A program made the position numbers and the translations under genes. This document shows positions 1-64,000 of a DNA stretch of 64,000 nucleotides, piece after piece (the first letter of the stretch is position 1; each line of letters begins with the position of its first letter). The notes below the pieces were generated by a model. The model saw nothing but the letters and a program-made list of their open reading frames with translations. It was not told the DNA's origin and made no database searches. The stretch is from Odontesthes bonariensis (lineage: Eukaryota > Chordata > Actinopteri > Atheriniformes > Atherinopsidae). The DNA lies in NCBI RefSeq assembly GCF_027942865.1, contig NC_134529.1, forward strand, positions 17,350,467 through 17,414,466, written 5' to 3'.

Positions 1-2729
1 AATTAGAGTTAACTCTGTTAGGTACAATAAGAGAGATTATAGATTAGATTATAGATTATACTTTAATTTAAACTGAAGAGAGCAGAATCTATGTTGGTCT
101 AGAGCTACTCATCATAACTATGTTTCTCAAGTTTTAAACAAACCATTAACTTCTAAAAAAGATCTTCAAATATCATTTTAAAGATAACATTGCCACAAGT
201 GTAATACTGCTTTACAATGCTTTCGTCTTTTTCACCCTTTTTCTTTGAAAAATGCAGGTATAAAAATGTTCTCCGTTCTATCCTCGTAGACTTAAGTATC
301 AGCTCTCAAAGATCTCTTGCACTAGATTGTGACCAGAATCTCTCAATTTTAGGCGAATTAAAAAGACGGCTCAGCAGCCACTGTTGTGGTTTCATAGAAT
401 GTAAACGGCGCTCAATTTCATCAGCGAGATAATGTGATGAGGTAAGGGCCGTTAATCTTTGAATAATTGACAAAAAATAAAAAAAAAATACTGAAACACA
501 CACCTGCTTTTTGATTCCCGGCAGTAAAAGTCATGAATAATGGATCTTAGTTTTCCCTGGCCTGAGGGAGAAGCTTTTAAACATAATTTGTTGCTTTAAT
601 TTATTTACACAACCTGGCAACATCAGCCCTCAGGCTGGGTGCATTACACAGAACTGAAGCACATGGGGTGGGGTTCATATACACACACACACCAGGGTGT
701 ATATGACACACACATATCTGCACCAGGTATTGTCTCATGCTTTCAAAGAAACCTATTGATGTTAGATAGTGTGATAATGATGCAGGGATCCCATCAGCAA
801 CGTTCAGCTCCAAAAATATGAAGTTCACTTTCCCCTTCGATACATATTCAAAGAAAATCAATATGCTTTCCCAGCCAACAGACAGGTTAAGTGGTTACGT
901 GTCACTGAGTTTCAGAGTTACGCAGTCGCATACAGCACTCACTTCCTCACTATGTTCAAGTGCACATCATCACATTGTTGATAAAGTAGAATGTGATCTT
1001 CATCTAAGCTGATCGGTAACATTGCAGCGTTTGAAAAAGATCCACTTTACTTCCAAACGGAATATTTTCCCAATGAATCCAACAGAATATTGAAAATATC
1101 TAGAGCATATATTAGGATTATTTACAGGGAGTCAAAATGGGATCAGTGTGTACATGCTTTAATGTAAAAATAATAATAAAAAACAATTATTCTCACGTCA
1201 TTCTGCCTGAAATGTTCTGTTTTCGCTCCCGTCGCTTTAATGCCCCCCTCCCAAAAGGTCCAGTCCACTCTCATTGGTCATCTGAAGGTTGAAAAGTGGT
1301 AGAGTTTGAGGCAACATCACATTCTCTGAAGAGTGGCATTTCAAAAATATCTTCCCCCTTGATCTTGTTAACTAAAGAAAAAAGCATTTCAGAGAGTTTA
1401 GGAGCACGGTCTTCTGTGGCACAGATTAAAACCCTTTGTTGTGGACTTTTGGGCTGTTCTACTTTGCATGCCTTTTTACTTTTAGGCCTTTTTTAAATAA
1501 GCTGCATGATACACAGAAATGAAGGGGGAAGCTAACCAAAAAAAACCATTATACTATATCAGCAAAAGCCACCTTGTGACACAACTCAGTAGGGAGTCCT
1601 CTGTATGACAAATCGTGCTTGGGAAGGGAGTAAAGGAAGAAGTTGAAAAGCTAATGATCCCAAAAACAATGAGTGGGTCGTGTTTCATCCTTTACATCTT
1701 TTGGGTTGCCAATTTTTTTTTTATCTTAGCTTCTTCCCCCGATGACAAGCTCATACATCTGCAATTGTTGAGGGTTTGCCAGCTTTCCAGGTTCAAACCG
1801 CTCATCCAGCAGTCTGAAATGCGGCAGAAGCTGCCAACTGCTGATAGTGTATTCAGCATCACTTTCACTTTAATGTTTAAAGAAATATCTGTGCATTTGA
1901 CGTCGATCAGTGACTAGGAACCAGCAACATAGTTGGGAAGATTCAGAACTTGACTCGCTCTATGATGTATTATTCAAGATTCTTCATCAGCTTGCCCATA
2001 AAATAACACATTTTTTCACAGACTCACAGCACATATTCTGTAAGCACAAAAGCTAGCTTTGATTTGAGGCAGATGTCTTCTCACTTCCAGTGACTTCTGT
2101 CACGGACGTGTACATCCACAGCAGATCTTTTGGATCAGCAGTGCCACACAGCTTTGATCACACTTACCCCATGGTGTGCCTCGTATTGCCAGTAGTTGAA
2201 AATGTGTTTATAGAAGGTGTTTACAGCACTCGGGTTTGTCAGCCGCACTGACTTCATTATCGCAGTAAGCTGTTTACATCTTCATAATCTGTTCATTATC
2301 AGCTCAAAATTGTACACAGAAATCAAGCGATAGGCACAAAAGTCAACATCTGATCAGATTATGAGCCTGAACACACTGCCCGGCGTTGTAGTGGCATGCT
2401 GCTGCTACTGTTATTACTGTCTCTGTAGGATTTTAAGGGCTTTGGAAAACAAATTAATAGCCCTTATGGAGTTATTAGGGTTCCTAAAATCAGTGCTTCG
2501 GTTGTAAACGCACGTAAACGCACGTAAACGCACGTGTAAATCAATGATTTCCTGAGTAGTTGTTTTTGTAAATACCGTAAAAAGAAAGACCTTTTTTACA
2601 AACTGTTAAATCAGTAGGGTCCAACTGCAGACCTCCCTTCTCAGGCCCGTGTGCTCAGCGCCAATCACAGTTGAGCACGAGTAGATCGTTACCGAAATAC
2701 GAACTGAAGGTTTCCACGACACAAGTGGA
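1..2729. other. Intergenic, no recognised gene
   Basis: AT-rich non-coding sequence. Only short open frames occur; none shows a known motif, a matching splice pattern or a repeat copy elsewhere in the window. A short CA-rich stretch lies near 680-715. I see no gene or RNA gene here. Confidence 0.6.
2504..2535. repeat. Short tandem repeat, 10-bp unit
   Basis: The unit gtaaacgcac is repeated three times in a row, followed by a partial copy. No function is suggested. Confidence 0.8.
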
Positions 2730-2801
2730 TTAAAGCTGCAGTCTGCAACTCTTTTTCAAGCATAATGCCTGGAACTGTCCGGGGATTCTGAAAGTAGTAC
2801 A

Positions 2802-3837
2802 TTAAAGGGACACTATGTAATTTCTTCCCCCATCTAGTGGTGCAATTTTATTTTGCAAAGTTGAATGAATTTGCTCTCTAGCGCCTCACGTTTTCAAATG
2901 TGCGCTGCAACTTCTTGAACTACGGCAAGCGGAATGTGTCAAGATTCAAGAAGCTATAGCTTCAGACTCAAGGTCCATACAAACAAAAAGAAATCAAGAC
3001 ACACAGTACAAAGGATTATATAACACACATACAACAACACTATGAATACAGATGACAGATAACATGTCAGATAACATAACATCTCCTTTGGTGTGCAAGC
3101 AATGCAATTAGTCATATTCCGGGAGTTACCGGAAGTGACGTCGACGCAGCGTTAGCATTAGCCTGCATTAGCAATAAGAGCATTAGCAGCGGTAAATAAA
3201 CTCCCGGTAAACTTACAAACTTTCTAATGCCTCGTTTTGTGAGTTAAGAGCCTATGTGTACTACGGCAGAAGTTTGGTAACAATCAATGCATTATTAGTG
3301 GGATCATTTACGAGATAAAATCTATTTAGCATTTTTTTTCTTTTAAACTTTATTAGTAAATCAACAAAATAACAGTTTACAAATGTGAGCATAACGCCAA
3401 AAAGAAGATATCCAGGGGGAGCATAGGAATAATAATAAAAAGAAGAAGATGATGCACTTACAAAAAGAAAGCTAATGAACACAAAGACATATGTGCCAAG
3501 GAATAAAATCTATTTAGCATTAGCGGCTGTAATAAGCCATTTGGCGGAAATGACGTCACAATGACGTCATTTCTGCTTGTAGGCCTGGTGGGGAAATCGC
3601 GATTCGAAGTGCTTTATGTCCCTCTCGGCACTTCGTCATTTTTCATAGACCGGAAGGACATGGCAGCCTCCATAGAGCTTACCTGCTCTATGTAGATACA
3701 GACTAGTTATTCTTCACTCAGGAGGATAAGTGAGATTTTTGACAGAGATCATTTTACACCAATGAGGACTAACTTATGAATGAATATGTTGATTTGAGCT
3801 ATTAAATGACTTAATTTATTACATAGTGTCCCTTTAA
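2802..3837. mobile_element. Nested TTAA MITE (AAAGGGACACT ends)
   Basis: Ends are TTAAAGGGACACTATGTAAT on the left and its reverse complement on the right (ttacatagtgtccctttaa). It sits inside the MITE at 2730-4343. The neighbouring copy of the host MITE has a single TTAA at the same place (near 4413), which shows the empty site. It contains an L1 fragment in turn. Confidence 0.8.
3334..3502 (-). mobile_element. 5'-truncated L1-type retrotransposon fragment
   Basis: About 170 bp begins on the plus strand with poly-T, then the complement of an AATAAA-containing 3' end similar to the 3' end of the full-length L1 at 14090. It is flanked by a 19-bp direct repeat, ataaaatctatttagcatt, at 3315-3333 and 3503-3521. 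This is a target-primed insertion of an L1 3' end on the minus strand. Confidence 0.8.
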
Positions 3838-4339
3838 ATATCCCAATACAAAAAAAAAAATGAGTTCTCTGGGTCCCCTAAATGTCCCGCTAGGTCCCTC
3901 CAAAGCCAGCAGGTTTGTTTACAAAATTGCAGACTGAACCGGTAAAAGGTAACCAATCAGGTTACGAGCTGGGCTCTGCTGCCTGTCAATCACTGATTGT
4001 GCACGCTTATTTATCTAGACTATTGAACTTCATTACGGGCTAGTCTACTTACTGTGTCTTCCATGATCGCAAATGACAGGTGAGTTGATGAATGAGGAGT
4101 CGTGTACGCGCATCTGGCGTGCACGTAGGCGTGCACGAGTTCTCATGTGTTTTGATGGGGCGGGACAGGAAGTTGAATAACTTTTTATTTTTCGGTTAAA
4201 AAATAAGCATTTCTTGCATTTTGCGACTACGGAGGTCACCGTTTTCAACTTCAAGTGTTCTGATAGATCATGTAAACTCTTAAAATGCCAAAAATTAGGA
4301 CTTTACGTATGACAACAACAAATCCTGCAGACTGCAGCT

Positions 4340-4948
4340 TTAAAGCTGCAGTCTGCAACTCTTTTTCAAGCATAATGCCTGGAACTGTCCGGGGATTCTG
4401 AAAGTAGTACATTAAATACCCCAATACAAAAAAAAAAGAGTTCTCTAGGTCCCCTATATGTCCCGCTAGGCCCCTCCAAAGCCAGCAGGTTTGTTTACAA
4501 AATTGCAGACCGGACCGGTAAAAGGTAACCAATCAGGTTTACGAGCTGGGCTCTGCTGCCTGTCAATCACCGATTGTGCACGCGCGATACAAGGTAGGCT
4601 CGTCCCCACGCTTATTTATCTGGACTATTGAACTTCATTTCGGGCTAGTCTACTTACTGTGTCTTCCATGATCGCAAATGACAGGTGAGTTGATGAATGA
4701 GGAGTCGTGTAGGCGCATCTGGCGTGCACGTCTACGTGCACGAGTTCTCATGTGTTTTGAAGGGGCGGGACAGGAAGTTGAATAACTTTTTATTTTTCGG
4801 TTAAAAAATAAGCATTTCTTGCATTTTGCGACTACGGAGGTCACCGTTTTCAACTTCAAGCGTTCTGATAGATCATGTAAACTCTTAAAATGCCAAAAAG
4901 TAGGACTTTACATATGACAACAACAAATCTTGCAGACTGCAGCTTTAA
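4340..4948. mobile_element. TTAA-flanked MITE, copy 2
   Basis: Same family and orientation as 2730-4343, abutting it and sharing the TTAA at 4340-4343. It is about 609 bp with TIR TTAAAGCTGCAGTCTGCA. It gives the uninterrupted form of the element. The similar 69-codon open frames on the minus strand of both copies are a by-product of the repeat. Confidence 0.82.
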
Positions 4949-5057
4949 GATTTGAGTTACTTCACTTTCAAAGTCTATCACACTTTCGGTTATTCTAACA
5001 TTGCTCTTCTCAAAGCCAACAGACTAAACTAAAGGACTTTCACATTTGAGAATAAAA

Positions 5058-5130
5058 CCGGTAAAAAGTTTGGACACATCCACTCTTTCCAAATGTATGG
5101 AAAAGGGTGTCCAAACTTTTTTACTGGTAC
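5058..5130. mobile_element. Small mariner/Tigger-like hairpin MITE
   Basis: The left arm reads ccggtaaaaagtttggacac and the right arm is the near reverse complement (gtgtccaaacttttttactgg), leaving a loop of about 25 bases. The aagtttggacac core is familiar from Tc1/mariner-type MITEs in fish genomes. Confidence 0.6.
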
Positions 5131-5156
5131 TTTATATAAGTGATCACTTATATAAA
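5131..5156. repeat. 26-bp perfect palindrome
   Basis: The 26 bases are identical to their own reverse complement, centred on tgatca. They directly follow the small hairpin MITE. No known function. Confidence 0.85.
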
Positions 5157-8100
5157 ACTAAACGTTTGTTTTTTGTAACGTGATATTACAACTATGTAAA
5201 TCTAAATATGATTGCATATTCCTTGTAAATACAAACAGACAACATTACAGATTAAAACAAATGAGGTACAAAACTATAGTAAATAACCCCATATTTATAT
5301 CATAAATGTATTCATATGTGAACATTTACCGTATTATGATGGCTTCACGGCTTTGTACAGCTTTGCAGTTCAATACTGTAAACTGAGTAATGTTCAGTAA
5401 TTTACAATATAAACTGTTTATGAGCACCTGACCAGTTTCAGGAAGTCGAGCTGCTTACTAGTTCTACCAAAACCTTTAGGTCGCAGAAACTGCAAGCTTT
5501 TGTAAATTAAATAGTTGGATATCTAAATGAGAAAATCGAAAACCACTCTCATTGTAAGCGTGCCAATTACGCAGCAAAGGTTAGCGCAGCACAAAAACTG
5601 GAAACAGGCAAATATTTATCATGGTTCTGTGCAAAGGTAACAAAACCCGCCAGAGAAAGCTTCCAAAATTTTGGATTTAACTCAACTTAACTGTTGGTTT
5701 GCTTTACAACCTCTCGGTGAAGACAACAAAAGGCCTAATGTGCTCAGCCATGCTGCTGTCATTAAATCCTCACGTAAGATTTGAACTTGTCTTTGTTTCG
5801 CACGTTTTTGGAAAAATCGAAAGAATCAGTTAATGGTGTAATAATATGGCGCAATCATAAATTGGACGGTGATTGTACATTTTGTCAAACATTGTGCTAG
5901 GCTAGAGGTAACAGTCAACTTACAACATGTGGGGAGTCACAGGTGGAAATGTTAGTGTTATTTAGCATATAAAAACAAAATATCAAGCTCATAATCACAT
6001 GATGGACGGGACATGGTATGTCTGATTTAATGAGAAACAAATAGAATTACTAATAAGCTGTATAACCACAACTTGAACTTTTATTTCTGAGTCGGATTTT
6101 GAGACTTTCTGAAAAATGCACATCTGGTTTGTGGTTTTGTTCCAGTGGAAATGTCCCATATACAGAGCTTGAAAATTCTAACTTCCTAGTTTAAGCGCCA
6201 AAAACTATTTGGTTAGACTTAGGTGAAAGAACTATATGGTACAGGTTAGGGAGGGATTAGCCTTTAAAAACCCGAAGCATACAAGTTCTTGTAGGCCAGT
6301 GTTTGTCAGTGAAAAGAGAATGATATTAAATTTGCTGGTGAGGTTTGTCAACCTGAGTGCGCCTCTCTGTCCCCACAGCAGTGAAAGGTAATCTGTTTCT
6401 CCATGCAGCTGTCATGATCAAAGGGATCACACTCCCATGTCTACCACACACAACAACCCACACAGAGGAAATGGCACAATTATGCACATGGATACACCAC
6501 AACATAAATGTGCTTGCGCCGACATACACGCCTTCATGCATGCAAACGCACACAAAAACAGCACATGTGCACAAAGACTGTGACTTACAGTCATGCACAA
6601 AGCAAATCTCACTGCCGCTTGATGTTGTGGTCTTTCTGTAAGAGGCTTGGCTCCTACTGTGAACACAGCAGTGAAGGAATGAACACACACACACACACAC
6701 ACACACTCGTGCACTGGCACTCAAAGCAGCTGCACAGCAGAGTCTAACACAGAAGTCATGAGCTGAAGCTCCCACCTCATTTAAAAACTTCCCCAAGTAC
6801 GAATAAATCTTTCAATTTGTAATATTTCAAAGTATTTTGATCACCGTGTCGAATTTACATGAAGACCTGAGAGTCTAATGTGACTTTCAATTCATTTTAA
6901 TTGAATAAAACAAACATGGGGCTCCTGCTGTGGCCTCCATATTGTTTCAGTGTGCACACAGCTGCTGGTCTAAAATAGTCAGTACGTCTTTAGATGCTGG
7001 ATTTTTGCACAAAGAAGGATTTATTCACCAGAGAGTCATTTGTAAGATCCAAAGGCGGCAGCTATGCTTTCGAAAGAAAACAAAGCAGAATTTTAAAAAA
7101 AGCAGTTGTATTTTGGTAGCTTAATTTTTGCTCCCTTGCTGCACCTATTAACAGGTATTTTTGTTCCAAAGATGTTCTGAACCACGGTTTAAGACGTGCT
7201 GCAGCAGATTTCTCCACGCAGACTTCCAACCCCCTCCCTTCCAAGGGAATCTACCCAGCCCTCTTTTCATGCTTAAGTCATCCCGCCCCGGCTGATGCAA
7301 CATCCCTCCTGGCTCAATTCCCAAAACATTCCCCAGCTCTTACATATAGGATTTACCCCCTAACACACCCTGTAGTAACACCGATGGCTCCGCAAGACCA
7401 ATGACACTGAATACAAACTCTGCTGCTCTAACTCACAGTGTACTTTGAGGCATCAGTCAGTCATCTGCATTCTGTCCTTACCTGCCACTTAGCTCTCCTC
7501 TCCCCGCAGCAGGCTGGTTAACCACCCACCACACCTTCTTTTGAAGGTGGAATAACTTCGCTCCAGTCTGATCAGCGGAGCCTCTGCCTACTTCCTATTT
7601 TCCCTAACAGATCAAAAATCTGTCTCTTCAACAGATATATCACATCACATGTCCGCCCTGTGATCAGAATGGAAAGTAGGTGCATAAAAATGATTCAGAA
7701 TATACTGAATAAAAGTAACTATGTGAAAATCATTGAGTATGCCCTGAATAACTTTTATGTATTTGCTTTGCGTTCTGATCACACGCCTTTGAAAGAGTAA
7801 ATTGGTCATTTGCAGGTTGTGTTTATGGTGGTTTATTGTAGAAGAGAAAAATGCACTTCAAGCAAGGAGACAGAACAATATTTGTCTCAAACGACTGGTG
7901 AGGAAGTAGATGAAATAATGATTCCACTGTGTTTGGAACAACATGCTGAACAGTTTGTGCAACAAAAACAAGGCCCAAGTGGGTTTCTGTAAGTTAGAAA
8001 ATGTGATAAAACAAAAACACTTTAGTGCTCTGCTGCATTAAAGCTATTGACTGACTTCAGTCTCTTGAGTCTACTTTCAATTAACTGATGAAGCATTTCA

Positions 8101-8839
8101 ATCATCAAATGTCCCAAATTGTGAGCAATTCCCACGATGGAATGGCTCAAGCTGGCCGTCTTCTCATTTCTCATCTGGTATAAATTACCCTAGCTGAATT
8201 TTATGAAACTTGGTGGAGAGAGGTGTTGCATGATTAAAGGTGGGACTGATTTTTATGCAGATTTCCGTCACTTTTATCAAAACAGCTCAAATATGGCTCT
8301 GCATATATCTGAGGAACCACTGTCTGAGTGGCCTCTCTGGCTTGAGTCTTTACTGCAGGGGCGTGAATATTGGTTGGTTGATCGAAATGTGTCTGCATGT
8401 TTGTTCCAAACGTAAATATACTAAAATCCATTAGATTGACAGGTTGATGTTAACTTTGCAAAGACATTAGCGATAGCCCCGAAGTATTCACTGATTCTTA
8501 GGCTTCTCCTTTGGCATCTTTAGCACCTTTCTGAAGAATACGATGGAATAGTTTTGGTGATGCCATTTGTTAGCTTGTGTACTCCCATTTTGAAGCACTT
8601 TTTCAGTATTATAGCAACCTTTGACATTTAAAACCATAAGTTATGGCACGGCTGGGGATCTCTTATGGGTGCTCAGAGGATAGTCACTTGTCAATCCCAA
8701 TGAAACCCAGCCTTTGGCAAACCTGATTTGTTGATTTATTTTACTTTGAATTAAAGCATAATTCACAAAACTGACACCATGATAAATAAGATAGTATGTA
8801 ATTAGCGATAAACTCAAGTGACAATTTGATTTACTGTCT
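5157..8839. other. Intergenic, no recognised gene
   Basis: Non-coding sequence with a CA-rich segment (about 6440-6710). Open frames across 6326-6796 on both strands come from low-complexity CA/TG composition. I see no supported gene. Confidence 0.55.
6681..6706. repeat. (AC)n microsatellite
   Basis: Uninterrupted ac dinucleotide run. Confidence 0.9.
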
Positions 8840-9240
8840 CATATTCCAGTCACAGGAGTCGCCCCCTGCTGGTCATCCAATAAAATGTATGTTCAAGGAT
8901 TTTATTTTAGTCATTAAATTTTATACACACGTATTTAAGCAACCAATCAAAGCAAACATAATCTTTTTGGTGGTCCAGTCATTTCCTAATTTGTTTTACT
9001 GTTTTTTTTGGCTACAGAATATCACTGAATACCAGCAAACACCAGCAAAACTAGTGACATGATCTCAGCTTGGCTTTGTGCTAAGATGCTAACACTAATA
9101 AAGACAGAGGACAGTAAACATAAAGAACATCAGCATGTTTGGTTTACCACTATGAGCATGTTAGCTCGCTGACATCAGCATTTTGCTGAAAGCACTGCTG
9201 TGCTTATGTGCAGCCTCACAGAACTGTTATCATGGCTGTA
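8840..9240. mobile_element. Probable degraded interspersed repeats
   Basis: Contains agtcgccccctgctggtc near 8856-8875 and runs of gctaa/agcatgttagct-type sequence near 9040-9180. I recall both as recurrent motifs of interspersed repeats in fish genomes. I cannot define ends or target duplications, so family and limits are uncertain. Confidence 0.35.
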
Positions 9241-9825
9241 TATGTGTTTTTTGCTGCAAAAATCAATCAAAGCAATGAATGGATTATCAAAACTGCTTTG
9301 CAGTCATTTTCAGTCATACATCCATCAAAAAGACTAATCATTCCAGCCCAAGAATCAATATTTCTCGTCGATTCTAGCTCCATCTTGGACATTGTGAAGT
9401 GAATGTGCAGGTTTAGTGTTAAGAGATATGATATTGATCAAATGTCTGTTACGTTTGCTCACATTACCCTGTTTGCATTTCTTTCCATAACAACAGTCGA
9501 ACCTAAACCCAAGAGATGCATCACGTATTACTCTTTGAGCGAACAATATGAGCACATCAGGCTGATCTGCTTTTCTGCTGTCGCCTTATTCGCCTCCCCC
9601 TTTTAGCCTCAACTGAGTAAGTCAGGGGAAGGGAGTGCTATTTAATCAGAAAAAGTGTCACATTAATTCAGACAAATTCAAGCAATCTAGTTTTCTAATA
9701 AAGCTGTCATATTTGCATCCGGTGACTTACACTCACCATCGTTTTAGATTAATTCCCGTCACAACCTTTTGATTTATGAATGCATAATGACTGAGGGCAA
9801 TGCCTGTGACTGCGTGCACAATTGT

Positions 9826-9871
<46 letters not shown>

Positions 9872-12800
9872 TAATGTCTACAAAGCCTTGACTTTTAATC
9901 TTAACATGTTGACTGTGCCTAGATTAGAGAAAAATCATATTTTGCTTTAACTTAGGGTGTTAAGAGGGAAGGATCAGACTCCTGGTGAGAAGAAACAGGA
10001 GCTGCGTCACTGGGTCCCTGTTCGAGCGCATCCTCTCATCTGTGCTTATCTCATTGCCATTCCTATCGGAGCACCATGACAAATAATTTCTTCTTCCCAC
10101 TTGACGTTGTCGTTCCATATTCACTCTATGCATGTAAAATCCAAAAGTCAACATCTGCTTTCCAGTATGCACCCACAGCAGGAGTTTTTTTCCCTCCAAT
10201 TGTCACTTAATGCGTTTTTTTTTCTTCGGTTTCTTTTTGTTGTTTCTCTTTGTATCTATGAAGACAAATCTGTTAGGACAAAAGTCATGATGTTATTTAT
10301 TCATTTTGATGTATTTTGTTGCCGTAGAATAAGTGTTTTTCCAAGTTTCCATGGGCAAAATTAGGAAATTCTCCAGCATCTCAGCTTCTATAGCCATATC
10401 TTAATAACTAGTTCATCCTCTATTGCTTTACTTCCAGTTCTTCTGCTTTCTGACACAGTCATAACCTCCAAAATGATCATTTAGTTCATCAAGGAGTCCA
10501 GAACTCTTCAGTGGGAAAGTTAGTGTTGTGGATTAAACAGGAAGAACAAATGTCAAACGACTAGAAAAAGGCTCAACGGCAACAGTGAACAAAAAACACC
10601 AATTTGACCAGAGAAAACCTAAATTGAATGCAAATGACCGATTGGAGATGCCGATATCACCAACATAAAATAAACGCACAAAGACACGAAATGACAACAA
10701 ACACAACAACCGCAAGACAACATAAAATGTCCCAAAATGTGATACAAAATGATCTCAAGGCGACACATCCCGGCTACAAAAAAACATAAAAAAACAAGAA
10801 AAACCGTGATGAAACACAAAGTCAGTGTGGTACAAAATGTATCATTGAAAATATGTAAAACTGCCTCAGAGTGATGAAGGACAAACTGTTGATAATAAAT
10901 CACACCTGCATGGTTTATGCTTGTTTTCTAATTCGGCCACGCCTGATAACATGTGCAGCCACGTCATGTCCATTTAACGTTTTGCTTTTCCACGGAAGAA
11001 ATATGGATGTAAAGCTCAAAAGGAAATGAGCGTTTGATCAGCATCACATTTGTTGTGTCCAAGAATGTAGACGAGCAGCTGCCAGGCTTAGAGTCAGAAT
11101 GAGGCATCTTTCCACATGTTTTAACCTCCTTACTCTGGCTCCTGGTTTAAGAATTGATATTCTTATTGATCCTCATGGCCTTGGTAGTTGCAGTATTTTT
11201 GACCTTTTAGTAGAAGTTTGAGGTGTGATCTGTGCTTCATGGATCTCTCAGATCTTTGTTGCCTATACTTTTCTTAGAAAATATATAAGAAAGATTATCC
11301 TTACTTTACTGTAGCCATTTTATTTTCATTTGTGTTGCATTATTCTGATTTGATGTATTTACTGTTTTTACAACATGATTGAATTTATCATTTTTGATCA
11401 GGTTTCTAAGTGTCCCATAAAGCTTTGCTTATACCCAGAATCAAATATCTTTGATGTCACCTTGACAGTCATAAATAAGACCAGCGAGCAATGCTGAGAC
11501 ATCACTTTGCGTTAACTGTTGGCTCCAACTCAAATTTTCCAAAAGCGCTGCCCACTTGGCATCATGTCAAAGTGTCCACCAGCCAAGTTAGCCCTTCATA
11601 TTGTTTTTATTAAGATTAATGCATTTACTGAATCTAACATACACACTTCTGATACCTGATTACCATCTTCTGGCCAAAGTTAGCCACTGCTTCTACAAAA
11701 AGACAATACACTCTGGACCAGCTTCTCAGTTAATTGTAAGTTTACGGCAGCCAAAAAGACAGCAGAATCAAAACACTCTGGCTCTACACTCTGCTATTGA
11801 TATTCAGTCACTATTCATGTTTGTGTTCTATTCAAAGATGCCTCAGAAGAGGCTGCAAGAGCTGAATCAGAGGCATCTCTGCTGATGTTAAGCTGTTGTC
11901 GTGGGAGTCTTTGAATGCCATTGCATAGTGGTGCGTTACAGTGAGGTTACACACAAAACTCTGCCTTATTCCTTCACCAAAGTCTGTGCGAAGGAGACTT
12001 TCAAACAGCTGCTCGCATAAGCAGAGAATCAACAGAGAAACACTGTGATGATGATGATGATACTTTAGGGTCAGATTTATCTGAAATTCTTTCTGCATCA
12101 AAGCAGTTCCATTTGCAACAACTCAAAAAGGCAGCAGATATTTTCAGTTATACATAAAAACACATTACAGACAGAAAGAACAACATTAACTGCTTCCAGT
12201 GCATTTGATTTGGCATCAAGCTCCTTTGAGTCAGAACTGACTGTTGCACAAGGGAAAGGTTTATTTCAACCCTATTAAACTCAGCATCTTTGATTTTATG
12301 GTAAAAGTTTAGATTTGCTATTCAGAACAGGATTGGGATCAGAAATGAAGTTGCTGGCCAGTCTTGACAATGCTGTCCTCCTCCCAAATACGACCACCGT
12401 GGTTTGCACACTGCTACATGCCGATAAGGGCTGTAAACATGTTTGAAGAAACTGCGTGAGAAGCGCAAAAGCAGCGCCCGTGAGGCTGAAAGTCACGTTG
12501 TAAAAAGAGTTGTCAAGTAATATGTTGGTCATCCACACGAGTGACTGATGGGGTGCCTCCTCGAAAGGATTTTGTGGCCTTTTAAAGGAAAGACTTGAAA
12601 ATGAGACGTGCTCCCATTTGGAAACACAAGTCAGATTTCCCTCCCCTCGGCTTGCAGTGGTCGTACTTTACAGGATGCCGTTAAGGGGTCATCATATGTG
12701 AGGGCACAAAGAGACGCCCTATATGTTTGGATTGAATGACTTGTTGGTCCTATGATAAGCTGATGTATAAAGTTTTTGGTCTGGTTAACCTACTTTTTTT

Positions 12801-12880
12801 TCGTAACAGGTTTTCATGATCTTGACTTTAAGACAAATACCTGAAAGTATGTCAACTTGGTATATCCATACCAGGGTCAG
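9241..12880. other. Intergenic, no recognised gene
   Basis: Non-coding sequence. Open frames up to about 94 codons occur but lack recognisable domains or splice partners. A small (gat)n run lies near 12048-12060. Nothing functional is supported. Confidence 0.5.
9831..9868. repeat. (TG)n microsatellite
   Basis: Uninterrupted tg dinucleotide run of about 38 bases. Confidence 0.92.
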
Positions 12881-13395
12881 CGGTGTAAAGAGTACAAAGC
12901 ATGGCGATTTTTAAGAGATTTCTGCTGCTTTTTAAAATAAATATTTTTTACTCCTCGATCATTTGTTAGCAAACTCACAAAAGTACTGCAGGGGGGTCGC
13001 GAAATCTTTGGTTGATTAGGTGAGTTCTAATATTTCTTTTTTTTTTTTCCAAACAGTTTTTTTCTCACAAATTGCAATGTCTTTAAATGCACATTAACAC
13101 AAATCCAAAAAATTGTAGCAAACGGAAAAATGGAGGCAGAAGATGTTATCTTTCAGTCAGCAATGCACGCATTCACGGCCACCCTGTACCTTGCGCATGT
13201 GAATATATTAACCTTTGTATTATTTGAATAGCTTAGTATTGAATGTACAATAACAGAGTAGCTTGGTTTATACACGGCACTGGGCCCTGTTTAATATAAA
13301 ACACAATTGTATGCCATATAAATAGTAGGGGGGTCCCTGCTCCAACTCTCCATCAGTTTGGGGGTCCCTGGCCTGAAAAATGTTGAAGACCCCTG
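12881..13395. mobile_element. Probable hAT-type element remnant
   Basis: The right end reads ggcctgaaaaatgttgaag then acccctg, the complement of a CAGGGGTCTTCAAC terminus typical of hAT transposons in fish. The repeated phrase gggggtccctg occurs near 13329 and 13361. The left terminus is not clear, so the start is approximate. Confidence 0.45.
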
Positions 13396-14074
13396 GTCTA
13401 AACTAACCAACAGGCCATTAATTCTGTACAAAGCAAGGTCATGTGCGTCGGTTGTTACAGAAACGCTCATTAGATTATTCTTTTTACAGATTTCAAGGAC
13501 CTTTAGTGTTCCGTTCTATCCAAAATGTCCACATTTACACAGTGCACAACATAAATAGAGGACAGCGTGTGCCTGACACCTAAAGTAGGTGAGTGAGCAG
13601 GCAGCGTCGTTAGAAAAACTGTGCAGTGCTGCACCCTGCTGGGTTTGCTATGTGAACATGCTGTGCTCCATCATGAGACCTTAAGCCACATTTAAGGTCA
13701 GAGGGACTGAACACAGGGAACGAGACAATTATTGGTCTGTGTAGTGTAAAGTCACAAGACACAAACTATGAACCTTGCTTTGGCTAGTTTACTGTAAAAT
13801 AGGCTGTGCGCAGTCTGGTGTAGTTGGCATGTTCACATGCAGGTGATAAAATAAAGCTTTATTCAATAAAATATAGCTTTATTGATAAAATAAAGCTTTA
13901 TTAAAGCTCATTCAAAATGTGATTCAGGAATATATTAATTTCATTTTGATGCTTGTTGTTTACACGAGGAACAGTATAATGTACTGAAGGACAGTTTGAG
14001 GTTGTGGTTGGAAACATGTGTCTCTTTTAGGAAGAAAAAAAAAGGTGCGAAGAAGGGGCGGGGCCACAGCGCCT
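13396..14074. other. Non-coding stretch before the L1
   Basis: No gene seen. Contains the short AT-rich tandem repeat at 13846-13908 and ends at the L1 target-site duplication. Confidence 0.55.
13846..13908. repeat. Imperfect ~20-bp tandem repeat, three units
   Basis: Three successive units around the sequence aaaataaagctttatt, with one unit mutated to atatagcttt. Each unit contains an AAGCTT-centred palindrome. Confidence 0.7.
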
Positions 14075-14087
14075 TCTGTTCTGACGA

Positions 14088-14089
<2 letters not shown>
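14075..14089. repeat. L1 target-site duplication, 3' side copy
   Basis: tctgttctgacgacc, identical to 19385-19399. It lies next to the poly-T that is the poly-A tail of the minus-strand L1. The 15-bp length is typical of target-primed reverse transcription. Confidence 0.93.
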
Positions 14090-14145
<56 letters not shown>

Positions 14146-14346
14146 CTTCAAACTTTATTTAAAAGTTCCAATCACAATCAGAACATTGACTGTGGACAAT
14201 ACAAAACAGTCAGGCATCAAGGATTTAAATAAAACAAATACAGTATGAGACAAAGTGGATAAGGTGCATAGGTCATTACATAGGTAACCTAAATATAATA
14301 AAATAAATGAAATTAAATAAAAGGAGAAAGAAAATGGCAGGACATA

Positions 14347-17300
14347 TTATATTTCTCCAAATATTCCTTCAATTATGTTAACAGTGTGTATACATTTTTT
14401 ATTATCAATTCTTTTAATACATTCGAGGTAGTTCTTGAAATCAATTTCAAAAACAGGAAAGAAAGGTCGACCTTTAGAAAATTTGGTTTTATGTATGTGG
14501 AATTTTGCAATTAGAATAATCAGATTAATTAAGTGTTGCATTTTCCTATCTTTATTATTATAGTATAACAGTATATCTTTGGCATTCAAATTAATTGGTA
14601 TGTTGGAATGTGATGTGATGTAAGCTTCGATTTTTTTCCAAAAAATCTGGGAAAAATTACATTCAATGAAAAGGTGCCTAATCGTTTCCACTTCGGCATT
14701 ACAAAATACACAATTGGCATCAATATTGACAAATTTTGATACAAATTTGTTAGTGGGGTAGATGTTATGTATAATTTTATATTGAACTTCTTTGATTTTA
14801 TTGGAGATAACAAATTTATGTGGAAGGAGCCATGTTGTTTTCCAATTAATGTCAGAGAAAGAGGAAGACCATACAAATTTTCCTCGAGGTGTAATTTTCC
14901 TTTTCCTGAAAAAATGATTCCTTATATGTTTATTGTTACAATGGTGACTCATAATGTTTATACCATTAATAAAGAGGGTAAAGTCAACTTTCTCTGCCTC
15001 TTGCCTTTCAAAATGACCTTTTATCAATTGGAGAATGCCACTGGGAATAGCTTTTATCACTGTTTGAAATTCTTTATAGGTAACAGGGAAGATTTTAGAT
15101 CTAAGAAATTCTTCATAACTAAAAATTTCACCTACATCATTTTGTAAATCCTTAAGATATATTATTCCTTTTTCAATCCAATGTTTCAGAAATAGTGATT
15201 TATTTTTCCTAGTTATGAACTCATTGTTCCATATAATAGTTTTATGTGGAGAGAAGTTATGGACAAAGCATAGTTTTGCTGCTGAAATGGCTTGTTGGTG
15301 AAATTTAGATAATTTTAGGGGTAATTTTGAAACATTATAATCACAATTTAGGAGAAAAGGTAACCCTCCAACTTTCCCAAAAATATTCTGAGGTATAAAA
15401 TACCAAAGAGATTCTGGCTTTTTCAAATATTCTTTTATCCATTTTGTCTTAAAGGTATAGTTCACATCCATATAGTCTAACAGCTCCATACCACCATCTC
15501 CTCTTGGGGCTGCCAAGATCTCTTTTTTTAAACGATGGCATTTGTTTTTCCAGACAAAACTTATTAGGGTATTATTTATTTCTTTACAAAGGGATTGTTG
15601 AACAAAAAGAGAGAGAGTAGGATATACAAATCTAGAGATACCGTCTGCTTTACTCAGAAGAACTCTACCTAATAGGGACAGATCTCTTTGGAGCCACATA
15701 TTGAAAATATTTTTAGTTTTTTGTATTTTAGGTTTGAAGTTTTTTGTTTGACGTTCAATTATATTTTTAGAAATATAAATTCCAAGATACTTAATATTTT
15801 CTTTAATTGGTATTTTACATATAAGAGTTTCATTTGTGTTGTAGAGACATAGTATTTCACATTTTTTTAAATTAAGTTTTAAACCTGAAGCAACAGAAAA
15901 GGTGTCTATTATCTTAAGTGCTGTCTCTATTTGTTGTTTATTTTCCAAAAATAAGACTGTATCGTCCGCTAATTGAGTTATCCTAATCTCTCTCTCAAAA
16001 ATCTTTAACCCTCGAAAGACATTGCTCTGTCTAATTTGTATTGAAAGCAATTCAACGACTATAAGAAAGAGAAATGGGGAGCAAGGACATCCTTGACGGA
16101 CTGACCTAGACACTGAAAATCTTTTTGTGGTATTTGGGAATAACATGACACAGCTACTAATATCTTTATAGAGCATTCTAATATAGGATACAAAATGTTC
16201 ACCAAAACCGAAGGTTTGAAGAGATTTAAATAAAAATTGATGCTCTACACTATCGAATGCCTTGTAGAAGTCTAAAAATAAAATTAAAGCGTCTGAATCA
16301 ACATATTCAGAGTAATCTATTAAGTCAAGGATAAACCTAATGTTGCAACTTATGTGGCGATTATTCATAAAGCCAGTTTGAGTTTCATGTATGATTTCAC
16401 TTAAACCTTTTCTTAAACGCCTGGCGAAAATTAGTGAGAGTATTTTATAGTCAACATTGAGCAATGTTATTGGTCTCCAGTTATCCAATAGAAGGTGGTC
16501 TTTGTCTGGTTTGGGAAGCAAAGTTATTATGCCTTGTTTCATGGTTGTGGTCATTTCTTCATTATTTGTACATTCTTTCAGCATTTCAAAAAGAGGTCTT
16601 TCAATTATTTCCCAAAAGCACTGGTAAAATTCGACAGGAAGACCGTCCATTCCTGGAGATTTACCTTTTTTCATTTTGTTTACAGCTTCAAGGATTTCAA
16701 CTTTAGAGATAGGTTTTTCGCAATCCAATTTAAAATTATCTGATATTTTGGGAGTAAATTCTTTAACATTATTAATAAATTCTTCACCTTTTATTGAATT
16801 ATAATTAGAGCTGTATAGGTCAGAATAAAATTGAAAGGCGTGATTTGCTAAATCAGTTGGGTTGGAGGTTACAGAATTATCTATTTTTAGAGATGTGATA
16901 TTATTTCTCTTGTAGTTCCTTTTTTCTAGGGCGAAAAAGTAGCTTGTATTCTTCTCACCTTCCTCTAACCATTTAGCCCTGGAGCGTACAAAGGCTCCCT
17001 TGGTCATATTAATATATAAACTATCTAAATCATCTTTCAATTTTATCAGTTTAATTTCTTCCTCTGGAGTAGGGGAACTTTTGTTTATTAGGATATTTAG
17101 TTCTTTCATGATTTCAGATTCTTTAAGATTGCTGCGTTTTTTCATTTCTTTACTGTGTCTAATAGCTGATTCTCTGATTTTAAATTTAAAAAATTCCCAT
17201 TTTTGTATATTACTAAGTTCTTTTTCATTGAAAATATTCCCAGCAATTGCTTTGACTGAGTTACAGAAAGCTTCATCTTTCAGTAAATTACAATTTAATT

Positions 17301-18078
17301 TCCAGTAACCACGCAGTGTTGCTTTTTGTTTTAGAGGATTAGTAAAGGAAATGACTATCATTTTGTGATCTGAAAAGGGGGCATAACTATGTGATATTTC
17401 GGAAACATATTGCATAGTGTAAGAAGATATTAACCACATGTCTATTCGAGATTGTAAAGAACCACTAGCACTACTCCATGTATACTCTTTTTGGTAAGGG
17501 TGGATATATCGCCAGGCGTCTATAACATTAAGTTGCTCACCTAAGTGTGATATCACTTTAAATCTTGAATTGGAAGATATTCTTGCTGGTACTCTGTCCA
17601 TTAAGTCATCAGCTGCATCATTTAGGTCACCGCCAATTATTAAGTGGGCCTCTTTATATTTCTCTTTGAGCTTCAAAAGTTTTGCTGTCAGTTGGACAAT
17701 CATATTTTTTGCTAGAGCATTGTAATTATAACCATAAATGTTATTCACCACCAGAATCACATTGTTTACTCTAAGCACTAAAATAATCCATCTACCTTCT
17801 TCAGATAAGTGAGATTCTATAACATCCCCTTTAAATTTATTAAACAGAATAGCTACTCCTGCTGAGTTGTTAGAACCATGACTTAAATAAATCTGGTCTC
17901 CCCATTGACTTCTCCAGAATTTACGATCATCTTCACAGGAGTGTGTCTCTTGTAGAAAAAGTAAATCGGCGTTAGACCTTCTGCAAAACAAAAAAATTGC
18001 CTTTCTTTTGGTAATATTGCGTATACCATTGACATTAAGAGAAAATACTTTAAGGTTGATGAAATTGTTGGTCGCCAT
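14347..18078 (-). CDS. L1 ORF2: endonuclease-reverse transcriptase
   Basis: Encodes a 1243-aa protein when started at the ATG at 18078 (MATNNFINLKVF). The open frame extends 15 codons further upstream without another ATG. It nicks target DNA and reverse-transcribes the L1 RNA. The N-terminal AP-endonuclease domain (about residues 1-235) shows SLNVNGIRN, LQETH, GGDLNDAADD and SDHKMI. The central reverse transcriptase shows the motif A region LFLDFYKAFDSVEH, motif B RQGCPCSPFLF and motif C LADDTVLF (a Leu-Ala-Asp-Asp variant of YxDD/FADD). The C-terminal CX2CX8HX4C knuckle, CVFCNAEVETIRHLFIEC, is typical of L1 ORF2. There are no internal stops. Confidence 0.95.
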   Translation of the reverse strand: MATNNFINLKVFSLNVNGIRNITKRKAIFLFCRRSNADLLFLQETHSCEDDRKFWRSQWGDQIYLSHGSNNSAGVAILFNKFKGDVIESHLSEEGRWIILVLRVNNVILVVNNIYGYNYNALAKNMIVQLTAKLLKLKEKYKEAHLIIGGDLNDAADDLMDRVPARISSNSRFKVISHLGEQLNVIDAWRYIHPYQKEYTWSSASGSLQSRIDMWLISSYTMQYVSEISHSYAPFSDHKMIVISFTNPLKQKATLRGYWKLNCNLLKDEAFCNSVKAIAGNIFNEKELSNIQKWEFFKFKIRESAIRHSKEMKKRSNLKESEIMKELNILINKSSPTPEEEIKLIKLKDDLDSLYINMTKGAFVRSRAKWLEEGEKNTSYFFALEKRNYKRNNITSLKIDNSVTSNPTDLANHAFQFYSDLYSSNYNSIKGEEFINNVKEFTPKISDNFKLDCEKPISKVEILEAVNKMKKGKSPGMDGLPVEFYQCFWEIIERPLFEMLKECTNNEEMTTTMKQGIITLLPKPDKDHLLLDNWRPITLLNVDYKILSLIFARRLRKGLSEIIHETQTGFMNNRHISCNIRFILDLIDYSEYVDSDALILFLDFYKAFDSVEHQFLFKSLQTFGFGEHFVSYIRMLYKDISSCVMLFPNTTKRFSVSRSVRQGCPCSPFLFLIVVELLSIQIRQSNVFRGLKIFEREIRITQLADDTVLFLENKQQIETALKIIDTFSVASGLKLNLKKCEILCLYNTNETLICKIPIKENIKYLGIYISKNIIERQTKNFKPKIQKTKNIFNMWLQRDLSLLGRVLLSKADGISRFVYPTLSLFVQQSLCKEINNTLISFVWKNKCHRLKKEILAAPRGDGGMELLDYMDVNYTFKTKWIKEYLKKPESLWYFIPQNIFGKVGGLPFLLNCDYNVSKLPLKLSKFHQQAISAAKLCFVHNFSPHKTIIWNNEFITRKNKSLFLKHWIEKGIIYLKDLQNDVGEIFSYEEFLRSKIFPVTYKEFQTVIKAIPSGILQLIKGHFERQEAEKVDFTLFINGINIMSHHCNNKHIRNHFFRKRKITPRGKFVWSSSFSDINWKTTWLLPHKFVISNKIKEVQYKIIHNIYPTNKFVSKFVNIDANCVFCNAEVETIRHLFIECNFSQIFWKKIEAYITSHSNIPINLNAKDILLYYNNKDRKMQHLINLIILIAKFHIHKTKFSKGRPFFPVFEIDFKNYLECIKRIDNKKCIHTVNIIEGIFGEI

Positions 18079-18324
18079 AAATAAAAAAAATAGAAATAGC
18101 TGGATGCCGACTAACTTGAACAATCAAAAAGAAAACAACAACAAGAAAAGAGCTTTTTATAAAAACTCTCTACCTTTGGAAAAAGTTAGAAAAACTCTGA
18201 ACATTATGAGTATCAGGCATATAAAATGTGCTGTTTTGAGGCCATAACATTACTTGTAATGAGCTTTCTTAATATTCTTTTTTTTTTACTTTTAATAAGC
18301 ATCATGGTCTTCAGAGCTGGCTTT

Positions 18325-19113
18325 TCACGCAGTGAATTTTACCCCATCGATGAAGACGATCGGCCCTTGCCATCTGGTTTTCTTTCCATCCTTACGTGCC
18401 TGTTCGACTAAAGGCCACAGTTTGTTTCTGCAGTCTTTCTCGAAGCGGGTCAGGTCTTCGGCCATACGGAGGTTCATCTTCTTCAGGATGTCAGCGTTGC
18501 GTGATTCTCTCCAAATCTTAATCCTGAAGGTCCGCATGTTGAACTGGATGATGACTGGACGCGGTTTGTTATCATCCCTCGGGCGTCCCACTCTGTGTAC
18601 CGTGTCAACCAGGAACCCCATCTTACTTTTTTCATCCGGTGCAATCTGGCTCAATATTTTGAGGACTTCATGCCTCACATCTTCGTTTTCCTTTTCTGGG
18701 AGGTTGATGAGGCGCAGATTCCATCTTCTGCTGTATCTTTCTCCTTCTTCGGTTTTTTCTTTCAGTTCGTCCACTCTTTTATCCAGCGTTATCACTTTAT
18801 CCTCCGTTTCTTTAGCTTGAAAATTAAGCCCTTTCATTACTTCTTTTGCCTCTTTAATGTCCGCAGTGTTTTGTTTCATTTGCTGCTCAAAGACGGAAAA
18901 ACCCCGCTTTAACTCACGTATGGCTTGGAGGATGTCGGAGTTAGAAACCGTGTCCTTCTCCTTGTTTTCTCCACACAGTTTCTTTGGGTTTGGACTTTTG
19001 CTGGGAGTCTCGGGAAGAGGAGAACACAAGCCGTAGAAACTCTCCTCTGGCTCCATGTCCATCACCAGATTTCCTTTTGTGACTTCTTTTTTTTTTGCGT
19101 CTCTCTTTGTCAT
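18325..19113 (-). CDS. L1 ORF1: RNA-binding chaperone-like protein
   Basis: A 262-aa protein from the ATG at 19113. ORF1 proteins coat L1 RNA and form trimers through a coiled coil. Here a charged, heptad-like helical region (about residues 60-125, ending VDELKEKTEEGERYSRR) precedes the RRM-like segment starting RRWNLRLINLPE and a C-terminal domain (about 190-262) ending in GPIVFIDGVKFTA. This order matches vertebrate L1 ORF1. It lies 246 bp upstream of ORF2 on the same strand. No frameshift is visible. Confidence 0.92.
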   Translation of the reverse strand: MTKRDAKKKEVTKGNLVMDMEPEESFYGLCSPLPETPSKSPNPKKLCGENKEKDTVSNSDILQAIRELKRGFSVFEQQMKQNTADIKEAKEVMKGLNFQAKETEDKVITLDKRVDELKEKTEEGERYSRRWNLRLINLPEKENEDVRHEVLKILSQIAPDEKSKMGFLVDTVHRVGRPRDDNKPRPVIIQFNMRTFRIKIWRESRNADILKKMNLRMAEDLTRFEKDCRNKLWPLVEQARKDGKKTRWQGPIVFIDGVKFTA

Positions 19114-19364
19114 TTCGGCTCACTGGTGCAATGTTGGTGTTAGCTTCGTAGGCTAGCTTGTAGCTTAGTTGACGCACGTGTCAGGAGAGTTAATGTCCGT
19201 AGGTCGTCACTCGTCAGAATCTTCAACCTATTATCAAAACTCTTCTATCCTTGTTTGGTTGGTGTTTAGCCGTTTAACAAGCCGTTCAAACCGTTGGCCT
19301 CGTCAAATTATCATCAGATACTCGTTAATGCTGCAGAGCTTCGCACTTACACGTCTGCTGCAGT

Positions 19365-19373
19365 CGCCATCTT
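19365..19373 (-). promoter_or_regulatory. YY1-like site in L1 5' UTR
   Basis: On the minus strand AAGATGGCG lies 12-20 nt from the first base of the element. Mammalian L1 promoters carry a YY1 site at nearly the same place, where it sets the transcription start. The sequence and position are seen; binding is inference. Confidence 0.65.
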
Positions 19374-19384
19374 GCGCGACCCCC

Positions 19385-19399
19385 TCTGTTCTGACGACC
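19385..19399. repeat. L1 target-site duplication, 5' side copy
   Basis: tctgttctgacgacc, identical to 14075-14089. It marks the 5' boundary of the L1, so the element is not 5'-truncated. Confidence 0.93.
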
Positions 19400-19483
19400 A
19401 CCGACCTTTTGAAAGCGGTCACTACGTCACGACGTGAACACCTCGGCCCCCTTCCTCTCTCACGTTGTGTTGACGGGAAAACG
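19400..19483 (+). promoter_or_regulatory. Probable 5' non-coding exon/promoter of gene A
   Basis: Ends in gggaaaacg followed by the donor gtgggtgac at 19484. Gene B has a comparable structure: a segment ending ctggaaacg before the donor gtgagtac, then an intron ending just before a short leader and the ATG. The coding exon of gene A also starts after an acceptor-like ttcttcag at 19771-19778. The transcription start is not determined. The L1 begins only about 100 bp upstream. Confidence 0.45.
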
Positions 19484-19786
19484 GTGGGTGACAACTTTAT
19501 GAGCCTAGAGCTCAAGTCTGGAATATTTCTATTTCGGTGACTGGTTCACACTTTACATGTATTTTCACTATAGTCTGTCTCTCTCTCTCTGTCTGTCTGT
19601 CTCTCTCTTTCCCTTTAACCCCTCCGACGTGACTTTTCAGAATCTGGAGATCAGAATTCCCCCCCGAAGTGCCTTGAATTCCAAAAACAAACAAACAAAG
19701 CAGAGACGCAGCGAGGCGCACAGAAACGGGAAAAAAAAAACAGCGTGTTGAATCCCAAACACCTGCCGCTTTCTTCAGGTGAAGCC

Positions 19787-22700
19787 ATGTCTGTTCTGCT
19801 GAGGAAAATAAGGCGCACCGACGCAGCAGCTGCTGCTGTGCTGGAACGTAAGGGACTGCTTTTTAAAAGTGACATAAATAAACTGTAGATACAGTTACAC
19901 AGTGCATGTTTGTGTGCGTCTATGCTTGCATGCACAGATGTGCACGAGACTGTCTTTCAGTCGCAATGTCCAGTCTTGTTTGATATATTATATATATATA
20001 TATTTAAAATCAACCTGTCAATCAAATGCCCGCTGGACAACACATCTGTTATCTGTTACCGCAGGTGCAGACTTTTGCACAGATTCAGAGATCCAGTCAC
20101 TGACTCGAGAAGACCTGCACGAGCTCTTTCCTGGGGCTGAGAACCTCAAGCTTAGAAGGAACATCTTTGGAATGATACACAAACAGGTGAGTTTGTCCTA
20201 TTTGGTGCTGTGCAAAGGTCTTGAGCCACCCACCATTTGTTTTATACTGTGCTAAGAAAACAGGGAATAGGGGCAAACATAAATGTCAATGCAGTTCTAA
20301 CAAGCTTGAAAGGCAATATTTGGCACGAGCGCCTTTATTCTTCAACACAGCCTGAACCCTCTTAGCTTTCTGTCATCTGTCCAGAAGCCTTATTGACCTC
20401 CACTTTTCCAGTTTCCAGAAAATGTTCAAGGACACATTCCACACCATTCTAAGATATGACAAGTTTGAAGCTAATGGTCCATTGGAAATCACTGTATTGG
20501 TGTACATTGCTGTTGTACATTTGAAAAACTTTCTCATCGAAACGACCAGTCTCTAGTGAATGCTTGAATGACACATAGCTCATTGTTTTTTAAGTGGCTT
20601 ATCAAACAGAAAAACACTGAAAATAAGTGTAAAAAAGCAGCCAGTGTCCAAAAAGTATTTTTTAAAGACCCTCAGAGACCAGAGAATTATCGCTCAGGGC
20701 CACTTTAAAGATGACAAGAAAATCGGGCTCATTTGAAGCTAAATACAAAGACATGATGGGTGGCTTAAGACTTTTACATAGTACTCTATGCTTTAGATCT
20801 CATACACTTAAATTGTGCAATGCATACACATGAAATGTCATCAGGATTAATTTATTTTTGTGTTTAATCTGCACAGAAACCAGTTAATGTGCTTCTGAAA
20901 GAACTCCAAGGTTTAATCCCAAGTGATTCTCTCAGGGGTAAGGTTTTTGTTTTGGACTGACATAGTTTGAAAACGCATAAGCAACATTCTTACACGCGCC
21001 CTGACACTTTCTCCCCAGCTGCTCTGTCTACACATGGGGTCTTGGTCGACTACCTTCATATCCTAAAGGACGTGAAGACTCAAGTTCAGAAAGTGCAGAG
21101 TTTCCTTGAAGCTCATATTGGACTACTGGAGGACATCAACAAAGCTCAGGCAGACCAGGAACCTGACAGAGGTTGTTTTATTGTAATTTACAGATTTCAC
21201 GCGGTAAATGTTCCTGGTTGTTTCTCAAAAGAACTCTCACGCGTCCACCTCCGACATGTGGATGCTGTTCTTCTTACAGCGTCAGCAGGAAGTTTTCAGA
21301 CCCTTAATTTCACGCCTCGATTCTTTTTTATCTTTCAGAATCATTTTAACTAATTTACAAAAGGTTTTTGGAGTGTAGATTTACTGAAAATATCTCATTT
21401 ATATTTGCATTCAGACCTCCACTGAGTGCCTGGTTAAGGCACCTTTGAGAGTTGGAAACAAATGACTCCTTTTAAGGGAAACGTTTGTTTGATTGTGTTC
21501 TCTTAAAATGTTTGTTGATTAGTCAGAAATGAACAAGCGATAATCTGTCATTCACCCTCTTAATTACTGACCAAATCAGTAACTGCTGCAAGTTTCGAAC
21601 TTCGTCTTTGGCTCTAGCCACCAAAGGAAGTGGCCTATTTAAAACGATGAGACATTCGGAAGAACGGGAATGTGATTTACAAATGGAGCACCTCGACACA
21701 TTTGGTAGCAAATACAGCCTCAGCTCGTTTTAGACTTAATCCTACGAGCCTGGTGAAGCACTCCTTTGGAAGTCTTTCACATTCTCCTTGATTGAACGTT
21801 CAGTCTTCTTGAGGCTGTATTCTTTTTCCTGAGTTTTTCCAGGAAAAAACGTCCGTTTCGCACCTGAAGTAAATTCAGTACAATTACAGAGATCCCAATA
21901 CAGTACTTTAATTGTGAGCTGCAGCCATTTTGTTGCTTAATGCTGTAGTAAGTGATTGAAAATAACAATATTTCAAATGATATATATGATATTGGCGACT
22001 GTGACTTGGCTGTACTTAAAAAAAATATATATATACTGTATATATTTTTAAAAATTTCTGTAATACAAAGATCACATTACGGATTTTCAAAAATGTTCGA
22101 TATCTCACAAATTCAAACAAATGCAATTTCCTAAAAAGATACATAATCTGAAAATTTGTAAAGCCTCCTGTACATGCATAAAGTTTAAGGTTCACTGACT
22201 CCATCCAATGTTTCCGCTGCCATAATCCACAAATGTAAGTCGCTCAAACACTATCTCATCCTCTCCCTAGCTATGAAAGCTTCTAACCACCTCGAGCACC
22301 GAGCATGTACGATTCAGCGCCTGCATCCACCTGATATCACATGAATGAGGTCCTGTCCTTCATTATGTAGTCACACAGTCCAAAGCTCTGGAAGAAGCTG
22401 TTTACTGAATGTTCAGAATAATATATCACAGACGCACACCACATGGTTGCAGGGTAAATATCCTGCCCTGATTGCTTCTAATCTCATCTTTTTCCAGCTT
22501 CTTGTTTAGTAATATCCCCCCCCCCCCCCCCCCCCGTTGGTTAAAGACAAGGACAGGCAAATCAGGTTGTCAAAAAGGATTCTTACAAAGCTGCAGGACC
22601 AGCTGGGCAGATAAAAAAGTGTCCAAAAAGTGTGAGAATTACATAAGCAGGAGATGATTACTGGAAAGCAATAGTTTAAGTACAGAGAGAAATTGATAAG

Positions 22701-23837
22701 TAAAAATGTGGCAAACTGTGACACCACCATGTCATTGGACCCACAGATGTTTTGCCAGGCGCGAGCACCTCAGCCCTCTGCGCTCCGGTGGAGCCCCACA
22801 ACATCCCAGCTGATATCCATCCATACGGAGCTCAAGGTACATCTCACTTTTTTAAAAATGTTCGCGAAGCACAACTCTGAGCTTGATTTACACTTTGCTC
22901 TTTTATTACATGGAAGAGTTTGTGAATGTCAATGTCTATATCGATGTAACAAAATTGTAAGTTGCAGTGTCCATGTAGAGATTCCATCAAAATAAAGCAC
23001 TTCAACCCCCCTCCCCCCCTTCTGTTGCCTCAGTGATGTACCAGATGGTTGTCAGTGGTAGAACCTTTGATGCCCATCTTCAGTTGATGGCCAAGGTCCA
23101 GGCACAAGTTCAGGACCAGGTCCAGTTCATTTCATGCAGTGAGGATGGCCAGATCATTATTGTCTTCTGCCAAATAAGTTCACGCGCTGGGACAGAAATC
23201 AATACAGCCATCACTAGTTTAAAAGGTAAGAGAGGGACCTTTTTTTTAGCCCACTTTTCAGTTCATTTGTTTGGTTTTTATTTTGAGTTGCAGTCCTGTG
23301 TGCTTGAGATTGTCAACATTAAATAACCAACATTCTTTTGATTTACAGTTGTTTTAGAGATATCCACTAGATATCGCTACTTCTTGTACACTGAACCCTC
23401 CAGCTCAAAGTTCTCCACCCCGACCGTCTCACGCTCCCTCTTTTCATTTGCTCTCCACAGGGGATGTCCCTGTCATTCTGGTGCTGATGCACCAAACCCA
23501 CCAGGTCAAGCACGCAGCAGTGAGAACATGGTCCGACTACTCGAATGTCGTGTTGGACGTCAGTGTTTTCTACCACGAGACAGCCCGTGGATTACTGAGG
23601 TGTCAAGAAAATACCGTGGCCGTCTCTCAGATACTAAGCAAATTACTGGAGTACAGTATTCCGAGATGTAAATGGGATGTGAATGGTGATTATCAGAGGA
23701 CCGGGAGAATTTCTGGAGACAGAGGCTCTCATATTGACAGTGGTGGCAGTGAGTTGGGTTTCAGGTTGTTTAGCGGGAGCAGCAGCAGCAGCAGCAGTGA
23801 TAGTGAAAGTAAAAGTATTTGGGAGGGTGGGGAGTAG
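19787..23837 (+). CDS. Gene A: two-domain protein of unnamed fish family
   Basis: I do not recognise a named gene. Predicted coding exons are 19787-19847, 20065-20186, 20877-20937, 21019-21171, 22759-22836, 23034-23225 and 23461-23837. All have AG/GT borders and the phases join without error to give 347 aa. Residues 21-81 are helical, with SLTREDLHELFPG then LKLRRNIF, which resembles the second half of a SAM domain. Residues about 90-130 are a long helix (VQKVQSFLEAHIGLLEDI). Residues 159-300 alternate hydrophobic strands and helices (IIIVFCQISSRAGTEI, VPVILVLMHQTH, VFYHETARGLLRC), a Rossmann- or TIR-like layout. The tail is Ser-rich. No signal peptide or membrane segment is seen, so it is probably cytosolic. 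AATAAA occurs at 24109. Gene B follows with the same exon plan. Confidence 0.8.
20200..20785. mobile_element. Tc1-like MITE in gene A intron 2
   Basis: The left end reads gtgctgtgcaaaggtcttga followed by gccaccc, and the right end gggtggcttaagacttttac is its near reverse complement. This is a deletion derivative of a Tc1/mariner-type element common in fish. A longer remnant of the same family lies at about 39690-40244, where it forms one side of the tandem-duplication junction. Confidence 0.65.
22516..22535. repeat. Poly-C tract
   Basis: About 20 consecutive C in an intron of gene A. The matching site in unit 2 (about 41626-41633) has only a short C run with one A. Confidence 0.85.
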
Positions 23838-24733
23838 AAGTGGGGACAGAAGAGAAACTGCCGTTACTTTTTTCAATTATGTGATATAGACATTAATAAC
23901 TTCATTGAACTTAATATCAGATCTTTTCTGCTTGCTGATGTAATGCTTTTTAGTTAACATTTCAAATATGGTATCAAGCTTTATATATGTATATATATCC
24001 TTCTATTGGTTTTACTTAACAAAAAAACTAAATAATTATGGCATGAATCAAAAAAGAAAATCACACAATGCCGTTTAACCATGTGCAATTCTATTTAGAA
24101 ATGTAAATAATAAAACATATTCTTGATCCTGATATCCATCTTCTTTGCCTTTTAATACTCAACTTTTGGTGGAATTTTTTTTCTGTTAACATCTAATCAT
24201 GTTGTTGCAGAGTAATATACCAGTGACCAAAAAGGAGGTGTGCGTAATTTCTGATTGAGTTAACAAAAATAATGAAAATACACTGCGCTCGACTTGTGTG
24301 TCAAGTTGAGCTCATGGTTTGTTGGATCAGTTGGTTGTGCGTTCGTGAGAAAGAAAACACTCCCTCTCGAAATGTCGAGAATAAAGTCCACATGTCGACA
24401 ATAAAGTAGAAATGTCGAGAATAAAGTCCACATGACACGTCGACTTTAATCTCGACAGGCAAAATATAAATATTTTTTCTTATGCCTGGCCCTAATACTC
24501 TTCCGTACAAATGTGTTACAAAGGCTTAAAATGAGGTACGTGCCACCTCAGATGAACAACAACACATGGCATATTACACTGTGTTGTTATTTATTTGACA
24601 GAAAGCAAGCCACAAGGCTGAAGCAGTGAGTAAAAAAAAAAAAAAACATTCACGGCAGAAAAAAGTTTGGGCGTCAACTCCTTCGTCCGAGCGCTGCGTC
24701 ACCAGAAGGCAGTCCCTTTGAGTTTGCTTTTGC
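23838..24733. other. Intergenic between genes A and B
   Basis: Holds the gene A 3' UTR with AATAAA at 24109-24114, then a short tandem array of a 16-base motif (aatgtcgagaataaagt type) at about 24370-24430 that is present fewer times in unit 2. The empty site for the unit-2 hAT insertion is gtgtcaag at 24298-24305. Confidence 0.7.
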
Positions 24734-24749
24734 TTTCTGTTTCCTGGAA
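24734..24749. promoter_or_regulatory. ISRE-like core overlapping GAS-like site, gene B
   Basis: On the minus strand 24734-24743 reads GAAACAGAAA, an exact GAAANNGAAA interferon-response core. Bases 24741-24749 read TTCCTGGAA, an exact TTCNNNGAA STAT site. Both sit just before the donor gtgagtac of the probable non-coding first exon of gene B. The same 16 bases occur at 46237-46252. The motifs are seen; interferon control is inference. Confidence 0.45.
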
Positions 24750-25094
24750 ACGGTGAGTACAAATGTTTACATGGACAGACGCATATATCTATAATTATAT
24801 TTCCGAATTTGCTGAGATCATTTACAGCTAACTAACCCACGCTGCTGTCGCACTACTGACACCCCGTTTTTCAGGTAAATTAACCGAAGTAAAGTGCGCT
24901 TTGGTCAGTTCAGGAACCCCTGCCCTCCCCTTTTTGCTGTCTCACGCCGACCTGTTCATGAAGATTTGTCGTCGACTTTTGAACATTTTCAATCCGGACA
25001 AAAGGGAAGACAGAAGAGATAAAAATGCATGCTAAACCCGCGTCATAACTCCGTTGTTTTCTTGCCCTCCGTTTCCGTCTCTGCAGGTGACATC

Positions 25095-28000
25095 ATGTCT
25101 GTTTTACTGAGGGAAATACAACAGATTAATAGAGAGGCTGCCTCTGTACTGGAGAGTAAGTGGCTTTTATTTTAGATGCATAGTGCCTAAACTAGTTCAA
25201 ATAAACTGATATATTGCTTGAATTAACCGCCATGTTCCTTCAGAGGCAGACCTTCGCACTGACTCGGAGATCCAGTCACTGACTCGGGATGAGCTGCACG
25301 AGCTGTTTCCTACGGTTAAGAACTTCAAGCTTAGAAGGACAATCTTTAGGATAATACACAAAGAGGTAGGGCTGAGTGGGAAGGTATCTAATCGGAGTGA
25401 TTTGGAACCTCCAGATTTATATTTATTGTTTGACTTATTTTGTTTGTTTTAGAAACCAGTTGAAGAACTCCTCAGAAAACTGAAACAGTTAATCCCAAAT
25501 GAAAATCTCAGGGGTAAGTAGAGGCTTGATGGCAGTTTAACTTTTTTTTTTTTAAATATATACATATTGAGGCACACTCAATATAATTGTTCTTATTTTG
25601 GCTCTGATATTGGTGTTTGGCTACACTTAGGTGTTTTTGAGCATCATGCAGAGGCTAACTCACTTCTCTCCATCCAGGAGCCCTTACCTACAACGGGGTC
25701 CTGGTTGACGACCTCCAAATCCTGAGGGACATGAAGGATCAAGTGAATCATGTGCAGAGTTTTCTTGAAGCTCATATCAACGTCCTGGAGAGCAGCAGCA
25801 AAGCTCAGCCAGACCAGGAACCTTACACAGGTCATAATGACAGCGTTTTATTTCATTTAAAAGCATACTTCAGTTTGCAGTGAGCAGATTTCCCACAGCT
25901 GATGAGATGCTAATATGCAATCACAGGGGATGTTTGTCCTGGGTGTCTGGGGCTGGATCTCACGTCCAGAGAAATATCTTAAAACGGGATGTGTTCCAAT
26001 TATGCATTGAACTCCAGAAACAGTCATTTTACCTTCATTTATCAGGCGCTTTTAACCAAAGCAGGGATCCATACCCAGCTTGTCTTTCTCACACAACCAA
26101 GGCACGCTTTTACAAATGGTCAGTGCTATGTAACGGACTGTCTGGAACAGGAAAATTCTCACGGAACAGCGGAGGAGCATGAAAATAAGCAGCAAATAAC
26201 TAAACAGCTCACCATTAATAGGTATAAAAATGGCAGGATACGTCTACACATGAAGTGAGCAAAGCTGAGCAAACGCCAGACGATGACCTATCGGAGCAGA
26301 CCTCTTTATAAAGAAAATTTATTTTAAGGTGCACATAAATGAACTCAATATGTGTTTCAATTGCAACCTTTTTAGGAAGAGAAGATAACAGGACGAGCAA
26401 AGGAGATGAAGGGTCCAACAGAGCGATGACACGCCAAAAGAGCCAGGCAGGAAAAGAAGAAAATGGTATCGTATAGATAAGGCACAGAGTTAACAATTTG
26501 TCACAGTTCAGATAAGTTGTTGCACAATATGAGCAGCAACTCTGAGACACAAGGTGGTTGACTTTAAAACTTGACAGTCTTAGCAACATACAGTTCAGCA
26601 TACGACTGTCATCAAAGTCGGGGCTCTAATTTCTTCTTAATGTTTTAATGCTGCTGGTAAGAATACAAATAACAAAGCTGAGGAAAAATGCAGGTTGTAT
26701 TGATTTTCTTTGCATCACACATTGTAAAAAATAACAAAACGTTCGTTGCGAAACATCATTTTTCTTCTCTTAGATACCTTAAAAATTATATAATTCCAGA
26801 GATCGCTGGGCTGGGTTGCACCGCCGGGGGTTTCTCCCGGTGTAACAGTACCAGTACAATGTGTATACAATGTAACAGTACAATGTGTATTTTTAGTGTT
26901 GTGTTGATACGTAGATTTATAAATGCATAGGCTATCTTTTAGTGTTTTTCACCCCCATGTTCATGCCGTTGATTGACACGTTGAGTTACAGAAATCAAAC
27001 CAAACGTGACAAGGTTAAGGGCTCAAGATGTGTTGAGTGCGGCTGTTGGAATGTTCTGGGACCTAGGTAATTCATGTTGAGTTTATTCATTGCAGGTTGT
27101 GTGACCCTGCATATGTTTTACTTTGATTTGTTTTTTTCTACAATTTTGAATGACTAGGCTTATTATGCTGCTGTGTCCAACATGTTTTTCTCGTCAGGTG
27201 CCTCAGCCTCCTCAGCCTCCTTTGGTTGGAAACAATCCACCAAAAGAAAAGCTGCAGACAGCCCACAGCAAGCTCATGGTATATCTCACTTTCTTTCCTT
27301 TTGCAGTCTCCTGACAACAGATTTTTTGCATGTTTCTTCATGTGTTCGTATCATTAGAATACTGTTTACTTTAAAAAGGATTTATAACTCACATTTGCCT
27401 CTTATGAGATTTAATAGTTAGGCAATTAGTTCGGTTCACAAAGTACTTTTTGCTGTAAGTTTCTGTTATTTATTTATTTATTTCACAGAAACACTGAAGT
27501 ACAAGATGGTTGTCAGCGGCAAAACTTTTGGCGCCCATCTTCAGCTACTGGACAAAATACAGAATTCCCTTCAGTTTCACTCGGTCAAACTGGAAGAGAC
27601 CCAGAACAGCGAGGATTACCAGATCGTTATTGTCTTCTGTCCTATAGTGTCACGTTCCACGACGGATGTCAACGAAGCCATGAGGGAAGTTAAAGGTGAG
27701 AGAAAGACTTTTTCTGACCATCTATGCTGAGGAGAAATATCACTCGTCTCCAATCAGACTTTTCAACATTAACATTTTTAAGTTTGGGAATATGGTAGAT
27801 ATAGATTCTTTCTCATGCTCCCTTTCTTTCTATTTCCACAGGTGAAAAGCCTGTCATTCTGGTCTTGATGCATCACTCTCATGAAGCCAAACCCACTACC
27901 TCTAGGAAGGCATGGGATGGTAACCATATTTTGTTGCATGTTGATGTTTTCTACCATGACACAAAGCATGGATTATTAAATTGCAGCCAAAATGAAGACG

Positions 28001-28107
28001 CTGCATCTGCGATAGGGAAAGAATTAATGAAGCACTGTAGTCGTGCTTTTCAAGATGCCAATGAAAATTCCATGAACATGGGGGGGGGGCATTATCAACT
28101 GACATGA
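25095..28107 (+). CDS. Gene B copy 1: paralog of gene A
   Basis: Predicted exons are 25095-25155, 25244-25365, 25453-25513, 25678-25830, 27198-27278, 27489-27695 and 27842-28107. They give 316 aa with the same intron phases as gene A (1,0,1,1,1,1). It begins MSVLLREIQQINREAASVLE. The SAM-like segment is SLTRDELHELFP...LRRTIF, and exon 4 encodes a long helix. Exon 5 is a short basic linker (KQSTKRKAADSPQQ). The C-terminal alpha/beta domain runs through MVVSGKTFGAHLQLL, YQIVIVFCPIVSRSTTDV, EKPVILVLMHHSH and VDVFYHDTKHGLL. The function is unknown; the layout suggests an adaptor- or receptor-type cytosolic protein. The last residues (GGGHYQLT) result from a deletion relative to copy 2, and the stop follows a G-run. 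AATAAA at 28639. Confidence 0.8.
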
Positions 28108-29322
28108 TTATAATTCGAGCCATAGAGATTGAGTTTGGGGAAAGTATAAACTTATTCAAACAAGCTTATTTGCCTCTGGTTTCTATGGAGAACTGAAACC
28201 ACCATGTGCAGGAGTGAATACAAATGTGTATAAAAGGATAAATAAATTAACATGGCAGTGAATGAATAGGATTATTAAAACAAAGCTAAATGAATGCAGA
28301 TGAAAATGAAAATCAGAAAGGTCAGTTTAACACTCTAATTAGTTGCATTTATTTGCATATTAATGTTTTTATTGAGCTCTCTATGTATTTTTGTTTATTT
28401 CTAATTATGACTGTTTCAGTCCTCCTCTTTATGTTTGATCTTGTGCACCACGGTGCTGGGGAAGACTCCATTAAGGATTGGAGTTGCAAAGGAGTGTACC
28501 ATGGTTTCTGGTCGTTATTTAGATGAAAAGAAATTGAAGTTAAAATTAAATTTCTAGTGATTTGTTTTTATGTGTGTTGCCACAAACGTGAAACAACTCT
28601 GTACCATTTATGATGTACAACTGAGTACTTTCAAAACAAATAAATAAACCAGTTCTGAATAATCTGAATCTGCTGGGAAACAACAGTAATTGCTGTCTCT
28701 TGTCTAACTAATCCTGTTTTATTTGAGCTGTATTAGTAATAGTATTTTATATGCTTTTATTCAGTACAGTGTTGGCAGTATTTGGTAGACCAGGCTTTGC
28801 TTTTTCATTCGCTAAGTGCACTGGACTTTTATTTTTTCAAAGTATATATTGCTTTGAAAAGTCAAACCGGAACCTAGATAGTGTTTACAGTTGTTACTTC
28901 CGGTTGCTTGCCACCGATTAGCGCGATACTAACATTTTATTTGTTTGTCACTAGACTGTTCTGTCAAATATCACCGCCAGCGTACTTTTTAAGTGGACGA
29001 CATAATGACAAGTTATCGAAAGGCGTCATCCTGGCTAGTTTTTCTAATTAGCAGCACAACTCCTTAGCGACAGTTAGCTAGTAGCCGTTCAGCTACAGAT
29101 TTTGTGCGGAATGGCAGCTTGATTCATTTCAACAGGTGTTTGCTTAAGGTGAGCAAAGCCAGTGACTTGAAGTTTCTCATTCGTATGTCCTGAAAAGACC
29201 TGTGCGCCAATGGTTTTGCCCCTCTTTAAGGGTTAGTTTGCCGTAGTTAGCTGGGGTATCTCTCCTCGACAGCTGCTAACACCACTTTTTGCGTGACCTA
29301 AAATTCACCACGTTTGTCTGTC
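28108..29322. other. Intergenic, gene B 3' UTR to akap7 promoter
   Basis: Contains the gene B 3' UTR and polyadenylation signals near 28639-28648. The segment from about 28865 to 29322 is the likely akap7 promoter, with ETS-like accggaac and acttccggt motifs near 28866 and 28897 and no TATA box. It is nearly identical at 56086-57657 in unit 2. Confidence 0.55.
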
Positions 29323-32300
29323 ATGATCTTTGGCCGCGTGCTGCTGAGGCTCGGGTTGCAGTGTTCAAAAACTGTTTGTTTACAGAGGATAAATGCCGTG
29401 AATGAGCTGCCTGTTCGGAAGCTGTGCTCTACCAATCGCACTCCAAAAGTCAGCGCGTCCACACCGTCTGCGCACCGGTTGGGACTCCAGGTAATCATCA
29501 TCATCATCATCATCAACTTTATTCCAGACTCAGGGTCCATCTTCAAAAATCAAAACACAGTACACAGACAATACACAAAGACAAACAGAAACACACTTAT
29601 AAAAGACACTTGTACCAGTGTTTCCACATATATGACTGGTATCGCACCGCACTAAGCGCAGGATTTGACAGTAGCATAATAATTTGATTCCATGAACCAT
29701 CCAATCTACAGATAAAACTATACATTAAAATCCTCAACAATGCATGGAATGTGTTAACCCCTACACCACAAAACAATTCACTTGCACTGCTCCACCTGGG
29801 CTTCTTAAGCAGAATGCGCAGCCCATCATTATATGCGACTTGGAGTTTCTGCAGGCTACCCTTTTTATACTTAGCCCACAGGGGGGCAGTATACAGGGGG
29901 GTGCAGTATGCCTTGAACAGGCTAATTTTAACACTATCAGTGCACCAGTGAAACTTTCTTACCAGCATGTTAGCTTGTGCATATAACATGCGGCGCTGCC
30001 TGAAGATGTCATCATCATCACACATTTGATCGGTAATTATATGTCCCAAATACTTTGTTTTGTTATTTACAGGTAAAGCCTGCCCCGCCAAATAAAAAGA
30101 AGGAAAAGTGAGATCCTTGTCCCCCTTACTTTTACATATAAGCACAACAGTTTTCTTGCAGTTGTATTTAACATCAAAAGTCAAACCATAATTGGAACAA
30201 ACATGTAGCATTTCTTGCAGCCCAGTACTGCTGGGGGAGAAGATGGCTAGATCATCGGCATACATGAGATGGTTTAGCAGTGCATTCCCAACCATGCATC
30301 CTGTCCTACAGGCCCTCAGTTGCTCAGACAGGTCATTCATATAAATATTAAAAAGAGCGGGAGAGAGTAATCCACCCTGTCTGACCCCATTTCCCACCCC
30401 AAATGGTGTAGAGAGCACCTCCCCCCATTTGACCTGCATGGTCTGGTTGGCATACCAGTATGACAGGATCCTAATTATACTGTTGGGGACACCCCTCTTT
30501 CTGAGTTTTAAAAACAATTTAAAATGATTAATTCTGTCAAATGCCTTAGACGCATCAATAAAACAAATTAAAATGGAGGAATTCTGTGTTCTGTACATCT
30601 CCACCATCTCCTTAAGAGCAAAAATACATTGATCAGTGCCATGCTTCGGCTTAAAGCCAAACTGATTATCTGTAGTGCTTATAGAGTTATCAAGTCTATC
30701 AAGCAAAATTCTTTCCAGGACCTTGGATAACACACTGGCTAGTGCAATAGGCCTATAGTTATCCAAGCTCCCCACCTTGCCCGCCTTGTCCTTAATAACA
30801 GGCACCAGTGTAACAGACAACATAGTATGAGGCAAAATACCATGAATCATGAGCCCTGTAAAGCATATTGCTAGAAGAATTGCAGCTCTCGGGCTAGCAA
30901 GCTTGAGGTGCTCAGCAGTGATCATATCCTGACCACTAGCTTTGTTATCAGCTAGCTGTGTGATAGCGTGCTGGACCTCCCTACATGTAATTCCCACAGT
31001 GTCACTATTAGCAATATTGTCAACCATGTATACATCACTTTTAACACAGTTAAATAGTTCAGAGTAGTGTTGCTTCCACAACTCCGCTATATTGCTGGCC
31101 CCAGACACCCCTTCAATGGAACATGGCAGTGGTGTATTGACCCGGTTTATATTCTTCACCTCCTTCCAGAAACCATTGACGTCTTTACCAAGAAGTTTGT
31201 CAGCCATAGCGTCTGCTCTCATTGCTTGCTCATGCTTACTGATATATCGAATTGCATATTTATACCTCGCATTAGTATACTTTTTGTGGTCCAAGGCCGG
31301 CCCGTGTCTGGGCCTACCTGCTAGAACCCAGGCCTTGTATGCATTTTTGGCTTCTGCATGAAATGCACTCACATACTTATTCCACCCTGGCTTACTGTTC
31401 TGTCTTTTATTAGAACAAGTAAAGAAAGGCCTACTGGCTTCATACAGTGCTCTAGTAATGGAATTATACATACTACACAAGTCTTCTCTATGTGAGCTAT
31501 CATTACAGTTTACATTAGAACACAGGATTGCATACCTGGATAAGAATGTGTGCTTTAAAAAAATATCAGTTTTCTCAGAGTATAAAAACACATCTTCTCT
31601 TGTGAGCTTAGTCCAGTCCAGCCTAGCATGAGAAACACTGTTCGCTTCTTGTGACAACTCTGGGAGATTATCACAGTCCAGTACCATAACCAGAGGGATA
31701 TGATCAGCCATTGTAACCTCATACACAATCTCCATAGATGTTATTGCAGTATGTGCATCAGCCGTGCTTATGCAGTGGTCAAGCCATGATGTTGAATGCC
31801 AGGCCTCACTAATGTAGGAATAACTTCCTGCAGGAAGGAGTTCATGGCTGGATATTACAAGATTATTGTCATTACAAAATTGCCTTATATGCTTGGCAAA
31901 TAGGGAGCCTTGATGAAATGTAATGTAATGTAATGAAATCGGTGCGTTCAGCTTAAGAAAAGCTCGATCGGTCAGTTAAAATATGTTAACGGATTATATA
32001 CGCGACCCCTTTTTATAGGCTACAACACAGCCCTGTGTCTGTCTGCTAACAGTAAGTGACATGCAGCCAGCCAGCTTCGCCTATAGAAGAGAAACCAATG
32101 TGGTTGTTTCGGATGATGAAGATGACGACGAGGAAGGTGGTGGTGAAAAAGAGGGGGAGATCACCTCAGGCCAGGTGGATGCACTCGGTATGGAGGTCCA
32201 TGAAGGCACCGCAGACACTGGAGTGTCCTGTGAGTAGAGGTGATCTCAGATAATGATGGTGTCTGTCATTATACATTTAACAGCCGAGCTCTTTTCTTGG

Positions 32301-35300
32301 CTGTCCTGAAAAAAAACAACAACTTTATTTTGTGTTGCTATTTGTGTAGCTGTTATTTTAACAGCTTTTACTGTAATGCAGAGCTCTGTTACCACAGGAT
32401 CTGTTATATACGGAGGTCACACTTAAGCCAATTAAACACCTTTTGCTCTTTGGATGTCCTATAAAGTATAGTGCAATTGATTATAGTGTAAAACATTTTG
32501 CATCACAACATCTGTGTAGGATGTAGTATTGGTACGTCATCTGCTGAATGAGTTGAGACTGATTTATTGGGAAAATAACCAAACAGAAATGTGTGGTGGT
32601 TGGAACTGTCGCTTGCAGCAAGAAGGTTCCCGGCTCAGATCTCAGCTGGGGCCTTTCTGGGTGGAGTTTGCATGTTCTCCGGGTACTCCAGCTTCCTCCG
32701 ACCATCAGAAAAACATGCAAGTCAGGTTGATTGGTGATTCTAATGGACCATAGGAGTGAGCATGAGCGTGCATGGTTGTCTGTCCCTGTTTTGGCGCTGT
32801 GACAGGCTGGCAACCTGTCCAAGGTGTACGCCGCCTCTCGCCAGATGGCAGCTGAGATCAGTGCAGAAAGTTTATTGTGCTCTTGAGCCAGTCTGTTCCT
32901 TGGATGCATGTGTATGAAAATTAAATGAAACAATACTTTATTTACAACGAAGGGAAATGACGTGTTTGAGTACGTTGTTTTTGCTATACCCATGTTCATT
33001 CATATACGTTGTGCTTGTTTTTCGCTGATTCTCAGCAGCTTCCAAAGGATTGAATGAGAAAACATCAAAGAGGAAAATGAGGAGGGAGAGGAGGAAGTTG
33101 ATGAGGAAAAAGCTCAAGTCAGCTGATTCCTCTGCCAATTTGATGTCTGAACTTCCATTTGCACTGACCAGCCCCACCTCGTGGAAAGAGCTCGGATGTA
33201 TGTACGCTTTTACTACTACTTTATGATGAGTATTTGTTCTCTCTTTTTTTATACCCAGAGGGCGGCTTAAGAGTACCACCTTTGATTTGCTGCCCGACAA
33301 AGTTTAGCTCTAGCCTTGTTGCCTTCTCACTAATTTCATGTTCGGTGAATTGATGTTTTTAAATCTATTTGTCTGTTCTGCGAAGTCCCAAACCCAGAGT
33401 CGGCGGAGAAAAAGAGGAAGAGGAAGAGAGGAGACAACGGAGGCCAAGTGGACAGTGAAGAGGATGCAGACCAGAAGAAAAAAAAGAGGGAGAGCCAGAG
33501 ACCAAACTACTTTGTCTCCATCCCCATCACTAACACTCAGGTGGGTTACTGCTGGGCTGTGCGCTAACTGAAGAACACAACCTTTGGAAGTAAGGATTTA
33601 TTGTCATCTCTGTATTTCTTAAGCATCACAGTGAGAGTGAAGGAAGCATGTCTATTCTGACCCGCTTGATTTTTCTTTTTTCTTTTATTACAGCTGCTCT
33701 TTAGTTTTGTGATTTATTTATTTATTTTTTCATTCAAATCAATTCTTCGTCCAGTGGTTAATCAGTGCCACCACTTTCTGTTCGTAAGACTCAGTAACTG
33801 ATTATTGTTGAGCCTTTCTGTTCGTGGGGTCTTTCTGTTGAAAATGCCTCAAGGTTCTCTCCCTCTGATGAGATATGTGTTGGATGTGGAGATTTTTAGT
33901 TTGCCTTAGTGTATACTAGCAGCAAATCTCTCGCAAGAGAAAGAGATAATTTAATTCTTATTGATTTTTGCCCCCCAAAAAAAAGAAGCCTCTGAACGGA
34001 TGCTGCTTTAGACCAACCATTTATGCCTTTTGAGCATCTCTGGAGAACTTGGCAGTTTTGATGTAATGTGTGTCTGAGTGAGGAGATTCTCTTGATTACT
34101 GCTGCCTGTAAACTGAATGCAAATTTGTCCAGATAAAGTCATCTATGACTGAAGTCCAAGAGGCAATTCTTCAGCAGGAGCCACGGTTTGCCAGAGCCAT
34201 GATCCCTGTCCCAACCCTTCACATCACACTTCTAGTCACTCATCTTGCCCACCAGGAGCAAGTAGACCAGTAAGTCCAGTTCACATGAAATCTGCACACA
34301 AAAACTGAACCCTTGACCCCCGCAATCAGGGGATTTGATTGTTATTCAAACACAATCTGCCATGGAATTACACAAGATGAAACGGGGTACAAAGTAGTGA
34401 TTGGAAGAGTATGAGGCTAAGTTACAATATACTGCTGAGTAAAACAGGAATATAGGCTTATTATAACAGAAAGTCATGACAGTGCTATAATGAGTAGCGG
34501 TGTCACTGTTCAGAGACTGAAGCAAACATCCTCAGTGTCGTGCCGTGTTTCTGCATTCTTGTATTGCAGCCGCAGCGCTCGCCACAGCTTATTATGTGAA
34601 TAATAGTGGCGTTGTTGGGATGTTAAAGAGAAGAGATGGTGTACGAGTCAGGTGAAATGCAACCTCAGGATATAACCGCACTCACACAGGGATTATGCGA
34701 TGCCATGGCAGAGAGATGAAGGGATAAAGGACGCTGAATAGCTTGCTGTGGCATTTTCAGGTGCCTTCGTCTCTGACTGCAGATAAAAAAAAAAAAACAA
34801 GCAAAAATGTTAAGATGAAATGGTAAAAAATGTTCTTTTGCCCGTGATTTTTTTATTGCCTTTATTGTTCTCCCAGGATATTAAACTCAGTCATTGTCGA
34901 TGCTGAGGTTCAATCAAACGGAGAATTTTCTAATCGGTGCGTTCTCACATTCCCGTTCTCTCTCGAGGAACTCTGCTCAGTCCATGTGAAGCTGTCCACT
35001 GTCACAACAAACTCTTGCAGTCTAGTTGCATTTGGAACAAATTGGACAAATTCAAGTCTATACTCCCCATATCGAGCGCTCAATCTAAATAATGGCTCCG
35101 GAGCACGTATGTTATGTGATGATAGTCCTCCGTAATCTGAAACGAGAAGATTTTATCTTTAGTGATAACTACATTCTCTCATTATGCAATGTGTCAGGGA
35201 GGGTGAGAGGATTAAGTCAGGAATTGGCGTGTGTGTGTGTGAGTGCGCGCTGTGCATATTCATGTGTAAATATCCTTTTCCAGGGCGGCAGACGTGCTGG

Positions 35301-38300
35301 CTCAGGTCAGACCGTCAGTGGCTGAGTTGCTGGGTGGGCGGGACCTGGTGCTGCCCTTCTCAGGGATCAGTCATTTCAGGAAGGAGGTGGTGTTTGTTGG
35401 ACTGGCCATCGGACAGCACAGACACACACTGGACAGCCTGGCAGGTTAGTTGCTCCACCTCTTTCAATTCGGTGCGTGGGATGTATTGAATTCGTTTTTT
35501 TTTTTTTGTGATTGCCTTCTGGGCATCACTTTACTGCAATATAAAGTGCTTTATTGAGAGTATTATTGAGAGCTTTATTGCAGTAGTTGGTTTGTTAAGC
35601 CCTCTGAAGTTGGGGTCAGATGACGAGTCTTGCAGCTGGTTGGAGTGTTTCTTAACGTTACTTTGTAGTGTCAGTGAGTGCTTATCGTCTCGGGGGCTTT
35701 TCTACTGGAGGTTAGGGTACGTGGATGTGTTAAGGTATGTAATTTATAGAATATATTGGGATTCTTAAGTTGACTTTGTTTACACTCATTAAAAAAAAAT
35801 GGTTCGACTAACTTGGTTTTTGTGATGGAGTGACCTGGGAATGTGAATGTGCGTGTTTGCATGCGTGTACGTGGTGTGTGTCCGTCTTCTTAAGTCAGCA
35901 CCACGTGTGGAACAGTGTGCAAAAGCATCAGCTGTGTGTTTTTGTGTTGTACCTGCGGCAACTACATTAAGCCACATTCCTAAGAGGATTCCCACGCCAC
36001 TGCTCTGTGGCTCTGACACCGACACACACGTACACAGTTAATCAGTTCACACTAGGGTAATAATACTGCCCATTTCCACTCTAACATGTCAGTTAGATAT
36101 ATTGATTTCTTAAAGTAGGTTCATGCATGTGTGTACAAGTGGGGAAATACCACAAAACAGTTTTTTACAGTTTTCTTATCCACATAACTATCTCCATGAT
36201 TACTTCTGTTATCAGAGTTTAAACGATGTTTTAATTTCACCCCTTTCTATTGGAAAGACCTCAACAAAACATATTTTTTGTAAATACACAATATATACGT
36301 GTGTGTATATACATCTATATATAGATGTATGTATCAGAATAACTTTTGTGAATTAAAAGATAATCGAACATGATCACATATCCATGCATAATGTAATTCA
36401 TATATAACACCAGTCAGACTATTTGACCCCATTTATATTGCATTGTTGACAAAGTTTAGAGAAGCAGTGCTTCAGTTTGTTCGTTAACTATAAAGAAAGT
36501 ATAACCTTGTATCACTTTTGCTACACACTTTAGAGTGCAGCAGCATGTAGAGTCTTGATATTAGAACAACAAGCAAAGATCCCAGTTCAGGACAGTTGAG
36601 TTTCCACCTGGACGTCACAAAAAGTTGGATCCTCTTGAACAGTTCTTCTTGAGTCTTTCTAACATGATAAATGACTTTCCAGGAATAAAAAAAAAAAAAA
36701 TGGCGACTGCAACAAACAAGGGAAGGAGAAGACAGGAAGTCGGACCTTCTTGTCATCTTGTCTGCTCTCTCCACCGCTGTTATTGATTATATACTAACCT
36801 TTCTGTCCCTGTAGAGTTCCTCTTCTAAAAATACCTCTGGAGCTCTCCACTAAACCTCATCAGCTGGTGTTTGCATCTTGCCCTGTGTATATCTGTCCTT
36901 GCTGGTTGTCTGTTTATACCCCAGTTCATTTAGTCTGTAAAGTCTTTAAAAGGGGACTTGAGGTAATTCAGTGGAGGAACCAGAGGTCTATGTGCTACAT
37001 ATGGTTCATTTGGATTTAAATCCATGTTATGTGCGCCTGCATTAGGTCAAGACACCGTTTGTTTTGATTAGTGAAGCTGTTGATATAAAGGCATATTCAG
37101 CTGTTTTGTTCTAAAGGGATAGTTCGGGATATTTGACATGAATCTGTATGGCATCACCATAACCAGTGTCGTGCATTCAAACTGACTTACCCCCGACAGT
37201 GTCCTGTGAGCCGAGTTCTTGTCCAGTGTTGGTCAAGGCGAAAGTAGTCCGGCTTGTTTGCTGGGGTCAAGAAATTAGCGCGTTTTTCTTCCCAAAACAG
37301 TACGTGTGCTAAAGAGTGATTTATTTCATCACAAAAACCGAAGCCGGCAAAAGTCACTCCTCGTTATCACTTGGGCCCTACTGTCTCTCGTTGTGTATCA
37401 GTGCGCACGTCATTCTGACCGCGAGCTGTGCGCACGAGTCGATTCACTTTGTTTACTGCTCGGGAAGATGTCTGACTACGAGAGCGACGAGGAACATATT
37501 GACTTCCGTTCAGAGCCAAGGGGGTATCTTTATGAACCCGTTTATACTGAGGAGGAAGTTCGCCAAATGGACTTAGATCGGGCAGAAAGAGAGAGGGTGG
37601 ATAGAGAAGTGATGGAAACAGAAGCTGGAGCCACTGCTGGAGCTGCGATACCCAGGGTGGCCGACAAATCCTGGTGCACTTGTTTGAAGTGCGAAGTAAT
37701 GCAGACAGAGGTGGAATGTTACTGCTGCCACGAGTGGGATTTAGTTATGCCGCAGATACAAAACCTTTCCATAGATGAGGATGTCGGCGGGACAGCTGCT
37801 GCCTGCATCACAAATAACGGTGACTTCCCTGCACTCCTGAATGCAGGCGTCTTGAGAACTTTTTTCCATGTTCCCAAGATCAACTGGAAGAGGCGTCCCA
37901 GACCAGCTGGACCCGATGGCCAGTTGTCTGCAGAGTAAGTGTTAAGCACTGCCAAAGAACAGAAAGACTCGTGCGCACAGCTCGTGGTCAGAATGACGTG
38001 CGCACTGATACACAACGAGAGACAGTAGGGCCCAAGTGATAACAAGGAGTGACTTTTGCCGGCTTCGGTTTTTGTGATGAAATAAATCACTCTTTAGCAC
38101 ACGTACTGTTTTGGGAAGAAAAACGCGCTAATTTCTTGACCCCAGCAAACAAGCCGGACTACTTTCGCCTTGACCAACACTGGACAAGAACTCGGCTCAC
38201 AGGACACTGTCGGGGGTAAGTCAGTTTGAATGCACGACACTGGTTATGGTGATGCCATACAGATTCATGTCAAATATCCCGAACTATCCCTTTAATTTCA

Positions 38301-39273
38301 TGTCTTTTACATGTGTTAAAATGCACTATTAGTTTTAATTTTGGTGCTTGCTCATACTATATGAGGGGAAACTCAAACTAAAAGGTTGTGTGCGTGTGCT
38401 GCAGAGCTGCTGAGGAGCCGTTTTGAGGAGCAGGGTCTTCTGCAAGGAGACGGCCGTGGCTTTGAGCCCCACCTCACCATGATGAAGCTGTCCAGAGCAT
38501 CGAAGCTACGATCTCAGGTACACGCATGCACATGAGCAGGCTGAGTGAAACTGGGCTATTAAAAGGCCTGCGCGTACTGTGTGTTCCAGCGAGTGAAATA
38601 GATATCTCTAATTTCTCTAAAGGAATAAAAAACTTGAATAGATGAGAGGGTTGAAGAGGCCCTTCACGGGTTCATTTTTATGAATATCAAGTGTTTTTTT
38701 TGATTGCTTTACTCATTATAATTGCTTCAAATTTGCTACTCTTTCTTGTTTTTGCGAGCCATCCCAGTTCACTGACTTCAGAACTGCGAGAATATTCCTT
38801 TTAAATATTATTTCATAATGGTCCCTCCTGCCTCCTTGTGGCTGTAAAATCCAATTGTTTGTTGCCAAATTATTGCTCCTGTTACATTTATCAGTTGCAA
38901 TAACTGACGTGCCTCAGTACTTTAGAGGATAACTGAGGATATATTAATTTATATTCCATGATCTAAGGCTGAAGGCCAGCCACAGATAAAGAAGAAGTTT
39001 CCCAAGAGAAAAGAAAGGTGTCTGAGGAGGGGTAGAGATGAAGAGGTGGAATAAATGAGCAGAAATGAAATAAAGATGTAAATAAGATGGTTAAGGAATT
39101 AGAGGGTGAAAAATGATGCAGACGGGGGGTTATCTGCATGGGAGAGACGGAGGAAGGATGGCATCTATCTTTTCCTTCTGACAGATTGAACCTCATCCTT
39201 CCTGGCGCCTGCCAGGTTGTGTCCTTGTCTTCCTCCACACTTTGTATATATTTTTGTGTTCATTGAAAGGGTG

Positions 39274-39367
<94 letters not shown>

Positions 39368-39462
39368 CTGTGGTGTACTCAACAACAAAACAAACTTTCC
39401 TTTTGTCTCTGTCAGGGTTTAAAGCGTGTGGACCCGGCCCTTTACTCCAACTATACCAACAG
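29323..39462 (+). CDS. akap7: akap7 copy 1, 3'-truncated A-kinase anchor protein
   Basis: Exons are 29323-29490, 32019-32229, 33036-33197, 33386-33540, 34133-34269, 35284-35444, 38405-38517 and 39416-39462, all with consistent phases. The protein has an Arg-rich N-terminus, an acidic stretch (SDDEDDDEE), basic nuclear-signal-like clusters (KRKMRRERRK, EKKRKRKRG), then the AKAP7 2H-phosphoesterase-like domain. That domain starts at PNYFVSIPITNTQ, with the two H-x-T motifs LHITLLV (His about 262) and PHLTMMKL (His about 354). It stops after ALYSNYTNR with an open phase-2 donor. The exons coding the rest of the domain and the PKA-RII anchoring helix known from AKAP7 are not found before the duplication junction at 40245. 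The copy is therefore probably defective or alters the product. Intron 1 carries a LINE, and a P2X7-like element lies in the intron before exon 7. Confidence 0.85.
29496..31929 (-). mobile_element. 5'-truncated CR1/L2-like LINE in akap7 intron 1
   Basis: Unit 2 reads ccaggtaatgaaatcg with no insert (57821-57836). In unit 1 the element follows gtaat (29491-29495) and gtaat recurs before gaaatcgg (31930-31934), so the empty site and a short duplication are both visible. The 3' end on the minus strand is a (gat)n tail, at plus 29496-29513. The 5' part of the endonuclease is missing. Confidence 0.88.
29597..31914 (-). CDS. LINE endonuclease (partial)-reverse transcriptase
   Basis: The frame is open from the truncated 5' end (about 31914) to a stop at 29597; the first ATG is at 31735. 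The N-terminal part holds the C-terminal half of an AP-endonuclease domain (STSWLDHCIST, then MADHIPLV). The reverse transcriptase shows YRPIALASVLSKVLERI, ICFIDASKAFDRINH (motif A), GVRQGGLLSPALFNIYMNDL (motif B) and LMYADDLAIFSPS (motif C, YADD). There are no internal stops. The missing endonuclease start makes this copy dead on arrival. The clade (CR1/L2 or a relative) is judged from motif style only. Confidence 0.88.
32599..32880. mobile_element. DANA/mermaid-like SINE relic, unit 1
   Basis: Contains the phrases gcagcaagaaggttcccgg, gtggagtttgcatgttctcc, gggtactccagcttcctccg and ggcgctgtgacaggctggca, which I recall as the body of a very common fish interspersed repeat (DANA/mermaid type). 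It lies in akap7 intron 2 and is matched at 58489-58770, so it predates the duplication. Boundaries are approximate. Confidence 0.55.
37115..38291. mobile_element. DNA transposon with 326-bp inverted repeats
   Basis: The arms 37115-37440 and 37966-38291 are near-perfect reverse complements (ends agggatagttcggg / cccgaactatccct). The right flank is TTAA; the left is CTAA, probably a mutated TTAA. The interior carries one ORF for a P2X7-like zinc-domain protein and no transposase. TTAA fits piggyBac/Kolobok-type elements. It lies in the akap7 copy 1 intron before exon 7. The matching part of unit 2 is beyond the window. Confidence 0.85.
37468..37938 (+). CDS. Transposon-borne P2X7-like zinc-domain protein
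   Basis: 156 aa from MSDYESDEEHIDFRSEP. An acidic, charged N-terminal region (to about residue 65) is followed by a Cys-rich segment, WCTCLKCEVMQTEVECYCC. This has the spacing of the zinc-binding intracellular domain of P2X7 receptors, which recurs in many stand-alone fish proteins starting MSDYESDEE. It ends GVLRTFFHVPKINWKRRPRP then a short tail, without the final Tyr/Arg-rich part of the domain. No membrane segment is present, so it is not a channel. It lies wholly between the transposon arms. Its role is unknown; cargo or accessory protein of the transposon is possible. Confidence 0.7.
   Translation: MSDYESDEEHIDFRSEPRGYLYEPVYTEEEVRQMDLDRAERERVDREVMETEAGATAGAAIPRVADKSWCTCLKCEVMQTEVECYCCHEWDLVMPQIQNLSIDEDVGGTAAACITNNGDFPALLNAGVLRTFFHVPKINWKRRPRPAGPDGQLSAE
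39271..39361. repeat. (GT)n microsatellite
   Basis: About 90 bases of gt with one early gc step, in the akap7 intron just upstream of exon 8. Confidence 0.95.
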
Positions 39463-39689
39463 GTAGGTGCTTGTTATCAATAAGTTGAGTAGAATATGAA
39501 CTCAACTGTTTGCTGAATGGAAATAGTTTAGAGGGGCTGTGAGTCGTTGTAGATGTGCTTTGGAAAATGAAAATTGTTTCTCATTTTGGTTTTAAAGCTC
39601 AGTGCATGTGTGTGAATAGCAGGTGTCTTTTGAGCTGTTATAGAGGTCTCGATGTTGTGCAGTTTATGTTAGTGTGTAGCCAGATGTTC

Positions 39690-40244
39690 CTCTTACAGTA
39701 ATATGCGAAAGCTTCTTGCACCACCCCTCATTTCTTCTTATTTTGTTTCCAAGGAGCCCGACTTTCTTATAAATCTTTATAGTGGTCTTGAGCAATAGTT
39801 TTTCAGGCTTGGACACTGGCTGCTTTTTTAGTCATGATCAGTCCAGTCCTTTTCCCCCGACCATTGTCTGAGGGATGTGGTTTGTTTGTGTGTTTGTGCC
39901 TCTTAACACTGACCGATGTCAGTATCAGATAATTCAAGTATTAAAAAAAAAAGGCATCAAACTTAATGAATGAACCAGCGTTGTTAACCTTACTGTTAAA
40001 AGCCTGTTGCAAACACATAGTTTGTTCCCATTTTTCTTTAGTTGCATATCTGAATGATGACGTTTGACAGATAAAAGATTGTGTTTTTGCGTCAACAAGG
40101 TGATTCCCAAAAAGCTATTGGCCAAGAACTTGTCATATATCAGCGTGGTGTAAAGTTTGTGCTTAAAATTTGGAGGAAACTGGAAAAGTGGAGGACAAAA
40201 GAAGAAGTTTCAGTTCTAAAAATGATCTATCCGCAAGTGATGTC
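39690..40244. mobile_element. Tc1-like transposon remnant at duplication junction
   Basis: Begins with a degenerate terminus (gcgaaagcttcttgcacca) and contains a stretch from 40081 that still translates as a helix-turn-helix-like segment (GDSQKAIGQELVIYQRGVK then FVLKIWRKLEKW), the N-terminal part of a Tc1-type transposase. The remnant is cut off at 40244, where gene A exon 4 sequence begins. It is related to the MITE at 20200-20785. Confidence 0.65.
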
Positions 40245-42875
40245 CAAAGCTCAGGCAGACCAGGAACCTGACAGAGGTTGTTTTATTGTAATTTACAGAT
40301 TTCACGCGGTAAATGTTCCTGGTTGTTTCTCAAAAGAACTCTCACGTGTCCACCTCCGACATGTGGATGCTGTTCTTCTTACAGCGTCAGCAGGAAGCTT
40401 TCAGACCCTTAATTTCACGCCTCGATTCTTTTTTTTTATCTTTCAGAATCATTTTAACTAATTTACAAAAGGTTTTTGGAGTGTAGATTTACTGAAAATA
40501 TCTCATTTATATTTGCATTCAGACCTCCACTGAGTGCCTGGTTAAGGCACCTTTGAGAGTTGGAAACAAATGACTCTTTTTAAGGGAAACGTTTGTTTGA
40601 TTGTGTTCTCTTAAAATGTTTGTTGATTAGTCAGAAATGAACAAGCGATAATCTGTCATTCACCCTCTTAATTACTGACCAAATCAGTAACTGCTGCAAG
40701 TTTCGAACTTCGTCTTTGGCTGTAGCCACCAAAGGAAGTGGCCTATTTAAAACGATGAGACATTCGGAAGAACGTAAATGTGATTTACAAATGGAGCACC
40801 TCGACACATTTGGTAGCAAATACAGCCTCAGCTCGTTTTAGACTTAATCCTACGAGCCTGGTGAAGCACTCCTTTGGAAGTCTTTCACATTCTCCTTGAT
40901 TAAACGTTCAGTCTTCTTGAGGCTGTATTCTTTTTCCTGAGTTTTTCCAGGAAAAAACGTCCGTTTCGCACCTGAAGTAAATTCAGTACAATTACAGAGA
41001 TCCCAATACAGTACTTTAATTGTGAGCTGCAGCCATTTTGTTGCTTAATGCTGTAGTAAGTGATTGAAAATAACAATATTTCAAATGATATATATGATAT
41101 TGGCGACTGTGACTTGGCTGTACTTAAAAAAAATATATATATACTGTATATATTTTTAAAAATTTCTGTAATACAAAGATCACATTACGGATTTTCAAAA
41201 ATGTTCGATATCTCACAAATTCAAACAAATGCAATTTCCTAAAAAGATACATAATCTGAAAATTTGTAAAGCCTCCTGTACATGCATAAAGTTTAAGGTT
41301 CACTGACTCCATCCAATGTTTCCGCTGCCATAATCCACAAATGTAAGTCGCTCAAACACTATCTCATCCTCTCCCTAGCTATGAAAGCTTCTAACCACCT
41401 CGAGCACCGAGCATGTACGATTCAGCGCCTGCATCCACCTGATATCACATGAATGAGGTCCTGTCCTTCATTATGTAGTCACACAGTCCAAAGCTCTGGA
41501 AGAAGCTGTTTACTGAATGTTCAGAATAATATATCACAGACGCACACCACATGGTTGCAGGGTAAATATCCTGCCCTGATTGCTTCTAATCTCATCTTTT
41601 TCCAGCTTCTTGTTTAGTAATATCCACCCCCCCGTTGGTTAAAGGACAGGGACAGGCAAATCAGGTTGTCAAAAAGGATTCTTACAAAGCTGCAGGACCA
41701 GCTGGGCAGATAAAAAAGTGTCCAAAAAGTGTGAGAATTACATAAGCAGGAGATGATTACTGGAAAGCAATAGTTTAAGTACAGAGAGAAATTGATAAGT
41801 AAAACTGTGGCAAACTGTGACACCACCATGTCATTGGACCCACAGATGTTTTGCCAGGCGCGAGCACCTCAGCCCTCTGCGCTCCGGTGGAGCCCCACAA
41901 CATCCCAGCTGATATCCATCCATACGGAGCTCAAGGTACATCTCACTTTTTTAAAAATGTTTGCGAAGCACAACTCTGAGCTTGATTTACACTTTGCTCT
42001 TTTATTACATGGAAGAGTTTGTGAATGTCAATGTCTATATCGATGTAACAAAATTGTAAGTTGCAGTGTCCATGTAGAGATTCCATCAAAATAAAGCACT
42101 TCAACCCCCCTCCCCCCCCTTCTGTTGCCTCAGTGATGTACCAGATGGTTGTCAGTGGTAGAACCTTTGATGCCCATCTTCAGTTGATGGCCAAGGTCCA
42201 GGCACAAGTTCAGGACCAGGTCCAGTTCATTTCATGCAGTGAGGATGGCCAGATCATTATTGTCTTCTGCCAAATAAGTTCACGCGCTGGGACAGAAATC
42301 AATACAGCCATCACTAGTTTAAAAGGTAAGAGAGGGACCTTTTTTTTAGCCCACTTTTCAGTTCATTTGTTCGGTTTTTATTTTGAGTTGCAGTCCTGTG
42401 TGCTTGAGATTGTCAACATTAAATAACCAACATTCTTTTGATTTACAGTTGTTTTAGAGATATCCACTAGATATCGCTACTTCTTGTACACTGAACCCTC
42501 CAGCTCAAAGTTCTCCACCCCGACCGTCTCACGCTCCCTCTTTTCATTTGCTCTCCACAGGGGATGTCCCTGTCATTCTGGTGCTGATGCACCACACGCA
42601 CCAGGTCAAGCACGCAGCAGTGAGAACATGGTCCGACTACTCGAATGTCGTGTTGGACGTCAGTGTTTTCTACCACGAGACAGCCCGTGGATTACTGAGG
42701 TGTCAAGAAAATACCGTGGCCGTCTCTCAGATACTAAGCAAATTACTGGAGTACAGTATTCCGAGAAGTAAATGGGATGTGAATGGTGATTATCAGAGGA
42801 CCGGGAGAATTTCTGGAGACAGAGGCTCTCATATTGACAGTGGTGGCAGTGAGTTGGGTTTCAGGTTGTTTAGCG

Positions 42876-42906
<31 letters not shown>

Positions 42907-42946
42907 TGATAGTGAAAGTAAAAGTATTTGGGAGGGTGGGGAGTAG
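40245..42946 (+). pseudogene. Gene A copy 2, lacking 5' exons
   Basis: Retains only the last 32 bases of exon 4 (40245-40276), then exons 41858-41935, 42134-42325 and 42561-42946. Splice sites and frame are intact in these exons and the C-terminal domain is unchanged apart from Q to H, C to S and three extra serines in exon 7. Exons 1-3, most of exon 4 and the promoter are absent; a Tc1-like remnant and truncated akap7 lie upstream. AATAAA at 43213. It can be expressed only from a new promoter or as a chimeric transcript, so I call it a probable pseudogene. Confidence 0.8.
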
Positions 42947-43584
42947 AAGTGGGGACAGAAGAGAAACTGCCGTTACTTTTTTCAATTATGTGATATAGAC
43001 ATTAATAACTTCATTTAACTTAATATCAGATCTTTTCTGCTTGCTGATGTAATGCTTTTTAGTTAACATTTCAAATATGGTATCAAGCTTTATATATGTA
43101 TATATATCCTTCTATTGGTTTTACTTAACAAAAAACCAAATAATTATGGCATGAATCAAGTAAATCACACAATGCCGTTTAACCATGTGCAATTTTATTT
43201 AGAAATGTAAATAATAAAACATATTCTTGATCCTGATATCCATCTTCTTTGCCTTTTAATGCTCAACTTTTGATGGAATTTTTTTTCTGTTAACATCTAA
43301 TCATGTTGTTGCAGACCAGTGACCAAAAAGGAGGTGTGCGTAATTTCTGATTGAGTTAACAAAAATAATGAAAATACACTGCGCTCGACTTGTGTGTCAA
43401 GCAGAGGCGTCAAGTAACGAAGTACAAATACTTCGTTACTGTACTTAAGTACACTTTTTAGGTATCTGTACTTTACTCCAGTACTTATTTTTCTGCCTAC
43501 TTCTGACTTCTACGTTGAGCAAAGAAAAAACACGCACATCCGTCTCAAAAAAAAAAGTTATGGGTGCAGGACTAGCAAAGTAAC

Positions 43585-44896
43585 ATGAAAACTGAAAATA
43601 AAGTCCGCACACCAATCTCCCGTTTCTCAATTTAATGTGACGTTTCGGGCAGCCTGCCCTTCCTCAGACATTACAAACGCATAAAAAACCACTGTTTAAA
43701 TACCCATGATCCCATAGGTGGTTCAACCCCCACCCAGGTGATCCCCATTGATGTTAATCACCTGGGAAAAGTGACGTGTGCAACATAAAACCACATAGTG
43801 AATGTCCAATATTTACAATATATGCAATATGTACAATGAAATATGAAAAATGAAAACTGGTCAGAGAAAAAAAATAGGTCAGAGAAAAAATACAAGGAAG
43901 TATGACCATCAGAGAAGAGCTCCAGATCTTGTCTAATCATTAACATTGCCCAAATGATGGGAATAGACAATAGCAAAGTCCCAGTTCTAGGAGACATTGA
44001 ATAAATATACAGATAAAAATACAGAGCATCCCACATTACAATATGACAAAAAACAAAAAACATTACAAAAAAGGTCTCAAGTCAAATTCTTCGTTCAGTC
44101 CCTTTGGGGACAGCGTGTCCAACGTATAGATCCAGTACGCCTCTCTCTTTAGCAAAAGAGTGTTGATATCGCCACCTCGGCTGGGGGGTCTGATACGTTC
44201 AATGCCTGTATAGCGCAGGGAAGCTACAGTGTGTGATGCTTGTGTGAAATGTAAAGCAACAGGACTTTTAACGTCATGGTTGCGGATCGTGGACCTATGT
44301 TCCGCAATCCGGGTTTTGAGTGGCCTAGTTGTTTTGCCAATATAGGCTAGCCCACAGGGGCATCTCAACATGTAAATGACATTGTTCGTGTTACAGGTGA
44401 TTGTGCCACGGATCTTATATTCTTTGCCTGTGCGTGGATGGTTGAAAGACTTAGTTTTATGTGTGAAGTTGCATTGAATACAGTTATTGCACTTGTAGTT
44501 CCCGCTCGGTGTCTGACGTAGAAAATGCTGTGTGTGTGGTGGGTGGTGGGCTCTCACTAGCATGTTTCTCAGGTTCGGTGGACGTTTAAACACAACTCTA
44601 GGAGCTGATGTAAAGACTGACCAGTTTTCATTTTTCATATTTCATTGTACATATTGCATATATTGTAAATATTGGACATTCACTATGTGGTTTTATGTTG
44701 CACACGTCACTTTTCCCAGGTGATTAACATCAATGGGGATCACCTGGGTGGGGGTTGAACCACCTATGGGATCATGGGTATTTAAACAGTGGTTTTTTAT
44801 GTGTTTGTAATGTCTGAGGAAGGGCAGGCTGCCCGAAACGTCACATTAAATTGAGAAACGGGAGATTGGTGTGCGGACTTTATTTTCAGTTTTCAT
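43585..44896 (-). mobile_element. Penelope-like element with inverted terminal repeats
   Basis: The 280-bp arms 43585-43864 and 44617-44896 are near-perfect reverse complements, and between them lies a GIY-YIG ORF. Penelope-like elements are known to carry pseudo-LTRs in direct or inverted orientation. The reverse transcriptase is missing, so only the 3' part is present. It sits inside the hAT at 43402-45827. Confidence 0.82.
44063..44638 (-). CDS. GIY-YIG endonuclease part of Penelope-like element
   Basis: 191 aa. It starts inside the right arm and has no reverse transcriptase upstream, so it is a 5'-truncated remnant. Visible motifs are FKRPPNLRNMLVRAH, which is the linker after the reverse transcriptase in Penelope-like elements, then a Cys-rich segment (YKCNNCIQCNF). 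The GIY-YIG core follows as NVIYMLRCPCGLAYIGKTTR, the catalytic Arg region LKTRIAEHRS, and LLLKREAYWIYTLDTLSPKG with the catalytic Glu, ending NEEFDLRPFL. The domain nicks target DNA for insertion. It has no stops, but could not work alone. Confidence 0.85.
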   Translation of the reverse strand: MKNENWSVFTSAPRVVFKRPPNLRNMLVRAHHPPHTQHFLRQTPSGNYKCNNCIQCNFTHKTKSFNHPRTGKEYKIRGTITCNTNNVIYMLRCPCGLAYIGKTTRPLKTRIAEHRSTIRNHDVKSPVALHFTQASHTVASLRYTGIERIRPPSRGGDINTLLLKREAYWIYTLDTLSPKGLNEEFDLRPFL

Positions 44897-46236
44897 CATA
44901 CTTCTGACTTCTACTCATTACATTTTCACACAAGTATCTGTACTTTCTATTCCTTACATTTTCAAAACAAACAGCCTCGTTACTTTTTTTTTTTAACTCT
45001 TGGCTTCAGTTTAATGTTTATGTATTTCACGTTATGTGCGCCATCCACACCTAGTGAGAATGAGTGTAATTGGATGAATCATATAACGCAAACACTCATC
45101 GGTTAGGCTATTCGTCAAATTTGTGCTGACACGCAAGGAAATCGTCATTCGTCAGAAGCAAGCAGGTGTTCTACAAACTGCAAACGCGAAGCTGCGCGAA
45201 GTGTCTAACATAATCTTAGTGTGTATGCAAAATTGTTGCACTCTCCTACTCCGTGCCATTTTCAGACTGTTTTAGGTGCTCTGTATGTAGTGATAAAGAG
45301 CTCATTTTCGTTTCAGTTTTTGTCTTGACTGTCAGCTATGACAAAGGGGGGAACGTGCGTGTCTATATTTTTTTTCTTTGAATTTTTCAGGAAGTAAGAC
45401 TTTTTTTTTGTTTTTTTGATGGGACGAACATGAATACCTCACGACCTACCTCTTGAATACTACCTCACGTGTAATTGAATTCCAATAAAGTTTGAGAAAG
45501 AACATGCTCATTGAGTGACTTTGTCTTTGACAGTAGGCTAATGGTTTTATGATTGCTGTCTTGGGCCACATGTAGAACTAATGAGTTTTCAAATTAAGCT
45601 TGCAATTCATATAGTGGCATCTACCTTTTTGTGTGTGGGTTTTTTTTTTTTTATTTAAAGGTTACTTTATACTTTTATATTTTAAGTAGGTTTTGGAGCA
45701 CATACTTTTTCACTTTTACTTGAGTAAAGAGGTCAAGTTGATACTTCAACTTTTACCAGAGTGTTTTTAAACTGCAGTATCTATACTTCTACTTAAGTAA
45801 CTAATGTGTGTACTTTTGACACCACTGGTGTCAAGTTGAGCTCATGGTTACTGTTGTTGGATCAGTTGGTTGTGCGTTCGTGAGAAAGAAAACACTCCCT
45901 CTCGAAATGTCGAGAATAAAGTCCACATGACACGTCGACTTTAATCTCGACAGGCAAAATATAAATATTTTTTCTTATGCCTGGCCCTAATAGCCTACTC
46001 TTCCAATCCGTACAAATGTGTTACAAAGGCTTAAAATGAGGTAAGTGCCACCTCAGATGAACAACAACACATGGCATATTACACTGTGTTGTTATTTATT
46101 TGACAGAAAGCAAGCCACAGGGCTGAAGCAGTGAGTAAAAAAAAAAAAACATTCACGGCAGAAAAAAGTTTGGGCGTCAACTCCTTCGTCCGAGCGCTGC
46201 GTCACCAGAAGGCAGTCCCTTTGAGTTTGCTTTTGC

Positions 46237-46252
46237 TTTCTGTTTCCTGGAA
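46237..46252. promoter_or_regulatory. ISRE-like/GAS-like cluster, gene B copy 2
   Basis: Same bases as 24734-24749: GAAACAGAAA on the minus strand (46237-46246) overlapping TTCCTGGAA (46244-46252), immediately before the donor gtgagtac. It is conserved between units, which is expected from recent duplication and so is weak evidence of function. Confidence 0.45.
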
Positions 46253-46593
46253 ACGGTGAGTACAAATGTTTACATGGACAGACGCATATATCTATAATTA
46301 TATTTCCGAATTTGCTGAGATCATTTACAGCTAACCCACGCTGCTGTCGCACTACTGACACCCCGTTTTTCAGGTAAATTAACCGAAGTAAAGTGCGCTT
46401 TGGTCAGTTCAGGAACCCCTGCCCTCCCCTTTTTGCTGTCTCACGCCGACCTGTTCATGAAGATTTGTCGTGGACTTTTGAACATTTTCAATCCGGACAA
46501 AAGGGAAGACAGAAGAGATAAAAATGCATGCTAAACCCGCGTCATAACTCCGTTGTTTTCTTGCCCTCCGTTTCCGTCTCTGCAGGTGACATC

Positions 46594-49500
46594 ATGTCTG
46601 TTTTACTGAGGGAAATAAAACAGATTAATAGAGAGGCTGCCTCTGTACTGGAGAGTAAGTGGCTTTTATTTTAGATGCATAGTGCTTAAACTAGTTCAAA
46701 TAAACTGATATATTGCTTGAATTAACCGCCATGTTCCTTCAGAGGCAGACTTTCGCACTGACTCGGAGATCCAGTCACTGACTCGGGATGAGCTGCACGA
46801 GCTGTTTCCTGCGGTTGAGAAGCTCAAGCTGAGAAGGACAATTTTTAGGATAATACACAAAGAGGTAGGGCTGAGTGGGAAGGTATCTAATCGGAGTGAT
46901 TTGGAACCTCCAGATTTATATTTATTGTTTGACTTATTTTGGTTTTTTTAGAAACCAGTTGAAGTGCTCCTCAAGAAACTGAAGCAGTTCATCCCAAATG
47001 AAAATCTCAGGGGTAAGTAGAGGCTTTATGGCAAAAAAAAACCTTTTTTTTTTTTTTTTAAATATATACATAGGCTATTGAGGCATACTCTATATAATTG
47101 TTCTTATTTTGGCTCTGATATTGGTGTTTGGCTACACTTAGGTGTTTTTGAGCATCATGCAGAGGCTAACTCACTTCTCTCCATCCAGGAGCCCTTACCG
47201 GCAACGGGGTCCTGGTCGACTACCTCCAAATCCTGAGGGACATGAAGGATCAAGTGAATCATGTGCAGAGTTTTCTTGAAGCTCATATCAACGTCCTGGA
47301 GAGCAGCAGCAAAGCTCAGCCAGACCAGGAACCTTACACAGGTCATAATGACAGCGTTTTATTTCATTTAAAAGCATACTTCAGTTTGCAGTGAGCAGAT
47401 TTCCCACAGCTGATGAGATGCTAATATACAATCACAGGGGATGTTTGTCCTGGGTGTCTGGGGCTGGATCTCACGACCAGAGAAATATCTTAAAACGGGA
47501 TCTGTTCCAATTATGCATTGAACTCCAGAAACAGTCATTATACCTTCATTTATCAGGCGCTTTTAACCAAAGCAGGGATCCATACCCAGCTTGTCTTTCT
47601 CACACAACCAAGGCACGCTTTTACAAATGGTCAGTGCGACGTAACGGACTGTCTGGAACAGGAAAATTCTCACGGAACAGCGGAGGAGCATGAAAATAAG
47701 CAGCAAATAACTAAACAGCTCACCGTTAATAGGTATAAAAATGGCAGGATACGTCGACACATGAAGTGAGCAAAGCTGAGCAAACGCCAGACGATGAGCT
47801 ATCGGAGCAGACTTAGCAAATTTATTTTTAAGGTGCACATAAATGAACTCAATATGGGTTTCAATTACAACCTTTTTAGGAAGAGAAGATAACAGGACGA
47901 GCAAAGGAGATGAAGGGTCCAACAGAGCGATGACACGCCAAAACAGCCAGGCAGGAAAAGAAGAAAATGGTATCGTATAGATAAGGCTCAGAGTTAACAA
48001 TTTGTCACAGTTCAGATAAGTTGTTGCACAATATGAGCAGCAACTCTGAGACACAAGGTGGTTGACTTTAAAACTTGACAGTCTTAGCAACATACAGTTC
48101 AGCATACGACTGTCATCAGAGTCGGGGCTCTAATTTCTTCTTAATGTTTTAATGCTGCTGGTAAGAATACAAATAACAAAGCTGAGGAAAAATGCAGCTT
48201 GTATTGATTTTCTTTGCATCACACATTGTAAAAAATAACAAAACGTTCATTACGAAACACAATTTTTCTTCTGTTAGATACCTTAAAAATGATGTAACTC
48301 CAGAGATCGCTGGGCTGGACTGGGCTTACACCGGGTTTCTCCCTGTGTATAATGTGTATTTTTAGTGTTATGTTGATTCGTAGATTTATAAATGCATAGA
48401 CTATCTTTTGGTGTTTTTCACCCCCATGTTCATGCCGTTGATTGACACGTTGAGTTACAGAAATCACACCAAACAGTAACACAAAGCTGATCCAAAAACT
48501 TGAACTTACTCAGCTCCCATCTCAAAATCCACAGTTGTGAGAACAGCTGGGGTCTGTTTCACAAAGCAGGTTCAACCAACTCTGAGTCTATTCCTGATCT
48601 CTGAGTTGATCTACTCTGAGATAGAAAACTCTGAGTTTTCGGTTCCAGAAACGCTGATTTGAGTGAGGTTAATCAACTCTGAGTAAGTTCACCTTGAGTT
48701 TTGCGTGTGCACCACAACTTTAAAAAGCCAGCATCAATGGAGCCCCGATTCGACGAGTCACCATGGCAACGGGGAAGAGGAGGGGCTACGCTTTTCACCA
48801 ACCTCGAATTGGAAATCTTAATGCGCTCATACGGCGAGTTTCAATACGTTTTTAGAAATAAGTGCACAGCTGCAGCAGCAAAAGCGTAAGTTTAAATGTA
48901 GTCCTTTGCAATCACAATAATATTACAGGGAAAACTGCTTGAATGGTAGCCCATTCATTTATTTAATTTAGGTGCAATCTCGCGGGGGAGGAGCGCACTT
49001 GGCAGCAGTTTAAAATGAAATATAAAAACATTGGGCCTCATGCAAGAACATTTTCGTATTTTTATTCTAAATTTCTCTCACTTTTTTCGTAAGAAGGTCT
49101 CGTACGAACACGCCACGTCAGATTCAACAAGCGCTCTTAACTTCGGAAAAAGTGTGTAAACGACCTGCGTAAATGATGAATCACACCTGTGCGTATCTTA
49201 AGTTCACGTGCACGAGGATAGTAGATTTGCATACTCCACGCCCTAAATGATACCATATAAGGCTGTGCTTCCTCGCTCCTGTGCCAGGAAGTGTTGAGTG
49301 TTGAGTCATGAGAATGGCATCAAGGCGCAAAAAGAACAACTTTAGAAGGTCTGAGATTAAAGTTCTGCTTTCAGAGATCCAAAAAGGAAAATCTGTCATT
49401 TTTACCAGTGTCAGTAGTGGAATTACGGGACCTGCTAAAGCGAAGAAATGGGAAGCAATTACGAGTGCTGTTTATACCATGTCACCTAAATAAAAAAATA

Positions 49501-52500
49501 AATGGTTTGATATGAAAACCATGGGCAGGCGCTCGATGACTGCAACTAAAGCCGTGCAATCAGTTGTTGCCTCATCATGAGGGCACTTTGATGGGGTGGT
49601 CTTCTGGCACCACACCTTCTGGTCTGCCTGGGCTGGTTCAGGTGGAGACCCTCGTTCATGGCAATATTGCGCCATGAACGAGGTATCGAGACACACCCAC
49701 CTGGCCTTCAGCTCAGTGCGCTCCACGACAGCACGTGGGCTTTGAGTCACAAGTGTCTTTATAAAATATAATAGGCCTATATATGTCTTTTTTAAGCCTA
49801 TTCATACAAATATTTATTTGTCTTTTATGTCTTTTTTTTCTTTTGTCCCAACAAAATTCTGATGGTGCCGCTCAAAAAGATAATTGTCTGTAAATGCAAA
49901 AATCTATGTGCGGTCTGATAACCATCTCCGACGAATATTTAATTATCTGCGCAATAATGCTGCACCTTCATCCACGGGATCGTTGTCAAAAGGACATGCT
50001 ATGTTCGTGAAAAAAGTCGCCTCCTACTGTGCCTAAAGGACTTCTAGAAGTAGAAGAACTCGCTCTGCTGACTGAATGAATGAGGAAATCAAATGGCGTG
50101 TGTGGCTGAAAGAGGGCGGAGACAGAAAGAAACTCAAGGTTTCTTGAGGAAAACCTGGTCCCGACCAGGTTAGGTTCAGAGTCCGTTACTCCGGTAACTG
50201 ACGGAGAGCTTAAGTTACCTCTCTTTGTGAAACAGGCTAGAGTTACCCCTCTTTCTCGGGGTTGAGTTACCTCCCTTTGTGAAACGGAAAACTCAGGGTT
50301 TCCCTCATTTCAGGGTTAACCAACTCAGAGTTTTCACTAAACCTGCTACGTGAAACGGACCTCAGGTCTCTTTGAGTGTGTTCACCACAGACTCCTTGAA
50401 ACATCTGTTGTGACATTGTTAAGGCCTCGAGCTTTGTCTTTCCTACATTCCTTTGGGCGCATGCGCACGCAGCGACCGGCAGCTTGTAGTGTGTTTGACA
50501 GTCTTCGTTTGTTCTGTTTGTTTGTTTGTTTGTTTGTTTGTTTTTTACAAAGTGCTTATTTTCGCCAGTAAACGTAAATAACTTAACCATCACTCGTCTT
50601 AAGACTAAACAGCATGCCGAGATGGAGTGGGGTGTTGTTTTCGCACTAGTTGTACTATGGGCTTGTCTGGGAGCAGGCTGGTACACTACGACAAACCCTA
50701 CTCGGATTGTATACTCCAGAGACTTTCTACTGAGTTCTAAAGCGTCCGCGGATGCTGGGCCACCTCCGGACCTGCTGTTTCCCAACATCACAGAACTCTA
50801 CGCTGACAGTACAAATTAAAACTTTTCCAGCTCATCGCGCTGCAGAAACAGGAAGCGAGGAAGGAGAGGCGGGGTACGGCAGCGATCAAGGTGGTCCTTG
50901 GCACGCATCCCTCTGCCTTCAATCATCTTAGCCAACGCGCAATCGCTACGGAATAAAACGGACGATCTGCAAGCTCTTGTTCGCTACCAACATGAGTACA
51001 AATATGCGTGTATCCTCGCCCTGACTGAAACTTGGTTGGGGGAGAAGGATACTGACGGCGACCTGGCGATCGATGGCTTTGGGCTGCCATTGCGTACGGG
51101 CCGGGATGCCTCAACTACCGGCAAGACGCGTGGAGGCGGTGTCTGTCTGTACATAAACGAGCACTGGTGTAAAACAACACTAGTTAGAGAACAACTGTGT
51201 ACAAAGGACATTTAACTACTCTCCGTTTCCATGCGCCCCTTCTACCTGCCCCGGGAATTTCCCCAGATATTCGTGACTGTTGTTTACATCCACCCGAAAG
51301 CAAATGAAAGCTCCGCATTGGATTTAATCCAACAGTCGGTGAACAAACTACAGGCACTCTCTCCCGATGCCCCCAACCTGATCCTGGGCGATTTCAACCA
51401 CTGCTCGTTGGATAAAGTGCTCAAGTGTTTTTATAAATATGTACGCTGCACCACCAGAAAAGGCAAGATTTTGGACCAGTGCTATGGTTCTATCAAAGGT
51501 GCTTATGACTCTATCCCTCTCCTTCCTCTGGGCTCTGCTGATCACAACGCTGTGCACCTCATCCCAGCCTATCGCACATGCCTGCAGAGGGGGAAGGTGA
51601 CCACTAAAACAGTAAAATTGTGGACGGAGGAGGCTAAACTGACCCTTCAGGGGTGTCTGGACTGCACTGTGTGGGAGGAGTTTATTCAGTCATCCCAAAA
51701 CATAAGTGAGCTCACTGATGTAGTCAGCTCATGGGTGACTTACTGTGAGGACACTGTCATCCCCACCAAAGTTGTCAAAACATTCCCCAATAACAAGCCC
51801 TGGGTCACCAAACACTTGAAAACACTGTTAAACCTGAAAAAGCATTTAAGCTAAACAACACAATAGAATTACACAACATTCAAAAAGACATCAAACGTGA
51901 AATTAGAAGGGCCAAAATGGAATACAAACACAAAGTGGAGATGAAACTGAGCACCAATGCCTAGGCTCAGCATGGGACTCTTTAAAAACTATGGTTGGGC
52001 TGAATGATAAAACTCCACTTAAAATGGCTTTGGTGGGTTACCCAACAGACTCCATCCTAGCCCAGGAGTTAAACACTTTTTATTCACGTTTTGATACAAA
52101 ATATGATTTTAAAAAAGACATTTTAGACCTTAAACATGACCTGCTTTCCACCACCCAGCCAGCAGCCTGTTTTTCCCTACAGTGTGGTTAAAGGGGAACT
52201 GCGGTATTTTCAACATTAAGCCTCTTTTCTGAGTCGTCTGCAATGTTTTAGAACCCCCCTCACTGCTTTTTTGATGTTTACTGCTGTCTCCGGTATTTGC
52301 CTAATTTTGATTCATCTCAACCTGCTTCAGAATGGCAAGTCATGTGCATGTCCAAAAAGGTCCGTAAAAGCACCATAAACGTCCGTTTTCAAAATCATCA
52401 ACTCACCGGAGTGGTTACTGGTGTGCACTGGTAATCCATATCAAATTTCGTAGCGAAAAGTTGCTTCTGTCATGTTTTATTTGACATTTTGTAAATCCCA

Positions 52501-55500
52501 TTGAGTTCTGTTGAAGACTGGATGCTCGTTGATATTACTCCTCCACCGAACCCGGAAAGAGGACATGTTTGTAGTTCTCTGGCACCGGAAATGCTGCTAG
52601 GTGTATTATCCTGGTTTGCATTTCCGGTGCGAGAGAACTACAAACATGTCCTCTTTCCGGGTTCGGTGGAGGAGTAATATCAACGAACATCCAGTCTTCA
52701 ACAGAACTCAATGGGATTTACAAAATGTCAAATAAAACACAACAGAAGCAACTTTTCGCTACGAAATTTGATATGGATTACCAGTGCACACCAGTAACCA
52801 CTCCGGTGAGTTGATGATTTTGAAAACGGACGTTTATTGTGCTTTTACGGACCTTTTTGGACATGCACATGACTTGCCATTCTGAAGCAGGTTGAGAAGA
52901 ATCAAAATTAGGCAAATACCGGAGACAGCAGTAAACATCAAAAAAGTGGTGAGGGGGGTTCTAAAACATTGCAGACGACTCAGAAAAGAGGCTTAATGTT
53001 GAAAATACCGGAGTTCCCCTTTAAGACTTTTAAACACTGTAAACTGAAAACAAGCCCAGGACCAGACAATATCTCTAGTCGTCTGCTCTCCTGCTGTGCA
53101 TAGCAACTAGGCCCTATTTTTAAACACATTTTTAACCTGTCTCTGGACCTTCAGACAGTGCCTGACTTATGGAAGCAATCCACGATAGTTCCCATTGCTA
53201 AAAACAAGCACCCTAAAACCCTCAATGACTTCAGGCCCATAGCCCTTACCTCTTTGGTAATGAAGTCATTTTAAAGACAAACCACCTGCTTGACCCCCTG
53301 CAATTTGCATATAGAACCAACAGGGGAGTTCAGGATGCTATCATAACCCTGCTGAATCTCATTCTTAAACAGCTTGAGGGCTCAAAGACCCATGTCAGGA
53401 CAATGTTTGTAGATTTTTCATCAGCCTTCAACACCATCCAGCCCCATCTTCTGGTGCAGAAGCTCATCCACCGCTTTCAACTGGACCCCTGCATCTCTGG
53501 CTGGGTCCTTGATTTCCTCACAAATCGTTCTCAGCGAGTGAGAGTAAATGGTCACCATTCTGGATTATCCTTCACATCTACAGGCTCTCCTCAAGGTTGC
53601 GTTTTATCCCCTCTCCTGTACATCCTCTACACTGACGACTGTCGTTCTGACACTGACAATCGCCACATCCTTAAGTTTGCGGACGACACAGTCATTGTCA
53701 GCCTGCTGGAGGATAATGAAACGACACATGGCCCCATCATGGATTATTTTTTAAATTGGTGTCAGGAAGCTATGTTGGAACTAAATGTGTCCAAAACCAA
53801 GGATATGTGCATTGATTTTAGACGCAATACCTGCAACCCCACCACAACCAAGTTAAATGGACAGGACATTGAAATTGTTCAACAGTACAAATACCTAGGC
53901 TCCATTATTGACGACAAATTGACTTTTAACAGTAACACGGACTTGTTGTGCAAGAAAGGGCAGCAGCGCTTGTATTGTCTCAGAAAGCTGGGTAGGTTCC
54001 ATGTTGATAAGTCTCTAATGATTATGTTTTATAGATCCTTTATTGAATCCATACTCACCTATTCTGCCATCTGCTGGTATGCTTTTTTACTTAATGTGAA
54101 AAACAAAAATGGCATATCTAAGATCATCAGAGTAAGCAGTAACATAACCGGTGCTCAACAGAAAAGCTTGACTGCTTTATATGAAGAACAGGTAATCAGG
54201 AAGGCTGAATCTATTTTGGACAATTACACTCATCCTCTGCACAGTGAATTTCAGCTTTTACCCTCTGGTTCCCGTTTTAAATATCCACTAGCCCGGACAA
54301 ACAGATACAAGCACTCTTTTATACCCTCCGCTGTTCAGCTGCTTAACTCCACTAAGAAATGCAGATAGCCATATGTCAGGTTGTGTATTTATTTATTTTC
54401 TAGGTAGGTCTAGTTTTTTATACTGTGTATCTCACTTCTCCATAGCATTTTTATCTTTAAATCTTACACTGTGCAACCCCCCCTAACCCAAAAAATGTAT
54501 TTATTCAATATTATTTTTATTATTTTTATTCTTTTTATCTTTTACAAGTTTTATAATGTCTTGTGGAAGTATGTGAGTGTATGCGTGTGTACTACTGCTG
54601 CAAAACAATTGCCCAAGTTGGGACAAATAAAGTTACTTACTTACTTACTTACTTACTTGTTGAGTGCGGCTGTTGGAATGCTCTGGGAAAACCTAGGTAA
54701 TTCATGTTGAGTTTATTCATTGCAAGTTGTGTGACCCTGGCTTCAGGGTAAAAGTCATCTTGATATAGAGAAAAGCCCTACATATGTTTTACTTTGATTT
54801 GTTTTTTTCTACAATTTTGATTGAGTAGGCTTATTATGCTGCTGTGTTCAACATGTTTTTCTCTCCAGGTGCCTCAACTGCCTCTGGGGGGATGCTTTCC
54901 CCCAATAAAGAAACTGAAATCAGCCCACAGCAAGCTCATGGTATATCTCACTTTCTCTCCTTTTGCAGTCTCCCGACAGCAGATTTTTGCATGTTTCTTC
55001 ATGTGTTCGTATCATTAGAATACTGTTTAGTTTAAAAAGGATTTATAACTCACATTTCTACAATTTTGAATGAGTAGGCTTATTATGCTGCTGTGTTCAA
55101 CATGTTTTTCTCGCCAGGTGCCTCAACTGCCTCTGGAGGGAAACAATCCATCAAAAGAAAAACTGCAGACAGCCCACAGCAAGCTCATGGTATATCTCAC
55201 TTTCTTTCCTTTTGCAGTCTCCTGACAACAGATTTTTTGCATGTTTCTTCATGTGTTCGTATCATTAGAATACTGTTTACTTTAAAAAGGATTTATAACT
55301 CACATTTGCCTCTTATGAGATTTAATAGTTAATCAATTAGTTCGGTTCACAAAGTACTTTTTGCTGTAAGTTTCTGTTATTTATTTATTTATTTCACAGA
55401 AACACTGAAGTACAAGATGGTTGTCAGCGGCAAAACTTTTGGCGCCCATGTTCAGCTACTGGACAAAATACAGAATTCCTTTCCGTTTCGCTCGGTCAAA

Positions 55501-56085
55501 CTGGAAAAGACCCAGAACAGCGAGGATTACCAGATCGTTATTGTCTTCTGTCCTATAGTGTCACGTTCCACGACGGATGTCAACGAAGCCATGAGGGAAG
55601 TTAAAGGTAAGAGAAAGACTTTTTTTCTGACCATCTATGCTGAGGAGAAATATCACTCGTCTCCAATCAGACTTTTCAACATTAACATTTTTAAGTTAAG
55701 GAATATGGTAGATATATATTGGAGCTTTTAAAACCTTCTTTCTCATGCTCCTTTTCTTTCTATTTCCACAGGTGAAAAGCCTGTCATTCTGGTCTTGATG
55801 CATCACTCTCATGAAGCCAAACCTTCTACCTCTAGGAGGACATGGGATGGTAACCATATTTTGTTGCATGTTGATGTTTTCTACCATGAGACAAAGCATG
55901 GATTATTAAATTGCAGCCAAAATGAAGACGCTACATCTGCGATAGGGAAAGAATTAATGAAGCACTGTAGTCACGCTTTTCAAGATGCCAATGAATATTC
56001 CATGAACCCGGGTGCTCATAACATGAGCCCCAGTCCAACTCATAAGAACCCCAACCTACCCAATTGGTTTCCTAACATTTTTTAG
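46594..56085 (+). CDS. Gene B copy 2, with duplicated exon 5
   Basis: Exons are 46594-46654, 46743-46864, 46952-47012, 47189-47341, 54869-54940 (5a), 55118-55189 (5b), 55400-55606 and 55772-56085. All phases agree. It encodes 353 aa with both exons 5, or 329 aa with one. It is the same family as gene A: SAM-like N-terminus (SLTRDELHELFPAVEKLKLRR), long helix, short linker, Rossmann/TIR-like C-terminus (YQIVIVFCPIVSR, KPVILVLMHHSH, VFYHETKHGLL). Its C-terminus (MNPGAHNMSPSPTHKN...NIF) is longer than in copy 1 and probably ancestral. Intron 4 has grown to 7.5 kb by Harbinger and LINE insertions. AATAAA at 56991. No damage to the coding exons is seen. Confidence 0.8.
48738..49032 (+). pseudogene. 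Harbinger Myb/SANT-like protein, N-terminal part
   Basis: The first exon (48738-48888) encodes MEPRFDESPW...TLFTNLELEILMRSYGEFQYVFR and ends at a donor gtaag. The frame resumes near 48971 with CNLAGEERTWQQFKMKYKNI, the tryptophan-containing helix of the Myb/SANT-like fold. The rest is lost where the sequence changes at about 49035. This DNA-binding partner is the second gene of Harbinger elements. Confidence 0.6.
49308..49493 (+). pseudogene. Second Myb-like fragment of Harbinger type
   Basis: 61 codons: a basic start MRMASRRKKNNFRRSEIKV then LLSEIQKGKSVIF and GPAKAKKWEAITSAVYTMSP. It looks like the first part of a Myb/SANT-like domain from a different Harbinger family than the fragment at 48738. 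It is truncated. Confidence 0.5.
49520..49750 (-). pseudogene. HARBI1-like transposase remnant
   Basis: A short minus-strand frame with VVERTELKARWVCLDTSF and then HERGSPPEPAQAD, which resembles the C-terminal end of Harbinger DDE transposases (VVER...RWxCLD then a HN/GxPxPEP region). Only a fragment remains. Confidence 0.45.
50898..51854 (+). pseudogene. LINE endonuclease domain, broken
   Basis: Reads LPSIILANAQSLRNKTDDL, ALTETWLGEKDTD, GGGVCLYINEHW, an in-frame stop at 51213, then PREFPQIFVTVVYIHP, NLILGDFNHCSL and LGSADHNAVHLIP. These are the expected order of AP-endonuclease motifs (N, ETW, GDFN, SDH). A frameshift follows near 51850. Confidence 0.85.
52192..53020. mobile_element. 829-bp TTAA foldback element inside the LINE
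   Basis: Two arms of about 400 bp are near-perfect reverse complements around a centre near 52605. Ends are aggggaactgcggtatttt and its complement. TTAA stands at both ends (52188-52191 and 53021-53024). It interrupts the LINE reverse transcriptase region; LINE coding sense continues on the far side in the same register if one TTAA and the insert are ignored. There is no ORF of note. Confidence 0.9.
53403..54368 (+). pseudogene. LINE reverse transcriptase, C-terminal two-thirds
   Basis: 321 codons beginning MFVDFSSAFNTIQPHLL (motif A), then STGSPQGCVLSPLLYILYTD (motif B), ILKFADDTVIVSLL (motif C, FADD) and a thumb region with YKYLGSIIDDKLTF. The frame is open from motif A to the natural stop, but the upstream fingers region is separated by stops and the foldback insertion. 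Confidence 0.88.
54631..54657. repeat. (ACTT)n LINE tail
   Basis: Six tandem acttactt-type units form the 3' end of the plus-strand LINE. Confidence 0.88.
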
Positions 56086-57657
56086 CGTTAATAGTGCTGA
56101 TGGTGGCATATGGGCAGCATGCTTGTTATTACAGGTAAAACAAACTCATGGATAGTGCCAACAGCTGCGCTAAAATCAAGAGTCAGTCCAAGACAGCAGA
56201 TGAAATGCAAGGAAACTCATTTATCTTGACTTATATATGTAAGCTTTCACAGGTTAATCATTGATCGTTAATTAATGAAAACACTGTTGCATAGGAGTTA
56301 ACTATAACTTTGTGCATGCAGTCACTCAGCACTTTGTGTGTGATCAATTTAAAAAAAAAAAAAAAACTTTGTATAGATGATGGCAGTTTGTCTTTTTTTT
56401 GGGGGGGGGGGGGTGGTTTGACATGATCAACTGACATGATTATAATTCGAGCCATAGAGATTGAGTTTGGGGAAAGTGTAAAACTTATTCAAGCAAGCTT
56501 ATTTGCCTCTGGTTTCTATGGAGAACTGAAACCGCCATGTGCAGGAGTGAATACAAATGTGTATTAAAGGATAAATAAATTAACATGGCAGTGAATGAAT
56601 AGGATTATTAAAACAAAGCTAAATGAATGCAGATGAAAATGAAAATCAGAAAGGTCAGTTTAACACTCTAGTCAGTGATTATTGCATGAAGTTATTTTAG
56701 TTGCATTTATTTGCATATTAATGTTTTTATTGAGCTCTCTGTATTTTTGTTTATTTCTAATTATGACTGTTTCAGTCCTCCTCTTTATGTTTTATCTTGT
56801 GCACCACGGTGCTGGGGAAGACTCCATTAAGGAGTGGAGTTGCAAAGGAGTGTACCATGGTTTCTCGTCGTTATTTAGATGAAAAGAAATTGAAGTTAAA
56901 AGGAAATTTCTAATGATTATTTTTTATGTTGCCACAAACGTGTAACAACTCTGTACCATTCATGATGTGCAACTGAGTACTTTCAAAACAAATAAATAAA
57001 CCAGTTCTGAATAATCTGAATCTGATGGGAAACAACAGTAATTGCTGTCTCTTGTTTAACTAATCCTGTTTTATTTGAGCTGTATTAGTACTAGTATTTT
57101 ATATGCTTTTATTCAGTACAGTGGTGGCAGTGTTTGGAGATCAGGCTTGGCTTTTTCATTCGCGAAGTGCCCTGGATTTTACTTTGAAAAGTCAAACCGG
57201 AACCTAGATATTGTTTACAGTTTGTTACTTCCGGTTGCTTGCCACCAATTAGCGCGATACTAACATTTTATTTGTTTGTCTCTAGACTGTTCTGTCAAAT
57301 ATCACCGCCAGCGTACTTTTTAAGTGGACGACATAATGACAAGTTATCGAAAGGTGTCATTCTGGCTAGTTTTTCTAATTAGCAGCACAACTCCTTAGCG
57401 ACAGTTAGCTAGTAGCCGTTTAGCTACAGATTTTGTGCGGAATGGCAGCTTGAGTCATTCATTTCAACAGGTGTTTGCTTAAGGTGAGCAAAGCCAGTGA
57501 CTTGAAGTTTCTCATTCGTATGTCCTGAAAAGACCTGTGCGCCAATGGTTTTGCCCCTCTTTAAGAGTTAGTTTGCCGTAGTTAGCTGGGGTATCTCTCC
57601 TCGACAGCTGCTAACATCACTTTTTGCGTGACCTAAAATTCACCACGTTTGTCTGTC
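56086..57657. other. Intergenic, gene B copy 2 to akap7 copy 2
   Basis: Gene B 3' UTR with a poly-A run and a G12 tract near 56398-56413, polyadenylation signal at 56991, then the akap7 promoter-like region with ETS-type acttccggt near 57226. It includes about 350 bp that unit 1 has lost. Confidence 0.6.
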
Positions 57658-60600
57658 ATGATCTTTGGCCGCGTGCTGCTGAGGCTCGGGTTGCAGTGTT
57701 CAAAAACTGTTTGTTTACAGAGGATAAATGCCGTGAATGAGCTACCTGTTCGGAAGCTGTGCTCTACCAATCGCACTCCAAAAGTCAGCGCGTCCACACC
57801 GTCTGCGCACCGGTTGGGACTCCAGGTAATGAAATCGTTGCGTTCAGCTTAAGAAAAGCTCGATCGGTCAGTTAAAATATGTTAACGGATTATATACGCG
57901 ACCCCTTTTTATAGGCTACAACACAGCCCTGTCTCTGTCTGCTAACAGTAAGTGACATGCAGCCAGCCAGCTTCGCCTATAGAAGAGAGACCAATGTGGT
58001 TGTTTCGGATGATGAAGATGACGACGAGGAAGGTGGTGGTGAAAAAGAGGGGGAGATCACCTCAGGCCAGGTGGATGCACTCGGTATGGAGGTCCATGAA
58101 GGCACCGCAGACACTGGAGTGTCCTGTGAGTAGAGGTGATCTCAGATAATGATGGTGTCTGTCATTATACATTTAACAGCCGAGCTCTTTTCTTGGCTGT
58201 GCTGAAAAAAAACCCAAAACTTTATTTTGTGTTGCTATTTGTGTCCCTTAACAGCTTTTACTGTAATGTAGAGCTCTGTTACCACTGGATCTGTTATATA
58301 CGGAGGTCACACTTAAGCAAATTAAACACCTTTTGCTCTTTGGATGTCCTATAAAGTATAGTGCAATTGTTTATAGTGTAAAACATTTTGCATCACAACA
58401 TCTGTGTAGGATGTAGTATTGGTACGTCATCTGCTGAATGAGTTGAGACTGATTTATTGGGAAAATAACCAAACAGAAATGTGTGGTGGTTGGAACTGTC
58501 GCTTGCAGCAAGAAGGTTCCCGGCTCAGATCTCAGCTGGGGCCTTTCTGGGTGGAGTTTGCATGTTCTCCGGGTACTCCAGCTTCCTCCGACCATCAGAA
58601 AAACATGCAAGTCAGGTTGATTGGTGATTCTAATGGACCATAGGAGTGAGCGTGAGCGTGCATGGTTGTCTGTCCCTGTTTTGGCGCTGTGACAGGCTGG
58701 CAACCTGTCCAAGGTGTACGCCGCCTCTCGCCAGATGGCAGCTGAGATCAGTGCAGAAAGTTTATTGTGCTCTTGAGCCAGTCTGTTCCTGTGGATGCAT
58801 GTGTATGAACATTAAATGAAACAATACTTTATTTACAACAAAGGGAAATGATGTGTTTGAGTACATTGTTGTTTGTTGCTATACCCATGTTCATTCATAT
58901 ACGTTGTGCTTGTTTTTGGCTGATTCTCAGCAGCTTCCAAAGGATTGAATGAGAAAACATCAAAGAGGAAGATGAGGAGGGAGAGGAGGAAGTTGATGAG
59001 GAAAAAGCTCAAGTCAGCTGATTCCTCTGCCAATTTGATGTCTGAACTTCCATTTGCACTGACCAGCCCCACCTCGTGGAAAGAGCTCGGATGTATGTAT
59101 GCTTTTACTACTACTTTATGATGAGTATTTGTTCTCTTTTTTTTTATACCCAGAGGGCGGCTTAAGAGTACCATCTTTGATTTGCTGCCCGACAAAGTTT
59201 AGCTGTAGCCTTGTTGCCTTCTCACTAATTTCACGTTCGGCGAATTGATGTTTTTAAATCTATTTGTCTGTTCTGCGAAGTCCCAAACCCAGAGTCGGCG
59301 GAGAAAAAGAGGAAGAGGAAGAGAGGAGACAACGGAGGCCAAGTGGACAGTGAAGAGGATAAAGACCAGAAGAAAAAAAAGAGGGAGAGCCAGAGACCAA
59401 ACTACTTTGTCTCCATCCCCATCACTAACACTCAGGTGGGTTACTGCTGGGCTGTGCGCTAAATGAAGAACACAACCTTTTGGAAGTAAGGATTTATTGT
59501 CATCTCTGTATTTCTTAAGCATCACAGTGAGAGTGAAGGAAGCATGTCTATTCTGACCCGCTTGATTTTTCTTTTTTCTTTTATTACAGCTACTCTTTAG
59601 TTTTGTGATTTATTTATTTATTTTTTCATTCAAATCAGTTCTTCGTCCAGTGGTTAATCAGTGCCACCACCTTCTGTTCGTAAGACTCAGTAACTGATTA
59701 TTGTTGATAGTGCTGGGCGGTATGACCAAAAATACATATCACAGTATTTTTTCACGGTTTCACGGTATATCACGGTATTTTTTTTTTTCATGCATAATTA
59801 GGTGTTCACTAGCCTGGGTGCCAGCCGAACTTAGCCCCGCCCATAAAAGTTTTGGTCGGGAAGTTCGGTCTGGCTCTGCTCAGTTGGGAAATCATTATGC
59901 CCGACCAAGAATCGGTCGACCCAATCAGATTGCCAGGGCGGGCTTTATACGATGTTGGACAGATGATCAACAGGGACATTATCGACTACGTCACTAAAGA
60001 GCGCTTTGTTTGACTTCGTCTGAAACAAACATGGCTGCCGCTGGAGAGCTAGGGTGTGTAGATTCTGCCATCGAGTCTGTTCTACAGGATCTCCACATTG
60101 CATTCATTTTGAAAGACGAACAGAGGAACGCGATAAAGGCTTTTATCGATAGAAAATATGTTTTTGCCGTCCTTCCTACAACAAGTGTGTGTTGCTTAAT
60201 CTACGTCACATACTACGTTGCTCTGATTGGTTGTAGGTCTATCCAATTGAGCGAAGAGGCATTTTTTCTCCTGGTTCGGTTGAAACACACCCCATACTCA
60301 AATCTCTATTGAGCGGTATCAGACTCACATTCTGACTAGAGTCGTGAGTATGACGTAGTCAGGCTAGGTGTTCACAGCATTTTCTACAGATTGAGAACAG
60401 AATTAAAAATTAAAATAAAAATTCTTCAAAATAATTCCTTTGTTAATAATTGGTCACACAGAACTTTATTGTATTAAAATTCACATGTTCATTGTAAACA
60501 AATGAATAACATAGCTAATTACACTGATCGGACTGTTCAGCTGTTTCAGACTGATACCTCCGGTTCAGGCTGGTCCTCGATCATCATCAACACGCACTTC

Positions 60601-62939
60601 TCTTTTTCAATCGCGGAAAATATTTTTCAATACTCATCTGGATTGAAGCAGCAAACATTCAGTGTAAGAGTTTAAAAAAACTACTTTATTTGATTCACAG
60701 CTGCTAGTGTTTAGACCTCGACAACCCAACTACATTTTTTTTTTTTTTTTTTTTTTACGGCAAACTTGCGACTAGTTAACTTTATAAAGAAGGCGTAATC
60801 GCTTGTTTGCTATGGGTCGGGTCGGGACGGGACAACATTGTATTAAAAATATAAAATATTTTTAAAGGACTTTTTAATGTGTGATTTTATAAAGTTGCAC
60901 GTGATACCAACCTTTTGTGAATTTCGCCAGCCGTCTTCTTTCGGTTGAGCTAATCTAACGCGACGCTGAAGCTAGCAAGCTTCCACGCTTCCAGGCATGA
61001 TCTCGCTGATGGAGACACACGCGGTGTGCACGGAGGGGAGGGGCTGTGTGTGTGTAGGCTGACAGAGAGATGGAGGGAGCAGGGAAAGGAAATGCAGCTT
61101 AACGAATACGAGTCTTTTTTAAATAGCGTTAAAAATAGACAGTAAACATGCGTGTTTAGAAGCGCAACTCTGAAAAGGGTCCCGTCTCAAACAATGTCGC
61201 GCGACGCAGCGTTCCCCCCGTTGTGTATGGCGGTATATTAAAAATTCATGTCATAATGAAATTATAAACCGGTATTCGGTGTGAACCGGTATACCGCCCA
61301 GCACTAATTGTTGAGCCTTTCTCCTCGTGGGGTCTTTCTGTTGAAAATGCCTCCAGGTTCTCTCCCTCTGATGAGATATGTGTTGGATGTGGAGATTTTT
61401 AGTTTGCCTTAGTGTATACTAGCAGCAAATCTCTCGCAAAGAGAAAGAGAAAATTGAATTCTTATTGATTTTTGACCCCCCCAAAAAAAGAAGCCTCTGA
61501 ACGGATGCTGCTTTAGACCAACCATTTATGCCTTTTGAGCATCTCTGGAGAACTTGGCAGTTTTGATGTAATGTGTGTCTGAGTGAGGAGATTCTCTTGA
61601 GTACTGCTGCCTGTAAACTGAATGCAAATTTGTCCAGATAAAGTCATCTATGACTGAAGTCCAAGAGGCAATTCTTCAGCAGGAGCCACGGTTTGCCAGA
61701 GCCATGATCCCTGTCCCAACCCTTCACATCACACTTCTAGTCACTCATCTTGCCCACCAGGAGCAAGTAGACCAGTAAGTCCAGTTCACATGAAATCTGC
61801 ACACAAAAACTGAACCCTTGACCCCCGCAATCAGGGGATTTGATTGCTATTTAAACACAATCTGCCATGGAATTACACAAGATGAAACGGGGTACAAAGT
61901 AGTGATTGGAAGAGTATGAGGCTAAGTTACAATATACTGCTGAGTAAAACAGGAATATAGGCTTATTATAACAGAAAGTCCTGACAGTGAATGAGTAGCG
62001 GTCTCACTGTTCAGAGACTGAAGCAAACATCCTCAGTGTCGTGCCGTGTTTCTGCATTCTTGTATTGCAGCCGCAGCGCTCCCCACAGCTTATTATGTGA
62101 ATAATAGTGGCGTTGTTGGGATGTTAAAGAGAAGAGATGGTGTACGAGTCAGGTGAAATGCAACCTCAGGATATAACCGCACTCACACAGGGATTATGCG
62201 ATGCCATGGTAGAGAGATGAAGGGATAAAGGACGCTGAATAGCTTGCTGTGGCATTTTCAGGTGCCTTTGTCTCTGACTGCAGACAAAAAAAAACAAGCA
62301 AAAATGTTAAGATGAAATGGTAAAACATTTTCTTTTGCCCGTGATTTCTTTATTGCCTTTATTGTTCTCCCAGGATATTAAACTCAGTCATTCTCGATGC
62401 TGAGGTTCAATCAAACGGAGAATTTTCTAATCGGTGCGTTCTCACATTCCCGTTCTCTCTCGAGGAACTCTGCTCAGTCCATGTGAAGCTGTCCACTGTC
62501 ACAACAAACTCTTGCAGTCTAGTTGCATTTGGAACAAATTGGACAAATTCAAGTCTATACTCCCCATATCGAGTGCTCAATCTATATAATGGCTCTGGAG
62601 CACGTACGTTATGTGATGATAGTCCTCCGTAATCTGAAACGAGAAGATTTTATCTTTAGTGATAACTACATTCTCTCATTATGCAATGTGTCAGGGAGGG
62701 TGAGAGGATTAAGTCAGGAATTGGCGTGTGTGTGTGAGTGCGCGCTGTGCATATTCATGTGTAAATATCCTTTTCCAGGGCAGCAGGCGTGCTGGCTCAG
62801 GTCAGACCGTCAGTGGCTGAGTTGCTGGGTGGGCGGGACCTGGTGCTGCCCTTCTCAGGGATCAGTCATTTCAGGAAGGAGGTGGTGTTTGTTGGACTGG
62901 CCACCGGACAGCACAGACACACACTGGACAGCCTGGCAG
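57658..62939 (+). CDS. akap7: akap7 copy 2, 5' part (continues past window)
   Basis: Exons seen are 57658-57825, 57915-58125, 58931-59092, 59281-59435, 61638-61774 and 62779-62939. They match copy 1 in phase and almost in sequence. The first catalytic-type motif LHITLLV of the 2H-phosphoesterase-like domain is present in the fifth exon. The second motif and the PKA-anchoring C-terminus would lie beyond 64000. Since unit 2 is the downstream unit it probably retains the original akap7 3' end, making it the functional copy (inference). AKAP7 tethers PKA and binds nucleotide monophosphates through this domain. Intron 4 contains a hAT insertion absent from copy 1. Confidence 0.85.
58489..58770. 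mobile_element. DANA/mermaid-like SINE relic, unit 2
   Basis: Same sequence and position in akap7 intron 2 as 32599-32880, so it was present before duplication. Confidence 0.55.
59809..60366. mobile_element. Nested element carrying helicase-gene fragment
   Basis: Ends ctagcctg and caggcta are inverted repeats. Flanks are ggtgttca at 59801-59808 and 60367-60374; the shared string extends to about 11 bp because it overlaps the TIR, so the exact target size is uncertain. It contains the ORF at 60031-60312. Confidence 0.65.
60031..60312 (+). pseudogene. RecQ-like helicase N-terminal fragment in transposon
   Basis: 93 codons from MAAAGELGCVDSAIESVLQD. The segment FILKDEQRNAIKAFIDRKYV then FAVLPTTS resembles the Q-motif and start of motif I (FAVLPTGxGKS) of RecQ-type helicases, but the Walker A GxGKS is lost: the sequence diverges right after FAVLPT. 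It reads like a host or transposon helicase gene internally deleted within a non-autonomous element. No helicase activity is expected. Confidence 0.5.
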
Positions 62940-63296
62940 GTTAGTTGCTCCACCTCTTTCAATTTGGTGCGTGGGATGTATTGAATTCTGTTTGGGTTTT
63001 TTTGTGATTGCCTTCTGGGCATCACTTTACTGCAATATAAAGTGCTTTATTGAGATTAAATATGATGCAGTAGTTGGTTTGTTAAGCCCTCTGAAGTTGG
63101 GGTGTTTCGTAACGTTACTTTGTAGTGTCGGTGAGTGCTTATTGTTTTGGGGGCTTTCCTACTGGAGGTTAGGGTACGTGGATGTGTTAAGGTATGTTAT
63201 TTATAGAAAAAATTGAGATTCTTAAGTTGACTATGTTTACACTCATTCAAAAAAATGGTTCGACTAACTTGGTTTTTGTGATGGAGTGACCTGGGA

Positions 63297-63505
63297 ATCT
63301 GGGAAGCAGTTTTAGCATTTAGTTAAAGTCATGCTCTGTAAACCCTACTGTAGGATTATACAGCATAGGTATTGTTTCTGTGAACCCTTTTGTCTTTCAG
63401 TGTCACCACTTTCTCAGCCTTTTTTTTGGACCTGGTTAAATAAGATTGAAATTCGTTGTCTTTTCTTTTCCCCTTCTTCATCTCCGATTTAATTTTTCAC
63501 CTCAC
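63297..63505. other. Segment present in unit 2, absent in unit 1
   Basis: Unit 1 reads gacctgggaatgtgaatgtg at about 35830, while unit 2 has about 200 extra bases here. No TIR or target duplication is evident, so this looks like a deletion in unit 1 rather than an insertion. No gene content. Confidence 0.6.
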
Positions 63506-64000
63506 GTGCGTGTTTGCATGCGTGTACGTGGTGTGTGTCCGTCTTCTTAAGTCAGCACCACGTGTGGAACAGTGTGCAAAAGCATCAGCTGTGTGTTTTT
63601 GTGTTGTACCTGCGGCAACTACATTAAGCCACATTCCTAAGAGGATTCCAACGCCACTGCTCTGTGGCTCTGACACCGACACACACGTACACAGTTAATC
63701 AGTTCACACTAGGGTAATAATACTGCCCATTTCCACTCTAACATGTCAGTTAGATATATTGATTTCTTAAAGTAGGTTCACGCATGTGTGTACAAGTGGG
63801 AAATGCCACAAAACAGTTTTTTACAGTTTTCTTATCCACATAACTATCTCCATGATTACTTCTGTTAGAGTTTAAATTATGTTTTAATTTCACCCCTTTC
63901 TATTGGAAATACCTCAACAAAACATATTAGTTGTAAATACACAATATATACGTGTGTGTATATACATCTATATATAGATGTATGTATCAGAATAACTTTT

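What the first reader, a model, noticed from the sequence alone, without database searches (positions are those of the whole stretch)
19787..28107. Unnamed two-domain fish gene family (genes A and B): SAM-like plus Rossmann/TIR-like
Three gene-size copies share seven-exon structure, identical intron phases and a C-terminal signature VIVFC.IVSR..T(D/E)(V/I)N then PVILVLMH. I recall the same signature in many unnamed teleost proteins but know no assigned function. A helical interaction domain followed by a TIR-like alpha/beta fold, in tandem copies, is the layout of innate immune or cell-death signalling proteins. This is the best candidate here for an undescribed system.
Basis: partly seen in the sequence, partly recalled or inferred. 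Interest (0 to 1): 0.85.

Follow-up and report, generated by a model that had tools for sequence, protein, structure and literature searches.

The report
Fish genes sharing a virus-borne domain
Two neighbouring fish genes of unknown function, and duplicates of them nearby, end in a protein domain absent from the family and solved-structure libraries searched, whose predicted shape matches parts of the polyproteins of two unrelated fish RNA viruses, so the genes may take part in a host-virus contest.

Summary
The genes are real. Gene A (347 aa) and gene B (316 aa) each have seven coding exons with intron phases 1,0,1,1,1,1. A third full-size copy (B', 353 aa, exon 5 doubled) and a truncated copy (A') lie downstream in a duplicated segment. 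A and B are 51% identical and look constrained. In this 945 Mb genome the N-terminal region was found only in the window; the C-terminal domain also occurs at three other loci, two of which end in a hydrophobic, tail-anchor-like segment. Pfam, NCBIfam, PHROGs and PDB sequence searches gave nothing convincing. AlphaFold2 models of two paralogs show a Rossmann-like fold; PDB matches are generic. Among predicted viral proteins both models rank the same two fish RNA virus polyproteins first: a nidovirus (Chinook salmon bafinivirus; E 2.8e-9 and 1.6e-6) and a calicivirus (Wenling yellow goosefish calicivirus; E 1.3e-3 and 9.0e-4), at probability 1.00. Best reading: an undescribed innate antiviral family whose C-terminal domain is shared with fish RNA viruses. 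SAM was not supported; TIR was not distinguished from other Rossmann-like folds. The immune role is inferred, not shown.

The parts
19787..19847 (+). gene A exon 1 (coding start ATG at 19787)
20065..20186 (+). gene A exon 2 (N-terminal region, helical by eye)
20877..20937 (+). gene A exon 3
21019..21171 (+). gene A exon 4 (helical by eye)
22759..22836 (+). gene A exon 5 (linker)
23034..23225 (+). gene A exon 6 (first half of Rossmann-like domain; FCQISSRAGTE motif)
23461..23837 (+). gene A exon 7 (second half of Rossmann-like domain plus Ser-rich tail; stop at 23835-23837)
25095..25155 (+). gene B exon 1
25244..25365 (+). gene B exon 2
25453..25513 (+). gene B exon 3
25678..25830 (+). gene B exon 4
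27198..27278 (+). gene B exon 5 (linker)
27489..27695 (+). gene B exon 6 (first half of Rossmann-like domain)
27842..28107 (+). gene B exon 7 (second half of Rossmann-like domain, stop)
40245..42946 (+). truncated copy A': end of exon 4, then exons 5-7 (41858-41935, 42134-42325, 42561-42946); exons 1-3 and most of exon 4 not found
46594..47341 (+). gene B' exons 1-4 (46594-46654, 46743-46864, 46952-47012, 47189-47341)
54869..54940 (+). gene B' exon 5, first copy
55118..55189 (+). gene B' exon 5, second copy
55400..55606 (+). gene B' exon 6
   Evidence: folded with exon 7
55772..56085 (+). gene B' exon 7 and stop
24734..24743 (-). interferon-response-element-like GAAANNGAAA upstream of gene B (kept in B' at 46237-46246; a different one upstream of A at 19526-19535); lead only

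Best explanation
Genes A, B and B' belong to a small, undescribed fish gene family: a helical N-terminal interaction region joined by a short linker to a Rossmann-like domain for which no Pfam family was found. The Rossmann-like domain is the more widespread part: it stands at three other loci where no N-terminal region was found, and at two of them it ends in a tail-anchor-like hydrophobic segment. The same domain family sits inside the polyproteins of at least two unrelated fish RNA viruses. Most likely mechanism (inferred): the host proteins act inside the cell in antiviral innate immunity, with the N-terminal region mediating self- or partner assembly and the Rossmann-like domain binding a small ligand or protein partner through its conserved GxT, FCPIxSRxxTD, MHH and LLxCxxN motifs; fish RNA viruses carry copies that imitate or titrate it. 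Shown: gene structures, constraint, paralogy, Rossmann-like fold in predictions, viral structural matches from two models. Inferred: common descent with the viral segments, direction of transfer, immune role, ligand pocket, decoy role.
For: Gene models and shared phases; constraint between A and B. Paralogous C-terminal domains at C17, C28 and twice at C29:6.5 Mb, with hydrophobic tails at C17 and the first C29:6.5 Mb copy. The 18 invariant columns of five aligned members include G, T, F-C, S-R, T, M-H, C and N. AlphaFold2: C28 paralog pLDDT 70.6, pTM 0.71; B' pLDDT 52.4, pTM 0.55, same order of main elements. Viral structure library: bafinivirus pp1ab E 2.8e-9, prob 1.00, TMq 0.65, 24% identity over 170 columns, and goosefish calicivirus E 1.3e-3, prob 1.00; the same two rank 1 and 2 for B' (E 1.6e-6 and 9.0e-4, prob 1.00). 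The next rows by E-value are at 0.030 and 0.043. Taxonomy puts the two viruses in different orders. Weak leads: interferon-element-like sites upstream of A, B and B'; B/B' coding parts differ at 37 of 846 sites, introns plus upstream DNA at 15 of 1076 (p 9e-5).
Against: No expression, interferon or infection data. No viral sequence was read: the match rests on structure comparison by one program with two models whose alignments share the same paralog rows, and both models hold an in-frame intron (34 and 55 residues). In the C28 model part of the intron is modelled as a helix at moderate confidence while the conserved SR..TD stretch (about residues 51-64) is partly under pLDDT 50, so the model may hold the intron where the real helix belongs. 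The B' model is low-confidence. Against introns alone the B/B' coding excess is not significant (37 of 846 versus 11 of 482, p 0.065), and synonymous sites are raised too (10 of 180), so gene conversion fits as well as selection. GAAANNGAAA is over-represented across the whole window (15 versus 5.7 expected), so the upstream sites are weak. The N-terminal region was not folded and has no identified relative. Only one genome was examined.
Confidence: 0.42

Rival explanations
1. The C-terminal domain is an ordinary small-molecule-binding Rossmann-like protein (nucleotide, FMN or NAD related) with a housekeeping or metabolic role; fish viruses took it up for replication, not for immune evasion.
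Against: No enzyme family matched at a convincing level in Pfam or NCBIfam. Recent tandem and segmental duplication is more usual for conflict genes (general knowledge). No classical P-loop is seen by eye.
Confidence: 0.25
2. The domain is a true TIR (or TIR-like) domain acting as a signalling adaptor or NADase.
Against: No TIR profile match listed in Pfam up to E 10. The TIR rows are tied with many unrelated Rossmann folds. No acidic residue is among the 18 invariant columns of five members.
Confidence: 0.12
3. The flow ran the other way: the host family derives from a viral domain that entered the fish genome and was kept.
For: Shared domain between host and two viruses; three reverse-transcriptase frames in the window as a possible route.
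Against: Host copies at four loci share an intron at the same place inside the domain, and members are 31-39% identical to the C17 one, pointing to an old, intron-bearing host gene.
Confidence: 0.08
4. The viral matches are convergence or a modelling artefact and the genes are simply fast-evolving lineage-specific genes of unknown role.
For: Low-to-moderate model confidence, intron read-through in the models, no sequence confirmation; four relative searches of the viral contig collection found none, nor did two motif patterns.
Against: The same two fish viruses lead both searches at probability 1.00, against E 0.030 or more for other rows, from paralogs 34% identical.
Confidence: 0.13

Closest known systems
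Segment of replicase polyprotein 1ab of Chinook salmon bafinivirus (A0A2P1GMV5_1; Tobaniviridae)
   Same: Best structural match of both paralog models: E 2.8e-9 / 1.6e-6, prob 1.00, 24% / 17% identity, TMq 0.65 / 0.50.
   Different: Part of a viral polyprotein; its position and role inside the polyprotein were not read here; no evidence on the helical N-terminal region.
Segment of genome polyprotein of Wenling yellow goosefish calicivirus (A0A2P1GMK5_1; Caliciviridae)
   Same: Second match in both searches: E 1.3e-3 / 9.0e-4, prob 1.00.
   Different: Weaker (14% / 17% identity, TMq 0.52 / 0.48); different virus order from the bafinivirus.
TIR domain
   Same: Alternating strand/helix fold; interaction-plus-Rossmann layout (layout recalled).
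   Different: No TIR profile match listed; structural scores tied with many other Rossmann folds.
Flavodoxin-like / NADPH-dependent FMN reductase fold
   Different: 14% identity, generic-level score; no matching sequence family.
SAM (sterile alpha motif) domain
   Same: By eye, exon 2 resembles the second half of a SAM domain (recalled motif).
   Different: No SAM match in Pfam, PDB sequence profile or the genome-wide SAM_1 search.

Membership tests
TIR domain | Sequence match to a TIR profile | tested here: not met
   No TIR family among Pfam matches up to E 10 for A and B and five C-terminal members; HMMER filters drop weak matches, so a distant TIR could escape.
TIR domain | TIR fold clearly preferred over other Rossmann folds | tested here: inconclusive
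TIR domain (NADase) | Conserved catalytic glutamate | tested here: inconclusive
   Among the 18 invariant columns of five members there is no acidic residue; which column would correspond was not established.
SAM domain | Sequence match to a SAM profile | tested here: not met
   No SAM in Pfam up to E 10 for A and B or three N-terminal parts; none of 150 scored of 186 candidate SAM_1 places lies in the window genes. Distant SAM domains could escape.
SAM domain | Five-helix SAM fold | not tested
Domain shared with fish nidovirus/calicivirus polyproteins | Structural match clearly above the other rows | tested here: met
   Ranks 1 and 2, prob 1.00, in both searches; next rows E 0.030 and 0.043. 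Other rows reach prob 0.98 (A0A8F0WPF4_2, E 0.18) and 0.77 (a tupanvirus protein, E 0.07).
Domain shared with fish nidovirus/calicivirus polyproteins | Sequence-level homology in an alignment | not testable with these tools
   The viral sequences were not found in the collections offered; Foldseek gave only percent identity.
Interferon-stimulated gene | Induction by interferon or virus | not testable with these tools
   No expression data; only GAAANNGAAA sites upstream.

The most novel reading that the evidence does not exclude
An undescribed Rossmann-like innate-immunity domain of fish has been acquired independently by at least two unrelated lineages of fish positive-strand RNA viruses (a nidovirus and a calicivirus), marking an unrecognised fish antiviral pathway that viruses counter by mimicry.
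Probability: 0.35. Interest if true: 0.87.

Novelty: new variant of a known kind. Interest (0 to 1): 0.62.

Why it matters
Domains shared between a host family and unrelated viruses of the same hosts have often pointed to real immune pathways (recalled, general knowledge). Here the host genes have no domain in Pfam that was found and no function that I could find, and the viral segments had no function stated in the passages read. If right, it gives one testable handle on both sides: a fish defence family, and an unexplained segment of nidovirus and calicivirus polyproteins of fish.

Tried and rejected
Sequence libraries: Pfam, PDB sequences, NCBIfam and PHROGs gave only weak, unshared matches; the best were AcMNPV_P18 at 0.011 for B, Ribosomal_S13 at 0.026 for the N-terminal part and a VapC-family model at 0.037 for one of five members. 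PADLOC gave one match, DpdE at E 9.8e-4 and 15.1 bits over 63 residues against a 1091-position model, for one of five members (gene A); rejected as a local match not shared by relatives. tblastn against phages: none. Viral contigs: four relative searches and two motif patterns found none. Prokaryote genomes, one scan: none.

A motif pattern in the own genome gave 15 matches against 3 for the reversed control; of the 12 read, only the known C17 gene is a relative; of the three not read one is A'. The family is small here as far as searched: eight C-terminal domains (A, A', B, B', C17, C28 and two at C29:6.5 Mb) at four loci.

No TIR is among the 50 rows shown for B'; that excludes nothing. Nucleoside deoxyribosyltransferase-like identity was considered because of the GTD-x-x-A pattern (recalled); the only such row I saw is at E 1.4, so it was dropped. 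The third viral record (A0A8F0WPF4_2) is unnamed and is not among the 50 rows shown for B'. My first exon-3 boundary for B' was off by one (also its B/B' rates) and was corrected; the B/B' rates quoted are. One search used 10 instead of 11 differing intron sites; one search repeats the tests with 11, which weakens the comparison with introns alone (p 0.065 instead of 0.03). For the C-terminal B/B' count I used the first 150 codons and dropped the diverged tail; all 156 aligned codons give 34 differences. Some rows have titles naming toxin or effector complexes; they were not followed.

Papers: ten searches (searches found no paper) listed no title about this family or about a domain shared by these viruses. 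Passages only were seen of PMC7290303, PMC9230003, PMC13200540, PMC13185587 and PMC13030082.
Full report
What is there. The finding's coordinates hold two complete genes on the + strand. Gene A (19787-23837) encodes 347 aa and gene B (25095-28107) 316 aa, both in seven coding exons with AG/GT junctions and phases 1,0,1,1,1,1. A later segmental duplication copied both: blastn shows 21140-24305 again at 40245-43401 (98%) and further blocks of the B region between 45904 and 56007 (88-96%). In the A copy (A') exons 1-3 and most of exon 4 were not found. The B copy (B') is complete, 353 aa, with exon 5 doubled; its fourth intron holds a reverse-transcriptase frame.

Are they genes under constraint? 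A and B are 51% identical over 307 codons with Ka/Ks 0.40. By part: N-terminal 63% identity, Ka 0.247, Ks 0.562, ratio 0.44; C-terminal 45%, Ka 0.480, Ks 1.723, ratio 0.28. B and B' are recent: introns 1, 2, 3 and 6 differ at 11 of 482 sites and the 600 bases upstream at 4 of 594, while the compared coding parts (132 N-terminal and the first 150 C-terminal codons) differ at 37 of 846. The excess is p 0.065 against introns and 9e-5 against introns plus upstream; synonymous sites are raised too (10 of 180). B/B' Ka/Ks is 0.56 in the N-terminal part and about 1 in the C-terminal part. At the 18 differing N-terminal sites B' agrees with A at 10, B at 6 and neither at 2. Gene conversion from an A-like copy, or fast selected change, would both give this.

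Family in the genome. Own-genome searches with A, B and three other members found the C-terminal domain at C17 (one), C28 (one), C29:6.5 Mb (two) and in the window (A, A', B, B'), eight in all. The tool scores only its best candidates, so this is a lower bound; a motif pattern added no relative among the 12 of 15 matches read. With an N-terminal query all ten scored places lie in the window. Exons 6 and 7 meet at the same place at all loci, in phase 1 as read from the frames. The C17 product and the first C29:6.5 Mb product end in a hydrophobic 19-residue stretch (mean hydropathy 1.42 and 2.53); the tails of A, B, B' and C28 reach 0.62, -0.06, -0.19 and 0.91. This looks like a tail anchor (inference).

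The viral matches. Against predicted structures of viral proteins the C28 model matches a segment of replicase polyprotein 1ab of Chinook salmon bafinivirus at E 2.8e-9, prob 1.00, TMq 0.65, rmsd 3.4, 24% identity over 170 columns, then the genome polyprotein of Wenling yellow goosefish calicivirus at E 1.3e-3, prob 1.00; the next row is at E 0.030. A third, unnamed record (A0A8F0WPF4_2) matches over 53 columns with prob 0.98 but E 0.18. The B' model, from the window itself, gives the same two at ranks 1 and 2, E 1.6e-6 and 9.0e-4, prob 1.00, with the next row at E 0.043; the highest probability among the other rows shown is 0.77. The unnamed third record is not among the 50 rows shown for B'. 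The two viruses belong to Nidovirales (Tobaniviridae) and Picornavirales (Caliciviridae); both names point to fish hosts. I could not read the viral sequences, so homology is supported by structure only, and where in each polyprotein the segment lies is not established: the record names carry the suffix _1, whose numbering I do not know.

A possible connection in print: a goldfish isolate of the bafinivirus lacks 537 and 480 nt of ORF1a relative to another isolate, at positions 1709-2246 and 4148-4628, the first in a region called highly variable (PMC7290303, passages). These lengths equal 179 and 160 codons, near the size of this domain, and may or may not overlap it. In the passages seen the word 'domain' does not occur in the main text.

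How it may work. The conserved residues (G, T; F-C, S-R, T; M-H; C, N) follow predicted strands, the usual place of a ligand pocket in Rossmann-like folds (inference). The N-terminal region of B is 92% identical to B' and 63% to A, has no identified family, and by eye is helical. A protein with an interaction region plus a Rossmann-like domain, in recent duplicates, with the same domain in fish viruses, is most simply read as part of a host-virus contest. GAAANNGAAA sites lie about 250-360 bases upstream of the start codons of A, B and B', but the window holds 15 against 5.7 expected, so this is weak. No step of the immune reading was tested directly.

Novelty: an apparently undescribed domain family of a known fold, in a known kind of host-virus overlap.

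Noticed in passing
window 14350-18123 (-): A 1258-aa open frame with endonuclease, reverse transcriptase and zf-RVT domains: a long LINE-type ORF (label recalled).
   Followed up: partly
window 29597-31972 (-) and 53229-54365 (+): Two further reverse-transcriptase frames; the second lies in intron 4 of gene B' (47342-54868, 7.5 kb, against 1.4 kb in B) and accounts for part of its length.
   Followed up: partly
window 37279-38127: A 219-aa open frame with near-identical inverted ends (nearly the same peptide is read on both strands), resembling P2X7-receptor C-terminal-like proteins (recalled, by eye); no Pfam match at E 0.01.
   Followed up: no
window 29302-29500 and 56422-57830: Possible start of another gene just downstream of B, in a stretch copied along with it in the duplicated segment (28090-29495 at 56422-57830, 94%).
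   Followed up: no
L009 4070-4823 (-): C17 paralog may be a short stand-alone tail-anchored version of the domain: a frame opening with MGTVKIHK plus one further exon ending in a membrane-like segment.
   Followed up: partly
window 24753 and 25087: A good splice donor after TTTCCTGGAAACG and an acceptor just before the ATG of gene B suggest a non-coding first exon ending at the interferon-element-like site (by eye).
   Followed up: no
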